Positions 1 to 64,000 of a stretch of DNA of 64,000 nt are shown in pieces. Origin of the DNA: Rhodobacter calidifons (GTDB lineage Bacteria; Pseudomonadota; Alphaproteobacteria; Rhodobacterales; Rhodobacteraceae). Within the stretch, counting starts at the first letter, position 1, and each line of letters opens with the position of its first letter. Made by a program: the position numbers and the translations under genes. The DNA is taken from NCBI RefSeq assembly GCF_011174775.1, contig NZ_JAANHS010000001.1:1-64000 (forward strand), given 5' to 3'. The notes under the pieces are model-generated. The model saw only the letters and a list, made by a program, of their open reading frames with translations, did no database searches and had not been told where the DNA came from.

Positions 1-798
1 TCGCTGGTCACCGCGGGCGAGGCGGCATCCGCCACCGCCGAACCCGGGCCTGCCGCCCCGGCCGATCCGGCGATGGCGGGGTTCCGGCCCCGCCCGCGCC
101 CCGAGGGCCTGTCCCCGGCACCCTCGGCCGCGGATGACGACGCCTCGCTTGGCACGGTGGATGTCACCCGGTTCGCGACCCTGCGCCCGCTGCCGCGCCC
201 GGCCAGCGTAGCCACCGCCGCGGCTGCCGTCCTGCCGGCCAGCGCCGCCCCGGCGGACCTGGGCGCCCAAGGTGCCTCGCTGACCGCGCAGGCCGAGGCC
301 AGGCTGGCCGAGGCTGCCGCACTCGAGGCGAAGAATCCCTCGATCGTCGCCATCTCGATGCGGCCTGCGGCTCGTCCGCAGGACATGAGCCGCGCCGTCG
401 AGGCCGCCGTGGCCGCCGCAGTGCGCGAACCGGCCCCCAAGCAAGAGGCGGTGCAAGTGGCCGCCGCCGCACCTGCCGCCGCTGCGCCCAAGCCCGAGGA
501 AATCGACGAGCTTGACGAGCCCGAGGTCACGAAGGCGGCGCCCTCGATCCCGACCAAGGCCAGTGTTGCCAAGCAAGCGACCTTCGTGAACGCGATCAAC
601 CTGTCCAAGATCAACCTGATCGGCACCTACGGCACCGATTCGCGCCGCTACGCGCTGATCCGCCAGTCGAACGGCAAGTACAAGAAGGTGAAGGTCGGCG
701 ACAAGATCGACGGCGGGACGGTGCAGGCGATCACCGAGACCGAGGTCCGCTACCAGAAGGGCGGCAGGCTGATCAGCCTGAAGATGCCGAAGGCCTGA
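1..798 (+). CDS. Hypothetical envelope-type protein, 3' part (5' end outside window)
   Basis: The reading frame is open to the first base, so this is the C-terminal 265 residues of a longer protein; the first internal ATG is at 73 but need not be the start. Most of it is Ala/Pro-rich and low complexity, as in a periplasmic or cell-envelope linker. The last 60 or so residues (from about NAINLSKINLIGTYG) form a compact, less biased domain with alternating hydrophobic and charged stretches (KVKVGDKIDGGTVQAITE) that resembles the small beta domain of PilP-like or type II secretion GspC-like proteins. That resemblance is from memory and the function is not established. The next gene is convergent. 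Confidence 0.6.
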   Translation, partial: SLVTAGEAASATAEPGPAAPADPAMAGFRPRPRPEGLSPAPSAADDDASLGTVDVTRFATLRPLPRPASVATAAAAVLPASAAPADLGAQGASLTAQAEARLAEAAALEAKNPSIVAISMRPAARPQDMSRAVEAAVAAAVREPAPKQEAVQVAAAAPAAAAPKPEEIDELDEPEVTKAAPSIPTKASVAKQATFVNAINLSKINLIGTYGTDSRRYALIRQSNGKYKKVKVGDKIDGGTVQAITETEVRYQKGGRLISLKMPKA

Positions 799-808
799 CG
801 GAACGGCT

Positions 809-860
809 CCTCGTTCGCCTTCGTCTCCTCGTCGCCGACCACCCGCAAGGCGGAACGAGG
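809..860. terminator. Imperfect inverted repeat between convergent genes
   Basis: CCTCGTTC-GCC is matched by GGC-(G)-GAACGAGG about 30 nt downstream. It sits between two converging genes, which fits a shared terminator. No T-run follows, so this is only a weak call. Confidence 0.35.
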
Positions 861-956
861 CCCCCGACGAGCAATCCTTGACAAATCGTGAACGCCCACG
901 AGCAAGTGTTTGACTTTGCAGGGATGGAAACCCTGCCCGCGCGTGGACAGGCGGGG

Positions 957-1964
957 TCAGGCCCCCGCCGCGACCCCCGCCTCGGCGAAGGTCAGCATCC
1001 CGGAATGGCAGGCCACCGCCCCCTGCACCACCCCGATCGCCAGCGCCGCGCCGGACCCCTCGCCCAGCCGCAGGCCCAGGTTCAGCAAGGGCTCCTTGCC
1101 CAGCTTCTCCAGCAGCCGCGCATGTGCCCCCTCGGCGCTCTGATGGCCCGCGACGCAATGATCCAGCGCCCCCGGCGCGGCCTTCTCCAGCACCGCCGCC
1201 GCAGCACAGGCGATGAACCCGTCCAGGATCACCGGCACCCGCGCCATCCGCGCCCCCAGGATCGCCCCCGCCATCGCCGCGATCTCGCGCCCGCCCAGAC
1301 AGCGCAGCACCTCCAGCGGATCGCCCATGAGCGCGGCATTCTTCTCGATCCCCGCCGCCACCGCCGCCTCCTTGCGCCGCAGCCCGGCGTCATCCACGCC
1401 CGTGCCGCGCCCCGCCCAGCCAAACCCGCCATACAGCGCCGTCGCAATCGCCGCCGCCGAGGTGGTGTTCCCGATCCCCATCTCGCCCGCAACGAACAGG
1501 TCGGCGTCCGGGCTCACCGCCTCATGGCCGCGACGCAGGGCCTCGACGACCTCGGCCTCGGTCATCGCCGGCCCTTCGGTGAAATCCGCCGTCGGACGGT
1601 CAAGCTCCAGCGCATGGACGTCCAGTCTGGCCCCGAAGGTCCGGGCCAGCTGGTTGATCGCCGCCCCGCCATGGGCAAAGTTGGCCACCATCTGCGCGGT
1701 CACTTCCGCCGGAAAGGCCGACACACCCTTGGCCGTGACCCCGTGATTGCCCGCAAAGATCGCAATCTGCGGCTTGTCGGCGGTCGGCTTGTCGGTGCCC
1801 TGCCAGCCGCCCATCCAGATCGCCAGCTTCTCCAGCCGCCCCAGGGCGCCCGGCGGCTTGGTCAGCTGACCATTGCGCGCCTCGGCAGCCGCGATGGCCG
1901 CCGCATCGGGGGCGGGCAGCGCGGCAAGCATGGCGCGGACATCGGCGAGGGACTGAAAGGGCAT
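957..1964 (-). CDS. cobT: Nicotinate-nucleotide--dimethylbenzimidazole phosphoribosyltransferase
   Basis: The enzyme transfers phosphoribose from nicotinate mononucleotide to dimethylbenzimidazole, giving alpha-ribazole phosphate for the lower ligand of cobalamin; it is cytoplasmic. The 335-residue length is normal for the family. The motif [13 protein letters not shown] near residue 170 carries the catalytic-loop signature, [14 protein letters not shown] near residue 70 is conserved, and a glycine-rich C-terminal region follows ([12 protein letters not shown]). The gene is divergent from cobS, with fewer than 80 bp between the starts, so the two lower-loop assembly genes probably share a control region. 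No cobalamin riboswitch could be seen there. Confidence 0.95.
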
Positions 1965-2041
1965 CGGTTTCTCCGGATTGATCCTGCGTCGGGATGGGGC
2001 TACCCCAGAGGCCCATCGAATGCCAGCCGGGAACAGCCGCT

Positions 2042-2800
2042 TTGACCTTGCTTCGCGACATCGCCCACAGGCTGCCCGCCGACCTTCTGTCGGCCTTTGC
2101 CCTTCTGTCCCGCCTGCCGCTGCCCGACCACCGGGGCACGGGCGCCGCCTCGGCCTGGGCCTGGCCGCTGGTCGGGGCGGTGCTCGGCGCGCTGGGGGCG
2201 GCGCTCGCGGCCTCGGCCCAGTGGCTGGGCGTGACCCCGGGGGTGACGGCGGCGCTGGTCCTTGGCCTTGCCGCGATGCTGACCGGGGGGCTGCACGAGG
2301 ACGGGCTTTCGGACAGCGCCGACGGGCTTTACGGCGGCTGGACCCGCGAGCGGCGGCTGGCGATCATGAAGGACAGCCGCGTCGGCAGTTACGGCGTCCT
2401 GGCGCTGGTCCTTGTCACCCTGGCGCGCTGGTCCGCGCTGACGGCGCTCCTGGTCCATGGCGCCTACGGGCCTGCGCTGATCGCCGCCGGGGCTATGTCC
2501 CGCGCGCCGATGGCCCTGGTGATGTCGCTTCTGCCCAATGCCCGCACCGAGGGCCTGAGCCATGCCACGGGGCGGCCCGGCCCGGCCACGGCGCTGACGG
2601 GCTTGGTGCTGGCCCTGGCGATCGCGGCGGTCCTGACCGGCTGGAGCGTCGTCCCGATGACCTTCGCCGCGCTGGCGGTGACGCTCTGGCTGGCCCTTTC
2701 GGCCCTGCGGCGCATCGGGGGGCAGACCGGCGACATCCTGGGCGCAACCCAGCAACTGGCCGAACTGGCCTGTCTTACCGTGCTCTCGGTCCGGGCCTGA
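2042..2800 (+). CDS. cobS: Adenosylcobinamide-GDP ribazoletransferase (cobalamin synthase)
   Basis: This inner-membrane enzyme joins adenosylcobinamide-GDP with alpha-ribazole, the last assembly step of cobalamin. The conserved N-terminal [11 protein letters not shown] and the acidic motif [15 protein letters not shown], which binds Mg and the CDP-alcohol-type substrate, are present, followed by several hydrophobic helices. I chose a TTG start because a GGGA lies 9 nt upstream and it leaves about 20 residues before the conserved block. An in-frame ATG at 1994 would add 16 residues and is the alternative. It pairs functionally with the divergent cobT. Confidence 0.9.
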
Positions 2801-2821
2801 TGCGCGACCTCGGCGGCGGGG

Positions 2822-2867
2822 CCGATTTCCGTCCGGAAATCGGTCCGGAGTTCGTCACGAACTCCGG
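2822..2867. repeat. Tandem pair of intergenic palindromes (REP-like, copy 1)
   Basis: There are two adjacent near-perfect palindromes: CCGATTTCCG-tc-CGGAAATCGG, then CCGGAGTTCG-tca-CGAACTCCGG. The same first stem, and a variant of the second, recur at 60431-60498. A differently sequenced pair with the same architecture is at 51928-51971. This copy lies between cobS and ribB, which are on the same strand, so it may also terminate cobS or protect its 3' end. Confidence 0.85.
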
Positions 2868-2982
2868 TGCCCGGGGTGTGGCCCTGCACAGCGGATCTGC
2901 TCACCGCCCGAGGCACAGCCTCTGGCCTTTGCATCCGCCCCGCGATACATCGGCGTCTGAGAGCTTGTGAGGCCCACGACCC

Positions 2983-4065
2983 ATGTCCGACTATGCCGAC
3001 GCCATCTCCTCGACCGAGGAGATCATCGAAGACGCCCGCAACGGGCGCATGTTCATCCTTGTCGATCACGAGGACCGCGAGAACGAGGGCGACCTCGTGA
3101 TCCCGGCGCAGATGTGCACGCCCTCGGCGATCAACTTCATGGCGACGCATGGTCGCGGGCTTATCTGCCTGGCGCTTCCCGCCGCCCGGGTGGAGGCCCT
3201 GGGCCTGCCCCTGATGAGCCCGAAGAACTCCAGCCGGCACGAGACCGCCTTCACCCTGTCGATCGAGGCGCGCGAAGGCGTGACCACCGGCATTTCGGCC
3301 GCCGACCGGGCGCGGACGGTCAGCGTGGCGATCGACCCGACCAAGGGTCCGGCCGATATCGCCACACCGGGCCACATCTTCCCGCTGCGCGCGCGCGACG
3401 GCGGCGTGCTGGTCCGCGCCGGGCATACCGAGGCCGCGGTGGACGTGGCGCGTCTGGCGGGGCTCAACCCCTCGGGCGTGATCTGCGAGATCATGAACGA
3501 CGACGGCACCATGGCCCGCCTGCCCGATCTGATCACCTTTGCACAGAAGCACGGGCTGAAGATCGGCACGATCAGCGACCTGATCGCCTATCGGCGGCGG
3601 CACGACAACCTGATCACCGAAAAGGCGGTCAGCTCGGTCCGTTCCGTCCACGGCGGCGACTGGCTGATGCGGATCTTTGCCGACGAAGCCCATGGCGACG
3701 AACATATCGTCCTGTCCAAGGGCGACCTTGCCGCGCCCGGCCCGGTTCTGGTGCGGGTCCATGCGCTGAACCCGCTTGAGGATGTGCTGGGCATCGGCGG
3801 CGGGGGCGAGCTTCCGGCCGCCATGCGCATCATCGCCGCCGAAGGCCGGGGCGCCGTGGTCCTTCTGCGCGACACGACGATGAAGATGGTCACGCCCGGG
3901 GAACATTCGCCGCAGACCCTGCGCCAGTATGGCCTTGGCGCGCAGATCCTGTCCTCGCTGGGCCTGTCGGCGATCACGCTGCTGACCAATTCCGCCGCAC
4001 CGCGCTTTGTGGGTCTGGATGCCTATGGGCTGACCATCGCGGGCACCCGCCCGATCAAGGAGTAG
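2983..4065 (+). CDS. ribB: 3,4-dihydroxy-2-butanone 4-phosphate synthase with degenerate GTP cyclohydrolase II-like domain
   Basis: The N-terminal domain (about residues 1-205) makes the four-carbon precursor of riboflavin from ribulose 5-phosphate. Its acidic metal site HEDRENEGD and the RAGHTEAAVDVARLAG motif are intact. The C-terminal half (about 206-360) aligns with GTP cyclohydrolase II, but the segment that should hold the three zinc-binding cysteines reads HALNPLEDVLGIGGG and contains none. GTP cyclohydrolase II activity is therefore not expected and must come from elsewhere. The gene starts a tight operon: ribH begins 3 bp after its stop and nusB overlaps ribH. No FMN riboswitch is visible upstream. 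Confidence 0.92.
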   Translation: MSDYADAISSTEEIIEDARNGRMFILVDHEDRENEGDLVIPAQMCTPSAINFMATHGRGLICLALPAARVEALGLPLMSPKNSSRHETAFTLSIEAREGVTTGISAADRARTVSVAIDPTKGPADIATPGHIFPLRARDGGVLVRAGHTEAAVDVARLAGLNPSGVICEIMNDDGTMARLPDLITFAQKHGLKIGTISDLIAYRRRHDNLITEKAVSSVRSVHGGDWLMRIFADEAHGDEHIVLSKGDLAAPGPVLVRVHALNPLEDVLGIGGGGELPAAMRIIAAEGRGAVVLLRDTTMKMVTPGEHSPQTLRQYGLGAQILSSLGLSAITLLTNSAAPRFVGLDAYGLTIAGTRPIKE

Positions 4066-4068
4066 GCC

Positions 4069-4569
4069 ATGGCCACCGCCGAGACCCATTACACCCTGCC
4101 GCTGCCCGGCTTCGACAAGCCGGTCAAGCTCCTCATCGTCGTCGCGCCCTATTACAAGGACATCACCGACAACCTGGTTGCCGGCGCGCGCGCCGTGGGC
4201 GAGGCCTGCGGGGCCGAGGTCGATCTGGTCGAGGTCCCGGGCGCGCTGGAGGTGCCCTCGGCCATCGCCATGGCCGAGCGGCTGGCCGACTATGACGGCT
4301 ATGTCGCGCTTGGCTGCGTGATCCGGGGCGAGACGACGCATTACGATACGGTGTGCAACGACTCCAGCCGCGCGCTCAGCCTGCTGGGCCTCCAGGGCGC
4401 CTGCATCGGCAACGGCATCCTCACGGTGGAAAACCGCGCCCAGGCCGAGGTGCGCGCCGACCCCAGGGGGCAGAACAAGGGCGGCGGTGCCGCTGCGGCG
4501 GCCTTGCACCTGATCGCGCTTTCGCGCAAATGGGCCGGCAAGACCAAGGGGATCGGCTTCCGGGCATGA
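4069..4569 (+). CDS. ribH: 6,7-dimethyl-8-ribityllumazine synthase
   Basis: The enzyme condenses the RibB product with the pyrimidine intermediate to give lumazine, the substrate of riboflavin synthase (RibE, encoded at 13.4 kb here). The 166-residue length is typical. Motifs visible are VEVPGALEVPSAI near residue 60 and GCVIRGETTHYDTVCND near residue 90, the phosphate-binding and catalytic-His region. It lies 3 bp behind ribB and overlaps nusB by ATGA, so the three are translationally coupled. Confidence 0.96.
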   Translation: MATAETHYTLPLPGFDKPVKLLIVVAPYYKDITDNLVAGARAVGEACGAEVDLVEVPGALEVPSAIAMAERLADYDGYVALGCVIRGETTHYDTVCNDSSRALSLLGLQGACIGNGILTVENRAQAEVRADPRGQNKGGGAAAAALHLIALSRKWAGKTKGIGFRA

Positions 4570-5033
4570 CGGACAGGCGACAGGAAAAGCGCCAGATGAA
4601 ATCGGCGGCACGGCTTTATGCCGTGCAGGCGCTGTTCCAGATGGAAGTCTCGGGCCAGACGGTCGAGGCGGTCACGCGCGAGTTCGAGACGCACCGCTTT
4701 GGTGCTGTCTATGACGAGGGCGAATTCGCCGAGGGCGACGTGGACCATTTCCGCGCCGTGGTGGGTGGGGCGGTCAACTGGCAGGCCAAGATCGACCAGA
4801 TGACCGACCGCGCCCTTGTCGCGGCCTGGCCCATCGACCGGATCGACCCGGTGCTGCGCGCCCTCTTCCGCGCGGCAGGGGCGGAGCTGGTGGACCTGCC
4901 CACTCCGCCCAAGGTGGCGATCACCGAATATGTCGACGTGGCCAAGGCCTTCTTTCCCGACGGAAAGGAGGCAAAATTCGTCAACGCCGTTCTCGACCAC
5001 ATGGCGCGCGAGGCCAGGCCCGAGGCTTTCTGA
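4566..5033 (+). CDS. nusB: Transcription antitermination factor NusB
   Basis: NusB binds boxA RNA together with S10 (NusE) and supports rRNA antitermination. The 155-residue all-helical protein begins MTDRRQEKRQMKSAARLYAVQALFQMEVSG, followed by the conserved DPVLRALFRAAGAEL and VAITEYVDVAKAFF segments and the C-terminal KFVNAVLDHMA. The chosen ATG overlaps the ribH stop (ATGA). Linkage of ribH with nusB is a conserved arrangement in proteobacteria. Confidence 0.95.
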   Translation: MTDRRQEKRQMKSAARLYAVQALFQMEVSGQTVEAVTREFETHRFGAVYDEGEFAEGDVDHFRAVVGGAVNWQAKIDQMTDRALVAAWPIDRIDPVLRALFRAAGAELVDLPTPPKVAITEYVDVAKAFFPDGKEAKFVNAVLDHMAREARPEAF

Positions 5034-5076
5034 CGCGTCAAAGGGATGTCTGACCCGATGACGGAGCCCCACCCCC

Positions 5077-5460
5077 ATGCGCCTTTTTCCCCTTCTTGCG
5101 GCCATCGCCATGACCGCCTGCACCACCGCCGATGCCCAGGACGCGACCGGGATCGAATGGGAGCTTCTGGCCATCGACGGCTTGGTCGTCGACATCCCCG
5201 CCACGCTGTCGGTGAACGCCGAGGGCACCCTCTCGGGCAAGGCGCCCTGCAACCGCTACATGGGGCGCAATCAGGCAAGCCTGCCGGACCTGAAACTGGG
5301 CGGGGTCGCCGCGACCCGGATGGCCTGCGACCGGCTGGATGACGAGCAGGCGTTCTTCACTGCGCTCTCTGTCATGACCCGGCTGGACATGCGCGGCGAT
5401 GACACGCTGGTCCTGACCGGCCCGGACGGCCGCAGCATGGAATTCACGCGCGGCAGATAG
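5077..5460 (+). CDS. META/HslJ-domain lipoprotein
   Basis: A small 127-residue exported protein. The N-terminus MRLFPLLAAIAMTACTT is a signal peptide ending in a lipobox-like MTAC, so Cys15 is the probable lipidated residue. The rest matches the META domain of HslJ-type proteins: a WELLAIDG start, the GKAPCNRYMGRNQ core and the ATRMACDRLDDEQAFFTAL segment. META proteins are linked to heat-shock or antibiotic-stress phenotypes in some bacteria, but their biochemical role is unclear. The gene follows the ribB-ribH-nusB operon by about 40 bp. Confidence 0.75.
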   Translation: MRLFPLLAAIAMTACTTADAQDATGIEWELLAIDGLVVDIPATLSVNAEGTLSGKAPCNRYMGRNQASLPDLKLGGVAATRMACDRLDDEQAFFTALSVMTRLDMRGDDTLVLTGPDGRSMEFTRGR

Positions 5461-5578
5461 CGGCCCGCCCCGCCGTGGCGATTGCAGGCCCGATCCCTGG
5501 CTTTCCATACGGCCGGGACTGGACGCCGCGCGCGGGACGCCACATATCGGCGGCGATGCCAGATCCGACAGGGAACCC

Positions 5579-6349
5579 ATGTCCAGCCGCGAAACCGTCT
5601 CAGCCTTCCTCGACCGTCCCACGGTCTCGCGCTTCCTGATCGCCGTCATCCTGGTCAACGCCGTCACCCTGGGGCTGGAGACCTTTCCCGCGGTGATGCA
5701 GCGCGCAGGTGGCGCGCTGGTGGCCGTAGACCGGGCCTGCCTGACGATCTTCGTCGCCGAACTCGCCGCCCGGCTTTATGCGCAGGGCCTGCGCTTCTTC
5801 CGGTCCGGCTGGAACCTCTTCGATTTCGTGATCGTGGGCATCTCGCTGGTGCCGGCGGGGGCGGGCTTCTCGGTCATGCGGGCGTTGCGCATCCTGCGGG
5901 TGCTGCGCGTGGTCTCGGCGGTACCGAGCCTGCGACGCGTGGTGAATGGCCTGGGGCGTGCGCTGCCGGGGATGGGGTCGGTGTTCCTGCTGATCCTGCT
6001 GATCTACTATATCGCCGCGGTGATCGCGACCAAGCTTTTCGCGGCCAGCTTCCCTGACTGGTTCGGCAGCCTTGGCGCCAGCGCCTATTCGCTGTTCCAG
6101 ATCATGACGCTGGAAAGCTGGTCGATGGGCATCGTCCGCCCGGTGATGGAGGTCTATCCCTACGCCTGGGCCTTCTTCGTGCCCTTCATCCTGATGACCA
6201 CCTTCGCGGTGATGAACCTGATCGTCGGTCTGATCGTGAATTCGATGCAAGAGGCGGCTAGCGAGGAAACCCGGGAGGAAACCCATGCCTTCGAGGAAAA
6301 GGTGCTGGCCCGGCTGGCCGAGATCGAGCGCAAGCTGGACGCCAGGTAG
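5579..6349 (+). CDS. Voltage-gated sodium channel (BacNav/NaChBac type)
   Basis: A 256-residue six-helix inner-membrane channel subunit, expected to tetramerise. Helices S1-S3 precede an S4 voltage sensor with regularly spaced arginines (MRALRILRVLRVVSAVPSLRR, about residues 100-120). The pore loop reads QIMTLESWSMGIVRPVM, and TLESW is the sodium-selectivity filter of the bacterial family. A charged, Glu-rich C-terminal tail (EEKVLARLAEIERKL) can form the usual coiled coil. The gene stands alone. In other bacteria such channels influence motility, pH or salt responses. The family assignment is strong; the physiological role is inferred. Confidence 0.92.
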   Translation: MSSRETVSAFLDRPTVSRFLIAVILVNAVTLGLETFPAVMQRAGGALVAVDRACLTIFVAELAARLYAQGLRFFRSGWNLFDFVIVGISLVPAGAGFSVMRALRILRVLRVVSAVPSLRRVVNGLGRALPGMGSVFLLILLIYYIAAVIATKLFAASFPDWFGSLGASAYSLFQIMTLESWSMGIVRPVMEVYPYAWAFFVPFILMTTFAVMNLIVGLIVNSMQEAASEETREETHAFEEKVLARLAEIERKLDAR

Positions 6350-6354
6350 CGCCC

Positions 6355-6434
6355 GGCGGATCGCTCATCGCTCTGCTGCGGTCGCTCTGCGCTGCGTGCC
6401 TGCGAGGACCGAGCGAAGGGAGGGATGAGCCGCC
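6355..6434. terminator. Long-range inverted repeat between convergent genes
   Basis: GGCGG plus GCTCATC is matched by GATGAGC plus CGCC downstream, between the channel gene and the convergent hydrolase gene. The loop is long and there is no T-run, so this is a weak terminator candidate. Confidence 0.3.
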
Positions 6435-6453
6435 CCCGGCGCGCCGATTGCCG

Positions 6454-7401
6454 TCAGCGCCCCTGCGCCGCGAAGAGGGCCGCGGCACGGTCGAAGAACC
6501 GGGCGCGGGTCGCGGGGCCTTCCATCATGATCTCGTGTTCGGCGCCGGGGTAGAGGTCCAGCTGGCCCTGGGCCCAGCCGGCCATGCGCAGATGAATCGG
6601 CGCCACGGCCACCACCTTTTCGGCCGTCCCCAGCGCGCAGATGGTCGGCACCCGGGGTGCGGGCAGGGCCGCGAGTTCCGCACATTCCCGCAAGGCCGCC
6701 GAGACCCAGCCGACCGAAGGTCCGGCCAGCGCAAGGTCCGGCACCTCGACCACCTGACGACGCATGTAGTCCCACATCTCGCGGTCGGTGGTCAGGACAT
6801 TGCCTGCAAAGGGCGCCGTCGCAAGGTAGACCGCAGGTCCGGTCGAGGGCGCATAGCGGCCGGTCAGACGCAAGGGCGCGGCAAGCGCCGAGACCAGGGC
6901 CGCAAGGGGCTTTTGCCAGGGGGCCATGGCGATGCCCCACATCGGCGCCGAAAAGACCGCCGCCCGGATCGGCAGACCGCGCATCAACCCGCGCAGCCCG
7001 ATGCAGCCGCCCATGGAATGGGCCAGCATGAACCAGGGGCGCGGCAGGTCCAGCCGTTCGGCCTCGGCCAGCATCGCGTCCAGATCCCGCTGATATTCGT
7101 CGAAATCGCCGACATGGCCCATCAGCCGATCGGGCAGCGCGCGGTCGGCCAGCCCCTGCCCGCGCCAGTCGATGGTGATGACCGAAAAGCCCCGCGCCAC
7201 CAGATCGCCGGCGGCGCGGCCGTATTTCTCGATGCATTCCGTCCGGCCGGGCAGAAGAAACACGGTGCCCCTGTCCCCTGCCCGCCACGAGGCCAGCCGG
7301 ATCCGCACCGCGCCCGCCTGCGCCCAGACGGCAACCACGCCAGGCGGCGCGTCGGCCACCCCGGCGTGAAAGGGCGCAGGCCGGGCGGCCTCCTGTCTCA
7401 A
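6454..7401 (-). CDS. Alpha/beta hydrolase, lysophospholipase/monoacylglycerol lipase-like (PldB family)
   Basis: A 315-residue serine hydrolase. The nucleophile elbow is HSMGG (residues about 120-124), the oxyanion region lies near [14 protein letters not shown], and the C-terminal [10 protein letters not shown] supplies the likely catalytic His. The LPGR start and the spacing match the alpha/beta hydrolases annotated as lysophospholipase L2, which deacylate lysophospholipids or monoglycerides. The start overlaps the stop of the upstream SCP2-domain gene by ATGA, so a lipid-binding protein and a lipase are co-translated. Substrate specificity cannot be read from the sequence. Confidence 0.85.
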
Positions 7402-7685
7402 CCCAGGACCGAGCCCAGCTTCATCGCCAGACCCATGCTGCCATCGACCTTCAGCTTGCCGGTCATGAAGGCCATGGTCGGGTTCATCTCGCCGTCCAGG
7501 ATCGCCCGGAACACGTCGGCATCCGCCGTCAGCGTCACGTCGGCCTCCTCGTCGCCCGGCCGCACGCCCGAGGCGTCCAGCATGATCGCGCCCTCGCCGG
7601 GGATCACGAACTTCGCCACCCCGTCGAAACCGCCCGAAACCTTGGCAGAAAGCGCCTTGACGGCCGCATCGATCATTTCGCTCAT
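7398..7685 (-). CDS. SCP2 sterol-binding domain protein
   Basis: A stand-alone 95-residue SCP2 domain with the typical [35 protein letters not shown] core and the [27 protein letters not shown]-terminal signature. SCP2 domains form a hydrophobic tunnel for lipids or acyl chains. It is first in a two-gene minus-strand operon with the PldB-like hydrolase, overlapping by 4 nt, which suggests it presents or sequesters a lipid for that enzyme. Confidence 0.9.
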
Positions 7686-7748
7686 AAGTCTCTCCTTCGT
7701 GACCCCGGCGCCACTGGCAATCCGGCGCGGATCGGTTACTTTCCTCTT

Positions 7749-8312
7749 ATGGGTCTCCGCGCCGCCATTCTCAATCGTATCGTTGCGGCACTTCTGCCGC
7801 TTTTGCTGTCATTGGCGGCGGCCCAGGCCGAGGACGGGGCGAAACTGGACGGCCTGTTCGACAGGCTCAAGACAGCCCAGGCGGGCGAGGCCAGCAGGAT
7901 CGAGCGCGAGATCTGGCTGGAATGGTCGAAATCGGGCTCGCCGGCGCTGGACCTGCTGCTGCAACGCGGCCGGGACGCGATGACGCTGGGGGACTACTCG
8001 GCCGCCATCGAACATTTCACCGCCATCATCGACCACGACCCGACCTTCGCCGAGGCCTGGAACGCGCGCGCCACCGCGCTTTACCTGTCGGGGGCCTTCG
8101 GTCCCTCGCTTGGCGACATCGCCCAGGTGCTGGCGCTGAACCCGCGGCATTTCGGGGCTTTGTCGGGGCTGGGGATGATCCTGGAGGGATCCGGCAACCC
8201 GCAGAAGGCGCTTGCCGCCTACCGCGCGGCCCTTGCCATCCATCCCCATCTTCAGGACGCTCTCGAAGCGGTGAAGCGGCTGGAAAAGGCAGCCGAGGGT
8301 CAGGAGATCTGA
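7749..8312 (+). CDS. Exported tetratricopeptide-repeat protein
   Basis: A 187-residue protein with an N-terminal signal peptide ([16 protein letters not shown]) followed by two to three TPR-like helical pairs: [39 protein letters not shown] and [33 protein letters not shown] units mediate protein-protein contacts, so it is probably a periplasmic scaffold. It ends 3 bp before the helicase gene and may be co-transcribed with it. No specific partner can be named. Confidence 0.85.
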
Positions 8313-8315
8313 GCC

Positions 8316-11153
8316 ATGGACGCCACCCGGCGGGTGACGGCGGTCCTTGGGCCGACGAACACCGGCAAGACCCATCACGCGATAGAACGCATGCTATCGC
8401 ACCGGACGGGCGTCATCGGTCTGCCCCTGCGGCTTCTGGCGCGCGAAGTCTATGACCGCATCGTCGCCAGGGTCGGCCCCTCGGTCGTGGCGCTGGTCAC
8501 GGGAGAGGAACGCATCGTCCCCGACCGCACCCAGTACTGGGTCTGCACCACCGAGGCGATGCCCCTGGAGATCGGGGCCGATTTCGTCGCGGTGGACGAG
8601 ATCCAGCTTTGCGCCGATGCCGACCGGGGGCACGTCTTCACCGACCGCCTGCTGCGGGCACGCGGGTTGAACGAGACGCTGTTTCTGGGGTCCGACACCA
8701 TGCGCGGGGCCATCGCGGGGCTGGTGCCGCATGTGACCTTCCTGAAACGCGACCGGATGTCCACGCTGTCCTATGCCGGGTCGAAGAAGATCAGCCGGAT
8801 GCCGCCGCGGTCGGCCATCGTCGGCTTCTCGGTGGAAAACGTCTATGCCATCGCCGAGCTGATCCGCCGCCAGAAGGGCGGCTGCGCGGTGGTGATGGGC
8901 GCGCTGTCGCCCCGCACCCGCAACGCGCAGGTGGCGCTCTACCAGAACGGCGACGTGGACTATCTGGTGGCCACCGACGCCATCGGCATGGGGTTGAACC
9001 TCGACATCAAGCATGTCGCCTTCTCGGCCACGGCGAAATTCGACGGCCGCCGGATGCGCAGCCTTTTCCCGCAGGAACTGGCCCAGATCGCCGGCCGCGC
9101 CGGACGGCATACCGAGGACGGCACCTTCGGCGTCACCGGCGAGGTCCGCCCTTTCGACGAGGAAACGGTGGAGGCGATCGAGACCCACCGCTTCCAGCCC
9201 GTCCGCAAGCTGCACTGGCGCAACGAATCGCTCGACTTCGGCAGCGCCGACCGGCTGATCCGCAGCCTCGAGGAACCCACCCACAACGACTGGCTGACCC
9301 GCGCGCGGGATGCCGACGACCTTCTGGCACTGAAGGCGCTCTCTGCGCTCCCCGAAGTGCAGGACAGGCTGACCGAACCCAAACGCGTGCAACTCCTCTG
9401 GGACGTCTGCCGCATCCCCGACTTCCGCTCCTCCTCCGGGCCGGAACACACGACCCTCCTGACCCGCATCTTCGAATTCCTCGTCGGTCGGGGTCTGGGC
9501 GGCGGGCGCATCCCCTCGGACTGGCTGGCAACCGCGATCAGGCGCATCGACAGGACCGAAGGCGACATCGACACCCTGTCGCGCCGCCTCGCCTATATCC
9601 GCACCTGGACCTACGTCACCCAGCGGAAAAACTGGGTCGAAGACGAAACCCATTGGCGCGAGGAAACCCGCGCGGTAGAAGACCGCCTGTCGGATGCCCT
9701 GCATGCGGCGCTGACGCAACGATTTGTCGACCGGCGGACCTCGGTTCTGCTCCGCCGGTTGAAGCAGAAGGAGGCTCTGGTGGCCGAAGTGAACGACAAG
9801 GGCGAAGTGACGGTCGAAGGCGAATATGCCGGGAAACTGGAAGGCTTCCGCTTCAGGCAGGATGCCAGCGCCACGCCCGATGCCGCCCGCACCCTGGCGC
9901 AGGCCGCGCTTCAGGCGCTGAAGCCGGAATTCCACCTGCGCGCCGACCGGTTCTACAATGCGCCGGACACCGAGCTGGATTTCACCGAACAGGGCGGCCT
10001 GATGTGGGGCACCCATGCGGTGGGCAAGCTGGTCAAGGGCGCCGAACCGGCGAAACCCGCCGTCGAGGCCTTCGTGGACGACGAGGCCGGCCCCGAGGTT
10101 GCCGAAAAGGTCCGCCGTCGCCTGCAACATTTCATCGACCGCAAGGTCGCCGCCCTGTTCGAGCCGCTTCTGAACATGGCCCGCGACGAGACCCTGACCG
10201 GCCTCGCCCGCGGTTTCGCCTTCCGGCTGTCCGAGGCTCTGGGCGTCCTCCCGCGTGAGACCGTCGCCGCCGAAGTCAAGGAGCTGGACCAGGAAGCGCG
10301 CGGAGCACTCCGCAAGCACGGCGTCCGCTTCGGCCAGTTCACCATCTTCCTGCCCGCCCTTCTGAAACCCGCGCCGACGCGCCTGCGGCTGGTGCTCTGG
10401 TCGCTGTGGAACGGGTTGCAGGAATTCCCCGAATCGCCACCTCCGGGGCTGGTGACGATCCCGAACGTGCCGGAAGTGCCCAAGATGCACTACACGCTCG
10501 CCGGGTATCACCCCGCGGGCGCCCGCGCGATCCGCATCGACATGCTGGAACGCCTGGCCGACATCCTGCGCCAGAAGGACAGCCGCGCCGGCTTCGAGGC
10601 GACACCCGACATGCTGTCGATCACCGGCATGACCCTTGACCAGTTCGCCGACCTGATGGGCGGCCTGGGCTACAAGGGCGAAAAGGGCGAACGTCCGAAG
10701 GTGAAGGCCGCCGAGGCCCCGAAAGCCCCCGAAATCTCCGCCGAAGCCGCCGCCGCAATCGCTGCGGGCGTGCCGATCCCGGAAGAGGTCTCGATCCTGG
10801 CTCCGACGCCGGAACCCGCCCCCGAAGCTGCGGCCCCGGAGATGGAGGCCTTCTACACCTTCACCTGGGCCCCGAAGCCCCGGCCCCGTCCCGAACGCGG
10901 CCCCCGTCCCGAGCGGAAAGAAGGCGCCCCCCGCAGCGACCGTTCACAGGGCGACCGTCCAAAGGGCGACCGGCCCCGCCACGACGGCCCGAAGCAGGAC
11001 CGCCCCAAGGGCGAACGGCCCCATGGCAAAGGCGGCAAGCCAAACCGCGACGACCGGCAGAAATCCTACGAGGCCCGCCCGCCCCGGCAGGAAAAGCCCA
11101 TCGACCCCGACAACCCGTTTGCCGCGCTGCTTGCGCTCAAGGGCAAGGTCTGA
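8316..11153 (+). CDS. Suv3-like ATP-dependent RNA helicase with disordered basic tail
   Basis: A superfamily 2 helicase of 945 residues, related to mitochondrial Suv3. Seen directly: Walker A GPTNTGKTHHAIE at the N-terminus, the DEIQ motif II (VAVDEIQL), helicase C motifs ATDAIGMGLNLDIKHVAFSA and QIAGRAGR, and the Suv3-type C-terminal extension. The last 100 or so residues are Pro/Lys/Arg/Asp-rich with repeating DRPKG/DRSQG units, a disordered, probably RNA-binding tail. In mitochondria Suv3 partners polynucleotide phosphorylase; a degradosome-like role here is inference. An S4-domain RNA-binding gene follows without a gap. Confidence 0.9.
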   Translation: MDATRRVTAVLGPTNTGKTHHAIERMLSHRTGVIGLPLRLLAREVYDRIVARVGPSVVALVTGEERIVPDRTQYWVCTTEAMPLEIGADFVAVDEIQLCADADRGHVFTDRLLRARGLNETLFLGSDTMRGAIAGLVPHVTFLKRDRMSTLSYAGSKKISRMPPRSAIVGFSVENVYAIAELIRRQKGGCAVVMGALSPRTRNAQVALYQNGDVDYLVATDAIGMGLNLDIKHVAFSATAKFDGRRMRSLFPQELAQIAGRAGRHTEDGTFGVTGEVRPFDEETVEAIETHRFQPVRKLHWRNESLDFGSADRLIRSLEEPTHNDWLTRARDADDLLALKALSALPEVQDRLTEPKRVQLLWDVCRIPDFRSSSGPEHTTLLTRIFEFLVGRGLGGGRIPSDWLATAIRRIDRTEGDIDTLSRRLAYIRTWTYVTQRKNWVEDETHWREETRAVEDRLSDALHAALTQRFVDRRTSVLLRRLKQKEALVAEVNDKGEVTVEGEYAGKLEGFRFRQDASATPDAARTLAQAALQALKPEFHLRADRFYNAPDTELDFTEQGGLMWGTHAVGKLVKGAEPAKPAVEAFVDDEAGPEVAEKVRRRLQHFIDRKVAALFEPLLNMARDETLTGLARGFAFRLSEALGVLPRETVAAEVKELDQEARGALRKHGVRFGQFTIFLPALLKPAPTRLRLVLWSLWNGLQEFPESPPPGLVTIPNVPEVPKMHYTLAGYHPAGARAIRIDMLERLADILRQKDSRAGFEATPDMLSITGMTLDQFADLMGGLGYKGEKGERPKVKAAEAPKAPEISAEAAAAIAAGVPIPEEVSILAPTPEPAPEAAAPEMEAFYTFTWAPKPRPRPERGPRPERKEGAPRSDRSQGDRPKGDRPRHDGPKQDRPKGERPHGKGGKPNRDDRQKSYEARPPRQEKPIDPDNPFAALLALKGKV

Positions 11154-11474
11154 TTGGCCGGGCCTTCCGGAAAGCCTGATCCGGCCGCCGCTCTCAGGCT
11201 GCGGCTGGACAAGTGGCTCTGGCAGGCCCGGTTCTTCAAGTCCCGCAGCCTCGCCGCCGAGGCCATCGCCGCCGGCTCTGTCCGGGTGAACGGCACGCGC
11301 GTCACCCGTCCAGGCCGCGACATCGCGGCTGGCGACACCCTCACCTTCCCCCAGGGCGCGCGCATCCGCCTGGTCCGCGTCCTGGCGATCGGCCTGCGGC
11401 GGGGACCGGCGCGCGAGGCGCAGACGCTCTATCTCGACCTCGACCCGGTCAATGCGCCGGACCCGCTTGAATGA
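11154..11474 (+). CDS. S4 RNA-binding domain protein, HslR (Hsp15)-like
   Basis: A 106-residue protein consisting essentially of an S4 domain: LRLDKWLWQARFFKSRSLAAEAIAAGSVRVNG, the standard RNA-binding helix-turn-beta pattern. Hsp15 in E. coli recognises stalled 50S subunits carrying peptidyl-tRNA. The start is TTG placed directly after the helicase TGA, so translation is probably coupled. Its association with a Suv3-like helicase suggests a common RNA-handling function. Confidence 0.9.
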   Translation: MAGPSGKPDPAAALRLRLDKWLWQARFFKSRSLAAEAIAAGSVRVNGTRVTRPGRDIAAGDTLTFPQGARIRLVRVLAIGLRRGPAREAQTLYLDLDPVNAPDPLE

Positions 11475-11526
11475 TCCTGCCACCTGCTCTAGCTAAACGC
11501 CATCGCTTCGCACCAAGGCCACGACC

Positions 11527-11865
11527 ATGACCTACGTCGTCATCGAGAACTGCATCGCCTGCAAATACACCGACTGCGTCGAGGTCTGTCCGGTCGACTG
11601 CTTCTACGAAGGCGAGAACATGCTGGTCATCCACCCGGATGAATGCATCGACTGCGGCGTCTGCGAGCCCGAGTGCCCCGCCGACGCGATCCGTCCCGAT
11701 ACCGAACCGGACATGGAGGAATGGGTCGCCTTCAACCGGAAATATGCCGTCCAGTGGCCGGTGATCGTGACCAAGAAGGACCCGCTGCCCGGCTACGAAG
11801 AACGCGACGGCGAACCCGGCAAGCTTGAAAAATACTTCTCCGAGGCCCCCGGCACCGGCGGCTGA
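11527..11865 (+). CDS. fdxA: 7Fe ferredoxin (FdxA)
   Basis: A 112-residue ferredoxin with [21 protein letters not shown] at the N-terminus (3Fe-4S ligand set) and [16 protein letters not shown] (4Fe-4S set), then the C-terminal extension ([17 protein letters not shown]) typical of FdxA. It is a low-potential electron carrier in the cytoplasm. A hairpin follows the gene. The order helicase, S4 protein, fdxA, carD recurs in related genomes as far as I recall. Confidence 0.95.
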
Positions 11866-11873
11866 ACGCGGGA

Positions 11874-11905
11874 CCGATTCGGGCAGAAGGAAGGCACCGA
11901 ATCGG
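11874..11905 (+). terminator. Hairpin after fdxA
   Basis: CCGATTCGG and CCGAATCGG form a 9-bp stem with a 14-nt loop just behind the fdxA stop. No T-tract follows. Confidence 0.5.
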
Positions 11906-11968
11906 CGGCATCCAGACAAACATTGGAAATTCAAAGCTTTACATCTGAACTGCCCGGTTTCGCGGCAG

Positions 11969-11997
11969 TTGGAATCAGCGCGTTTTTGTGTTATCTT
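11969..11997 (+). promoter_or_regulatory. Candidate housekeeping promoter of carD
   Basis: TTGGAA and TATCTT are separated by exactly 17 bp in the AT-richer stretch ahead of carD. The element resembles the 6S RNA promoter at 52475-52503, which has the same TATCTT -10 and 17-bp spacing. It leaves a long 5' leader of roughly 150 nt. Confidence 0.5.
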
Positions 11998-12152
11998 TTC
12001 TTTACAAAGCAAGCATGGAAGCCTGACATCGGCTTGGAGCAGTCCGCCTGGGCCGAATTCTTTTGTGACAATCGACTCCACACGCCTGAACCAGGGGGTT
12101 CAGCGCGCGGGGTCTTTGTCGCGGAAGGGGCTTCCTTTCTGGGGAACCGTGA

Positions 12153-12662
12153 ATGACCAAGTCGAAGAAGCCTGAATTCCGTCCGAACGATTTCGTGGTC
12201 TATCCCGCGCATGGCGTCGGCAAGATCATCTCGATCGAGGAACAGCAGATCGCCGGAATTCAGCTGGAACTTTTCGTCATCTCCTTCGAGAAGGACAAGA
12301 TGACCCTGCGCGTGCCCACCCACAAGGCGGTGGAAATCGGCATGCGCGCCCTGTCCGCTCCCGACGTGGTGAGCAAGGCGCTGGACACGCTGAAGGGCAA
12401 GGCCAAGGTCAAGCGCGCCATGTGGTCGCGCCGCGCGCAGGAATATGAGCAGAAGATCAACTCCGGCGACCTTCTGTCGATCGCCGAGGTCGTCCGCGAC
12501 CTGCACCGCGCCGACGACCAGCGCGAACAGTCCTATTCCGAACGTCAGCTTTACGAAGCCGCCCTGGAACGCCTGACGCGCGAAGTCGCGGCGGTGTCCG
12601 GCGTGGACGAGGCGGGTGCGGCCAAGCAGGTCGACTCGGTCCTCCTCGGTCGCGCGGCCTGA
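12153..12662 (+). CDS. carD: CarD family transcription factor
   Basis: CarD-family proteins bind RNA polymerase beta and stabilise open complexes, often at rRNA and housekeeping promoters. The 169-residue protein has the N-terminal RNAP-interaction domain (FVVYPAHGVGKIISIEEQQIAG, ELFVISF, MTLRVPTHKA) and a helical DNA-contacting C-terminal part (WSRRAQEYEQKINSGDLLSIAEVVRDL). It is a single gene with its own promoter and a strong terminator. Confidence 0.95.
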   Translation: MTKSKKPEFRPNDFVVYPAHGVGKIISIEEQQIAGIQLELFVISFEKDKMTLRVPTHKAVEIGMRALSAPDVVSKALDTLKGKAKVKRAMWSRRAQEYEQKINSGDLLSIAEVVRDLHRADDQREQSYSERQLYEAALERLTREVAAVSGVDEAGAAKQVDSVLLGRAA

Positions 12663-12678
12663 TCTTCCGGTTCAACGC

Positions 12679-12715
12679 ATGACAAACGGCGGTCCGGCGG
12701 GCCGCCGTTTGTCAT
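12679..12715. terminator. Strong hairpin between carD and convergent gene
   Basis: A 14-bp perfect stem (ATGACAAACGGCGG pairing with CCGCCGTTTGTCAT) with a 9-nt loop. It overlaps the stop codon of the convergent downstream gene and probably serves both directions. Confidence 0.8.
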
Positions 12716-13263
12716 CGTCCGAAATACCGCTCCGCCGGCAGATACCCCGCAAGCCGCCCCGCCGCGCACCACTCGCGCTCCAGCCCCAGGTCGCCCACCA
12801 GGATCACCTGATCCGATGGCACACGCCCCAGGGCCGCCCGCATCCGCTCCCGCATCTCGCCGAACCCCGCCAGCGCATAAGGCGCAGGCCAGACCCCATC
12901 CAGCACCGGATTGGCCGCCTCCACCATTCCCGGAGTCAAGGGCTCCACCGCCAGCGCCAACCGCCCGCACTGCACCTCCGCCAGCTTCTCCGACCGCTCC
13001 GCAGGCATCGCAGGCCGCACCAACGACACCCTCAGGGCATTCGAGGAGAACAGGAACGCCACCACATCATGCCCCGTGGCCGCCCGCACCCCGGCATAGG
13101 TCCGGTAATCCAGCCCCAGCGCCTTGGCCCGCTTGACCCGCGTCCGCACCACTTCCACCGGCAACACCGGCAACAACCGCTCTCGCGCCGCGGACCAGCA
13201 GTGCTTCCGCCAACTGGCCCCGCCCTCCATCGACGGCCCGCCGTTATGCCCGATCTGGCTCAT
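12712..13263 (-). CDS. Conserved hypothetical protein
   Basis: I do not recognise the family. The 183-residue product starts MSQIGHNGGPSMEGGASWRKHCW and has no signal peptide or membrane helix. A basic helical stretch (VEVVRTRVKRAKALGLDYRTYAGVRAATGHDVVAFLFSSNALRV) is followed by a mixed alpha/beta C-terminus. Codon use is like its neighbours, so it is probably a real chromosomal gene. It converges on carD and shares the hairpin at its 3' end. Confidence 0.7.
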   Translation of the reverse strand: MSQIGHNGGPSMEGGASWRKHCWSAARERLLPVLPVEVVRTRVKRAKALGLDYRTYAGVRAATGHDVVAFLFSSNALRVSLVRPAMPAERSEKLAEVQCGRLALAVEPLTPGMVEAANPVLDGVWPAPYALAGFGEMRERMRAALGRVPSDQVILVGDLGLEREWCAAGRLAGYLPAERYFGR

Positions 13264-13293
13264 CCGAAACTCCGAACAATTCGACTAAAATTT

Positions 13294-13319
13294 GCGCTTG
13301 CCCATGTCCCAAATACTCC
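13294..13319 (+). repeat. Dispersed 26-nt repeat (copy 1)
   Basis: GCGCTTGCCCATGTC followed by CCAAATACTCC. The same 26-mer with one substitution (CCC to CAC) recurs in the same orientation at 63871-63896. Both copies are intergenic. Confidence 0.8.
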
Positions 13320-13328
13320 ACAGGGGGT

Positions 13329-13351
13329 CCGGGGGATGTGAAATCCCCCGG
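13329..13351 (-). terminator. Hairpin after riboflavin synthase gene
   Basis: CCGGGGGAT pairs with ATCCCCCGG around a 5-nt loop, about 20 nt beyond the stop codon of the minus-strand riboflavin synthase gene. Confidence 0.6.
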
Positions 13352-13372
13352 GGCCAACCCCAAGCGCAGCCC

Positions 13373-13969
13373 TCAGTCATACTCCCGCAGTCGCGCCACA
13401 TAGCGCGCCATCGTATCGACCTCCAGGTTCACCCGGTCCCCCACGGCCACCTCGCCCCAGGTGGTCACTTCCTGGGTATGCGGGATCAGGTTCACCCCGA
13501 ACTCCGCCCCGTTCACCTCGTTCACCGTCAGCGAGGTTCCGTTCAGCGCCACCGACCCCTTCGGCGCGATGAACTTCGCCAAAGCTTCCGGCGCGCGGAA
13601 GGTCACCCGGACCGAGCCGCCCTCATGGCGCACGCCCACCACCTCGGCCAGCCCGTCGACATGGCCCGAGACGATGTGTCCCCCAAGCTCATCCCCCACC
13701 TTCAGCGCGCGTTCCAGGTTCACCCGCTTGCCGGGCGCCCAGCCGCCGAGGTTGGTCTTCGACACCGTTTCGGCGGAAATCTCGACGTCGAACCAGTTCT
13801 CGGGCCGATCCCCCAGCGCCACCACCGTCAGACAGACCCCGTCGCAGGCGATGGAGGCGCCGATGTCGATCCCGCCGACATCGTAGCGCGTGGCGATCCG
13901 CGCACGCAGGTCGCCGGTGACCCTGGTGTCGATGATCCGCCCCACATCGGTGACAATTCCGGTGAACAT
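13373..13969 (-). CDS. ribE: Riboflavin synthase, alpha subunit
   Basis: The enzyme dismutates two molecules of dimethylribityllumazine to riboflavin plus the pyrimidine, the step after RibH. The 198-residue protein shows the two internally repeated barrels of the family, the first starting MFTGIVTDVGRI and the second at about residue 97 (LGGHIVSGHVDGLAEV). The conserved GVCLTVVAL and GTSLTVNEV pair marks the duplicated substrate sites. It stands apart from ribB-ribH and is divergent from the capsule gene kpsS. Confidence 0.96.
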   Translation of the reverse strand: MFTGIVTDVGRIIDTRVTGDLRARIATRYDVGGIDIGASIACDGVCLTVVALGDRPENWFDVEISAETVSKTNLGGWAPGKRVNLERALKVGDELGGHIVSGHVDGLAEVVGVRHEGGSVRVTFRAPEALAKFIAPKGSVALNGTSLTVNEVNGAEFGVNLIPHTQEVTTWGEVAVGDRVNLEVDTMARYVARLREYD

Positions 13970-14112
13970 GCCCGCCTCGCCCGTTTCAATGCCTACCTGT
14001 CCGAGGTAAAGCCCGCCTCCACGGCTTGCAAGCCTTGGGCAGTTGAGGCCATGCTCTGTTTACCGTTTCTCGGGCAGTCTGTGTCGGATCGCCCGCCAGC
14101 GCAGGACCCAAC

Positions 14113-15393
14113 TTGACCGAAACCAACCGCCACTTCCTGTTTCTGCAAGGCCCGCACGGGCCCTGGTTCCACAGGCTGGGCCAGCATCTGCGCCAGACCG
14201 GGGCGCGGGTCACGCGGGTGGGCTTCAACCTGGGCGACCGGGTGTTCTGGCCCGGCCCCGGCTACATCGCCTTCCAGGACCCGCAGGACCGCTGGCCCGA
14301 GACCTGCGATCGCCTGATGGCCGATCTCGCGGTCACCGACCTGGTGCTTTACGGCGATACCCGGCCGATCCATGCCCAGGCGATCCGTCTGGCCCGCGCC
14401 CGCGGGATCACCGTGCATGTGTTCGAGGAAGGCTATCTGCGCCCCTACTGGATCACCTACGAACGCGGCGGCTCGAACGGCCATTCGCGCCTGATGGAGC
14501 TGACGGTGGCCGAAATGCGCCAGGCGCTCGCCCGGGTCGATCTCGACCTGCCCGAGGTGCCGGCGACCTGGGGCGACATGCGCCAGCACATGTTCTGGGG
14601 CGCGCTCTATCACGGCTGCGTCGCGGCGGGGCGGCGCGCCTATCGCAACTTCCGCCCGCACCGGGCGCTGACCGTCGGACAGGAGTTCCTGCTGTACCTG
14701 CGCCGCTTTCTCATGATGCCCGTCCACCGGATCGAGCGGCGCCTGGCCACCCGGCGCATCCGCAACGGCGGCTTTCCCTATCACCTCGCGATCCTGCAAC
14801 TGGAACACGACGCCAGCTTCCGCGCCCATTCCCCCTTTGCCAGCATGACCGATTTCCTGGCCGAGGTGGTCAAGGGCTTTGCCGAAGGCGCCCCCGGACA
14901 TCACCATCTGGTCTTCAAGGCGCATCCGCTGGAGGACGGGCGCGTGCCCCTGCTGCCCGAGATCCGCAGGCTCGCCCGCCTGCACGGGGTGGCCGGACGG
15001 GTGCATTTCGTGCGCGGCGGCAAGCTGGCCGAGCTCCTGAACGACGCCCGCTCGGCCGTCACGGTGAACTCGACCGCCGGGCAGCAGGCGCTCTGGCGGG
15101 GCCTGCCGATTCGCACCTTCGGGGCAGCGGTCTATGCCAAGCCCGAATTCGTCTCCTCGCAGCCGCTTGACGCCTTCTTTGCCGCGCCCGAACGGCCCGA
15201 TACCCGCGCCTACCGCGACTACCGGCATTTCCTGCTTGAAACCTCGCAGATCGTCGGCGGCTTCTACTCGGCCCGCGGGCGTCGGCGGCTGTTGCGGCAG
15301 GTCGTCGACCTGATGCTGGCGCCGGAAGATCCCTACAGCGCGCTGCTCAGCGGCACAGCGGCGCCGCGGCAACAGTTGCGGCTTGTCCGCTGA
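14113..15393 (+). CDS. kpsS: Capsular polysaccharide biosynthesis/export protein, KpsS-like
   Basis: A 426-residue cytoplasmic protein. KpsS-type enzymes add the first beta-Kdo residue of the poly-Kdo linker that anchors group 2 capsules to phospholipid. Seen: the N-terminal FLQGPHGPWFHRLG, FEEGYLRPYWITYERGG in the middle and VFKAHPLEDGR...VTVNSTAGQQALWRGLPIRTFG in the C-terminal half, which are hallmarks of the capsule-biosynthesis family. The start is TTG. It is followed by a Wza-like exporter and kpsC, so this is a capsule linker and export set. No ABC exporter (KpsM/KpsT) is within the window. Confidence 0.85.
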   Translation: MTETNRHFLFLQGPHGPWFHRLGQHLRQTGARVTRVGFNLGDRVFWPGPGYIAFQDPQDRWPETCDRLMADLAVTDLVLYGDTRPIHAQAIRLARARGITVHVFEEGYLRPYWITYERGGSNGHSRLMELTVAEMRQALARVDLDLPEVPATWGDMRQHMFWGALYHGCVAAGRRAYRNFRPHRALTVGQEFLLYLRRFLMMPVHRIERRLATRRIRNGGFPYHLAILQLEHDASFRAHSPFASMTDFLAEVVKGFAEGAPGHHHLVFKAHPLEDGRVPLLPEIRRLARLHGVAGRVHFVRGGKLAELLNDARSAVTVNSTAGQQALWRGLPIRTFGAAVYAKPEFVSSQPLDAFFAAPERPDTRAYRDYRHFLLETSQIVGGFYSARGRRRLLRQVVDLMLAPEDPYSALLSGTAAPRQQLRLVR

Positions 15394-15480
15394 TTTGCGC
15401 GCGGCGGACTGGCCATGCAGACCGGCTTTCGCTAAGGTCGCGCCAAGAAAAAGCCTGGGCAACGGCAGGGGACAATCGAA

Positions 15481-16619
15481 GTGACGGTCAGCGTGTCTCG
15501 CACGGCTATGGCGATTGCGGTTCTGGCATCGCTCGCCATGGTTGCCTCCTGCGGCCTGCCGCGCTCGGGCCCCAACAAGCGCGAGATCTTCGCCGGCTCG
15601 GTCGAGAAGAAGGGCAACGCCCATATCGTCACCGTGACGCCCGAGGTGACGCGGGCCACAGCGGCCCAGCCGGTCTTCGGCTTCAGCCAAAGCTTCCGCA
15701 ATGCCGGCGTCATCGCGTCGGACATGATCTCGCCGGGCGACACGATCGACGTGACGGTCTACGAGAACGTGAAGGACGACCCGCTGCTTGGGAACTCCGG
15801 CCAGCGCGTCTCGATCCTGTCCGAGGTCCAGGTGGACGGACAGGGGTTCATCTACATCCCCTATGCCGGCCGCATCAAGGCCGCCGGCCAGACGCCCGAG
15901 GGCCTGCGCCAGGCGATCACCCGCAAGCTGGAAACACAGACCCCCGATCCCCAGGTCAGCGTCTCGCGCCGGGCGGGCGAAGGGGCCACGGTGTCCATCT
16001 CGGGCCAGGCCGGCTTGAACGGCGTCTATCCGATCGAGGCCTCGACCCGGACGCTGGCCACCATGCTGGCCAAGGCCGGCGGTGTGACCGTCGATCCCGC
16101 CATCGCCATCGTGCGGGTAACACGCGGCAGCCATACCGGCAGGATCCGGCTGAACGACCTGTACGAGAACCCGAGTCTCGACATCGCCCTGCGCGCGGGC
16201 GACAAGATCAACATCGAGAAGGACAGCCGCAAGTTCATCGCGCTTGGCGCGACCGGGGCGCAGACCCTGGTGCCCTTCGAGACCGAATCCATGTCCGCGC
16301 TCGAGGCGATCGCAACCGTGGGCGGCCTGTCCACCATGGCGGCCGATCCGACCGGGGTCTTCGTGCTGCGCGACGAGACCGAGGCGATCGCCCGCGCGGT
16401 CCTGGGCCGCAACGACCTGATCGGCGACCAGCGCATCGTCTATGTGCTGGACCTGACCCAGCCGACCGGCCTGTTCGAGGCGCGCGATTTCCAGATCCGC
16501 GACGGCGACACGCTTTATGTCACCGAGGCCCCGTTCGTGCAGTGGCAAAAGACCCTTGGCGCGATCACCGGCACGACCTCTGCCGCCACCGGCCTTGCCA
16601 ACACCGCCAACGGGGGGGA

Positions 16620-16623
<4 letters not shown>
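15481..16623 (+). CDS. Outer-membrane polysaccharide export lipoprotein (Wza/KpsD family)
   Basis: A 380-residue exported protein starting at GTG. The signal peptide ends in a lipobox-like MVASC at residues 19-23, so Cys23 is probably lipidated. A poly_export domain follows (ISPGDTIDVTVYENVKDD, then QVDGQGFIYIPYAGRIKAAGQTPEGLRQAI), then SLBB-type repeats (VSISGQAGLNGVYPIEASTRTLATMLAKAGG and FIALGATGAQTLVPFE). It should form the periplasmic and outer-membrane channel for the polysaccharide. It overlaps kpsC by ATGA. Confidence 0.9.
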
Positions 16624-18683
<2,060 letters not shown>

Positions 18684-18754
18684 CAGGCTCCTCGTGCGGC
18701 AATGCCGTCTCGTCGCCGGACAAGCGAGGAGGAGACGCAGTCGAACGACGCGCC

Positions 18755-20101
18755 CTACCGCGCCAACCGCCAGAACCGCCACATCAGGCTGGCCGCCGCG
18801 CAGACCAGGCCCACGACCAGACCCAGCCACAGCCCCTCGCCGCCGTATCCCAGCGGAAAGGCCAGGACATAGCTGCACGGGATGCCGATCAGCCAGTAGC
18901 TGACCGCCGCCAGGCCCAGCGGCACCCGTGTATCCTGCACCCCGCGCAACAGGCCCAGCGCCATGACCTGCATTCCGTCGGCCAGCTGGAACAGCGCCGC
19001 CAGCATCAGGAGCGTGACGCCATAGGCCAGGATCGCGGCGCTTTCCGGCTTCTCCAGGTCCAGGAACAAGGCCACGATGGGTTCGGGCAGCGACAAGAAC
19101 AGGGTGACAGAGGCCACCGCCACCCCAAGCGAGATCACCACCGCCACCTTCGCCGCCTGCCGCAGCGCCGGGCGGTCCCCCTGCCCGTCGAACCGCGCGA
19201 CGCGGATCGTGGCGGCACTCGACAGGCCGACATGCAGCATGAAGGTCAGCGCCGCCACTTCCAGCGCGATGCCATGCGCGGCCAGTTCCACCGTGCCGAT
19301 CCAGCCCATCATCAGCGCCGAGGCCTGGAACAGCCCGCCCTCGGCCAGCCCGGTCAGGCCGATCGGCAGGCCCAGCCGCCAGACCTGGCCCATCGCCGGC
19401 CAGTCCGGCCGCCAGAAGCGCTGGAACAGGTGGAACCGGCGCAGCGCGGGCAGGAAATGGGCGTAAAGGCCCAGGCCCGCCAGCGAGACGACCTGCACCA
19501 CCACCGTCGCCACCGCCGCCCCGCGCGCGCCCATCTCGGGAAAGCCCCAGTTGCCGAAGATCAGCGCCCAGTTCACCGCGATGTTCACCGCCACCGCCAC
19601 CAGCGTGACCCAAAGCACGACCTGCGTCCGGTGCAGGGCCGAAAGATAGCTTTGCAGCACGGTCACGATCAGCGCCGGCACCATGCCGAGACCCGCGATG
19701 CGCATGTAGTCCTGCGCGATGGCCGAAACCTCGGCGTTCTGGCCCAGGGCCAGCAGGATCGGCTCGCTCCACCAGAAGACCGGATAGACCGCCAGGCCGA
19801 AGGCGATGGACAGCCAGATCCCCATCCGCGTGTCGCGGCGCACCTGCGTCTCGTCGCCCCGCCCCAGCGCGGCCGCGACCATCGGCATCACCGCCTTGGC
19901 AAAGCCCGACCCCACGACGAAGACGATGAAGAAGGACGAGGCCCCCAGCACCACCGAGGCCAGCGCCACCACGCCATACCAGCCGACCATGACCGTATCG
20001 GTCACATGCAGCGCCATCTGCGCCAGATGCGAGCCGATCAGCGGCAGGCCCAGCGCAAGCGTCTCCCGCGCATGGGTGGAGGTGGTCATCCTGTGGGTCA
20101 T
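18755..20101 (-). CDS. MATE family efflux transporter
   Basis: A 448-residue inner-membrane protein with about twelve hydrophobic helices in two similar halves, starting ETLALGLPLIGSHLAQMALHVTDTVMVGWYGVVALA, the typical MATE N-terminal bundle. MATE pumps export cationic drugs and toxic organics in exchange for Na+ or H+. It is closest in style to NorM-type proteins. The gene converges on kpsC with about 70 bp between and is not obviously in an operon. Confidence 0.92.
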   Translation of the reverse strand: MTHRMTTSTHARETLALGLPLIGSHLAQMALHVTDTVMVGWYGVVALASVVLGASSFFIVFVVGSGFAKAVMPMVAAALGRGDETQVRRDTRMGIWLSIAFGLAVYPVFWWSEPILLALGQNAEVSAIAQDYMRIAGLGMVPALIVTVLQSYLSALHRTQVVLWVTLVAVAVNIAVNWALIFGNWGFPEMGARGAAVATVVVQVVSLAGLGLYAHFLPALRRFHLFQRFWRPDWPAMGQVWRLGLPIGLTGLAEGGLFQASALMMGWIGTVELAAHGIALEVAALTFMLHVGLSSAATIRVARFDGQGDRPALRQAAKVAVVISLGVAVASVTLFLSLPEPIVALFLDLEKPESAAILAYGVTLLMLAALFQLADGMQVMALGLLRGVQDTRVPLGLAAVSYWLIGIPCSYVLAFPLGYGGEGLWLGLVVGLVCAAASLMWRFWRLAR

Positions 20102-20162
20102 GGCGGAGACTTATCGCCGCGCCCGGGCGGGCACAAGGCGGGCTTTCCGCCGCGGCGCGGCG

Positions 20163-21086
20163 TCAGAGACTGCCGGCCAGAAGCCCCAGCGCCGCCGCGG
20201 CGATCGCCACGCCCACCGCCAGTTCCACCACCGGCAGCGCGCGTGCCAGGCGGCCCTGGCCCAGACCCTCCCAGGCACCCTCGCGCGCCCAGACCGACAG
20301 GGCCGCCGCCCCGACCGTGACCAGCGCCGTTCCCAGCCCCATCACCAGGGCGCCCACGATCCCGGCCAGCGCGATGCCCAGTTGCCAGGTCAGCACCAGC
20401 ACGAACAGCGCCCCCGAACAGGGCCGAAGCGCAATCCCCGCGACCAGCGCCAGACCGTCGCGGAAGCTGGCGACCTGCGCCACCTCCTCGACCGTCGGCC
20501 CATGCGCATGGGTGCAGCCCGGCCCGTGGTCGTGGCCGTGGTGGTGGTGTCGGTCATGGTGGTGGTGGTGGCCCTGCGCGGGGACGGCAGCGATCTGCCG
20601 GCGCAGCCCCTGCGCGCCGCGCCAGACCAGCCACAGGCCGAGGCCCGCGATCATCGCATGGCCTGCGGGCGTCACCCAGCGCTCTGCCGCGCCTTCGACG
20701 GCCTGCCGGCCCAGCCCCAGAACGCCAATGGCCGCATAGACCAGGATCACGGCCACCGCCGCCTGCGCCAGGCTGGAGGCCAGCGCCAGCCCCGCCAGCC
20801 GCGCCACCGGCACCCGCCGCGCCAGCCCGTAGCCGCCCAGCACCAGCTTGCCATGTCCCGGCCCCGCCGCATGCAGCACCCCATAGCCGATGCACAGGCC
20901 CCAGAAGGCCGCCAGCGCCCCGGCCTCGCCGGCCCGCAAGGCGCGGATCGCGCCGGCCAGCTGCTCTTGCGCGGCCCGCTGCGCGCTGCCCAACCAGGCA
21001 GCCAGCGAGTCCAGCGCCCCAGAGAGCCAAAGTCCGGCCAGGATCAGCACCAGGACCAGGCCGGACAGCATCAGGGCGCGGCGCAT
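20163..21086 (-). CDS. NicO/RcnA-like metal permease with His-rich loop
   Basis: A 307-residue membrane protein. The signature HAAGPGHGKLVLGGY of nickel/cobalt transporters is in the second helix region. About residues 190-215 form a cytoplasmic or periplasmic loop with runs of His (HHHHHDRHHHHGHDHGPGCTH), a metal-binding element. The conserved C-terminal GIALRPCSGALFVLV segment is also present. The ATG overlaps the end of the upstream DUF1007 gene by 16 nt, so translation is coupled. DUF1007-NicO pairs are found with Ni, Co or Zn handling; direction and metal are not determinable here. Confidence 0.85.
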   Translation of the reverse strand: MRRALMLSGLVLVLILAGLWLSGALDSLAAWLGSAQRAAQEQLAGAIRALRAGEAGALAAFWGLCIGYGVLHAAGPGHGKLVLGGYGLARRVPVARLAGLALASSLAQAAVAVILVYAAIGVLGLGRQAVEGAAERWVTPAGHAMIAGLGLWLVWRGAQGLRRQIAAVPAQGHHHHHDRHHHHGHDHGPGCTHAHGPTVEEVAQVASFRDGLALVAGIALRPCSGALFVLVLTWQLGIALAGIVGALVMGLGTALVTVGAAALSVWAREGAWEGLGQGRLARALPVVELAVGVAIAAAALGLLAGSL

Positions 21087-21730
21087 GTCACCCGCACTTC
21101 CTCGGCGAACTGGGCGCCCACGGCCGGAAACGCGTCCTCGACATCGACATCCGGGGTGTATTCCTTCAGCGCCTCCAGCAGCGCCTGCTCGGCCTCCGTC
21201 AGGTCCGGGACAAAGGTCCGCGCAACACAGCCCGTCCCGCCCGTCACCACCGCCGGCTCCGGGATGGAATAGGCCACGTAATAGCCCGGGTCGTAGGCCT
21301 GGACGATCAGCGGCACCGCGCCCACCGGCACCGGAGCCGCCAGCCGCCGCAGATGGGTCGAGGTGATCCGCTTGCCGTCGTAGCGGGCACCGAACTCCTC
21401 GGGCCGCGACAGATCCAGCGGCGTCTCGCCCAGCAGCGCGAAGGTGTCGCCGGCAAAGCCCTCGTCCCATTTCATGTCGAACCCGGACAGCCGCGCCTCT
21501 TCCTCTGGCGACAGCTTGCCGTCCCAGTCCGCGTCCAGCCCCATGTCGCCGACGACATACAGCGAATAAAGCTCGTCATAGGTCCAGCTGATCCGGATCG
21601 CGGTGGCCTCGTTGCGGTCGTTCAGGATCACCTCGATCCCGGTGTCGATCCAGACATGCGGATGCGCCAGCGCCGGACCGGCAGGCAGACCGGCGGCCAG
21701 GACCAGGGCGGGAAGGGCGCAGCGCAGCAT
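21071..21730 (-). CDS. DUF1007 family periplasmic protein
   Basis: About 219 residues with a signal peptide (MLRCALPALVLAAGLPAGPALAHPHVWID). The mature protein starts at HPHVWIDTGIEVI, the conserved N-terminus of DUF1007, which could ligate a metal. A Ca-binding-like loop DADWDGKLSPEEEARL follows. I chose the ATG that gives the shorter, signal-like N-terminus; an ATG 36 nt upstream is also open. It probably delivers or accepts metal for the NicO permease it overlaps. Confidence 0.82.
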   Translation of the reverse strand: MLRCALPALVLAAGLPAGPALAHPHVWIDTGIEVILNDRNEATAIRISWTYDELYSLYVVGDMGLDADWDGKLSPEEEARLSGFDMKWDEGFAGDTFALLGETPLDLSRPEEFGARYDGKRITSTHLRRLAAPVPVGAVPLIVQAYDPGYYVAYSIPEPAVVTGGTGCVARTFVPDLTEAEQALLEALKEYTPDVDVEDAFPAVGAQFAEEVRVTCAAP

Positions 21731-21800
21731 GGGGCGCAAGGTAAGCGCCCGCGCGGCCAAGTCCAAGAGGCGGCTTCCCGCCCCGGCATGCTTTCGCGAC

Positions 21801-22724
21801 TCAGGCCTTCAGCATCGCAGGATGGGTCGCCACGTCATGGATCGCCGGCCCCATCCCCAGAACCTGCGTTGCCCGCCCGACGATCAGCGGGTCCGGCGTT
21901 CCCACCACCTCGGCGTCCTTGTTCGGATAATCGAGGGTGGACAGGAAATGCCGCATGCAGGCCAGCTGCGCCCGCTTCTTGTCGTTCGACTTCACGATCA
22001 CCCAGGGGGCATCGGCGGTGTCGGTGTAGAAGAACATCGCCTCCTTCGCCTCGGTGTAGTCATCCCAGCGGTCGAGGGACGCCTTGTCGATCGGCGACAG
22101 CTTCCACATCTTCAACGGATCGGTCTCCCACGCACGGAACCGCGCCCGCTCTTCCTCGCGCGTGACGCTGAACCAGTACTTGTACAGCCGGATCCCCGAC
22201 CGGACGAGCATCCGCTCGAACTCTGGCGCCTGGCGCATGAATTCCAGGTATTCGCTGGGTGTGCAGAACCCCATCACCCGTTCCACCCCCGCGCGGTTGT
22301 ACCAGGAGCGGTCGTAGAACACCATTTCCCCCGCCGTCGGCAGATGCGCGATGTAGCGCTGAAAGAACCACTGGCCCTTCTCGACCTCGCTTGGCTTGGT
22401 CAGCGCGCAGACCCTTGCATAGCGGGGGTTCAGATGCTCCATGAACCGCTTGATCGTGCCGCCCTTGCCGGCCGCGTCACGCTCTTCCATCAGGATGACG
22501 AACTTCTGCCCGCTGTCCTGCGCCCAGATCTGCACCTTCAGAAGCTCGGCCTGAAGGCGGGCCTTCTCGGCCTCATAGGTCGCGCGGCCCATCAGGCGGG
22601 CATAGGGGTAGCGACCCGATTCAAAGGCCTGATGCAACGGACTTGCCGGGGCCCGAGACGCCTGCGGGCCGGGAACGGCCTCGGCGGCTTCGGTCGTCTT
22701 CAGGATCGTCGCACTGTCTTCCAT
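21801..22724 (-). CDS. ppk2: Polyphosphate kinase 2
   Basis: A 307-residue PPK2-family kinase of the single-domain type, which uses polyphosphate to phosphorylate nucleoside diphosphates or monophosphates. Walker A is ERDAAGKGGTIKRFMEHLNPR, Walker B is MVFYDRSWYNRAGVERVMGF, and the lid module has arginines (RSGIRLYKYWFSVTREEERARFRAW). Together with the ppk1 gene at 49.7 kb the organism can both make and spend polyphosphate. Confidence 0.95.
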   Translation of the reverse strand: MEDSATILKTTEAAEAVPGPQASRAPASPLHQAFESGRYPYARLMGRATYEAEKARLQAELLKVQIWAQDSGQKFVILMEERDAAGKGGTIKRFMEHLNPRYARVCALTKPSEVEKGQWFFQRYIAHLPTAGEMVFYDRSWYNRAGVERVMGFCTPSEYLEFMRQAPEFERMLVRSGIRLYKYWFSVTREEERARFRAWETDPLKMWKLSPIDKASLDRWDDYTEAKEAMFFYTDTADAPWVIVKSNDKKRAQLACMRHFLSTLDYPNKDAEVVGTPDPLIVGRATQVLGMGPAIHDVATHPAMLKA

Positions 22725-22874
22725 ACGGTCACCTCCCGGGAAACATGATCCGCCAACCCATGCACGGGCTGCGACAATTCGCCTTGACCCGGATCAACCC
22801 GGCGGAAGTTCGTTCGCCCCTTTTGCTTGCCGGTCACAGGGCCTAGGCTGGCGCAAGACACGATGGAGTTCCCC

Positions 22875-23534
22875 ATGGCCACCCTTTACGGCGTCTTCCG
22901 CAGCCGGGCGTCGCGGCCGATCTGGCTGCTGTACGAACTTGGCGAAGCCTTCGACCATGTGCCCGTCATCCAGGCCTACCGCCTGCCCCAGGCCAGCGCG
23001 CCGGATGCGCCCCTGAACACCGCCTCGCCCGCATTCCTGAAGGTGAACCCGCAGGGCCAGATCCCGGCCTGGGTCGAGGGCGACCTCGTGCTGACCGAGT
23101 CGCTCTCGATCACCAACCACATCGCCCGCACCCGTGGCGGCGCGCTCGGCCCGCAGAGCCCAGCCGAACAGGCGCTGATCGACCAGTGGACCCTGCTGGC
23201 CGTCACCGCCGTCGAGACCCCGGCGCTGGAAATCCAGACCATCCAGGGCGCGGGGGGCGACAAGACCCCCGAGGGCCAGGCCGCCATCGCGATCAATGCC
23301 GAGAAGCTGCGCCGCCCGCTGCGGCGGCTGGAGGCGCATCTGGCGGCGCATCCCTACCTCGTCGGGGACCGCTTCACCGTGGCGGACCTGAACCTGGCCG
23401 AGTGCCTGCGCTATGCCCAGGGTCACCCGACGCTCCTGGGCGAGTTTCCGGCGGTGAATTCCTGGCTGGAGCGCTGTCAGGCCCGCCCCGCCTTCCAGAG
23501 GATGTGGGCCGCCCGGATGGCCGAACCGGCCTGA
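22875..23534 (+). CDS. Glutathione S-transferase family protein
   Basis: A 219-residue protein with an N-terminal thioredoxin-like domain (MATLYGVFRSRASRPIWLLYELG, then VNPQGQIPAWVEGDLVLTESLSITNHIA, where the cis-Pro and ES glutathione-binding residues are visible) and a helical C-terminal domain (PYLVGDRFTVADLNLAECLR). I chose the ATG giving MATLYGVF; upstream in-frame starts would only add an uncharged leader. The substrate is unknown. It is the last intact gene before a stretch of decayed transposase DNA. Confidence 0.88.
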   Translation: MATLYGVFRSRASRPIWLLYELGEAFDHVPVIQAYRLPQASAPDAPLNTASPAFLKVNPQGQIPAWVEGDLVLTESLSITNHIARTRGGALGPQSPAEQALIDQWTLLAVTAVETPALEIQTIQGAGGDKTPEGQAAIAINAEKLRRPLRRLEAHLAAHPYLVGDRFTVADLNLAECLRYAQGHPTLLGEFPAVNSWLERCQARPAFQRMWAARMAEPA

Positions 23535-23700
23535 GGGCACGCACGGGCAGGCACCTGGGCGTAGGCAGAGTTATGGGGTGAAAAACGCAAGTTGGTTGGG
23601 TTTTGGCGTTTACGGTTGGGGAGTATCCCGGTGCCATGCGGTACCGCGTCTCCAAGGTTTACCGCATGGCAGACGCCACCATGAAACGATCGAGTTTCGC

Positions 23701-23850
23701 CAGTTCCTTTCGCAGTTCCACAGCGATGAAGCCAGCCACGACAACGCGCCGGCGGAGACGATCAAAGAACTGTTCAAGGCCAAGGTCATCCACCGCCGCA
23801 GCTCGTGGCGCAGCGACGAGGCTGTCGAATGCGCAACCCTCGAACGGGTG
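23701..23850 (+). pseudogene. Remnant of IS3-family integrase/transposase (OrfB)
   Basis: The translated segment QFLSQFHSDEASHDNAPAETIKELFKAKVIHRR followed by SSWRSDEAVECATLERV matches the DDE-core region of IS3-family OrfB. The usual motif there is SYDNALAETINGLYKAEVIHRRGPWRS...EAVEFATLEWV. The catalytic neighbourhood is eroded and the domain is truncated on both sides. No terminal inverted repeats could be recognised, so this is a dead fragment, not a mobile element. Confidence 0.75.
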
Positions 23851-24102
23851 AGACCTGCCCGCGGTCGTCCCTCCTTGATCACGCTAGTCCTTGGGGTTGA
23901 TCGTGGTCGCTTTCCAGTGAGAAAGCGCGCCGGGCGCGGTTTTCGCGCCGGAAAACACCGCCGACCTGCTTGCTGAAAAGCAATTCCTGTCGCCCACGCT
24001 GTGCGTACATAACGGGGCGACGGCTGCCCCCATCGCCCATGACTGTGCCGGTCTCTGTTTGGAGCCGGACCGGCCTGAAATTCCTTCCCGCGCGGGCGCA
24101 GG

Positions 24103-24330
24103 ACCCGGATAGCCTCGACCAACCCGCTGGAGCGGTTGAACCGCGAAGTGCAGCGCCGCGCCGACGTCATCGGCATCTTCGCGAACGACGACGCGATCAT
24201 CCGCCTCGTCAGAGCCGTAATGCTGGAAATCAACGACGGACGGGCGGTCGCAAGGCGCTGCATGTTGCTTGAAACCCTCGCCCGGGTCACCGACGATCCA
24301 ACCGTCAAGCTGCCCGTCCCGACCGCCTGA
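24103..24330 (+). pseudogene. Remnant of IS256-family transposase, C-terminus
   Basis: The frame reads STNPLERLNREVQRRADVIGIF, then ANDDAIIRLVRAVMLEIND and ARRCMLLETLARVTDDPTVKLP, ending at TGA. This is the highly conserved C-terminal end of IS256-type (Mutator-like) transposases (NPLERLNKEIKRRT..VGIFPN..AIIRLVGALLLEQND). Only about 75 residues survive and the rest of the enzyme is missing. It lies 250 bp beyond the end of the RuBisCO-like protein gene. Confidence 0.85.
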
Positions 24331-24579
24331 TCAAGCCCTGAGCTCTCCGAGGCTCGGCGCTCCTGCACCACGCCGTGGGACACCATCAGGCCCGCCCTCA
24401 GCCGGGCGCAGCACGCCCATGACCAGGGCTGCGATGAAACGGCTTTTCTTCATCACTTCATCGTTCATCCTGCCGTGAAACTACGTCCGCATTCCCTGAA
24501 ACATTTGCAGGATCACCACGCCGGCCTGATCCGGTCGCGGGCACCAGCGTGCAGTGCGTGTCGGCGCCGCAGATCGCGA
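24331..24579. other. Intergenic DNA between IS256 remnant and RuBisCO-like gene
   Basis: No coding region or clear hairpin is supported here. It is probably non-coding debris of the transposon and may include the 3' untranslated region of the minus-strand sugar operon. Confidence 0.5.
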
Positions 24580-25698
24580 TTACGCGCCGGTGGGCAGGGC
24601 CCGGCGCATCTCTGCCACAGCCTCATCGATTCTGCCGGGATCCCGAAGCAGGCTGCCGCCCAGCAGATAGACCACATCCTGACCATACATCGCCTGCATG
24701 TCCGCAGCGCGCGCGACGCTCATTCCGCCGCCGGGGCTGGGCAGCATTGCGCGGCCGGGGCCGGAGGGGTCACGGCAGGCCCGGGCGATGGCCCGGCACT
24801 CCTCGGCGCTGAAGCCGAACCGACCGCCCACGTTCGGGAAGACCGAGATATCGGCCCCCGCCAGCCGCTGGATCGTGCCGAAGAGGACGCCGTGGTCGAT
24901 GCCGTTGTCGGGCGCCAGGACGAAGGGGCCGAGAAAGGACGGATGCGTCATCACCGGCAGGTTCAGGCCCGCATCCGTCGCGATGCGATGCACCAGGCCG
25001 AAGCCGAAGAGACCCGGCATGACCAGCACGCCATCGGCCCCCGCATCCCTGAGGAAGCGCAGGTTCCGCTCGATCTCATCGGCCCGGCCCGAGAGATTGG
25101 GGAAATAGAGCGTCCTCTGCCCGGTTTGCGCCCGCACCTTGCGCATCGCCGCGCAAACCGCCTCGACCCGGGCACGGAATGGGGCCGAGGGCTGACCGGC
25201 AAGACCGTGATCCTCCTTGACGATGTCGGCACCGCCGCGCACGCAGCCCTCGGCAAGGCGGGCAAGCTCGGCCGGTGTCAGACCCATGGGCTTCAGCACC
25301 GGGGCGATCATCCCCCCCGTCGCGCGGCCACACAGGGCCCGGATCCCCGCAATGCCGAAACGCGGGCCCGGCAGCCGCGCGGCCATCTCCGGCCCGAGAT
25401 CAATTCCGGTGACGCGGATCCCCTGCTGGATCGAGGAATTGCCGAATACCACGTTCAGGAACTGGGTGAATTCGTCGCCCGCGCTGTCGGGGGAATAGCT
25501 GACGCTCGCCTGCCAGAGATCCTCGCCCAGGCTCCCGATCTCCTCGACCCGGCCGAGGATCTCGTCCGCGACATAGCCGGCGGGCACCACGTTGCGCGGG
25601 ATCTCGACCGTCTGTTCCAGCGCGATACCCTCGGCGCGAGCCTGCGCCTCGGCCCGACTGGCGGCGCGCAGACGGTAGGTGACGGTAAATCGGGACAT
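24580..25698 (-). CDS. RuBisCO-like protein (form IV), non-carboxylating
   Basis: A 372-residue homologue of the RuBisCO large subunit. Against RuBisCO, the motif TIKPKLGLS reads VLKPMGLT (Lys175 kept, Lys177 lost) and GGLDFTKDDEN reads GGADIVKEDHG (Lys201 and Asp203 kept, Glu204 replaced by His). The loop with His327 is VFPNVGGRFG. Phosphate-binding glycines (PSPGGGMS, LLGGSLL) remain. These changes exclude CO2 fixation and fit isomerase or enolisation chemistry on a phosphorylated ketose. Overall it resembles the non-phototroph RLP group that includes OiaX. It is last in the six-gene importer operon; its ATG overlaps the transketolase stop (TGATG). A GTG one codon upstream is possible. Confidence 0.92.
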   Translation of the reverse strand: MSRFTVTYRLRAASRAEAQARAEGIALEQTVEIPRNVVPAGYVADEILGRVEEIGSLGEDLWQASVSYSPDSAGDEFTQFLNVVFGNSSIQQGIRVTGIDLGPEMAARLPGPRFGIAGIRALCGRATGGMIAPVLKPMGLTPAELARLAEGCVRGGADIVKEDHGLAGQPSAPFRARVEAVCAAMRKVRAQTGQRTLYFPNLSGRADEIERNLRFLRDAGADGVLVMPGLFGFGLVHRIATDAGLNLPVMTHPSFLGPFVLAPDNGIDHGVLFGTIQRLAGADISVFPNVGGRFGFSAEECRAIARACRDPSGPGRAMLPSPGGGMSVARAADMQAMYGQDVVYLLGGSLLRDPGRIDEAVAEMRRALPTGA

Positions 25699-26699
25699 CA
25701 CAGCGCCTCGGCCTTGACCGCGGAATGCACCGCCTCGACCCGGACGGCTTCAAGCGCGCCCTCGTCGATCCCGGTGCTCTGGCCTGTCAGCCGCTCGATC
25801 GCGCGGACAAGCGCCAGCGCATCCATGCCATAATGGCGCATGAGATAGGGGCGCGAGCCGCCGTGGGCATAGGTATCCTGAAGCCCAAGGCGGACCAGCC
25901 GCCGGGCGAGGCCCGCCTCGGCCAGGGCCTCGGCCACCATGCTGCCGATCCCGCCGTTGACGAGGTGGTTTTCCAGCGTGACCACGCCATGGCGCACGCT
26001 GGCCGCATGATCCACGATCTGCGCGGCATCGAAGGGCTTCAGCGTGTTCAGATGCAGATGGCGGACCGAAACCCCCGCCCCTGCCAGGGCACTTCGGGCG
26101 CGGATCGCCTCTTCGGTGGTGACGCCGGCGGTGACGACCAGCACATCGTCGCCCTCGGACAGAACCCGCATCTGCCCGATCCGCAGCGGCGTATCGAACA
26201 GTCGCGGCACCGCGCCGCGCAGGATGCGGCAATAGACCGGGCCATCCACGGTATCGGCCTCGGCCACGATGCTTTCGACCTCGGTCGCGTCGCCGGCCTC
26301 GAGCACGGTCATGTTCGGGAGGGTCCGCATCACCGCGATGTCCTCGATCGCCTGATGGGTCATGCCGCCGGGCGTGGTCACGCCGGGCAGGAAGCCCATC
26401 AACCGCACCTTCCGGCGCGGATAGGCGATGGAGGCCACCAGCTGGTCATAGGGACGCCGGTAGAGGAACACGCCGAAGGAATGCAGGAAGGGTCGGAACC
26501 CAGCGAGGCCAAGCCCCCCGGCAAAGGACAGCATGTTCTGTTCGGCCATGCCGAGGCTCAGGAACTGCCCGGGGTGGCGGTCGCGGAAACCGTCGATCTC
26601 GCAGCTCGAGGTCAGGTCGGCCGAGAGACAGAGCACCTCGGGGTGCTGCACGGCATGGGCCTCGAAGGCCGCGGCATAGGGGCGGTTGACCATTTCCAT
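25698..26699 (-). CDS. Transketolase-like protein, C-terminal subunit
   Basis: A 333-residue protein equal to the pyrimidine-binding and C-terminal domains of transketolase. Seen: VLCLSADLTSSCEIDGFRDRHPGQFLSLGMAEQNMLSFAGGLG, where the Glu in AEQN activates ThDP, and the C-terminal Rossmann-like domain (DDVLVVTAGVTTEEAI..., HLHLNTLKPFD, TLENHLVNGGIGSMVAEAL). It needs the N-terminal subunit encoded just upstream, with a TGATG start/stop overlap. Split transketolases of this kind include apulose-4-phosphate transketolase AptB and uncharacterised sugar-operon enzymes. The substrate here is unknown. Confidence 0.93.
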   Translation of the reverse strand: MEMVNRPYAAAFEAHAVQHPEVLCLSADLTSSCEIDGFRDRHPGQFLSLGMAEQNMLSFAGGLGLAGFRPFLHSFGVFLYRRPYDQLVASIAYPRRKVRLMGFLPGVTTPGGMTHQAIEDIAVMRTLPNMTVLEAGDATEVESIVAEADTVDGPVYCRILRGAVPRLFDTPLRIGQMRVLSEGDDVLVVTAGVTTEEAIRARSALAGAGVSVRHLHLNTLKPFDAAQIVDHAASVRHGVVTLENHLVNGGIGSMVAEALAEAGLARRLVRLGLQDTYAHGGSRPYLMRHYGMDALALVRAIERLTGQSTGIDEGALEAVRVEAVHSAVKAEAL

Positions 26700-27628
26700 C
26701 ACTGCGTCTCCAGCGGCACGGGGGCAACGCCCAGTTCGGCCGCGATCTCGGCATTCATCCGGGCGCGTTCCTCTTCCGACTTGAAGCGGACGTAGTGCAG
26801 GCGGGGGAAACGGCTCATCAGGCTTTCCATGCCCTGCGTGGGGCGCGAATGGGCCAGCACGATCAGGGGGCGGCCGGGGTGCGGCGTGGCTGCCGCCGCC
26901 CGCAGCGCCGGAAGGTCGTGGGCGTCGCATTCGGCGACCACAGCGCCGAAATCGCGGAACTTGGTGGCGACGTCGCCCACCGTCATCACATCATCCATGG
27001 CGCCGTCGCATTGCTGGCGGTTGACGTCCATCAGCGCCCAGAGATTGTCGATGCCATGATGGGCGGCGGCCTGCACGGCCTCCCAGGTCTGGCCTTCCTG
27101 CACCTCGCCGTCCGACATGAACACGCAGACGCGGCCCGTATGGCCCAGCCGCCTTCGCCCCCAGGCCAGGCCCGCCGCGGTGGAAAGCCCGATCCCGAGC
27201 GTACCGTTGTGCACCTCCATGCCGGGGCTGTGTTCGGCCCCGATCATCTCGACCGAGGAACCGTCGCGATTGAACATCTCCAGCCCCTCGGGCGCCATGC
27301 GGCCGACCTCGATCAGGCAGGCGTAGGCGACAAGGGCGTAATGGGCGGGGGCGATGAACAGCCGGTCGTGCACCGCGTCGAAGGGGCCGTTGTAGCCCGC
27401 CCCGGTGCGATAGCCGGGATTGGCAGCCGAGGGCACGCCGGCGAAGGGCGGCGGCACCAGGGGCATGGTCGAGGGGCCGAGGTTCAGCGCCTCGTTGTAC
27501 AGGAAGGCAAGCTGTTCCGCCGCGGAACAGGCCTGGCTCAGATAGCCGCCGTTGTTGCGGATCGTGTGTTCGAAGACGCGGGCGCGGATGCCGCGGGCGA
27601 CCTCTTCGGTGGACTTCTCGTTGCGCAA
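26699..27628 (-). CDS. Transketolase-like protein, N-terminal (ThDP-binding) subunit
   Basis: A 309-residue protein carrying the diphosphate-binding half of transketolase. The ThDP/Mg motif is MSDGEVQEGQTWEAVQAAAHHGIDNLWALMDVNRQQ (GDGE...NxQ type). EHSPGMEVHNGTLGIGLSTAAGLAWG precedes it. It has an unusual insert near residues 50-90 (STMPLVPPPFAGVPSAANPGYRTGAGYNGP) not found in housekeeping transketolase. It follows the substrate-binding-protein gene after a hairpin and is coupled to the C-terminal subunit. The two should form one heteromeric enzyme that transfers or releases a two-carbon unit from a ketose phosphate. Confidence 0.93.
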   Translation of the reverse strand: MRNEKSTEEVARGIRARVFEHTIRNNGGYLSQACSAAEQLAFLYNEALNLGPSTMPLVPPPFAGVPSAANPGYRTGAGYNGPFDAVHDRLFIAPAHYALVAYACLIEVGRMAPEGLEMFNRDGSSVEMIGAEHSPGMEVHNGTLGIGLSTAAGLAWGRRRLGHTGRVCVFMSDGEVQEGQTWEAVQAAAHHGIDNLWALMDVNRQQCDGAMDDVMTVGDVATKFRDFGAVVAECDAHDLPALRAAAATPHPGRPLIVLAHSRPTQGMESLMSRFPRLHYVRFKSEEERARMNAEIAAELGVAPVPLETQ

Positions 27629-27652
27629 GGGCTTCTCCGGTCGGCAGGGTCA

Positions 27653-27675
27653 GGGCGGGCCGATGCGGCCCGCCC
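27653..27675 (-). terminator. Intra-operon GC hairpin after the binding-protein gene
   Basis: GGGCGGGCC and GGCCCGCCC form a 9-bp stem with a 5-nt loop between the binding-protein gene and the transketolase genes. There is no T-run. In importer operons such hairpins commonly stabilise the binding-protein message so that this protein exceeds its partners. Confidence 0.55.
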
Positions 27676-27685
27676 CGTTCGGGTC

Positions 27686-28723
27686 TCAGCGCGGCGGCAG
27701 CTTCATCCAGGGCGTCATCGCCACATCGGCATGGGCGAAGGCGGGAAGCTTCGCGCCCAGCTCCTCCATGTTCTTGATGTCCAGCTCGTTCAGCATCGCC
27801 TGGGTGATCAGCGTCGGCGGCACGATGACCTGCGGCCCCGGATCCTCGCCCGCCAGCAGCATGGCCAGCGCGCGGACCGAGACCTCGCCCACCACCGCCG
27901 GGTTCGTGGCGGCCGTCGCCTTCCAGGCCGAGCCGGGCTCGCGCATCAGCTGGATGTCGGCTGTCGAGATGTCGGCCGAATAGATCGAGACCTGGCCGGA
28001 CATGCCGGCTTCGTCCACCGCGATCTTCACGCCCTTGGCGAATTCGTCATAGGGCGCGAACATCACCTGGATGTTCGGATTGGCCGACAGGACCGAACGG
28101 GCCTGGTTGGCCACCGAATTCGCGATCGGGTTGTCCAGCGTGCCGAACATGGCGACCTCGTTGATGCCGGGATTGTCGGCCTTGACCTTCTTCCAGGTCT
28201 CGTCGCGGCGGTCGAGCGGCGCGATGCCCGGAACATAGACGTAACCCGCCACGAAACTGTTGCCGTTGTCGGCCAGCGCCGCCTCCAGAGCCAGCCGCGC
28301 CAGGTCGCGGTCGGACTGTTCGATCTGCGGGATCTTCGGGTTCTCCACATTGACGTCGAAGGCCACGACCTTGATGCCCGCATCCACCGCGCGCTGGGCG
28401 GCCTCCTTCATCGACTCGGTCAGGCCGTGCTGGATGATGATGCCGTCCACGCCCAGCGCGATGGCCTGATCCACCATGTCCGCCTGAAGCGCGGCATCCT
28501 GGCGGCTGTCGAAGACCTGAAGGTTCACGCCCAGCGCGGCGGCCTGCTTCTCCACGCCCGAAAGATACGCCTGGAAGAAGTCGCCGGTGGACAGATAGCG
28601 CACCAGCGCGATGTTCACCTGGCCCGGATTGTCGAAAGGCGCAGGCGCATCCTGGGCAAGGGCGAGCGAGGGCGCAAGCGCCACGCTGGCGGCAAGGGCT
28701 GCGAAAGTCCGTCTGGAGATCAT
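27686..28723 (-). CDS. Sugar ABC transporter, periplasmic substrate-binding protein (RbsB-like)
   Basis: A 345-residue periplasmic binding protein with a Tat-like signal (MISRRTFAALAASVALAPSLALA; twin Arg after Ser). The mature part is a two-lobe ribose-type fold: VNIALVRYLSTGDFFQAYLSGVEKQAAALGVNLQVFDSRQDAALQADMVDQAIALGVDGIII is lobe 1, and DEAGMSGQVSIYSADISTADIQLM lies near the second hinge. The start has a strong GGAGGAAC ribosome site. It should capture the pentose-like substrate of the cluster. The family also includes autoinducer-2 and nucleoside binders, so the ligand is uncertain. Confidence 0.93.
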   Translation of the reverse strand: MISRRTFAALAASVALAPSLALAQDAPAPFDNPGQVNIALVRYLSTGDFFQAYLSGVEKQAAALGVNLQVFDSRQDAALQADMVDQAIALGVDGIIIQHGLTESMKEAAQRAVDAGIKVVAFDVNVENPKIPQIEQSDRDLARLALEAALADNGNSFVAGYVYVPGIAPLDRRDETWKKVKADNPGINEVAMFGTLDNPIANSVANQARSVLSANPNIQVMFAPYDEFAKGVKIAVDEAGMSGQVSIYSADISTADIQLMREPGSAWKATAATNPAVVGEVSVRALAMLLAGEDPGPQVIVPPTLITQAMLNELDIKNMEELGAKLPAFAHADVAMTPWMKLPPR

Positions 28724-28793
28724 CGGTTCCTCCCATTTCTCCGTTGTGTCAGGCACCGGCGGGCGCTTCTTCTGTCGCTGTGCGCCGGCTGTC

Positions 28794-29803
28794 TCATCGG
28801 CGCGCCCGGCCAGAGCGGCCGGACAACGCGAAGGTGAAGACAAGGGCGACGACAAGCACGGCGCCCTTGATGAAATCCTGGGTGTAATAGGGGGCATTCA
28901 GCATGGTCAGGCCCTGAAGCAGGATGCCCACGAACAGCGCGCCCACCGCCGTTCCGAAGGCGTTCGGCTTGGCCGCCCCCAGCACGGCAAAGCCGATCAG
29001 CGCGGCGGCCACCGCATCGAGCAGCAGGTTGTTGCCCGAGGCCACATCGCCCCTGCCCAGCCGGGCCGCCAGCAGGATCCCCCCGAGCGAGGCCATGACG
29101 CCCGAGATCACATAGGCCAGCACGCGATAGCCCGCGACGTTGATGCCTGCCAGCGCCGCCGCCTGCGCGTTCGAGCCGATCGCATACATCACCCGCCCGT
29201 GGCGCGTCAGCTCCAGAAAGACCCAGGTCAGCACCGCGATGACCACCAGAACCACGACCGAAAGCGGCACGAGGTCGGGCAGGATGAAGTCGATCCGGTG
29301 GCGCCCCAGCATCAGGAACTCGGGGGCGAAGGTGCCGGTGGCGGTGCGCCCGTCAGCCAACACCATGCCGGTAGAGATCGAATTGCCCGCGGTGGGAATG
29401 CGCTGAAGCCCGACCAGCAGGAACATCATGCCAAGGGTCGCCAGAAGATCGGGCACGCGCATCTTCACGATCAGGAGGCCGTTGATCAGCCCGACCGCCG
29501 CCCCCATCAGCAGGCACAGGACGACCGCCGTCAGCGCCCCCATCTCCCAGATCACCATCACATAGGCCGACAGCATCATGGCCGATGTCGCGACCGCCCC
29601 GATCGACAGGTCGAAGCCGTCCACCACCAGGGTCGCGGTGACGCCCAGCGCCAGAATGCCGGTGATCGCCACCGATTGCAGGATGAAGACCGCGCTCTGC
29701 GGCGACAGGAACGCGGGTTTCAGCACCGAAAAGACCACGATCATTCCGGCCATCAGCAGAAGAAAGCCGTAGCGGATCGCAAGATCGGTGGGGGACAGGG
29801 ATG

Positions 29804-29807
<4 letters not shown>
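28794..29807 (-). CDS. Sugar ABC transporter permease (RbsC-like)
   Basis: A 337-residue integral membrane protein with about ten hydrophobic segments, of the BPD_transp_2 (ribose/galactose) family. GVTATLVVDGFDLSIGAVATSAMMLSAYV is the characteristic second block (normally DLSVG), and ARLGRGDVASGNNLLLDAVAAALIGFAVLGA contains the conserved loop near the ATPase contact. Its start overlaps the ATPase stop by ATGA. It forms the membrane channel of the importer. Confidence 0.93.
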
Positions 29808-31318
<1,511 letters not shown>

Positions 31319-31361
31319 GCCCTTCCTCGCTCCCGACCGATACGCTACGCCCGGATCATCA

Positions 31362-31383
31362 TTTGTCAATACTATTTGACATA
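31362..31383. promoter_or_regulatory. Operator-like inverted repeat between the importer operon and mtnK
   Basis: TGTCAA-N6-TTGACA, embedded in TTTGTCAATACTATTTGACA. Each arm is also a consensus-like -35 hexamer (TTGACA) for one of the two divergent transcription units, so a bound regulator would block or remodel both. A related sequence, read on the other strand as TTTTGTCAGATACTGTTGTC, lies at 34801-34823 next to the SorC-family regulator gene. That makes this the likely SorC-family binding site of the cluster. Confidence 0.7.
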
Positions 31384-31436
31384 TGATGCAATCTTGGAAA
31401 TTCTGACGGCGGAGGAGCAGCAAGGGAGGATGCGGG

Positions 31437-32702
31437 ATGAGCGCCGAAACCTATGTCGCCTTGACGCCGGCAAGCCTGTCGGCCCGGCTCGGGGACCTGG
31501 CGGTCCTGCGCGAGAGGGTCGGGCCACCAGAGGGCTGGCAGGTGCGCGAGGTGGGCGACGGCAACCTGAACCTCGTGTTCATCGTCACGGGCGCCGCAGG
31601 TCAGGCGGTGGTCAAGCAGGCGCTGCCCTATGTGCGGCTGGTGGGTGAAAGCTGGCCGCTGCCCTTGAAACGGTCGTTCTTCGAATACAACGCGCTGATC
31701 CGGCAGGCGGCGCGCGATCCCGGCTCGGTCCCGGCGGTCTGGCATTTCGACGAGGCGCAAGCGATCGTGGTGATGGAATATCTGACCCCCCATGTGATCC
31801 TGCGCCATGCGCTGATCGAGGGGCGGCGGGTGGCGGGCCTTGGCGAAAGGCTGGGCGAATTCTGCGCACGCACCCTGTTCCGCGGGTCCGACCTCTCGAT
31901 GCCCGCCGCGGCGAAGAAGGCGGATCTGGCGCTGTTTGCGGGCAATGTCGAGCTTTGCGACATCACCGAGAACCTCGTGTTCTCGGACCCCTACTTCGCC
32001 GCGCCGATGAACCGGCACACGCCGGGGCTGGACGGCATCGTGGCGCGGCTGAGGGGGGACCTTTCGCTGAAGGTGGCGGCGCAGCATCTGAAGATGGCCT
32101 TCACCTCGCGCGGCGAGACGCTGCTGCACGGCGACCTGCATACCGGCTCCATCATGGTGACCGACACCGAGACCCGGGTGATCGACCCGGAATTCGCCAC
32201 CTACGGGCCAATGGGTTTCGACGTCGGCATGCTGATCGCCAATTTCCTGATGGCGCATTTCAGCCAGCCGGGGCACGAATCGGCGCCGGGGGACAGGGCA
32301 GAGCATCAGGGCTGGCTCTTGTCGGTGCTCGAGACCCTCTGGCGCAGCTTCGCGGCCGAGTTCGGCCATCTGTGGCGCACCGAACGGCGCGGCATCCTGT
32401 ATCAGGCCAGTCTTTACGAGGATCAGGGCCATGGCCTGGCCTCCGAACAGGCGCTGGCCGATCTGCTGGGCCGGATCTGGACCGACGCGCTCGGCTTCTG
32501 CGGGATCGAGATGCACCGCCGCATCCTGGGCCTTGCGCACAACGCCGATTTCGAGCGCATCGCCGACGAAGGCCGCCGCGCCGCCTGCGAGGCACGCGCC
32601 CTGGCCATGGGGCGGCAGCTGATGCTGGGGGCCTGTGCGATCCGCGGGATCGACGCCGTGACGGCCATGGCGCGGCGGATGGACAAGGAGGATCACCTGT
32701 GA
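31437..32702 (+). CDS. mtnK: S-methyl-5-thioribose kinase family protein (MtnK/DrdK-like)
   Basis: A 421-residue small-molecule kinase with the protein-kinase-like fold. The ATP-side sequence [24 protein letters not shown] contains the conserved Lys pair of MtnK. The catalytic loop reads [16 protein letters not shown] and the metal loop [19 protein letters not shown]; both are MtnK hallmarks. The enzyme phosphorylates C1 of 5-methylthioribose or 5-deoxyribose. It is coupled to mtnA by a GTGA overlap. With the ribose-type importer it would act on an imported free sugar, since no MtnP phosphorylase is in the window. Confidence 0.92.
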
Positions 32703-33799
32703 AGATCGACGGCACGCCCTATCGCACCATCTGGCAGGATGCGGATGGCACGGTGAACATCATCGACCAGCGCTGGCTGCCGCACGAGCTGCGCATCGTG
32801 CCCCTGCGCGACAGGGCCGAATTCGCCACCGCGATCCGCGACATGTGGGTGCGCGGTGCGCCGCTGATCGGGGCGACGGCGGCCTGGGGCATGGCGGTGC
32901 AGATGGCAGATGATCCCTCGGACGCCGCGCTGGACGAAACCTGGGCGGTGCTGCACGAGACGCGCCCCACCGCGATCAACCTGCGTTGGGCCCTGGACGA
33001 GATGCGCCGCCTGCTTGCCCCCCTGCCGCCTGCCGAGCGCGCCCGCGCCGCAGCCCACCGCGCGGCGCAGATCTGCGACGAGGATGTGGAAATCAACCGC
33101 CGCATCGGCCTGCACGGGTTGCAGATCATCCGCGAGATCGCCGCACGCAAGGGCGGCGGCCCGGTGAACATCCTGACCCATTGCAACGCAGGCTGGCTGG
33201 CGACGGTGGACTGGGGCACTGCCACCAGCCCGATCTACCACGCCGATGCCGAGGGCATCCCCGTGCACGTCTTCGTGGACGAAACCCGCCCCCGCAACCA
33301 GGGCGCGCAACTGACGGCCTGGGAGCTGAACAGCCACGGCATCAGCCACGACCTGATCGTGGACAATGCCGGCGGCCATCTGATGCAGCACGGCGAGGTG
33401 GACATGGTGATCGTCGGCACCGACCGCACCACCGCGCGCGGCGATGTCTGCAACAAGATCGGCACCTATCTCAAGGCTCTGGCGGCGCGGGCGAACGGGG
33501 TGCCCTTCTATGTGGCCCTGCCCTCGCCCACCATCGACTGGCGCGTGCGCGACGGGGTGCGGGAAATCCCGATCGAGGAACGCGGCGCGGGTGAAGTGAC
33601 CATGGTCCAAGGCCGCGGCCCGGACGGTCGGATCGTGCATGTCCGGATCTCGCCCGACGGCACCGGCGCGCGCAACCCCGCCTTCGACGTGACGCCGGCC
33701 GAACTGGTGACGGGCCTGCTGACCGAACGCGGCCTGTGCCCCGCGACCGAAGCGGGCCTCGCCGCGATGTTCGGCGACCTGAAGGCGGCTGCCACCTGA
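32699..33799 (+). CDS. mtnA: S-methyl-5-thioribose-1-phosphate isomerase family protein (MtnA/DrdI-like)
   Basis: A 366-residue eIF2B-like isomerase that converts an aldose 1-phosphate to a ketose 1-phosphate. Seen: [37 protein letters not shown] (with the catalytic Cys), [54 protein letters not shown] (with the catalytic Asp). The start is GTG inside the mtnK stop. Its product, a 5-substituted ribulose 1-phosphate, is the plausible substrate of either the RhaD-type aldolase or the RuBisCO-like protein of the same island. Confidence 0.95.
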
Positions 33800-33808
33800 A
33801 GGGGCCGG

Positions 33809-34780
33809 TCAGGGGGCGGCCAGCAGCGCCTCGGCCACCGAGGTGGCGGTGACCAGATGCGTGACATAGCCGCCCCGGATCGCCGCGCGCGTCGCTTCCA
33901 CCTTGTCGAGGCCGGGAGTGACCAGGATGCCCATCTCGAGCCCCACCAGCCGCGGCAGGGGCACGCCGATCATCCGGTCCTCCATGGGGCCGGGCAGCTG
34001 GCGGCCCTCGGCGTCGATGAAGCGGCCGCAGATGACGCCGACCGCCCCGTGGCCGACATACCAGTCCAGATCTGCCGGCGTGGCCAGGCCGCTCAGCACG
34101 ATATGACTTTCGGCTGTGGCGGTGCCGACCGAGAACAGAAGCTTGTTCACCGTTTCCAGCTGGTCGAGCTGCGCCTTCAGGATCGGCTCCTCGCGCAGGT
34201 CCGCCGCCAGCACCGCCCGGCTCAGGATCGCGGGCGCGTGCAGGTTCAGACAGCGCGCCCCCAGACGCTGGGCAAGGCGCGTCGAACAGGCCTCGGCCGT
34301 GAAGCCGTAGGGCGTGGCCATCGAGCCCACCAGTTGCAGCACGGCCAGATCCTCGATCCGCGCCGGCTCGACCATCTCGGCCAGTTCATAGACCGTGCGC
34401 CCCCAGGCCACCCCCAGCCGGTCGCCCGGCGCGATCAGATCGGGCAGCCAGTTCGCCGCGCCCCGCACCACGCGCAGGAACCCTTCCTCGGTCCCCGTCC
34501 CCTCGTCCGGGATCACATAGGATCCCTGGAGCCCGAAGCGGTGGTTCAGCGCCAGCGCAAGCCGATGCGTGGTGAAGGCCGGGGCGGCCAGCGTGATGCG
34601 GATCAACCCCTTCTCGCGCGCTTCCTGAAGGTAGTTCACCACGGTCGCGCGCGAAATGCCCAGCGCGGCGGCGATCTCCTGCTGGTTCTGCCCGTCCTCG
34701 TAATACATCCAGGCGACCTGGATCACGGCATTCTCGCCGCTCACCTGCGCCAGGTTGCGCCGCCGTGTCTGACCGCCCAT
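33809..34780 (-). CDS. SorC/DeoR-family sugar-responsive transcriptional regulator
   Basis: A 323-residue regulator. The N-terminal helix-turn-helix is VAWMYYEDGQNQQEIAAALGISRATVVNYLQEAREKGLI. The rest is the SorC sugar-phosphate-binding domain (GDRLGVAWGRTVYELAEMV, GFTAEACSTRLAQRLGA, VGHGAVGVICGRFIDAEG). SorC proteins respond to phosphorylated sugars. It converges on mtnA (9 bp apart) and is divergent from the aldolase gene, with an operator-like element in the gap. It is the obvious regulator of the whole island. Confidence 0.93.
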   Translation of the reverse strand: MGGQTRRRNLAQVSGENAVIQVAWMYYEDGQNQQEIAAALGISRATVVNYLQEAREKGLIRITLAAPAFTTHRLALALNHRFGLQGSYVIPDEGTGTEEGFLRVVRGAANWLPDLIAPGDRLGVAWGRTVYELAEMVEPARIEDLAVLQLVGSMATPYGFTAEACSTRLAQRLGARCLNLHAPAILSRAVLAADLREEPILKAQLDQLETVNKLLFSVGTATAESHIVLSGLATPADLDWYVGHGAVGVICGRFIDAEGRQLPGPMEDRMIGVPLPRLVGLEMGILVTPGLDKVEATRAAIRGGYVTHLVTATSVAEALLAAP

Positions 34781-34800
34781 CCGCGCCCCTTCATTTGATC

Positions 34801-34830
34801 TTTGACAACAGTATCTGACAAAAGTAGAAA
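34801..34830 (+). promoter_or_regulatory. Promoter with operator-like element ahead of the aldolase/SDR gene
   Basis: TTGACA (from 34802) and TAGAAA (from 34825) are spaced by exactly 17 bp. The spacer and -35 together form TTTGACAACAGTATCTGACA, which on the opposite strand aligns with the operator at 31362-31383 (shared TTTGTCA...ATACT..TTG core). It is placed to control both the aldolase/dehydrogenase gene and the divergent SorC regulator. Confidence 0.65.
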
Positions 34831-34906
34831 TTCCAAGCGCCGGTCGCCTGTTCCGTCTGACAAGACCGACACCGCGCCGACCGTCAAGCCTTAGCAGGAG
34901 ACTCCG

Positions 34907-36967
34907 ATGATCGCCAATCTCTGGACCGACGCCGAGGCTGACGCCTTCCTGTCCGATGCCGGGACCGACCCGCGTGCGCGCGATCTGGCGCTGCGGGTCT
35001 ATACCTCGCGCCTGATCGGCCGCGACCCGGATCTGGTGATGCACGGGGGCGGCAACACCTCGCTCAAGTCCACGGCGGTGGACGTTTTCGGCGAAGAGGT
35101 CGCGGTGCTGCACATCAAGGGCTCCGGCTGGGATCTTGAGACGATCGAGGCACGCGGCCTGCCGGCGGTGCGGCTTCAGCCGCTGATGCAGTTGCGCAGC
35201 CTGCCGGCCCTGTCGGATGAAGCCATGGTCAATGTCCAGCGGCTGAACCTGCTGGACCCCTCCGCCCCGAACCCTTCGGTCGAGACGCTCCTGCACGCCT
35301 GGATCCCGCACAAGGTGGTGGACCACACCCACGCCACGGCCTTTCTGGTGCTGGCCAACCTGCCCGAGGTCGCCGCCGTCACGCGCGAGCTGTTCGGCGA
35401 CCGGCTGACGCTGGTGCCCTATGTCATGCCCGGCTTTGCCCTGGCCAAGGCCGCGGCCGAAGCCTTCGACCGCAACCCCGAAGCCGAGGGCCTTCTGCTT
35501 GTGAACCACGGCCATTTCGCCTGGGGGCCGGACGCCAGGTCCAGCTACGACCGCCTCATCGCCCATACCAACCTGGTCGAGGCCTGGCTGGCCGACCGCC
35601 GCCCTGCCCCGCTGGTCCCGGCCGCCGCCCTGCCTGCCGCCAAGGCCGCGCCCGTCCTGTCGGCCCTGCGCGGGGCGCTGGCCTCGGTCCTGCCCGAGAC
35701 CGCGCCTCTGCCCGTGCTCGACCTGCGCTCGGGCGACGGCGAACGCGCCTTCTGCGCCCGCCCGGACCTGGAGGATCTGGCCACCCGCGGGGTCGCGACC
35801 CCGGATCATGTGATCCGCACCAGGGGCGAGGTCCTGGTGCTGCGGCGCGCAGCGCAGGAACCTGCGGCGATGCGCGCGGCGGTGGCCGCCTGGGCCGACC
35901 GCTATCGCGCCTGGTTCGACACCTACGCTCCACGCGCCGCCGAGCCCAAGACGATGCTGGCCCCGATGCCGGGACTGGTCTGGCTGGAAGGCGCGGGCAT
36001 CCTGGGCGTGGGGGCGACGGCGGCGGCGGCGCGGATCGCGGCGGATATCGGCTGCCAGTCGGCCCGCGTGCGCGCGGATGGCGAGGCAGCGGGCGGGTTC
36101 CGGCCCATCGGGCCGAAGGATCTGTTCGACATGGAATACTGGTCGCTGGAACAGGCCAAGCTGGGCAGCGGCAAGCCCCCTGCCCTTCAGGGCCGGATCG
36201 TGCTGGTCACGGGCGGGGCCGGGGCGATCGGCCTGGCCACGGCCCGCGCCTTTGCCGGGCAGGGGGCCAGCCTGTTCCTGGTGGATCGCCCCGGCGAGGC
36301 GCTGGAGGCCGCGCTGGCCGCGCTTGGCCGCGACCACGCCGGCCACGGCTGCGACATCACCGCACCCGGCGCGGCGGCCGAGGCGGTCGCGGCCTGCGCG
36401 GCGCGCTTCGGGGGCTTGGACATCCTGATCTCCAACGCCGGGGCCGCCGTCACCGGCGACATCGCCACGCTGGACGACCGGGCCCTGCGCGACAGTTTCG
36501 AGCTCAACTTCTTCGCCCATCTGGCCTTTTCCCAGGCCGCCATCGCCCTCTTCCGCGCACAGGCGGCCGGGCGCGGGGCGCGCGGGGCGGAACCGGGGCA
36601 GATCCTGTTCAATGTCTCGAAACAGGCGGTGAACCCCGGTCGCGGTTTCGGCGCCTACGGGCTGCCCAAGGCCACCACCTTCTTCCTGCTGCGCCAGCTT
36701 GCGCTGGAACTGGGCGGCGAGGGGATCCGGGTCAACGGCATCAACGCCGACCGCATCCGCTCGGGCCTCCTGTCGCCCGAGATGATCGCAGCCCGCTCGG
36801 CCGCGCGCGGGGTGGACGAGGCCGCCTATATGTCCGGCAACCTGCTACGCGCCGAGGTCGAGGCGCGCCATGTCGCCGAGGCTTTCGTGATGCTGGCCAG
36901 GGCCGAACGCACCACGGGGCATGTGATGACCGTGGACGGGGGCAACATCGAGGCCGCCCTGCGTTAA
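34907..36967 (+). CDS. Bifunctional class II aldolase / short-chain dehydrogenase (RhaD-SDR type)
   Basis: A 686-residue fusion. About residues 1-400 are a class II (Zn) ketose-1-phosphate aldolase: MHGGGNTSLKS near the start, HAWIPHKVVDHTHATAF with the metal-binding histidines, and VNHGHFAWG. About residues 425-686 are a short-chain dehydrogenase: LVTGGAGAIGLATARAFA cofactor motif, ISNAGAAVTGD, and GAYGLPKATTFF as the YxxxK catalytic pair. The family is known from rhamnulose-1-phosphate cleavage to DHAP plus lactaldehyde. Beside mtnK/mtnA it more likely cleaves 5-deoxy- or 5-methylthioribulose 1-phosphate to DHAP and an aldehyde that the SDR then handles (inference). Confidence 0.9.
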   Translation: MIANLWTDAEADAFLSDAGTDPRARDLALRVYTSRLIGRDPDLVMHGGGNTSLKSTAVDVFGEEVAVLHIKGSGWDLETIEARGLPAVRLQPLMQLRSLPALSDEAMVNVQRLNLLDPSAPNPSVETLLHAWIPHKVVDHTHATAFLVLANLPEVAAVTRELFGDRLTLVPYVMPGFALAKAAAEAFDRNPEAEGLLLVNHGHFAWGPDARSSYDRLIAHTNLVEAWLADRRPAPLVPAAALPAAKAAPVLSALRGALASVLPETAPLPVLDLRSGDGERAFCARPDLEDLATRGVATPDHVIRTRGEVLVLRRAAQEPAAMRAAVAAWADRYRAWFDTYAPRAAEPKTMLAPMPGLVWLEGAGILGVGATAAAARIAADIGCQSARVRADGEAAGGFRPIGPKDLFDMEYWSLEQAKLGSGKPPALQGRIVLVTGGAGAIGLATARAFAGQGASLFLVDRPGEALEAALAALGRDHAGHGCDITAPGAAAEAVAACAARFGGLDILISNAGAAVTGDIATLDDRALRDSFELNFFAHLAFSQAAIALFRAQAAGRGARGAEPGQILFNVSKQAVNPGRGFGAYGLPKATTFFLLRQLALELGGEGIRVNGINADRIRSGLLSPEMIAARSAARGVDEAAYMSGNLLRAEVEARHVAEAFVMLARAERTTGHVMTVDGGNIEAALR

Positions 36968-37378
36968 GCCGGGTTCCGTCGGGGGACCGGCCCGGCGTGG
37001 AAGCTGCTCCCAAGGGCATGGGCCTCCTCGCCGCTGCGGCAGGCGATGCCAGCCGCAGAGCAGCCCACGAAGCCCGCGATCCGCCATGGCTGACGGCCTT
37101 GCAGGCGCGACCGGCGCCGCCGGGCAAGGTTCACGAAGATCGCTGTCATCGCCGCCGCCAGCAGAGACTGGCTCCCCGAGTCCCAAGACAAGATGTTCGG
37201 GGCCGGGAAGGGCGGACCGGCAGCGGGCTGACCTGCCGCAGGGAATGGCTGGGAGAGCGGCGCGAGAGTGAAGTCAAACGTCGTAATATATTGTAAAAAA
37301 ACCGATCTTTTCGGAGTTACCGGGTTTTGAAATGCCGCTTCCCGCTTCCTTTATCAGCAGGGAACGCCCGAACGGGGT
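36968..37378. other. Intergenic DNA without supported gene
   Basis: The stretch between the aldolase fusion and the aqpZ remnant has only short overlapping open frames with no recognisable product. Its distal end (about 37275-37330) is AT-rich and unlike the surroundings. It looks like decayed sequence at the edge of the island. Confidence 0.5.
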
Positions 37379-37594
37379 TCACGAAAGATGACGGGTCTGG
37401 CCGCAATGGCAGGCCACCGAGCTGTTGGTCACGGGGATCGAGATCAGGTGGACGAGCGTCAGCGCGAGGCCGATCGCGATGGGCGCGAAGCCGATGCCAG
37501 GCTCCGGGAAGCCCCTGGCAAGCACGGCACTGCCACAGCCTTCGAACACCCGTCAGAAGGGTCCGAAGAACGCGGCGGAAAGTTTCTTCATCAT
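37379..37594 (-). pseudogene. aqpZ: Aquaporin Z pseudogene with internal deletion
   Basis: Reading the minus strand from ATG gives MMKKLSAAFFGPF, a stop, then [22 protein letters not shown]. This is the aquaporin Z N-terminus ([35 protein letters not shown]), with the usual Trp codon turned into TGA. It then jumps directly to [24 protein letters not shown], the aquaporin fifth helix and the start of the second NPA loop. Over 100 residues between them, including the first NPA motif, are missing, and the frame ends soon after. Nonsense mutation plus internal deletion means it cannot make a channel. Confidence 0.85.
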
Positions 37595-37745
37595 GGGAGC
37601 CGCATCCGGGGAAAAGCGTCGGCAAGCCGGGAGAGGGGCCACGCAAAGGCGCCGCGACGCCCCACCCGCGCTGGACACAGACCTGCCGTTGCAGGAATTC
37701 CGTCAGGGGTCGCCCGGATTGTCTCCGACCTGTTCCTGCACATTC

Positions 37746-39698
37746 CTAAACATCCAACTCCTCCACGAACCGCGCATTCTCCTGAATGTACTGGAAGCGC
37801 AGTTCCGGCTTCTTTCCCATCAGGCGCTCCACCAGATCAGACGTATCCCCCGGTTCGTCCTCGTCGATCGACACCCGGATCAGCTTGCGCGTCGCGGGGT
37901 TCATCGTGGTGTCCTTCAGGTCCTTGGCGTCCATCTCTCCCAGCCCCTTGAAGCGCTGGACATCGATCTTGCCCTTTCCGCCCAGACCCTTCGCCAGCCA
38001 CAGCTCCTTCTCGGCATCGTCCGCCACATACATCCGGCGAGCGCCCTGCGTCAGGCGATACAGCGGCGGGCAGGCCAGATACAGGTGGCCCTTGTCGATC
38101 AGCGGGCGCATCTGGGTGAAGAAGAAGGTCATCAAAAGCGACGCGATGTGCGCGCCGTCCACGTCCGCGTCGGTCATGATGATGATCTTCTCATAGCGCA
38201 GGTCGTCGAGGCGGAAGCGGCTGCCCATGCCGGTGCCGAGCGCCTCGCAAAGGTCGCGGATTTCGGCGTTTTCGTTCAGTTTGGCAGAGGCGGCGCCGAG
38301 GACGTTCAGGATCTTGCCGCGCAGCGGCAGAAGCGCCTGGAAATTGCGGTCGCGCGCGCCCTTGGCGCTGCCCCCCGCGCTGTCGCCTTCGACGATGAAA
38401 AGCTCGGTCCCCTCGCGCGACTTGGCCGAACAGTCGGTGAGTTTCCCCGGCAGGCGCAGCTTCTTGGTCGCGGTCTTGCGCTGGGTTTCCTTCTCCTCGC
38501 GGCGTCTCAGGCGTTCCTCGGCGCGCAGGACGAGGAAGTCGAGAATGGCGCCCGCGGATTTCGGGTCGGCGGCGAGCCAGGTGTCGAAATGGTCGCGGAC
38601 GGCGTTTTCGACCCATTTCGCAGCTTCCTCGGTGGACAGCCGGTCCTTGGTCTGGCCGACGAACTGCGGCTCGCGGATGAAGATCGACAATAGCGCGCAG
38701 CCCCCCGTCAGAAGGTCGTCGCGGGTGATTTGCTCGGCCTTGCGGTTCTTCACCCGCTCGCCATAGGCGCGGATGCCTTTCAGGATCGCGGCCCAGAACC
38801 CGGCCTCATGCGTGCCGCCCTCGGGGGTGGGGACGGTGTTGCAGTAGGAATGCAGATAGCCGTCCTGGGCGGGCGTCCAGTTGATCGCCCATTCGACCGA
38901 GCCGGGGACCTGGTATTTCTCTTCGAAGCTGACGCGGCCGGCGAAGGGGCGTTCGGAGTAGGTGGTGACCTTCTTGAGCGAGTCGTTCAGAAAGTCGGCG
39001 AGGCCGCCGGGGAAGTGGAAGGTGGCCTCTTGCGGGGTGTCGCCGTCGGGGATGGCGGATTTCCAGCGGATCTCGACGCCGGAGAAGAGATAGGCCTTGG
39101 ACCGCGCCATCTTGTAGAGGCGGGCGGGTTTCAGGGTCTGGTGGCCGAAGATTTCCGGGTCGGGGTGGAAGGTGACGGTGGTGCCGCGGCGGTTCTGGGT
39201 GGGGCCGAGTTTCTGCACCGGGCCCTGCGGGATGCCGCGCGAGAAGCTTTGTTCGTAAAGCTCCTTGTTGCGGGCGACCTGGACCACCATCAGGTCGGAG
39301 AGCGCATTCACCACCGAAGAGCCGACGCCGTTCAGGCCGCCGGAGGTGGAATAGGCCTTGTTCGAGAACTTGCCCCCGGCGTGAAGGGTGCAGAGGATGA
39401 CCTCGAGCGCGCTTTTGCCGGGGAACTTGGGGTGTGGGTCCACCGGGATGCCGCGGCCGTTGTCGCGGACGGTGACGGAGCCGTCGGCGTGGAGTTCCAC
39501 TTCGATCCGGTTGGCGTGGCCCGCGACGGCCTCGTCCATCGCGTTGTCGAGGATTTCGGCGACCATGTGGTGAAGGGCACGCTCGTCGGTGCCGCCGATA
39601 TACATGCCGGGGCGTTTGCGGACGGGCTCCAGGCCCTCGAGGACCTCGATCGAGGAGGCGTCATAGGTGGAGGCGCCGGAGAGGAGGTCGTTGGACAT
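37746..39698 (-). CDS. parE: DNA topoisomerase IV subunit B
   Basis: A 650-residue type IIA topoisomerase ATPase subunit that decatenates sister chromosomes together with ParC. The GHKL ATPase has EILDNAMDEAVAG, DNGRGIPVD and GGLNGVGSSVVNALS; the TOPRIM domain has LFIVEGDSAGGSAKGARDR and IMTDADVDGAHI; the C-terminus is QRFKGLGEMDAKDL. The short C-terminal part without the GyrB insertion, and sequences such as RKRPGMYIGGTDERALHHMVAEI, favour ParE over GyrB. It marks the resumption of core genome after the sugar island. Confidence 0.93.
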   Translation of the reverse strand: MSNDLLSGASTYDASSIEVLEGLEPVRKRPGMYIGGTDERALHHMVAEILDNAMDEAVAGHANRIEVELHADGSVTVRDNGRGIPVDPHPKFPGKSALEVILCTLHAGGKFSNKAYSTSGGLNGVGSSVVNALSDLMVVQVARNKELYEQSFSRGIPQGPVQKLGPTQNRRGTTVTFHPDPEIFGHQTLKPARLYKMARSKAYLFSGVEIRWKSAIPDGDTPQEATFHFPGGLADFLNDSLKKVTTYSERPFAGRVSFEEKYQVPGSVEWAINWTPAQDGYLHSYCNTVPTPEGGTHEAGFWAAILKGIRAYGERVKNRKAEQITRDDLLTGGCALLSIFIREPQFVGQTKDRLSTEEAAKWVENAVRDHFDTWLAADPKSAGAILDFLVLRAEERLRRREEKETQRKTATKKLRLPGKLTDCSAKSREGTELFIVEGDSAGGSAKGARDRNFQALLPLRGKILNVLGAASAKLNENAEIRDLCEALGTGMGSRFRLDDLRYEKIIIMTDADVDGAHIASLLMTFFFTQMRPLIDKGHLYLACPPLYRLTQGARRMYVADDAEKELWLAKGLGGKGKIDVQRFKGLGEMDAKDLKDTTMNPATRKLIRVSIDEDEPGDTSDLVERLMGKKPELRFQYIQENARFVEELDV

Positions 39699-39822
39699 GG
39701 GGCATCACCTGTTCAAATGCGCAGGCATTAGAGCATCGATGGGCATTGGGGCGCAAGATGTGGGGGGTGGTCGGCGTATGGGTGACGGCCTAGGTTAGGG
39801 ACAGCAATGGAGGGTTTCAGCG

Positions 39823-40707
39823 ATGCGGGTGTTGTTCACGGGCGGGTCGGGCAAGGCAGGCAGGCATGTGGTGCCCTATCTGGTGGCTGCGGGGCACAGG
39901 GTGATGAACTTCGACCGGGTGCCCCTGGGGCTGGCGGGGGTGCATGACCTGATCGGCGACATCTGCGACGCGGGGCAGGTCTATTCGGCGATGCGGACCC
40001 ATGCGGGCTATGAAGAGATGGAGGACGGCGCGGCGCAGCTGTTCGATGCGGTGGTGCATTTCGCGGCCGTGCCCCGCTACGGGATGGTGCCGGATACCGA
40101 ATGCTACCGGGTGAACACGGTGGGGACCTACAATGTGCTGGAAGCGGCGCTGAAGATGGGGATCCGCAAGGTCATCATCGCCTCGTCGGAGACGACCTAC
40201 GGGGTCTGTTTCTCGGACGGCGTGGTGGACCCGAAGGTGCTGCCGCTGGAAGAGGACTACGACATCGACCCGATGGACAGCTACGGCATGTCGAAGAAGG
40301 TGAACGAGGTCACGGCGCGGAGCTTCCAGCGGCGGTTCGGCGCGGATGTCTATGCCCTGCGGATCGGCAACGTGATCGAGCCGCACGAATATGCGACGCT
40401 GTTCCCGCCCTTGCAGGACAACCCGGGACTGCGGCGGCGGATCACCTTCAGCTACATCGACGCGCGGGATCTGGGGCAGATCGTGGACCTGTGTCTCAAG
40501 AAGGACGGGCTGGGCTTCCAGGTGTTCAACGCGGTCAACGACGAGAACGCGGTGCCGCAGCCGAATTCCGAGCTTCTGGCCCGCTTCTTCCCCAACGTGC
40601 CCCTGTCGCGGCCGGTGGGAGAGCGGGAGGGCCTTCTGTCCAACCGGAAGATCCGGGAGGTGCTGGGGTTCAAGGAACAGCACAACTGGCAGAAGTATGT
40701 GACCTGA
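39823..40707 (+). CDS. NAD-dependent epimerase/dehydratase family protein
   Basis: A 294-residue extended short-chain dehydrogenase with [20 protein letters not shown] (GxxGxxG), [20 protein letters not shown] and the catalytic YGMSKKVNE (YxxxK). These features fit sugar-nucleotide epimerases or related uronate dehydrogenases. No sugar genes adjoin it, and the substrate is unknown. It is divergent from parE. Confidence 0.88.
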
Positions 40708-40978
40708 GGCTGGCGGCGGACCGGGAGTTTCACACCCCCCGCGCCGCCGGGTCGGCCTTGCACCGGCGCTGCCATCCGCACTTCCCGGCCATCGGGGCCA
40801 TGGATCGCCGTCCTTTCGCCGATCGGCCTGCGTGACGCCGCCCCGGCCGCTGCCACGCCCTGATCCCTGCCTGCGGCAGACCGCTGTCGGCGCGACCCTC
40901 CGCTTCGCTGCCCCTTGTCCTTGCCTGCCGAGGCCCGACCCGCTAGGAAACCCGGGACCCTTTCCATGGCAGGCCAAC

Positions 40979-42319
40979 ATGCGTCTTTCCCGCTACTTCC
41001 TCCCCGTCCTCAAGGAAAACCCCGCCGAGGCGCAGATCGTCAGCCACCGCTACATGCTGCGCGCGGGCATGATCAAGCAGCAGGCGGCGGGCATCTATTC
41101 CTGGCTGCCCCTCGGCTACCGGGTCCTGAAACGGATCGAGGAAATCGTCCACCAGGAACAGATCCGCGCCGGGCACATTCCGCTGCTCATGCCCACGATC
41201 CAGCCCGCCGACCTCTGGCGCGAGTCGGGGCGCTATGGCGACTACGGCGAGGAGATGCTGCGGATCACCGACCGCCAGAAGCGCGAGCTGCTCTATGGTC
41301 CCACCAACGAGGAGATGATCACCGACATCTTCCGCAGCCATGTGACCAGCTACAAGGACCTGCCGCTGACGCTCTACCACATCCAGTGGAAGTTCCGCGA
41401 CGAGATGCGGCCCCGGTTCGGCGTGATGCGGGGGCGAGAGTTCCTGATGAAGGACGGCTACAACTTCGACGTGGACAAGGCCGCCGCGCTGCACGCCTAC
41501 AACCGCCACATGGTCAGCTATCTGCGGACCTACGAACGCATGGGGCTCACGGCGATCCCGATGCGCGCGGCCTCGGGCCCCATCGGCGGCGACAACACGC
41601 ATGAATTCCTTGTGCTGGCCCAGACCGGCGAGTCCGAGGTCTTCTACGACGACCGCGTGACGGCCCTCAAACTGGGGAACCGCGAGATCGACTATGACGA
41701 CCGCGAACAGGTCGCCAAGGTCTGCGAAGAGTTCACCACGCTTTACGCCCGCACCGATGAAACCCATGACCCGGCGGTGTTCGAGACCGTGCCCGAGGCC
41801 CACCGCAAGGTCGGCCGAGGCATCGAGGTCGGGCAGATCTTCTATTTCGGCACCAAGTATTCCGCCGCAATGGGCGCGGAAGTCACCACCGCCGAGGGCA
41901 CCAAGGTCCCGGTCGAGATGGGCAGCCACGGGATCGGCGTCAGCCGCCTCTTGGGCGCGATCATCGAGGCCAGCCACGACGACAAGGGGATCATCTGGCC
42001 GGAAGGGGTCACGCCCTTCCCGGTGGGGATCGTGAACCTCAAGCAGGGCGACAGCGCGGCGGATGCGGCCTGCGAGGGGCTTTACCGGGCACTGGCGGCG
42101 AAGGGCTTGGAGGCGCTCTATGACGACCGCGACGAACGCGCCGGGGCGAAGTTCGCCACGATGGACCTGATCGGCCTGCCCTGGCGGATCACCGTCGGGC
42201 CGCGCGGTCTGGCGAACGGGGTGGTCGAACTGACCTCGCGTCGCACCGGGGCGTCAGAGGAGGTCTCGCCCGAAGCCGCCGTGGACCGGATCGCCCGGAT
42301 CTACGCCGGGCAGCGCTAG
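40979..42319 (+). CDS. proS: Prolyl-tRNA synthetase (alphaproteobacterial short form)
   Basis: A 446-residue class II synthetase beginning [50 protein letters not shown]. Motif 2 lies in [31 protein letters not shown]-like sequence and motif 3 near the segment [17 protein letters not shown]. An anticodon-binding domain closes the protein. It lacks the large INS editing domain of the E. coli enzyme, as usual for Alphaproteobacteria. The 270-bp region upstream shows no other gene. Confidence 0.95.
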
Positions 42320-42343
42320 ACGGTCCCCGCCCCGGCCGCAGGA

Positions 42344-43309
42344 TCACGCGGGCATCACCACCACCAGATTGCCGGGCTTGTGGAAGCTTTCGGCGATCTG
42401 GTGCGCGCGGGCCAGGTGCGCAAAGGGCAGGACCTGGCCCACCACCGGCGTATAGCCCCCCGCCTGATGCAGCGCGACAAGCCGCTGCATCGATGCAAGG
42501 TCATCCTTGTTCGTGCCGGTGATGATCCGCCGCCCCTGCCGCCGCGGCCGCAGGGCGGCCCCCAGCATCGCCCACAGATCGGCGGTGATCTGGACGTAGC
42601 GACCGGCGGGGGCCAGCAGCGGCCGCGCACCCGGCCAGCCCAGGCGGCCCATCACGTCAAGGATCACGTCGAACGGGCCGGGGGGCGTCCCGGCGCGGTA
42701 GTCCGTGACCTCCCCCGCCCCAAGCTGACGGGCCAGCGCATGGTTGGCGGGCGAAGCGGTGGCGCTGACCTGCGCGCCCAGATGCCGCCCGATCTGCACC
42801 GCCGCCCCGCCGACCGCGCCCGTGGCACCGCAGACCAGAAGCCGCTCACCGGGGGCCAGCCGGGCCTTGTCGATCAGGAATTCCGCCGCCGTCAGCCCAC
42901 CGAAGAAGAAGGCCGCCCCTTCCTCGGGGCTCAGGCTCTCGGGCAGGGGCAAAAGCGGGCCATCAGCGCGGATCACCAGAAACTCCCGGTGCGATCCGCC
43001 CCTGAACCCGGTCAGGCCAAAGACCCGCTGTCCCGTGGCAAACCCGGTCACCCCCGCACCAAGCCCCGCCACCTCGCCCGCAAAGGCCCAGCCCGGCGCC
43101 ACGCGCGGGCGGCGCCAGCCGATGGCCAGCCGCAGCATCGGCCCCAGCCCCCGCGGCACGCGGCCCGAGCGCAGCCGCGCATCCCCTGCCGTCACCGGCG
43201 CGGCACGGACCCGCACCAGAACCTCTCCCGCAGCGGGAGCGGGGATCGGACATTCGACGAAGCCGATGGTCTCGGGCGGGCCATAGGCCGTGTAGATCGC
43301 TGCTTTCAT
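42344..43309 (-). CDS. Quinone oxidoreductase-like NAD(P)-dependent medium-chain dehydrogenase
   Basis: A 321-residue MDR-family protein without the structural or catalytic zinc ligands of alcohol dehydrogenases. MKAAIYTAYGPPETIGFVECPIPAPAAGEVLVRV is the typical N-terminus, and the coenzyme motif is LLVCGATGAVGGAAVQIGRHLGAQV. It probably reduces quinones or activated double bonds using NADPH. Last gene of a minus-strand operon behind a membrane protein and an XRE-family regulator. Confidence 0.88.
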   Translation of the reverse strand: MKAAIYTAYGPPETIGFVECPIPAPAAGEVLVRVRAAPVTAGDARLRSGRVPRGLGPMLRLAIGWRRPRVAPGWAFAGEVAGLGAGVTGFATGQRVFGLTGFRGGSHREFLVIRADGPLLPLPESLSPEEGAAFFFGGLTAAEFLIDKARLAPGERLLVCGATGAVGGAAVQIGRHLGAQVSATASPANHALARQLGAGEVTDYRAGTPPGPFDVILDVMGRLGWPGARPLLAPAGRYVQITADLWAMLGAALRPRRQGRRIITGTNKDDLASMQRLVALHQAGGYTPVVGQVLPFAHLARAHQIAESFHKPGNLVVVMPA

Positions 43310-43342
43310 GGAAAGGTCCTGGGTGCGGGCGCGCGGGCCGGG

Positions 43343-43564
43343 TCAGTCGTCGTGCCAGGTGAAGACCTCGTCGAGGCCGACACCGAAGGTGCGAGCGATG
43401 CGGAAGGCAAGCTCCAGCGTCGGGAAATACTTGCCGTTCTCGATCGCAAGGATGGTCTGCCGGGTCACGCCGACCCGGTCGGCCAGGTCCTTCTGCGTCA
43501 TCTCGCCCGCCTCGAATCGCAGGCGGCGGATGCGGTTCTCGATGCGGCCGGATCGGGCGGCCAT
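43343..43564 (-). CDS. Small XRE-family transcriptional regulator
   Basis: A 73-residue helix-turn-helix protein ([59 protein letters not shown]), essentially a single Cro/C1 domain of the type that pairs with small membrane proteins. It follows the membrane protein gene by 3 bp and precedes the oxidoreductase gene. A perfect palindrome upstream of the operon is a candidate site. Confidence 0.92.
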
Positions 43565-43567
43565 GCC

Positions 43568-44014
43568 TCAGGCTCCGCGCCGGTAGAGAACCAGCTTCAT
43601 CGCGTCCTTGAAGGTTTCGGACAGGATGCACAGCGCAAGCACCATGTTCATCGCAAGGAAGGCGGTCTGGCCGAAAGCGAGGCTGATGATGATCCCCAGC
43701 AGACCGAAGGACAGAAGATACCAGGCCCAGATCAGCGCACGGCGGTCGATGTCGCGGTCGCGTTCGTCGCGGCGGTCGTCCAGTTTCTCGCCGGTCAGGA
43801 TGTTGTGCAGGATGGCAAAGACGACGGTCACCGCGATGGCGATGCCGATGGACCAGCCGATCAGGACCAGAACCGACCGCGCCCAGAGCTTCAGGGCCTC
43901 CGGCCCCTCGAAGACGCCCGCCGCGTGCTGGCCGGACAGGCGCCACAGGAACAGGCCGATCACGATCAGGCTGGTGATCAGGCCGGACAGCGCCTCGCGT
44001 TCGCCATAGGACAT
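43568..44014 (-). CDS. Four-helix membrane protein paired with XRE regulator
   Basis: A 148-residue protein with two hydrophobic hairpins (LITSLIVIGLFLWRL, SVLVLIGWSIGIAIAVTVVFAILHNIL; then LIWAWYLLSFGLLGIIISLAFGQTAFLAMNMVLALCIL). They are separated by a highly charged loop (GEKLDDRRDERDRDIDRRA). Membrane proteins of this layout commonly precede a small XRE gene; their biochemical role is not known to me. I chose the ATG of MSYGEREALSG, which has a GGGAG ribosome site. Confidence 0.85.
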   Translation of the reverse strand: MSYGEREALSGLITSLIVIGLFLWRLSGQHAAGVFEGPEALKLWARSVLVLIGWSIGIAIAVTVVFAILHNILTGEKLDDRRDERDRDIDRRALIWAWYLLSFGLLGIIISLAFGQTAFLAMNMVLALCILSETFKDAMKLVLYRRGA

Positions 44015-44072
44015 GTCGGGCTCCCTTCTTGCGGATCGGGTAAAGTTCAGCGGACCTGAAGTCAACAATCTT

Positions 44073-44085
44073 TGACACCGTGTCA
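44073..44085. promoter_or_regulatory. Candidate operator palindrome for the XRE module
   Basis: TGACAC-C-GTGTCA is a perfect 6-bp inverted repeat with one central base in the gap between the membrane-protein operon and the divergent ThuA gene. It overlaps a TTGACA hexamer. Binding by the small XRE protein is an inference from position. Confidence 0.5.
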
Positions 44086-44163
44086 GGAATTCCAGACCTC
44101 GGCATGTCGATTGACCGCGGGTCCGGGCGCTCTTAGCCTGCGCCCAAAGCGAAAGGGTCGAAC

Positions 44164-44820
44164 ATGACGAAGGCACTGGTCACCTGGGGCGGATGGGAGG
44201 GGCACGAGCCCGAGAAGGTCGGCCCGATGTTCGCCGACTGGCTGCGCGAGGCGGGGATGGAGGTCACGCTGACCGACAGTCTGTCCTGTTTCGACGAGGC
44301 CGAGGCGGTCAAGGCCTATGACCTGATCGTCCCGGTCTGGACCATGTCGAAGATCGGCAAGGAACAGGCGCTGAACGTCTGCGCGGCGGTGGCGGCGGGG
44401 ACCGGAATCGCGGGCTGCCATGGCGGGATGTGCGACGCCTTCCGCGAGAATGTGGACTGGCAGTTCCTGACCGGCGCGCAATGGGTGGCGCATCCGGGCA
44501 ATGACGGGGTGGAATATGTCGTCCGCATCACCTCGGATGACCCGCTGGTCGCAGGCCTCGGCGATTTCACCGTCAGGACGGAACAGTATTACCTGCATGT
44601 CGATCCGGCGGTGAAGGTCCATGCGGTCTGCGACTTTCCGGTGGTCGAGGGGCCGCACAGCGTGAACGGCCCCGTGGCGATGCCGGTCGTCTTCACCAAG
44701 GGCTACGGCGCGGGGCGGGTCTATTACAACGCGCTGGGACACCATAAGACCGTCATCGACCAGGGCCCGGCGGCCGAACTCATGCGGCGCGGCCTGCTCT
44801 GGGCGGCGCGGAGGGGCTGA
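44164..44820 (+). CDS. ThuA-like domain protein
   Basis: A 218-residue protein of the ThuA / trehalose-utilisation fold, a relative of class I glutamine amidotransferases. MTKALVTWGGWEGHEPEKVGPMFADWL at the N-terminus, GTGIAGCHGGMCDAFRENVDWQFLTGAQWVAHPG in the centre and RTEQYYLHVDPAV towards the end are typical. ThuA domains are associated with sugar oxidation (3-keto sugars), but here no trehalose gene is near, so the role is open. Confidence 0.88.
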   Translation: MTKALVTWGGWEGHEPEKVGPMFADWLREAGMEVTLTDSLSCFDEAEAVKAYDLIVPVWTMSKIGKEQALNVCAAVAAGTGIAGCHGGMCDAFRENVDWQFLTGAQWVAHPGNDGVEYVVRITSDDPLVAGLGDFTVRTEQYYLHVDPAVKVHAVCDFPVVEGPHSVNGPVAMPVVFTKGYGAGRVYYNALGHHKTVIDQGPAAELMRRGLLWAARRG

Positions 44821-44906
44821 CGCTGCGTCCGATCCCGCGAAGGTGACTTGGCCCCGCGCCTTGCGCCGGTCATGCTTTGGCAACATTTGCCTGCAAGACT
44901 GAGCCC

Positions 44907-45566
44907 ATGACCCTGCCCGCCGATCACTACCGCACCCTCAAGCGCGACCTCTCGGTAGAGGAGTTGCTGGCCGATGGTATCGTGCACGCGCTGGCGCTGC
45001 TGGCGGGGCTGATCGCCTTTCCGCTCTTGCTGTTCCACGGGCTGACCACGGCGGGGCCGGGCACCTTCGCGGCCCTTGCCGTCTATGCCGCCGGGTTCTT
45101 CCTGATGTGGGGCTTTTCGCTGGCCTACAACATGACCCCGCCCTCGGCGCTGAAATGGCTGCTGCGGCGGTTCGACCATTCGATGATCTATGTGATGATC
45201 GCCGGGACCTACACGGCGGTGATCCCGCATCTGGATGGTCTCTGGGCCTGGACGCTGGGCGCTGTGGTGTGGTGTGGTGCGGCCCTGGGCATCCTGGTCA
45301 AGGTGGCGCTGCCCGGCCGCTATGACCGGCTGTCGATCCTGGCCTATGTGCTCCTCGGCTGGGTGGGCGTGGTCGCGGCCGTGCCGGTGATGGAGGCGTT
45401 GCCGCCTGCCTCGCTCTGGCTTCTGGTCGCGGGCGGGCTCACCTATGTCGCGGGCGTGGGTTTCTATGTCTGGGAACGGCTGCGGTTCCAGAATGCGATC
45501 TGGCATCTCTTCGTCGCCGTGGCCGCCGCCCTGCACTTCGCCGCCATCGCCCTGGCGGTTGCCTGA
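44907..45566 (+). CDS. Hemolysin III family membrane protein
   Basis: A 219-residue seven-helix membrane protein of the HlyIII/YqfA family, the bacterial relatives of PAQR receptors. Seen: ELLADGIVHALALLAGLIAF, the SLAYNMTP segment, FDHSMIYVMIAGTYTAVIPHL and the terminal AIWHLFVAVAAALHFAAI; the conserved Ser, Asp and His are in place for a metal-dependent hydrolase site. Hemolytic activity is historical naming; a function in membrane-lipid homeostasis is more likely. The start was taken at MTLPADHY. Confidence 0.9.
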   Translation: MTLPADHYRTLKRDLSVEELLADGIVHALALLAGLIAFPLLLFHGLTTAGPGTFAALAVYAAGFFLMWGFSLAYNMTPPSALKWLLRRFDHSMIYVMIAGTYTAVIPHLDGLWAWTLGAVVWCGAALGILVKVALPGRYDRLSILAYVLLGWVGVVAAVPVMEALPPASLWLLVAGGLTYVAGVGFYVWERLRFQNAIWHLFVAVAAALHFAAIALAVA

Positions 45567-45577
45567 ACGGTCCGCGC

Positions 45578-45629
45578 CGCGCGGGGTTGTCGCGCGGGGT
45601 TGTCGCGCGGGGTTGTCGCGCAGGGTTGA
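45578..45629 (+). repeat. Four tandem 13-nt repeats
   Basis: CGCGCGGGGTTGT occurs three times exactly and a fourth time with two substitutions (CGCGCAGGGTTGA), starting 11 nt after the hemolysin III stop codon. Copy number is likely to vary between isolates. No protein-coding role is evident. Confidence 0.85.
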
Positions 45630-46145
45630 CGTGGGCCGCGCGCGCGATGCTCTGCTTCGTCATGGCGCTGGCGGTGATCCGGGCCTTCGTCGCCGCCATG
45701 TGCAAGCGCGAGCCACGATGCGCGCGGCGGGCCTGCTGGCCGTGGCGCGCCGCGTGCGTCTGCCACCGGTGCAGGCGATCCCCTTGTCCTTCTCCGCGAC
45801 GCTGGCCAGCGCCACCCTTTGCAAGGGCACGGGCGGCCTCATGAATTGCCGCGCCGTCGAGCGACTTCCCGACGTCTGGACAGTTGTCCGAATGATGCAA
45901 GCTGCTGCCTGCACCTGCTGATCGGTTCGGGTTGTGGTAACGTGGACCACGGCGATAACCGGAGGCAAGCCGATCACCCTGGCGATCCAGGCGATGTCCG
46001 GCTTTCAGGCCGACATCGGCATGGTGATGGCGATGACCTGCCTGTCGCTGGCGCCTGGGGTCGCGATGATCTGGTTCGTCCGCCAACATCCGGCCCGCAG
46101 CTTCACGCTGCGGTCGTAAGAGCGCGCGCGGACCGGGTCGGCGGG
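45630..46145. other. Non-coding or degraded stretch, possible ABC-permease remnant
   Basis: Between the tandem repeat and the LuxR-type gene no intact gene is supported. From about 45960 to 46119 the plus strand reads GGKPITLAIQAMSGFQADI, then GMVMAMTCLSLAPGVAMIW and ends FVRQHPARSFTLRS stop. It looks like the last transmembrane helix of a carbohydrate ABC permease, cut off from any upstream gene. This is a weak resemblance. Confidence 0.35.
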
Positions 46146-46682
46146 TCACGCCGCCGGGTTCGCCGCCGGACTCGCCGACGGGATCGCCTCGCCCAGAAGG
46201 TCCTCGACGAAATAGGCGGCGAACTGGGCACGGCCCGAGACGCCGGCCTTGGAATAGATCCGCGTCAGCTGCGCCCGCACCGTGCCCTGCGCGGCGCCCC
46301 GCAGCTCGGCGATCTCGGCCACGTCGAGGCCTTTCAGCGCCAGAAGGCCCACGTCGCGCTCGGCCGGGGTCAGGGCCCAGGCCTGGAACTGGGCCTCGAT
46401 CACGTCCGACAGCGCGCCGCGCGCCACGGCAAGCGCCTGGTCCTGGGCGCGCAGAAGCTCGATCGTCCGGCGCAGCGCGAAGGCGCCGAAGATCACGCCC
46501 AGCACCAGGGCTGCGGTGACGATGGCCTCGAAGATGAAATGCGCCGAGGCCGGGTCTTCGCGCAGGTCGGCGATCACGTCGCCCACGAAGAACACCGTGC
46601 CCAGCGTCTGGATCACCAGGAAGATGGAAAGCGCCGCCATCTGGCGGCGCCCCGACTGAAGGATGTCCCGGGCCGAGGTCAT
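46146..46682 (-). CDS. Membrane-anchored LuxR-type HTH regulator
   Basis: A 178-residue protein with two N-terminal transmembrane helices (MAALSIFLVIQTLGTVFFVGDVI and [22 protein letters not shown]). They are followed by a GerE/LuxR helix-turn-helix (WALTPAERDVGLLALKGLDVAEIAELRGAAQGTVRAQLTRIYSKAGVSGRAQFAAYFVEDLL). No receiver domain is present, so signal input must come through the membrane part. It overlaps the cytochrome b gene by ATGA and is third in the operon, so it may sense redox state or the function of that cytochrome. DNA targets are unknown. Confidence 0.88.
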   Translation of the reverse strand: MTSARDILQSGRRQMAALSIFLVIQTLGTVFFVGDVIADLREDPASAHFIFEAIVTAALVLGVIFGAFALRRTIELLRAQDQALAVARGALSDVIEAQFQAWALTPAERDVGLLALKGLDVAEIAELRGAAQGTVRAQLTRIYSKAGVSGRAQFAAYFVEDLLGEAIPSASPAANPAA

Positions 46683-47323
46683 TTCTGCCGCGGGCCGGTC
46701 AGCATCGCCGCCACCAGGTTCCGCCGCATCGCGCGGCTTTCCAGAGCCACCCCGGCGACATGCAGCGCCGCCAGGATCAACAGCAGGTTCGCGACCACTT
46801 CGTGCACCTCCTCGGCTGCCTCGCCGAAAGCGTCGTCCCGGTCGGATTCGCCTTCGCTGTCGCGGATCAAAGCAGACCAGTCGCCGGATGCAACCGCCGC
46901 CTTGTCCGCTGCCACCTGCATCGGTGTCGCACCGCCGGTCATCACCAGCCCGCTGACGGTAACTGTAGCCAGCGCGGCCCAGAAGGCATAGGCCATCAGC
47001 GCGCCGGCCGGATTGTGCGAGGAGTAGTGCCGCACCCTGCCGGACACAAGCTGGCGCAAGTGGCGCAGGGCAGCAAGCGGGTTCGGCGGGAAGGCCGCGA
47101 ATCGGGCCTCGTCCGGGCCAAGCACCCCCCAGACCATCCGCAGAAGCAGAAGCGCCATCACGATCCAGCCGACCGCGACATGCAGAAGGCTGCCGCCTTC
47201 ATCCAGCGCCGCGTTCAGCAGCACGGCGGCCGCGATCCCCCAATGCGTCAGGCGCACGACGGGATCCCACAGCGCGGGCGGAGAGGCGGCGGCCGGTCCG
47301 GCCTCGGTCCGGGGGGTGGCCAT
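46679..47323 (-). CDS. Cytochrome b/b6-domain protein (Ni/Fe-hydrogenase-type cytochrome b family)
   Basis: A 214-residue four-helix diheme cytochrome of the YceJ/CybB style. Starting VVRLTHWGIAAAVLLNAAL (first haem His), then LLHVAVGWIVMALLLLRMVWGVLGP (second His), and HEVVANLLLILAALHVAGVALESR near the C-terminus. It transfers electrons between quinol and a periplasmic partner. It follows a PepSY-domain gene by 1 bp and overlaps the membrane LuxR gene. Confidence 0.9.
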   Translation of the reverse strand: MATPRTEAGPAAASPPALWDPVVRLTHWGIAAAVLLNAALDEGGSLLHVAVGWIVMALLLLRMVWGVLGPDEARFAAFPPNPLAALRHLRQLVSGRVRHYSSHNPAGALMAYAFWAALATVTVSGLVMTGGATPMQVAADKAAVASGDWSALIRDSEGESDRDDAFGEAAEEVHEVVANLLLILAALHVAGVALESRAMRRNLVAAMLTGPRQK

Positions 47324-47324
47324 G

Positions 47325-47600
47325 TCAGTCCTCCGCCTTGATCCTGGCGACCTTGCCCGAGGCCGGGTCGATGTAGACTTCCATCAGCTTGCCGGTGGCC
47401 GTATCCGTGCACTTGGCCTCGATCATGCCGTCCTCGGCCTCGAAGGCGGCCACCGGGCAGCCGGCCTTCTCCAGCGTGGCCTTGGCGGTTTCGGGGTCGG
47501 TGCCGATCAGGTCGCCCACCGCGGGCATCGCCAGCGCCGCAAGCGGGGTGGCCAGCGGCAGGATTGCAAGCGCGAGGGTCGGAAGAAGTCTGGTTTTCAT
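47325..47600 (-). CDS. Periplasmic PepSY-domain protein
   Basis: A 91-residue secreted protein. The signal peptide MKTRLLPTLALAILPLATPLAALA is followed by a single PepSY unit (TDPETAKATLEKAGCPVAAFEAEDGMIEAKCTDTATGKLMEVYIDPASGKVARIK) with two cysteines. PepSY modules bind or inhibit partners, and small secreted ones often sit next to cytochrome b561-like proteins. First gene of the PepSY-cytochrome b-LuxR operon; the ATG was chosen for the signal peptide. Confidence 0.88.
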   Translation of the reverse strand: MKTRLLPTLALAILPLATPLAALAMPAVGDLIGTDPETAKATLEKAGCPVAAFEAEDGMIEAKCTDTATGKLMEVYIDPASGKVARIKAED

Positions 47601-47823
47601 GGTCTTGCCTTTCGATCGGGCCTGTCCGTCGCGGTCAGGTCTGCGCCGGGACACCGTGCCCCGGATGCCACCACCTGCCCCGGACGGCAGGGCATCGACC
47701 ATCGCCGCCCCGCTTAGCCCCTACCCCCTAAGCGCCCGCTAAGAGCGGCTTTCCGCCGGCCTTCCCCTTGCGTGCCGGCCCGCCAGCGGCGATATGAGTG
47801 GATACGCCGAAGGAAGCGCCCGC

Positions 47824-49008
47824 ATGGCCCTGCCCGTGAAAGACCAGATCCGCTACTGGGGCATCGCTGCGGCGGTGTTCCTGCTGCTGCTCTGGCTGCT
47901 GGGCGATGTGCTGCTGCCCTTCATCGTCGGCGGGGCCATCGCCTATTTCCTTGACCCCGTCGCCGACCGGCTGGAGCGGCTGGGGATGAGCCGGGCCGCA
48001 GCGACATCGGTCATCTCGCTGGTCGCGCTGCTTCTGGTCGTGCTGCTGGTGCTGGCGGTGATCCCGACGCTGGTGAACCAGCTGAAGGCGCTGGTCAACG
48101 CCGCGCCCGACATCACGCGGCGCTTGCAGGGATTCCTGCTGGAACGCTTCCCGGACCTGGCCGATTCCACCTCGACCATCCGGCAGACGCTGTCCGAGAT
48201 CGGCCTGGCGATCCAGGCCCGCGGGGCCGAACTGGCGCAGGGCCTGCTGTCCTCGGCGCTGGGGGTGCTTTCGGTGGTCCTGTTCATCGTCGTGGTGCCG
48301 GTCGTGGCCTTCTACCTGCTGCTGGACTGGGACGACATGGTGGCGCGGATCGACAGCATGCTGCCCCTGGACCATGCGCCCACCATCCGCCGCCTGGCGC
48401 GCGAGATCGACGCGGTGCTGGCGGGCTTCGTGCGCGGACAGGTCTCGGTCTGCCTGGCGCTGGGCACGTTCTACGCGGTCGCCCTGATGGCGGCGGGCTT
48501 GCAGTTCGGCGTGATCGTCGGGGCGATCGCCGGGGCGATCACCTTTATCCCCTATGTCGGCTCGATCGTCGGCGGGGTGCTGGCCATCGGACTGGCGCTG
48601 TTCCAGTTCTGGGGCGACTGGCTTCAGATCGGCCTGGTCGCCGCGATCTTCGCCATCGGGCAGTTCGTCGAGGGCAACATCCTGACCCCGCGCCTGGTCG
48701 GCAAGTCGGTGGGGCTGCATCCGGTCTGGCTTTTGCTTGCGCTGTCGGCCTTCGGCTCGGTCTTCGGCTTCGTGGGCATGCTGGTCGCGGTGCCGGTCGC
48801 GGCCTCGATCGGGGTGCTGACCCGCTTTGCAATGGAACAGTACCGCGCCAGCCTGCTGTATCAGGGCCGGACCGGGGCCCAGGCGCAAGGCCCCAGCTTC
48901 ACCTCGGCAGCCGCGGCGCCGAAGCCGCGCCGCCGGCGCAAGGCGGCTTCCGGGGCAGCGGCGCCCGCCCCTGCCGGAACGGGTGTCGGATCGGGTCCCG
49001 ACGCGTGA
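47824..49008 (+). CDS. AI-2E family transporter (PerM/UPF0118)
   Basis: A 394-residue inner-membrane protein with about eight helices. VLLPFIVGGAIAYFLDPVADRLERLGMSR is the standard N-terminal signature, LLDWDDMVARID the central charged loop and GNILTPRLVGKSVGLHPVW the conserved C-terminal motif. Family members export AI-2 or act as Na+/H+ antiporters; specificity is not visible here. A GGAAG ribosome site precedes the chosen ATG; an ATG 30 nt upstream is open too. It overlaps hdaA by GTGA. Confidence 0.9.
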   Translation: MALPVKDQIRYWGIAAAVFLLLLWLLGDVLLPFIVGGAIAYFLDPVADRLERLGMSRAAATSVISLVALLLVVLLVLAVIPTLVNQLKALVNAAPDITRRLQGFLLERFPDLADSTSTIRQTLSEIGLAIQARGAELAQGLLSSALGVLSVVLFIVVVPVVAFYLLLDWDDMVARIDSMLPLDHAPTIRRLAREIDAVLAGFVRGQVSVCLALGTFYAVALMAAGLQFGVIVGAIAGAITFIPYVGSIVGGVLAIGLALFQFWGDWLQIGLVAAIFAIGQFVEGNILTPRLVGKSVGLHPVWLLLALSAFGSVFGFVGMLVAVPVAASIGVLTRFAMEQYRASLLYQGRTGAQAQGPSFTSAAAAPKPRRRRKAASGAAAPAPAGTGVGSGPDA

Positions 49009-49670
49009 TCCGCCAGCTGGCCTTCGACCTGCCCGTCCCCGAGGCGATGACCCGCGAGGATTTCTTCGTTGCGCCTTCGAACGCGCTAGCCTTGCAGACG
49101 GTCGAAGCCTGGCAGGACTGGCCGGGACGGAAACTGCTGATCCTGGGCCCGGAAGGCGCGGGCAAGACCCATCTCGCGCGGATCTGGGCCGCGCTGTCCG
49201 GGGCCGCGATCCTGAACGCACACGGGCTGGCCGAGGTCGATCTCGCCCCCCTGGCCGGCCACAACCTGGTGGTGGAGGATGCCGACCGCATCGGTCCCGC
49301 CGAGGCCCAGCTGTTCCACCTGCACAACCTGGCCACCTCGGGCGCGGCGCTGCTTCTGACCGCGCGCACCCCGCCGCGCGACTGGGGGCTGGGCCTGCCC
49401 GATCTTCTCAGCCGGATGCAGGCCACCCAGATCGCCCGGCTGGAGGCGCCGGACGATGCGCTGCTGTCTGCCGTCCTGGTCAAGCTGTTCGCCGACCGGC
49501 AGATCGCGGTTCCCGCCAGCCTGATTTCCTATCTCGTCAGCCGGATGCCCCGGTCGATCGGGGCCGCGCGGTCGCTGGTCGCGGCGCTTGACGCCCGGGC
49601 CCTCGCCCTTGGCCGGCCGATCACCCGGGCGCTGGCCGCCGAAATTCTGGACAGCGCCGGACCGGAATGA
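49005..49670 (+). CDS. hdaA: DnaA-related regulatory protein HdaA
   Basis: A 221-residue AAA+ protein with Walker A GPEGAGKTHLAR, a DnaA-like sensor region and a C-terminal arginine-rich helix (RMPRSIGAARSLVAALDARALALGRPITRAL), lacking the DNA-binding domain IV of DnaA. Hda/HdaA stimulates ATP hydrolysis by DnaA and prevents over-initiation. The start is GTG, coupled to the transporter gene. Ppk1 follows, the conserved order in many Rhodobacteraceae as far as I recall. Confidence 0.9.
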   Translation: MIRQLAFDLPVPEAMTREDFFVAPSNALALQTVEAWQDWPGRKLLILGPEGAGKTHLARIWAALSGAAILNAHGLAEVDLAPLAGHNLVVEDADRIGPAEAQLFHLHNLATSGAALLLTARTPPRDWGLGLPDLLSRMQATQIARLEAPDDALLSAVLVKLFADRQIAVPASLISYLVSRMPRSIGAARSLVAALDARALALGRPITRALAAEILDSAGPE

Positions 49671-49674
49671 CTAA

Positions 49675-49692
49675 CTGTCACGATAGCTTCAC
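49675..49692 (+). promoter_or_regulatory. Candidate Pho box upstream of ppk1
   Basis: CTGTCAC-GATA-GCTTCAC has the 7-4-7 layout of the PhoB box (consensus CTGTCAT-N4-CTGTCAT), with the first half-site near perfect. It lies about 25 bp before the ppk1 start. This would link polyphosphate synthesis to phosphate limitation. Confidence 0.6.
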
Positions 49693-49715
49693 GAACCGCA
49701 CGGCATAAGCCCGTC

Positions 49716-51917
49716 ATGACCCAGGCCGATTTCCTCCACTCTCCGTTCCCCGCCCCTGTCGAGCTCCCGTTCGCAGAGACCGCCGGCCCGGGCCGCTTCT
49801 TCAACCGCGAGCTGTCCTGGCTGGCCTTCAACTGGCGCGTGCTGGAAGAGGCCGCGAACCCCGCCGTGCCGCTTCTGGAACGGCTGCGCTTCCTGTCGAT
49901 CTCGGCCACCAACCTGGACGAGTTCTACACGGTCCGGGTCGCGGGCCTGCGCGCGCTGCTGCGCACCGGCAACGCCACACTGTCCGAGGACGGCCGCAGC
50001 CCGGCGGAACAGTTGCAGCTGATCAACGCCGATGCCCGGCGGCTGATGCAGACCCAGCAGACCACCTTCAACCGCCTGCGCAAGGAGATGGAGACAGAGG
50101 GGATCAGCATCCTCACCCGATCGAAGCTGACGGCGCGCGACCTGAAGCAGCTGGAAACGCATTTCCTGAACAACGTCTTTCCGGTGCTGTCGCCCCTGGC
50201 CATCGACCCGGCGCATCCCTTCCCCTTCATCCCCAACACCGGCTTTTCGCTTGCGCTGGAGCTGGAGCGGGCCACGGATCATCGCCCGCTGAAGGCGCTT
50301 CTGCCGATCCCGCAGCAGATCGCCCGTTTCGTGCCCCTGCCGGGGAAAGAGGGCGAACACCGCTTCCTGCCGCTGGAGGAACTGCTGCTTCTGCATCTGG
50401 ACATGCTGTTCCCCGGCTATACCGACCGCGGGCATTGCACCTTCCGCGTGCTGCGCGACAGCGACCTTGAAGTCGAGGACGAGGCCGAGGATCTGGTCCG
50501 CGAATTCGAGACAGCGTTGAAACGCCGCCGCCGGGGCGAGGTGATCCGCCTGAAACTCTCGGCCGGCGCGCCCGAGGAGTTGCGCGCGCTGATCATGGAG
50601 GAACTGGCCGTCACCGAGGACGAGGTCGTCGAGGTCAAGGGCCTGCTGGGCGTGGCCGACCTGAAGGAACTGATCCTCCCCTCGCGCAAGGATCTGATGT
50701 GGCCGCCCTTCACCCCCCGCGTGCCGGAACGGGTGCTGGATCACGACGGCGACATGTTCGCCGCGATCCGGCAGAAGGACATGCTGCTGCATCATCCCTA
50801 TGAAACCTTCGACATGGTGATCCGCTTTCTTCAGCAGGCGGCGACTGACCCGAACGTGCTGGCGATCAAGCAGACGCTCTACCGCACCTCCTGGGACAGC
50901 CCGATCGTGTCGGCCCTCTGCGAGGCAGCCGAAGCCGGGAAATCCGTCACCGCACTGGTGGAGTTGAAGGCCCGTTTCGACGAGGCCGCGAACATCCGCC
51001 AGTCGCGCCGCCTGGAACGCGCGGGCGCGCATGTCGTCTATGGCTTCGTCAACTACAAGACCCATGCCAAGATCAGCACCGTGGTCCGGCGCGAGGGCGA
51101 CCATCTGGTCACCTACACCCATTACGGGACCGGCAACTACCACCCGATCACCGCGCGGATCTACACCGACCTCAGCTTCTTCACCTGCGACCCGGCGCTG
51201 GGGCGCGATGCGACCAAGGTCTTCAACTATCTGTCGGGCTACGTGCAGCCGCAGGGGCTGGAGAACCTGGCGATCTCGCCCATCACGCTGAAGCCCCGGC
51301 TTCTGGAACTGATCGCGGCCGAGGCCGACCATGCCCGCGCCGGGCGCCCGGCGGAAATCTGGGCCAAGATGAACAGCCTGATCGAACCCGACGTGATCGA
51401 CGCGCTTTACGCCGCCTCTCAGGCCGGGGTGAAGATCAGCCTGGTCATCCGCGGCATCTGCGGCCTGCGGCCCGGGATCAAGGGACTGTCGGAAAACATC
51501 CGGGTGAAGTCCATCGTCGGGCGCTTCCTGGAACATTCGCGCATCGTCTGCTTCGGCAACGGGTTCGGCCTGCCGGCGAAGAAGGCCCGCGTGTTCTTTT
51601 CGTCCGCCGACTGGATGGGCCGCAACCTGACCCGCCGCGTCGAGACCCTGGTCGAGGCGCTGAACCCCACGGTGAAGAACCAGATCCTCAGCCAGATCAT
51701 GGCCGCCAATCTACAGGACGAGGCGCAAAGCTGGCTTCTGGCCCCCGATGGCAGCTATGCCCGCGACCTGGGATCGGGCGAGCGGCAGCTGTTCAGCTGT
51801 CATCAGTTCTTCATGGAGAACCCCTCGCTTTCCGGTCGCGGCACGGCGGCCAAGGATGCGCCGCGGCTGATCCCGGTCCGGGATGACGATCCGGGCGCCG
51901 TGGCCGCAGCGCAGTAG
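49716..51917 (+). CDS. ppk1: Polyphosphate kinase 1
   Basis: A 733-residue enzyme that polymerises the gamma-phosphate of ATP into polyphosphate at the membrane. The N-terminal domain starts [51 protein letters not shown]. The phospholipase D-like catalytic halves show [31 protein letters not shown], with the phosphorylated His, and [12 protein letters not shown]. It is preceded by a probable Pho box and followed by a palindrome pair. PPK2 is encoded at 21.8 kb. Confidence 0.96.
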
Positions 51918-51927
51918 CGGCCGGGAC

Positions 51928-51971
51928 AAATTCCTTCGAAGGAATTTGCAAATCTTTTCGAAAAGATTTGC
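51928..51971. repeat. Tandem pair of perfect palindromes (REP-like, copy 2)
   Basis: A 20-bp perfect palindrome (AAATTCCTTCGAAGGAATTT) is followed directly by a 24-bp perfect palindrome (GCAAATCTTTTCG plus its mirror). Both centre on TTCGAA. They separate the convergent ppk1 and mmcB genes and can act as a bidirectional terminator. The architecture matches the pairs at 2822 and 60431, with different stem sequences. Confidence 0.85.
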
Positions 51972-51973
51972 GC

Positions 51974-52435
51974 CTAGACGCCCGCGCCGGGGTCGCGCAG
52001 TTGTTGCAGCCGCCCCGCCGCCGCCCGCGCGAAGGTCCGCAGAACCACCTTCCGCCGCGCGCCCGACAGGGGCGTCTCGGGCGCCATCCGCACGACCTCG
52101 GCGTCCCAGGCGTCGGCCAGGATCAGGCCGGTCCCTTCCGGCAGCAGCTCTACCGGGAAATCGGCATCCACCGCCCAGAAGAACCGGTCGCACCAGTCCA
52201 GATAGCCCTGCCACTTGCGGTCGGCGCGGAAATCCGCCCGGCCCGACTTGCATTCCACCACCCAGACCTCGCCCTTCGGCCCCAGCGCCATCACGTCCAC
52301 ACGCAGCCCCGGAGCCGGGATCAGCTCTTCCACGCAGACGAAATCCAGCGCGCGCAACCCCCGGCAGACGCCGCGTTGCAGGCGCTGGCCCGGCAGGGCG
52401 GGCAGGGTCTGGGGCAGATCGACCGGCATGTCCAT
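51974..52435 (-). CDS. mmcB: MmcB family DNA repair protein (PD-(D/E)XK-like)
   Basis: A 153-residue protein with a nuclease-like core: VDVMALGPKGEVWVVECKSGRADFRADRKWQGYLDWCDRFFWAVDADFP, where the D...EVK/ECK pattern of the PD-(D/E)XK superfamily is visible. MmcB proteins are induced by DNA damage in Alphaproteobacteria. I chose the ATG of MDMPVDL. It is divergent from the 6S RNA gene and convergent with ppk1. Confidence 0.82.
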   Translation of the reverse strand: MDMPVDLPQTLPALPGQRLQRGVCRGLRALDFVCVEELIPAPGLRVDVMALGPKGEVWVVECKSGRADFRADRKWQGYLDWCDRFFWAVDADFPVELLPEGTGLILADAWDAEVVRMAPETPLSGARRKVVLRTFARAAAGRLQQLRDPGAGV

Positions 52436-52474
52436 GCGCGGAAATATGAACCAAAGGTGAACATCTGTCCAGCC

Positions 52475-52503
52475 TTGCGGCCCGGCCCCCCGCGCCCTAT
52501 CTT
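52475..52503 (+). promoter_or_regulatory. Promoter of the 6S RNA gene
   Basis: TTGCGG and TATCTT are separated by exactly 17 bp, and the -10 ends 4-8 nt before the first nucleotide of the closing stem of the 6S RNA. The same -10 and spacing occur ahead of carD. Confidence 0.65.
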
Positions 52504-52507
52504 GAGC

Positions 52508-52680
52508 CTTGGCGGGTTCTGCTCCTCGCGTGCGGGGCCAATTTTCCAGTGGCCGATAAGCAAGCGAACGGGGGCTGGCTCTGCCTGGATCCTGGTCCAG
52601 GTATCTGGCGCCCACCTGAGACCTCTGGCTCTCGGGAAAACCCCGGTCCTCACGGTTGCTGCGGGCCCGCCGCCCAAGGT
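52508..52680 (+). ncRNA. ssrS: 6S RNA
   Basis: About 173 nt with a closing stem in which CCTTGG-CGGG pairs with CCCGCC-GCCCAAGG at the 3' end. The 5' arm CGCGTGCGGGGCCA...GTGGCCGATA corresponds to the E. coli 6S arm CGCAAGCGGGCCA...GAGCCGATA. An open central part carries the usual bubble and terminal stem (GCCTGGATCCTGGTCCAGG). 6S RNA mimics an open promoter and sequesters sigma-70 RNA polymerase in stationary phase. Ends are estimated from the stem and promoter. Confidence 0.85.
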
Positions 52681-52689
52681 TGCGCGAAC

Positions 52690-52721
52690 AGTGAAAACGG
52701 GGCAGGTCGCCCTGCCCCGTT
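52690..52721 (-). terminator. Intrinsic terminator of the DUF481 gene
   Basis: On the minus strand an 11-bp GC-rich stem (AACGGGGCAGG pairing with CCTGCCCCGTT) with a 4-nt loop is followed by TTTTCAC. It ends the minus-strand DUF481 gene and sits 10-40 nt beyond the 3' end of the 6S RNA. Confidence 0.75.
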
Positions 52722-52748
52722 CCCCGCCGGTTCCAGGTCCGAGGGAAA

Positions 52749-53573
52749 TCAGAACCCGATCACCAGCGAGACGCCCAGACGGTTGTCCGTCCTGATCCCG
52801 CGCGCATCGTTGTAGTCGGTCAGATAGCTGACCCGGGTCGACAGCGTGTCCGACATCTTGAAGTTCACGCCAAAGTCGTTGTTTGCCCGCAGCGCCGTGT
52901 CCGAGGACAGGATGTCGGTGTCGTTGGTCAGGAAGACCGCGTCCGAGATCTGGTAGTAGAACCGCGAGGCGGCCAGATAGCCGGTCTCGGTCTCGGAATT
53001 GCCCAGGCCGTCCTTCAGATAGCTGACCCCGATACCGGCCTGCACGCGCCAGGCCATGTCGGGCGTGTTCACCACGCGGTAGCCGGGACCAAAGCCGACA
53101 AAGCCGTCGCGGGCGATGTCGTCGGCGGTCGAGGCAAGGCCATCGCGCTGCACGCGGCCCAGACCGAACAGGTAGAAGCGGTCGTTCAGGTAATAGTTCG
53201 CATCATAGACGGCGAAAAGGTCTTCCTTGGTCCTGACGCCCGCATCCTTGGCGAAGTCCGCCGCCACGCCGAAGGTCTGCACCCAGTTGCCCTCCGCATA
53301 GCGCATCCGGGCGCCCAGGTTGAACTCCTGGCTTTCGGTGTTGCCGGTGCGGGCGACATAGCCCAGCGCGGCGCTGCCGCTGAAGCCGGGCTTGTAGTCC
53401 GGGGAACCGAACCGCGCCGCGTCGTTCGACCGCGCCATGTCCTCGGCCACGTCCTGCTCGATGTCGGTGATGCGGTCGTCCAGGTTCTGGATGCCGGTGA
53501 TGTCCTGCGCAAGCGCGGGCATCACGGCAAGGATGGCCAGGGCCGGGACAGTCAGGAACAGGTGCTTTTTCAT
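52749..53573 (-). CDS. DUF481 family outer-membrane protein
   Basis: A 274-residue exported protein: signal peptide MKKHLFLTVPALAILAVMPALAQ, then a short charged coil (ITGIQNLDDRITDIEQDVAEDMA), then the beta-barrel DUF481/YdiY domain (FSGSAALGYVARTGNTESQEFNLGARMRYAEGNWVQTF, NYYLNDRFYLFGLGRVQRDGL, ending with a C-terminal phenylalanine VIGF for BAM recognition). YdiY-type proteins are salt-induced in some bacteria; the function is unclear. Confidence 0.88.
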   Translation of the reverse strand: MKKHLFLTVPALAILAVMPALAQDITGIQNLDDRITDIEQDVAEDMARSNDAARFGSPDYKPGFSGSAALGYVARTGNTESQEFNLGARMRYAEGNWVQTFGVAADFAKDAGVRTKEDLFAVYDANYYLNDRFYLFGLGRVQRDGLASTADDIARDGFVGFGPGYRVVNTPDMAWRVQAGIGVSYLKDGLGNSETETGYLAASRFYYQISDAVFLTNDTDILSSDTALRANNDFGVNFKMSDTLSTRVSYLTDYNDARGIRTDNRLGVSLVIGF

Positions 53574-53663
53574 CGTGAAACCTCATTCTCTGCAAGCGGG
53601 GCCGGAATGGCCGCGCTTCGGTAAGACAGAGATAAGGCCCTGATAATGCTAAGAAAAATTTGG

Positions 53664-53688
53664 AATACTTGAGGGGGTCTCAAGTATT
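53664..53688 (-). terminator. Hairpin with T-run beyond the LysR gene
   Basis: AATACTTGAG and CTCAAGTATT form a 10-bp stem with a 5-nt loop. On the minus strand it is followed by CCAAATTTTT, so it is a candidate terminator for the LysR-type gene upstream on that strand. Confidence 0.6.
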
Positions 53689-53794
53689 TCTCATGGGGTC
53701 CGGGTCTTGATCCGGCGCGTCACGATCCCCAGCACCGGGGCGATGCCGGAAAACGGCCCGGAAATCAGTGCCATGCCCGCCCGGCCCCGGCGGA

Positions 53795-54676
53795 TCAGGA
53801 CTGGTCCAGAACCTCGCTTGCGTCCTCGCGCACGGCCGCCAGCGTCTCGGCCAGTGCCTTCTCTGCAACAGTGCGCAGGCCTTCGTCGGTGTCATCGCGC
53901 CAGACGGCCCAGGATACCAGCGAGAATCCGGGCGCGTCCTGCACCGCGAAAAGCTGCCCGGTCTCCAGCGAGGCATGGGCCAGCCGGGTCGGGATATAGG
54001 CCGCACAGGGACGCGAGCGCAGGAACCAGGCCGCCATCGCCCCATCGCCAAGCGTCAGGCGCGGGTTGGTCAGACCCGGCAGTGCGGTTTCGTGAAAGCG
54101 CAGGAACTCCGGCCCCCAGTCCACCAGCACATAGGCCGAGGCGACGCTTTCCACCGTGGCTTCGGCCCAGGGGCAGACCATGACCAGCTGCTCTTCGATC
54201 AGGCGTTCGGAATGCAGGCCCGGCCGGTCCAGCGGCCCGTGGGTCAGCATCGCCTGCACTTCGCCTGAAAGCGCCATCTGCACCAGGCCGTCGGGCTCGG
54301 CCAGCACCGCGCGGATCTCCAGCTCGGGATGCGATTCGCGCAGGCGGTCGATCCAGCGACAGCCGAAACGCGGCCAGAGCGTGCTTTCCGCCCCGATGAC
54401 CAGCGTCCGCGCGCGCTCGTCCAGCGCGCTGACCCGTTGCCGCGCCTGTTCCCAGTTGCGCAGGATCATGGTGGCAAAGCCGCGGAACTCGCGCCCGGCC
54501 GCCGTCAGCACGACCCCCGCCTTGGTCCGTTCGAACAGCGGGCGGCCCAGCTGGTCCTCCAGCCGGTGGATCCGCAGCGAGACGGCGGATTGGGTCACGA
54601 ACAGCCGACCGGCGGCGGCGCCGAAGGATCCGGTCGCCGAGACTTCGAGGAAGGTCTTGATCAGTTGCAGGTCCAC
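53795..54676 (-). CDS. LysR family transcriptional regulator
   Basis: A 293-residue LTTR with an N-terminal winged HTH (VDLQLIKTFLEVSATGSFGAAAGRLFVTQSAVSLRIHRLEDQLGRPLFERTKAGVVLTAAG) and the two-lobe effector domain after residue 90. I chose the GTG start because it gives the exact LTTR N-terminus and has GGGAG 7 nt upstream; two ATG codons further upstream would add about 14 residues. No divergent target gene adjoins, so its regulon is unknown. Confidence 0.88.
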   Translation of the reverse strand: MDLQLIKTFLEVSATGSFGAAAGRLFVTQSAVSLRIHRLEDQLGRPLFERTKAGVVLTAAGREFRGFATMILRNWEQARQRVSALDERARTLVIGAESTLWPRFGCRWIDRLRESHPELEIRAVLAEPDGLVQMALSGEVQAMLTHGPLDRPGLHSERLIEEQLVMVCPWAEATVESVASAYVLVDWGPEFLRFHETALPGLTNPRLTLGDGAMAAWFLRSRPCAAYIPTRLAHASLETGQLFAVQDAPGFSLVSWAVWRDDTDEGLRTVAEKALAETLAAVREDASEVLDQS

Positions 54677-54840
54677 GAACGCACTCCCGGGGAACAGGTC
54701 CCGGGACCCCTGCATCATTTGCGACGGAATCCAACCCCTGGCGACTGCCCGACCCGTTTCCCTGCCCAGAGGCGCAGCAAACGCTCACGGCGCCACGGAC
54801 CGGGCGAAACCCTTCGCAGCAAATCGTGAGCCCGGTCAGA

Positions 54841-55164
54841 TCAGCGCCGCGGCTGCCGGGTCTGCACCGGGACGGCAACGGGGACCGTGACAGGAACGGC
54901 AACCGGCTCACGCACGCCGCGCCCGCCGCGGGGGCCATCCTCGGGCTCTGCCATCCCCATGATCCGGAAGGCAAACTGGACGGCCGAGAACACGATGCCG
55001 TTGAACACGACCAGCATCACCGCCGCGATCCAGCCGATGCCAGAGCCAAGGACCAGATGCCCCAGCCCCGCCACGTCCAGCCACAGAAGTCCGCCCGTGA
55101 AGACCGCCGAGATCAGGAAACCCAGCGCAACGCTTTCGATGTAGAGGCGGACGAGTTTCGGCAT
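54841..55164 (-). CDS. Small membrane protein with Val/Pro-rich tail
   Basis: A 107-residue protein with two or three hydrophobic helices (LYIESVALGFLISAVFTGGLLWL, LVLGSGIGWIAAVMLVVFNGIVFSAVQFAFRIMGM) and a C-terminal tail of repeated VPV units (EPVAVPVTVPVAVPVQ). I do not recognise a function. The tail length may vary among strains because of its repetitive sequence. Confidence 0.7.
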   Translation of the reverse strand: MPKLVRLYIESVALGFLISAVFTGGLLWLDVAGLGHLVLGSGIGWIAAVMLVVFNGIVFSAVQFAFRIMGMAEPEDGPRGGRGVREPVAVPVTVPVAVPVQTRQPRR

Positions 55165-55257
55165 GGAATCCTCCTGTCACACCTTCAAGCTAGGCGCATG
55201 ATCGCCGGTTGCCAAGCCCCCTGCCCCGCGCCGTTCCGCCGCAGGGCGGGCGGGCGG

Positions 55258-57084
55258 TCACGCCTCCAGCGCCTCCAGCTCGTCGATGAAGCCTGCGATC
55301 ATCGACAGGCCCTTGTCCCAGAAGGTCGGGTCGCTGGCGTCCAGACCGAAGGGTGCCAGCAGATCCTTGTGGTGCATCGACCCGCCCGCCTTCAGCATGG
55401 CGAAGTATTTCTCCTGAAAGTCCGGCAGACCCGCAGCATAGGCGGCATAAAGCGCGTTCACGAGGCCATCGCCGAAGGCATAGGCATAGACGTAGAAGGG
55501 CGAATGGACGAAATGCGGGATATAGGTCCAGAAGGTCTCGTAGCCCGGCATGAACTCGAAGGCATCGCCCAGGGATTGCGCCTGCACCGACATCCACAGC
55601 GCGTTGATATCGTCCGGCGTCAGCTCGCCTTGCGCGCGGGCGGCGTGCAGCTTGCATTCGAAGTCGTAGAAGGCGATCTGGCGGACGACCGTGTTGATCA
55701 TGTCCTCGACCTTGCCCGCCAGCAGGGTCTTCTTCTCGGCCGGGCTCTGCGCCTGATCCAGAAGCTTGCGGAAGGTCAGCATCTCGCCGAACACGGATGC
55801 CGTTTCCGCCAGCGTCAGGGGGGTGGAGGACAGAAGCTCCCCCTGCCCCGCCGCCAGCAGCTGATGCACTCCGTGGCCCAGCTCATGCGCCAGCGTCATC
55901 ACGTCGCGCGGCTTGCCCAGGTAGTTCAGCATCACATAGGGGTGCACCGTAGTGACGGTGGGATGCGCAAAGGCGCCGGGGGCCTTGCCCGGCTTCACGC
56001 CTGCGTCGATCCAGCCCTTGTCGAAGAACGGGGCGGCAAGGTCCGCCATGCGCGGGTCGAAGGCGGCATAGGCCTCGGTCACGGTGCGGCGCGCCTCGGC
56101 CCAGTCCACCAGACGCGGGGTTTCCGTGGGCAGGGGGGCGTTGCGGTCCCAGACCTGCAACTTGTCGAGCCCCATCCATTTCGCCTTCAGCCGGTAGTAG
56201 CGGTGGCTGAGTTTCGGATAGGCCGCGACCACGGCATTGCGCAGCGCCTCGACCACCTCGGGCTCGACATGGTTCGCCAGGTGGCGCGAATGCTGGGGCG
56301 TGGGCATCTTGCGCCAGCGGTCGTGGATTTCCTTTTCCTTGGCCAGCGTGTTGTGGATGCGGGTGAAAAGCTTGATGTTCTTCTGGAACACCTCGGCCAG
56401 CGCCCGCGCCGCCGCCTCGCGCCGGGGACGCGCCGGGTCGGTCAGGAGGTTCAGCGTGGCTTCCAGGTTCAGCTCCTCGGGCTCGCCGTCCACGGGGAAC
56501 ATCAGCCCCGCCATCGTCTCGTCGAACAGCTTGTTCCAGGCGCTGGCGCCCACCACGCTTTCGTCGTGCAGAAAGCGTTCCAGCTCGTCCGACAACTGGT
56601 GCGGCCGCATCGCGCGCATCCGGTCGAAGACCGGCTTGTAGCGGGCAAGGTCCGCGTTCTGGGCCATCAGCCGCGCCAGATGGTCGTCGTCCAGCCGGTT
56701 GAATTCCAGACTGAAGAAGACCAGCGGAGTCGTCGCCGTCGTCACCCTGTCCTGGGCATTGCCCATGAACTGGGCGCGTTCGGGGTCGATGGTGTTCTGA
56801 TAATAGCGCAGACCGGCATAGGACATCAGCCGCCCGGCGATCACCTCGATCCGTTCGTATTCCTGCACGCAGGCCAGAAGGCCCGCCGCGTCCTGCCGGC
56901 CCAGACGGCCCTCGTAGGTCCGGGCAAAGGCCGCGCAGGCGCGTTCCAGTTCCGCCATGTCGGCGGCGAATTCCGGGCCGTCTGGGCTGGGGTAAAGGTC
57001 CGTCAGGTCCCAGTCCGGCAAATCACTGAGGCCGCCCCCGCTGGCATTGGCGTCGAAAACGGGCTGGGGCAGATCAAGGGTCAT
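55258..57084 (-). CDS. pepF: M3 family oligoendopeptidase (PepF type)
   Basis: A 608-residue cytoplasmic zinc peptidase. The active site TLAHELGHGVHQLLA contains the HExxH motif (about residues 386-390) and the third ligand Glu lies in LAETASVFGEML downstream. The N-terminal helical domain is typical of PepF. It degrades oligopeptides of roughly 5-20 residues. It stands alone. Confidence 0.93.
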   Translation of the reverse strand: MTLDLPQPVFDANASGGGLSDLPDWDLTDLYPSPDGPEFAADMAELERACAAFARTYEGRLGRQDAAGLLACVQEYERIEVIAGRLMSYAGLRYYQNTIDPERAQFMGNAQDRVTTATTPLVFFSLEFNRLDDDHLARLMAQNADLARYKPVFDRMRAMRPHQLSDELERFLHDESVVGASAWNKLFDETMAGLMFPVDGEPEELNLEATLNLLTDPARPRREAAARALAEVFQKNIKLFTRIHNTLAKEKEIHDRWRKMPTPQHSRHLANHVEPEVVEALRNAVVAAYPKLSHRYYRLKAKWMGLDKLQVWDRNAPLPTETPRLVDWAEARRTVTEAYAAFDPRMADLAAPFFDKGWIDAGVKPGKAPGAFAHPTVTTVHPYVMLNYLGKPRDVMTLAHELGHGVHQLLAAGQGELLSSTPLTLAETASVFGEMLTFRKLLDQAQSPAEKKTLLAGKVEDMINTVVRQIAFYDFECKLHAARAQGELTPDDINALWMSVQAQSLGDAFEFMPGYETFWTYIPHFVHSPFYVYAYAFGDGLVNALYAAYAAGLPDFQEKYFAMLKAGGSMHHKDLLAPFGLDASDPTFWDKGLSMIAGFIDELEALEA

Positions 57085-57185
57085 GGCACTCTCCGGGCTG
57101 GTTTCACATCATCTATGCGCCGGACCGGCCCGGGGAAAGCCCCCGACCGCTCCGCTTGCGCCTTTCGGCCTCTCGTCGTGGCGCC

Positions 57186-58169
57186 TCAGATCGCGACCGC
57201 CACCTCATAGGCGCGGTCCATCATCGCCTGGGTGCCGCGGACGAATTCCAGCGGGCAGGGATAGGCCGCCCCCGTCCGCACCGACCGCGAGAACGCCTCG
57301 ACCTGAAGCCTGTAATGGTTCGCCGTGGGAAAGCGTTCCACCGTCACCCGGTTGCCGTTCTGATGCAGCTCTACCTCGGCCAGGTCGTTCACGTTGGCGT
57401 TGAACGGCCCGCCCTCCAGCCGGATCATGCCCTTCGTGCCCTGGAAGGTCGCCACCTGCCGGTTGTACATCCGCATCGAGGTCATCGAGCCATAGGTGAA
57501 CCGCCCGCGCGGCCCCTCCATCGTCGCGGCCACCTGGGCAAAGACATCCACCCCGTTCGCCCAGGCGATCCGGGCCGAAAGGTCCACCGGCTCGGCCCCG
57601 GTGACGAAACGGGCGCAGCCGAAGGTATAGACCCCGATGTCGCGCAAGGACCCGCCGCCGGTTTCCGGCTTCATGCGGATATTGCCCAGGTCGGTCAGGT
57701 TGAAGCTGAAGGCCACATCGGCATGGACCAGATCGCCGATCTCGCCCGCCTCGAACCACTCTTTCGCGCGCTGCCATTGCGGATGGTGGACGATCATGTA
57801 GGCCTCGGCCGCCAGAAGGCCCGATGCGTCACGCGCGGCGATGATCCGGTCGATCTCCTCGGCCCGCAGCGCGATGGGCTTTTCGGTCAGCACATGCTTG
57901 CCCGAAGCCAGCGCCTTCAGCGTCCAGTCCACATGCAGATGGTTCGGCAGCGGGATATAGACCGCATCGACCCCCGGATCGGCCAGCAGCGCCTCATAGG
58001 TGGGATGCACTGTCAGGCCGGGGCAGAAGGCCCGGAACCCCGCCGCCTTCGCCGGGTCCGACGTCGCCAGCGCCACCAGTTCGGCCCCTTCGGCGGCATG
58101 GATCGCGGGGGCCATGTGTTCGCGCGCGAAATTGGCGGCCCCGAGCACACCCCATCTGACTGGTTTCAT
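57186..58169 (-). CDS. Gfo/Idh/MocA family oxidoreductase
   Basis: A 327-residue NAD(P)-dependent dehydrogenase of the glucose-fructose oxidoreductase family. KPVRWGVLGAANFAREHMAPAIHAAEGAELVALATSDPAKA gives the Rossmann start, GKHVLTEKPIALRAEEIDRI the conserved EKP motif. Substrates in the family are sugars, inositols and related polyols; none can be inferred from its neighbours. Confidence 0.9.
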   Translation of the reverse strand: MKPVRWGVLGAANFAREHMAPAIHAAEGAELVALATSDPAKAAGFRAFCPGLTVHPTYEALLADPGVDAVYIPLPNHLHVDWTLKALASGKHVLTEKPIALRAEEIDRIIAARDASGLLAAEAYMIVHHPQWQRAKEWFEAGEIGDLVHADVAFSFNLTDLGNIRMKPETGGGSLRDIGVYTFGCARFVTGAEPVDLSARIAWANGVDVFAQVAATMEGPRGRFTYGSMTSMRMYNRQVATFQGTKGMIRLEGGPFNANVNDLAEVELHQNGNRVTVERFPTANHYRLQVEAFSRSVRTGAAYPCPLEFVRGTQAMMDRAYEVAVAI

Positions 58170-58223
58170 GACCGCCCCCCCTGCTTGCCGGATGTCGGGC
58201 GCACTAGGGCAGAGTTTGCCGGA

Positions 58224-58841
58224 CTATTCAACCCGTCGGAAGCGCAGGAAGGTCATCAGTCCGAAGGGCGGGACCTGGACCTGTTCCTCCAGTCTCAGCT
58301 TCGGATGGCCCAGCACCCGCTCGATGGCGAAATCCGAATGCCAGCCCAGAAGATCGGCCAGCGGGGCCGCCAGCCGTTCGGCCCAGGACCAGCCCTCGGC
58401 CCGCCCGGCAAAGTGATTGGCGATCATGACCGAACCGCCGGGACGGCAGACGCGGGCCATCTCGTCCAGCACCCGCTCGGGCTCGGGGACGACCGACATG
58501 ATGTGCATGGCAGCCACATGGTCGAAGGCGGCATCGGGAAAGGCGATCTCGCGCGCGTCCATCTGGTAAAGCCCGGCCAGGTTCTTCAGGCCCTTGCGAT
58601 GGGCGCGGTTCGCGGCCTCGCGCAGCATCTCGGCCGACAGGTCGATGCCGGTGACGCGCACATTCGGGGCGTAGTAGTCCAGCGCAAGGCCGGTGCCGAT
58701 GCCCACTTCCAGCACCTCGCCGCCCTGGGCGTTGACATGGTTCGCCGCCAGGATGCGGCCGCCCTGGGTGATGCGCCCGAAGGTCAGGTCATAGACCGGG
58801 GCCCAACGACGATAGGTTTTCTGAATGGCATCGATCTGCAT
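58224..58841 (-). CDS. pmtA: Phosphatidylethanolamine N-methyltransferase (PmtA)
   Basis: A 205-residue class I SAM methyltransferase; the Rhodobacter PmtA that makes phosphatidylcholine from phosphatidylethanolamine has the same size. The SAM motif is GGEVLEVGIGTGLALDYY, followed by VTGIDLSAEMLREAANRA and AAFDHVAAMHIMSVVPEPERVLDEMARVCRPGG. It ends a run psd-pssA-pmtA, i.e. serine addition, decarboxylation and methylation of phospholipid. I chose the ATG of MQIDAIQKTY. Confidence 0.9.
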   Translation of the reverse strand: MQIDAIQKTYRRWAPVYDLTFGRITQGGRILAANHVNAQGGEVLEVGIGTGLALDYYAPNVRVTGIDLSAEMLREAANRAHRKGLKNLAGLYQMDAREIAFPDAAFDHVAAMHIMSVVPEPERVLDEMARVCRPGGSVMIANHFAGRAEGWSWAERLAAPLADLLGWHSDFAIERVLGHPKLRLEEQVQVPPFGLMTFLRFRRVE

Positions 58842-58924
58842 GCGACTCTCGTGAAAATTCCTGCGCGCGCGACTGTGCCCGGCCTGCGCAGGATTGCAAG
58901 CAAAAGACGCAACCCAGGCGTGCG

Positions 58925-59677
58925 TCAGCCGGTCGGCGCCCGGCGCCATCCGCGCAGCGCCAGCCACAGGACCCCCGCCAGATAGGCCAGGCACAGCGTC
59001 AGCAGCGTGACCCAGGGGTAGGTCAGGACCGCCGCGACAACCACCACCGCCGCCACCAGCACATAGCGCGCATGGTCCGAGGAAACGGTGATGCGCTTCA
59101 GCGACGGCGTGCGGACCCGGCTTATCATCAGCGCGCCGATCCCGACCATCCAGGCCGCCACCAGCACCGGCGAAATCTGCAGGGTCCGGTCCAGGGCAAA
59201 GACCAGATACAGCGGCGACAGCACCAGCAGCGCGCCCGCAGGCGAAGGCACGCCGATGAACGAGGTCTTCTCCGCCGCCTCTCCCGCCGCCACCTTGCTG
59301 CCCACGTTGAACCGGGCCAGCCGCAACATGCAGCAGACCACATAGACCAGCACCGCGATCCACCCCAGGCTCGTCTCGGGCCGCAGCCCCCAGAGATACA
59401 GCACCAGCGCCGGCGTCACGCCGAAGTTCACGAAGTCGCACAGGCTGTCGAGTTCGGCCCCGATGGCGCTTTCCGATTTCAGCATCCGCGCCAGCCGCCC
59501 GTCCAGCCCGTCCAGCGCCGCCGCGATCCCGATCAGCAGCACCGCCAGCGTGTAGTTCCCCGCAATCGCATAGCGGATCGCCGTCAGCCCCGAACACAGC
59601 GCCAGGATCGACACCAGATTCGGCAACAGCTTCAGAAGCAAAAGCTCGCGCGGGGCGTCGGTCGGGTTGCGAGCCAT
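58925..59677 (-). CDS. pssA: CDP-diacylglycerol--serine O-phosphatidyltransferase
   Basis: A 250-residue membrane enzyme that makes phosphatidylserine. The CDP-alcohol phosphotransferase motif LDGLDGRLARMLKSESAIGAELDSLCDFVNFG (DGxxAR...GxxxDxxxD) is intact. Several hydrophobic helices follow. It lies 3 bp behind psd, so the two steps to phosphatidylethanolamine are co-transcribed. Confidence 0.95.
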   Translation of the reverse strand: MARNPTDAPRELLLLKLLPNLVSILALCSGLTAIRYAIAGNYTLAVLLIGIAAALDGLDGRLARMLKSESAIGAELDSLCDFVNFGVTPALVLYLWGLRPETSLGWIAVLVYVVCCMLRLARFNVGSKVAAGEAAEKTSFIGVPSPAGALLVLSPLYLVFALDRTLQISPVLVAAWMVGIGALMISRVRTPSLKRITVSSDHARYVLVAAVVVVAAVLTYPWVTLLTLCLAYLAGVLWLALRGWRRAPTG

Positions 59678-59680
59678 GGG

Positions 59681-60373
59681 CTACTCCACCCGCGCCACGC
59701 GCGCCGGGGCGTCCTGACCGATCAGCGCGATCACCGTTTCGCCCGCGATCATCGTCTGCCCCAGCGCCACCTGCGGCTGCACGCCCTCGGGCAGGTAGAC
59801 GTCCAGACGGCTGCCGAAGCGGATCAGGCCAAAGCGTTCGCCGGTCCGCACCCTCTCACCCGGCTGCTTCCAGCACATGATCCGCCGCGCGACCAGGCCC
59901 GCGATCTGCACCACGGCGATCTTGCGCCCGTCCGCCATCTCGATGGCCAGCGCATTGCGCTCGTTCTCCTCGGACGCCTTGTCCAGCGAGGCGTTGAAGA
60001 ACTTGCCCGGCCGATAGGCCACTGCCGTCACCGTGCCCGCGATGGGCGCGCGGTTCACATGGCAGTTGAAGACCGACATGAAGACCGAAACCCGCACCAG
60101 AGCCTCGGGGCCCATCCCCAGCTCGGCCGGTGGCACCGCGCGTTCGATCAGGCTGACGACGCCATCGGCGGGGCTGACCAGAAGGCCTGCGTTTTCCGGG
60201 ACGGCGCGCCTGGGGTCGCGGAAGAAATAGTAGCACCAGACGGTCAGGCCCAGACCCAGCCAGCCCAGCGGGTCCCAGATCCAGAACAGGACCAGCGTGA
60301 CCGCCGCAAAGACGGGAACGAACTTCCACCCCTCGGGGTGCATCGGTTTCAGGAAGGTGTCGATCATGCGCAT
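59681..60373 (-). CDS. psd: Phosphatidylserine decarboxylase proenzyme
   Basis: A 230-residue pyruvoyl enzyme of the short type found in Alphaproteobacteria. The self-cleavage site is the GS in [11 protein letters not shown], near the C-terminus. Membrane-anchoring hydrophobic residues are at the N-terminus ([34 protein letters not shown]). It forms phosphatidylethanolamine for PmtA. The ATG of [10 protein letters not shown] has AGGGAAG upstream; a longer frame upstream is possible. Confidence 0.92.
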
Positions 60374-60430
60374 GGCCGCTTCCCTATCCCTGCCGTGATC
60401 CGGGATCAACGAAAACCGACCGGGCGCAAG

Positions 60431-60498
60431 CCGGAGTTTTCAAAAACTCCGGCCCGGAGCCTGCACAGGCTCCGGGCCGATTTCCGCACGGAAATCGG
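60431..60498. repeat. Three consecutive perfect palindromes (REP-like, copy 3)
   Basis: Three palindromes follow each other: CCGGAGTTTT-ca-AAAACTCCGG, CCCGGAGCCTG-ca-CAGGCTCCGGG and CCGATTTCCG-ca-CGGAAATCGG. All have the dinucleotide CA in the loop. The last stem is identical to the first stem at 2822-2843, and the first resembles the second stem there. They lie between rpoH and psd on the same strand and may separate the two transcription units. Confidence 0.9.
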
Positions 60499-60506
60499 CG
60501 CCCCGC

Positions 60507-61403
60507 TCACGCCGGGACCAGCATCCCCTTGCCCTTGGCCAGCTCGCGCATCCGGGCCTGAAGCTTCTCGAAGGCGCGGACCTCGATCTGGCGGATGCGT
60601 TCGCGGCTGACGCCATAGCTTTCCGACAGTTCCTCCAGCGTCACCGGGTCCTCGGCCAGGCGGCGCTGCATCAGCACGTCCTTCTCGCGGTCGTTCAGCA
60701 CCGCCATCGCCTGCGCCAGAAGCGCGCGGCGGGCGTCCAGCTCGTCCTTTTCCTCATAGGCCTCGGCCTGGTCGCTGTCCTCGTCCTCCAGCCAGTCCTG
60801 CCACTGCGTCGCGCTGTCGCCGTCCGAGCCCACGGTCGCGTTCAGCGAGGCGTCCGAGCCCGAGAGCCGGCGGTTCATGTCGATGACCTCTTCCTCGGAA
60901 ACGCTGAGGTCGCGCGCGATCTGGGCCACGTTCTCCGGGCGCAGGTCGCCATCCTCCAGCGCGCCGACCTTGGCCTTGGCCTTGCGCAGGTTGAAGAACA
61001 GCTTCTTCTGGGCCGAGGTCGTGCCCAGCTTCACCAGGCTCCAGGACCGCAGGATGTATTCCTGGATCGCCGCGCGGATCCACCACATCGCATAGGTGGC
61101 CAGGCGGAAGCCCTTTTCCGGGTCGAAGCGCTTGACCGCCTGCATCAGGCCCACGTTCGCCTCGGAGATCACCTCGGCCTGCGGCAGGCCATAGCCGCGA
61201 TAGCCCATGGCGATCTTCGCCGCCAGGCGCAGGTGGCTGGTGACCAGCTTGTGCGCCGCCTCGGGGTCCTGATGATCGACCCAGCGCTTGGCCAGCATGT
61301 ACTCCTCTTCCGGCTCCAGCAGCGGAAACTTGCGGATCTCCTGCAAATACCGGTTCAGCCCCTGTTCCGGGCTGGGTGCGGGTAGGTTGGTGTAGGTGCT
61401 CAT
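60507..61403 (-). CDS. rpoH: RNA polymerase sigma-32 factor RpoH
   Basis: A 298-residue sigma-70 family protein. Region 2 has the LRLAAKIAMGYRGYGLPQAEVISEANVGLMQAVKRFDPEKGFRLATYAMWWIRAAIQEYILRSWSLVKLGTT sequence. The RpoH box QKKLFFNLRKAKAK distinguishes it from RpoD. Region 4.2 is TLEELSESYGVSRERIRQIEVRAFEKL. It drives heat-shock and, in Rhodobacter, singlet-oxygen genes; many relatives carry a second copy. It begins downstream of a promoter region with TTGCAG and TAGGTT elements. Confidence 0.95.
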   Translation of the reverse strand: MSTYTNLPAPSPEQGLNRYLQEIRKFPLLEPEEEYMLAKRWVDHQDPEAAHKLVTSHLRLAAKIAMGYRGYGLPQAEVISEANVGLMQAVKRFDPEKGFRLATYAMWWIRAAIQEYILRSWSLVKLGTTSAQKKLFFNLRKAKAKVGALEDGDLRPENVAQIARDLSVSEEEVIDMNRRLSGSDASLNATVGSDGDSATQWQDWLEDEDSDQAEAYEEKDELDARRALLAQAMAVLNDREKDVLMQRRLAEDPVTLEELSESYGVSRERIRQIEVRAFEKLQARMRELAKGKGMLVPA

Positions 61404-61585
61404 CTTGCCCCCTGTTCATCCCGGTGCGTAAGCGCCCCCGGGACGCCGATAACCTAAGGTAACCACAGCGCCCCTGCAAGGGTCTCTATCATGCAACCCT
61501 TAACGCCAGCTGTGGCTCCCGCCGTTGGTCGAAAAGAAACATGTCAAGGATTTCACGCGAATGTCAGAATTCCCGACCGATTTCG

Positions 61586-63562
61586 TCAGATCGCCACCCG
61601 CTCCCCCAGTTCCACCACCCGGTCGCGCGGCAGGTGGTAGAAGTCCGACGGGTCCGCCGCCATCCGGCTCAGCGCGACATAGGCCTTGTCCAGCCACAGC
61701 TCCACCCCGCTCCCCGTCGCCACCGCCCGCCTGCGCCCCAGGAAGAAGGTCGAGGCCATCACGTCGAACTTCAGCCCCGCCGCCCGCGCATGGGCCATCG
61801 CCCGGCTGACGTTCGGCGTCTCCATGAAGCCGAAGCGCAGGATCACCCGGATGAAACGGCCTTCCAGGGGCTCCACGCTCGCCCGCTCCTCGGCCCTCGC
61901 ACAGGGCACCCGCAGCGTCTCGACCGTCAAGAGGACCGTCTGCTCGTGCAGCACCCGGTTGTGCCTGATGTTGTGCAGCAGGGCCGAGGGCACGATGTCC
62001 GGGTCGCCGGTAAGGAAGAACGCCGTCCCGGGGATCACATTGACGGACGAGTCTCGCATCCTCTTCACGAAACTGCCGGTGGAAACGGCCAGCTTCGCCA
62101 CCCGCGCGCGCACGGCCTGCGTGCCGCGCCACCAGGTCCACATCACGAACCCCGTGACCGCCGCAGCCACCACCGGCACATGGCCGCCATCGCCGATCTT
62201 CAGCGCGTTCGACGCAAGGAACACCAGCTCCATCGTCAGGAAAGGCGCGCCCACCAGCAGCGCAAGCGGCACCGACAGGCCCTTGCCGCGCACCAGATAC
62301 AGCATGCCCAGACAGGTTGTCAGCACCATGGACCCGGTCACCGCGATCCCGTAGGCCGAAGCCAGCGCCGAGGAGGACCCGAAGCTCAGCACCAGCCACA
62401 GCACCCCGGCCAACAGCAGCCAGTTGACCGAGCCGATGTAGATCTGCCCGCTCTGCCCCTCGGCGGTGTGGCGGATGCGCAGCCGCGGCAGGAACCCCAG
62501 CTGGATCGCCCCCCGCGCCATGGAAAAGGCCCCGGTGATCACCGCCTGGCTCGCGATGACCGTGGCCATCGTCGCCAGGATCACCAGAAGCGGCAGCCCC
62601 GGCTCGGGCGTCATTGCAAAGAAGGAATCCGCCGCCCGTTCGGGATGCACCAGCACCATCGCCCCCTGCCCCAGATAGTTCAGCACCAGCGCCGGCAGCA
62701 CCAGGCAGAACCAGGCCAGCATGATCGGCCGCCGCCCGAAATGGCCCAGATCGGCATAAAGCGCCTCGCCCCCGGTCACCGCCAGGAACACCGCGCCCAG
62801 CACCACGAAGGCCACGCCCGGATGGTTCAGCAGGAAGATCAGCCCCCAGACCGGATTGAACGCGGCCAGCACAGACGGCTCGTCCGCGATGTGCCACAGG
62901 CCAAGGCCCGCCAGCGTCAGGAACCAGACCACGCAGATCGGCCCGAACAGCGCCGCCACGCTGGCCGTGCCGCGCCGCTGCACCACGAACAGCACCAGCA
63001 GGATGCCCAGCGTGATCGGCAGGACGTAAGCCGTCAGCGCGGGCAGGATCAGCCCCAGCCCCTCGACCGCCGACAGGACGAAAATCGCCGGCGTGATCGC
63101 CGCGTCACCGGCAAACAGCGCCGCCCCGGCCAGGGCCAGCAGCAGAACCGGCACCGACCGCCGCCCCGCCGCCAGCCGCACCAGCGTGTAAAGCGCAAGG
63201 ATGCCGCCCTCGCCCCGGTTGTCGGCGCGCAGCAGCAGGAAGACATATTTGACCGTCACGATCAGGATCAGCGTCCAGATCAGCAGCGACAGGATGCCCG
63301 GCACCTCGCCCGCGCCGGGCACGGCTGCGCCGGTGGCGCGCAGGGCCTCGCGGAAGGCATAGATCGGCGAGGTGCCGATGTCGCCATAGACGACTCCGAT
63401 CGCGCCCGGCGTCAGCGCCGCGACGCCCTGTCGCCCGGCTGCGTCGCTGTGGATGTCGTCGGCTTGTCCCTCTGCGGTCAGACAGTCCGCCAATTCGCTC
63501 TTGTCTTCGTCAAACAGAGGCAAGGCAGGCTGAACGCCCCGCGGCAACGGGTCATGGATCAT
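61586..63562 (-). CDS. kup: Potassium transporter Kup
   Basis: A 658-residue KUP/HAK/KT transporter with about twelve hydrophobic helices in the first two thirds and a soluble C-terminal part. ALTPGAIGVVYGDIGTSPIYAFREAL is the family's first-helix signature, and GGEALYADLGHFGRRPIMLAW lies in the central part. It imports K+ with protons, especially at low pH. The cytoplasmic N-terminus is acidic (DEDKSELADCL). No other K+ gene adjoins it. Confidence 0.95.
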   Translation of the reverse strand: MIHDPLPRGVQPALPLFDEDKSELADCLTAEGQADDIHSDAAGRQGVAALTPGAIGVVYGDIGTSPIYAFREALRATGAAVPGAGEVPGILSLLIWTLILIVTVKYVFLLLRADNRGEGGILALYTLVRLAAGRRSVPVLLLALAGAALFAGDAAITPAIFVLSAVEGLGLILPALTAYVLPITLGILLVLFVVQRRGTASVAALFGPICVVWFLTLAGLGLWHIADEPSVLAAFNPVWGLIFLLNHPGVAFVVLGAVFLAVTGGEALYADLGHFGRRPIMLAWFCLVLPALVLNYLGQGAMVLVHPERAADSFFAMTPEPGLPLLVILATMATVIASQAVITGAFSMARGAIQLGFLPRLRIRHTAEGQSGQIYIGSVNWLLLAGVLWLVLSFGSSSALASAYGIAVTGSMVLTTCLGMLYLVRGKGLSVPLALLVGAPFLTMELVFLASNALKIGDGGHVPVVAAAVTGFVMWTWWRGTQAVRARVAKLAVSTGSFVKRMRDSSVNVIPGTAFFLTGDPDIVPSALLHNIRHNRVLHEQTVLLTVETLRVPCARAEERASVEPLEGRFIRVILRFGFMETPNVSRAMAHARAAGLKFDVMASTFFLGRRRAVATGSGVELWLDKAYVALSRMAADPSDFYHLPRDRVVELGERVAI

Positions 63563-63779
63563 GATTCACCCTCGGGTGACATCGTGGCTGGCGATGTGTG
63601 GGTTGCGATTGGCTCAGGCGACCCGGCAGAACCGCCTTGCGGCGACGGCCGGATGTGGTTTCCCCCTGGCAGGAGGGGCAAGCGTTGGCTCCGATGCCGG
63701 TACCGACTCAGACAGTCGGTGATGGCAGGAGTCATACGCCGATGACGGATGCCCGACAATGCTGCGCCTGCAAAGCGGC

Positions 63780-63808
63780 GGGCGGGCGCCGGAGAGGGGC
63801 GCCCGCCC
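63780..63808 (-). terminator. GC-rich hairpin beyond the last gene of the window
   Basis: GGGCGGGCGCC and GGCGCCCGCCC form an 11-bp stem with a 7-nt loop, without a T-run. It lies about 130 bp past the stop codon of the minus-strand gene that enters from the right. Confidence 0.45.
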
Positions 63809-63870
63809 AGGCCAACACGCCGCCGGCTGGCCTCGGGCAGGCCCGTGCGACACCCACCGAACACACTCAG

Positions 63871-63896
63871 GCGCTTGCCCATGTCACAAATACTCC
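63871..63896 (+). repeat. Dispersed 26-nt repeat (copy 2)
   Basis: GCGCTTGCCCATGTC followed by ACAAATACTCC: the same 26-mer as at 13294-13319 with one changed base. It lies just past the 3' end of the right-edge minus-strand gene. Confidence 0.8.
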
Positions 63897-63941
63897 CGCC
63901 GGAGGCATCCGCGCCCGTCACCCGCGCCGCGTTGTCCTGCA

Positions 63942-64000
63942 TCAGCCCTGATTGTCGGCCTGCGCCCGCACCGACAGCCGCCCCGGCCGCGAGATGCGGT
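63942..64000 (-). CDS. C-terminal codons of an unidentified gene entering from the right
   Basis: The minus strand is open to the window edge and ends ...RISRPGRLSVRAQADNQG stop. The surroundings (repeat and hairpin just downstream of the stop) fit a gene end. Too short to identify. Confidence 0.4.
   Translation of the reverse strand, partial: RISRPGRLSVRAQADNQG

Follow-up and report, generated by a model that had tools for sequence, protein, structure and literature searches.

A ten-gene cluster in Rhodobacter calidifons is rather likely to import and degrade 5-methylthioribose (MTR), a waste sugar that contains sulfur, along two branches, a DHAP shunt and a branch that joins a RuBisCO-like protein (RLP), related to the enzyme that fixes CO2, to a split transketolase (TkA/TkB); 5-deoxyribose is probably a further substrate. 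Behind this proposal stand direct observations of gene content, conservation, co-occurrence, cupin exclusion and a shared operator. The cluster lies at positions 24580..36967 of the window, the 64,000-nucleotide stretch of DNA that was analysed, and is filled by ten open reading frames, whose HMM assignments confirm every gene family named in the first-pass annotation:

24580..25701, minus strand: RLP, proposed 5-(methylthio)ribulose-1-P 1,3-isomerase (PF00016, 68 bits, cut-off 30.1)
25698..26699, minus strand: TkB, C-terminal half of the split transketolase, pyrimidine and C domains (PF02779 and PF02780; nearest PDB sequence 6yaj)
26699..27628, minus strand: TkA, N-terminal, ThDP-binding half of the split transketolase (PF00456; nearest PDB sequence 6yak)
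27686..28723, minus strand: putative periplasmic binding protein of MTR type (closest solved structure 4ry8)
28794..29807, minus strand: sugar-type ABC permease (PF02653)
29804..31318, minus strand: double-domain ABC ATPase (PF00005, two stretches)
31363..31381, plus strand: palindrome TTGTCAATACTATTTGACA, resembling an operator, in the divergent promoter of the ATPase and MtnK genes (motif match)
31437..32702, plus strand: MtnK, 5-methylthioribose/5-deoxyribose kinase family (TIGR01767)
32699..33799, plus strand: MtnA, 5-methylthioribose-1-P isomerase family (TIGR00512)
33809..34780, minus strand: SorC/DeoR-type regulator with a sugar-binding domain (PF04198, 179 bits)
34802..34820, plus strand: palindrome TTGACAACAGTATCTGACA, the second to resemble an operator, in the divergent promoter of the regulator and aldolase genes (motif match)
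34907..36967, plus strand: class II aldolase/short-chain dehydrogenase (SDR) fusion, assigned to the DHAP-shunt branch (PF00596 and PF00106, adh_short)

In the proposed scheme, the importer, MtnK and MtnA would convert MTR via MTR-1-P to 5-(methylthio)ribulose-1-P (MTRu-1P), from which two branches would depart. Along the DHAP shunt, the aldolase domain, predicted to act on a substrate of this type, would release 2-(methylthio)acetaldehyde along with DHAP; processing of the aldehyde would fall to the SDR domain. Along the other branch, the RLP is predicted to 1,3-isomerise the MtnA product, shifting its carbonyl to give 1-(methylthio)xylulose-5-P, an intermediate of the MTA-isoprenoid shunt. 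TkA/TkB would then act in the cupin's stead, cleaving this RLP product between C2 and C3 in a ThDP-dependent reaction: glyceraldehyde-3-P would be freed while the methylthio-C2 unit stays on the cofactor, from which it may exit as 2-(methylthio)acetaldehyde or shed methanethiol to leave an acetyl unit. Related chemistry exists in phosphoketolase, where water is expelled, and in sulfoacetaldehyde acetyltransferase, where sulfite is; by analogy, we tentatively consider that TkA/TkB could be a new kind of thiamine enzyme, whose bound enamine expels methanethiol and yields acetate or acetyl phosphate.

All ten genes occur in the same order in 18 of 62 RLP loci (L002-L007, L010-L013, L015-L018, L022, L031, L039, L060; aldolase gene running off the stretch end), with RLPs 54-95% identical, and the arrangement is therefore not due to chance. 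The cluster had been described as an inserted island, a view to which base composition lends nothing: its GC content (0.691) does not stand out from that of the left (0.686) and right (0.672) flanks, and we rejected composition as evidence for insertion. The patchy spread of the RLP, present in 25 of 390 genomes, is compatible with transfer or loss.

An MTR-type sugar as the imported substrate class is well supported. The closest solved relative of the binding protein is 4ry8, titled as an MTR binder and not as a ribose binder, making the window protein a putative MTR-type binder. MtnK and MtnA pass the cut-offs of their models (477 bits against 275 for TIGR01767; 419 against 279 for TIGR00512), and the aldolase-SDR fusion scores 922 bits (threshold 931) and 830 bits (threshold 639) with PRK08324-type models. 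Kinase, isomerase and class II aldolase thus lie together at 31437-36967, the gene set of the DHAP shunt, which supports the earlier reading of this core as a shunt for MTR or 5-deoxyribose; the corresponding 5-deoxyribose salvage genes are DrdK/DrdI/DrdA. Elsewhere in the same genome, MtnP and OAH sulfhydrylase score above their cut-offs, and the best match to MtnN has 27 bits, under the cut-off of 73.8.

TkA carries SDGE...DVN, the ThDP/Mg motif, and TkB carries MAEQNM, with the catalytic Glu; both align with 6yak/6yaj. The two halves score 117 and 193 bits against 488 for NF004559, a full-length model out of reach for a split protein. With the Carboxydothermus split-gene transketolase (6yak/6yaj, PMC7661550) TkA/TkB share the two-chain organisation and the ThDP-binding motif; the columns of His26, His100, His461 and Asp469 are altered. 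The column of the donor His100 (E. coli numbering) holds Ile129 in TkA and is invariant across 23 TkA sequences (alignment A3). Four other split transketolases likewise lack this histidine, and its absence was rejected as a signature unique to TkA.

A hydrophobic residue in the His100 column would also suit a CH3 group, and according to PMC12632272 the E. coli enzymes MtnK, MtnA and Ald2 accept 5-deoxyribose compounds as well as those of MTR. This speaks for 5-deoxyribose as the main substrate, in which case the RLP would convert 5-deoxyribulose-1-P to 1-deoxyxylulose-5-P (DXP), and DXP would either supply isoprenoid synthesis or, when in surplus, be split by TkA/TkB into glyceraldehyde-3-P plus a unit at the acetaldehyde level. 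We consider this unlikely: the nearest solved binding protein is the MTR binder, and TkAB has a BisC-type S/N-oxide reductase nearby in 4 of 62 RLP loci and in all 5 TkAB loci without RLP, an indication that in those lineages the substrate contains sulfur.

Among 390 genomes sampled from the order, TkB adjoins the RLP in all 25 RLP genomes, and mtnK lies near it in 22 (no MtnK match in the other 3). TkB, used as the query of the transketolase survey in which TkA was not sought, occurs in 30 of the 390, including 5 with TkAB and no RLP. The two clades thus occupy about 6-8% of the sampled genomes; the Fisher tests of co-occurrence ignore kinship, and every genome listed for RLP, TkB or mtnK belongs to the window's own family, Rhodobacteraceae. 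A cupin methylsulfurylase had no match in any of 27 genomes with RLP and TkAB (G000 and 26 others), against 13 of 14 control genomes with a related RLP.

Locus content was compared in 62 loci gathered with the RLP itself as query, a gene being scored present when a tblastn match (E 1e-10) exceeded identity limits chosen by the analyst, so that a diverged aldolase may be missed; for L043, L059, L066, L077, L078 and L081 gene content comes from tblastn. MtnA is present in 34 of the 37 full-flank loci (not found in L046, L047 and L062) and MtnK in 28; RLP and transketolase pairs do not, then, occur mainly without mtnK and mtnA, an outcome that would have counted against the joint pathway; the other outcome named beforehand as counting against it, an unrelated ligand of the binding protein such as D-ribose alone, is not suggested by the match to 4ry8 either. 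L056 and L062 hold an RLP with no TkAB in the stretch examined. Conversely, importer, MtnK and MtnA are kept together in 14 of 15 mtnK genomes without RLP, which implies that this module works without RLP and TkAB. The aldolase was sought within the RLP loci and not elsewhere in the genomes; 28 of the 37 full-flank loci have a gene of aldolase type (epimerase-like in two, L046 and L047), so RLP and TkAB could act on a compound other than the MtnA product. Five nucleoside-type clusters yielded no aldolase in this search. Our first idea that several RLP+TkAB clusters were aldolase-less was dropped on finding a short class II aldolase-type gene past the regulator in L040, L049, L051, L054, L061 and L063 (checked by HMM in L049 only; in L054 and L063 the gene runs off the end of the stretch). 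In L035, L036 and L043 the stretch ends near the regulator, and an aldolase may lie beyond it.

One palindrome motif is common to both divergent promoters in the window; it was built from these two sites, which match by construction, and the relatives are the evidence. For the ATPase/MtnK site, 83 loci were scanned, a good number of them not including this promoter, and 27 have a match with at most three mismatches at the equivalent position; the regulator/aldolase site is matched at the same place in nine near relatives (L002-L007, L010-L012). Upstream of TkA, the palindrome scores at least 13 (shuffle p at most 0.02) in 13 of 23 loci tested, six motif-training loci (L019, L020, L025, L026, L029, L041) being among the 23, and below 13 in the other ten (L029, L034, L041, L042, L045, L055, L057, L085, L088, L090). 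L027/L086 and L041/L088 have identical best sites and look like the same genomes counted twice. The palindromes are operator-like and may represent candidate operators shared by both promoters and the regions upstream of TkA.

Some loci pair RLP and TkAB with other partners, as would be expected if the DHAP shunt (the aldolase-SDR fusion) handled the imported sugar alone and RLP and TkAB were a guest operon that acts on another phosphorylated sugar under the same regulator. L046 and L047, in which MtnA was not found, combine RLP and TkAB with a different kinase and importer; L084 and L085, without an MtnK match, hold RLP and TkAB alone, the other cluster genes not being found within 20 kb; and the 5 genomes with TkAB but no RLP point the same way. 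This explanation is less probable than 5-deoxyribose as the main substrate, given MtnA in nearly all full-flank RLP loci, one relative in which MtnA is fused to TkA in a single protein, the nucleoside-type clusters in which no aldolase was found, and the operator common to 13 of the 23 loci. The route through RLP isomerisation and transketolase cleavage, speculative in the first-pass annotation, has gained comparative evidence from the fusion, these clusters and the shared operator, and from cupin exclusion and RLP phylogeny.

In a tree of 24 of the available RLPs from the order, 2 from the class and 15 of the cupin group, the window RLP joins the cupin-linked clade of the MTA-isoprenoid shunt with support 100/99 and is placed outside that clade. 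The TkAB-linked RLPs form one clade with modest support (94/69), L062 being labelled TkAB-linked although its stretch holds no TkAB. The window protein is about 40% identical to the characterised (DeepYkr) type. Among NCBIfam models it scores highest with those of MtnW type (178 and about 128 bits, the latter 127.5 for TIGR03332), and MtnW structures match its predicted fold as well as 3qfw does, so that the fold was dropped as an arbiter between the two. The RLP might thus be a 2,3-diketo enolase like MtnW instead of a 1,3-isomerase, a reading we regard as very improbable: those scores fall far under the cut-offs of 409 and 513.6, both MtnW sequences lie outside the joint TkAB- and cupin-linked clade, and no gene here is named MtnB, the diketone-forming dehydratase, the class II aldolase gene preferring aldolase/SDR models among the best 25 of 203 matching models. 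The RuBisCO form III model TIGR03326 gives 89.8 bits (cut-off 497). Least credible is the earlier alternative of apiose or apionate catabolism, rejected on model scores: the pathways use an RLP (OiaX) and a split transketolase (AptA/AptB) of the same families, but the window RLP has 87 bits on OiaX model NF042437 (cut-off 700, also missed by eight other RLPs from same-family genomes at 393-461 bits), and MtnK/MtnA and an MTR-type binding protein would be out of place among their partners. By model scores, the RLP is neither OiaX nor MtnW.

The preferred MTR pathway can be set beside three known systems. The MTA-isoprenoid shunt (R. rubrum and R. palustris: MtnP, MtnA, DeepYkr RLP1, cupin) likewise combines the MtnA product with an RLP, of a neighbouring clade, and shares the proposed 1-(methylthio)xylulose-5-P intermediate; by contrast, the window-type clusters have the split transketolase in place of the cupin, and their substrate would be imported and phosphorylated by MtnK. 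With the DHAP shunt, which comprises mtnK-mtnA-ald2 controlled by the repressor MtnR in E. coli and MtnP-MtnA-Ald2 in R. palustris, the cluster shares MtnK and MtnA, the class II aldolase and the presence of a regulator gene, to which it adds a dedicated ABC importer, the aldolase-SDR fusion, and RLP with TkA/TkB. 5-Deoxyribose salvage (PMC6079011) has the same logic of kinase, isomerase and aldolase, whereas the window kinase passes the MtnK model and RLP and transketolase are extra. In the open-licence PMC literature we found no published pathway with an RLP and a transketolase acting on methylthioribose (a paper elsewhere may describe the pairing), and nothing on RLP, apiose and transketolase together; the one paper that names 3qfw is, judged by its title, unrelated.

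The proposal offers a so far unassigned RLP clade, and with it a divergent split transketolase, a function that can be tested directly. If it is true, methionine-salvage chemistry gains a branch in which a thiamine enzyme replaces the cupin. Were TkA/TkB to expel methanethiol, the cluster would add to the routes by which a methylthio sugar yields methanethiol independently of oxygen, here with all five sugar carbons recovered as C3 and C2 units, and there would be one more way in which a volatile sulfur gas arises biologically.

The cluster at 24580–36967 comprises ten genes, whose content and positions, as proposed in the first-pass annotation, were confirmed by ORF coordinates and by family assignment with Pfam and NCBIfam. 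They are arranged around two promoters:

Leftward from a 118-base divergent promoter: the importer operon, encoding the ATPase, permease, binding protein, the N- and C-terminal halves of a split transketolase (TkA and TkB, together TkAB) and a RuBisCO-like protein (RLP)
Rightward from the same 118-base divergent promoter: mtnK-mtnA, for a 5-methylthioribose (MTR) kinase and an MTR-1-P isomerase family protein
Divergent, from a second promoter of 126 bases: the regulator gene and the gene of a class II aldolase/short-chain dehydrogenase fusion (aldolase-SDR)

The nearest named relatives are Tabrizicola species, with 95% RLP identity. A single sample of 390 genomes from the order contained the RLP clade in 25 (562 to 662 bits, against 137 for the next-best RLP, whatever its kind), the TkB clade in 30 (>666 bits; one more genome holds a distant 313-bit relative) and MtnK in 37. 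TkB directly adjoins RLP in 25/25 RLP genomes and occurs without it in five (loci L079-L083), and TkA or TkB is found at 60 of the 62 RLP loci of a named collection (exceptions L056 and L062): RLP and TkA/TkB travel together. At L056, 0.5 kb separates the binding-protein gene from the RLP gene that follows it and TkA/TkB are absent in between, a possible transketolase loss. MtnK is located at most about 8 kb away in 22 of the 25 RLP genomes, where independence predicts 2.4 with MtnK anywhere (25 × 37/390). The remaining three are G300 (L086), which retains MtnA and aldolase-SDR beside the TkA-TkB-RLP trio, and G020 and G023 (L084, L085), where a 20-kb search recovered the trio and nothing else of the cluster. 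Among 37 RLP loci with full flanks, 34 contain MtnA, 28 MtnK, 20 aldolase-SDR and 8 a short aldolase-type gene; two of these eight (L046, L047) resemble ribulose-5-P 4-epimerase, judged from an 80% identical protein at L083. Importer, MtnK and MtnA are kept in 14 of 15 MtnK genomes without RLP (the exception, L073, has MtnK only) and therefore constitute one module. Of those 14, eight have a short aldolase-type gene of class II and two have aldolase-SDR; neither was seen in the other four. The aldolase and RLP plus TkAB are two addable downstream modules.

RLP and TkAB likely act after MtnA, as indicated by nucleoside-type clusters, an MtnA-TkA fusion, the RLP tree, the exclusion of a cupin partner and the gene set of L083. 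Five nucleoside-type clusters (L034, L042, L045, L055 and L057) encode a purine nucleoside phosphorylase, a deaminase-like protein, MtnA, TkA, TkB and RLP, and no class II aldolase was found there in 21 kb, leaving RLP and TkAB as the only candidates in sight for consuming the MtnA product. The enzyme names rest on HMM scans of the L042 copies, of which the phosphorylase exceeds its cut-off and the deaminase falls below those of its best models, among them 5'-deoxyadenosine and MTA deaminases. At L109 (7149-9119; G589, another family of the class), a single 656-residue frame fuses MtnA (52% identity to L042 MtnA) to TkA (50% to the window's TkA), next to TkB, RLP, PNP and a CNT-type nucleoside transporter. 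L042 also encodes, directly after RLP and additional to TkAB, a 780-residue AceE-like thiamine enzyme (11153-13495; 155 bits against a cut-off of 860 for the aceE model), whose protein cluster recurs at L037. L057 belongs to a record titled Enemella evansiae (Actinomycetota), and its RLP groups with those of Alphaproteobacteria despite the other phylum, reflecting either transfer or contamination.

In a phylogeny built from 52 RLP and RuBisCO sequences, TkAB-linked RLPs (94/69) join cupin-linked RLPs (a clade at 100/99) with support of 100/99. MtnW lies next to this joint clade and OiaX-like and RuBisCO sequences lie apart. The cupin-linked group includes PDB entry 3qfw, a R. palustris RLP different from the entry titled rlp2; we infer that 3qfw is RLP1. 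The genes for RLP1 and the cupin have consecutive numbers in R. palustris (RPA2169, RPA2170), and RLP1 was shown to produce 1-(methylthio)xylulose-5-P, the compound that the cupin consumes (PMC5893883). A cupin was present in 13 of 14 genomes with a cupin-type RLP (in the fourteenth, G614, the contig ends right after RLP) and was found in none of 27 RLP plus TkAB genomes; Cupin_2 was confirmed in all 7 small cupin proteins checked. Cupin and TkAB thus exclude each other as RLP partners, which is the pattern predicted for two enzymes that use the product of RLP.

In TkAB the ThDP/Mg motif is conserved, as is the catalytic Glu, and the columns provisionally assigned to E. coli transketolase His26, His100, His461 and Asp469 hold Tyr, Ile, Leu and Gly. 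According to PMC7661550, His100 takes part in donor binding, DXP synthase has Phe in its place, and replacing it by Phe or Leu increases activity on pyruvate. This fits a donor that lacks the C1 hydroxyl, for instance 1-(methylthio)- or 1-deoxy-xylulose-5-P. Four further split transketolases, whose gene neighbours differ, likewise lack His100, and its loss is therefore consistent with, not decisive for, such a donor. Cleavage by TkAB would release glyceraldehyde-3-P and leave a C2 unit on ThDP. Two fates are conceivable for this unit: release as 2-(methylthio)acetaldehyde after protonation, or loss of methanethiol followed by release as an acetyl group. The second is slightly favoured, because in most of these genomes the aldolase branch would already supply that aldehyde. 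A host O-acetylhomoserine sulfhydrylase match scores over cut-off; PMC5893883 names this enzyme as the user of methanethiol. The host genome also contains, besides a full MtnP on contig C56, a weaker second MTA-phosphorylase-like match (C33, 200992-201600; 99 bits, under cut-off). There is a real chance that TkAB catalyses a new thiamine-enzyme reaction.

BisC-family S/N-oxide reductases occur near TkAB in 4 of 62 RLP loci and in 5/5 loci with TkAB and no RLP, which in those lineages points to a substrate with a methylthio or methylsulfinyl group and makes 5-deoxyribose the less likely alternative. At L083, a kinase resembling XylB, a Zn-alcohol dehydrogenase and a ribulose-5-P-4-epimerase-like protein, all below cut-offs, form a set that could also deliver a xylulose-5-P-type ketose. 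L046, L047 and L052 each combine a BisC-family reductase with RLP and TkAB. MtnA was not found at L046 and L047, which have a PfkB kinase and an epimerase/aldolase-type gene instead; the L052 stretch ends inside TkA, and a protein common to L046 and L052 looks by eye like homocysteine S-methyltransferase. Their substrate may be a different sulfur sugar.

The 19-base palindrome TTGWCAAYASTATYTGACA occurs in each of the two divergent promoters; at up to three mismatches the window has no other match, and 20 mononucleotide shuffles of it have none. Of 83 loci scanned, many being near relatives and many not holding this promoter, 27 have the palindrome between ATPase and MtnK. Upstream of TkA, at a distance of 27 to 83 bases, 13 of 23 tested loci have a matching site, mostly where TkA-TkB-RLP is its own operon; at least in those lineages, RLP and TkAB are therefore in one regulon with the MTR genes. 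The site was not found in the nucleoside-type clusters.

The speculative route of the first-pass annotation, 1,3-isomerisation of the MtnA product by RLP followed by C2-C3 cleavage by the transketolase, now has the best support of the readings of the pair, on comparative evidence; the apiose-type substrate, which that annotation had kept as the main alternative, is disfavoured. With these proposed reactions, the cluster would represent a variant of methionine-salvage/DHAP-shunt systems.
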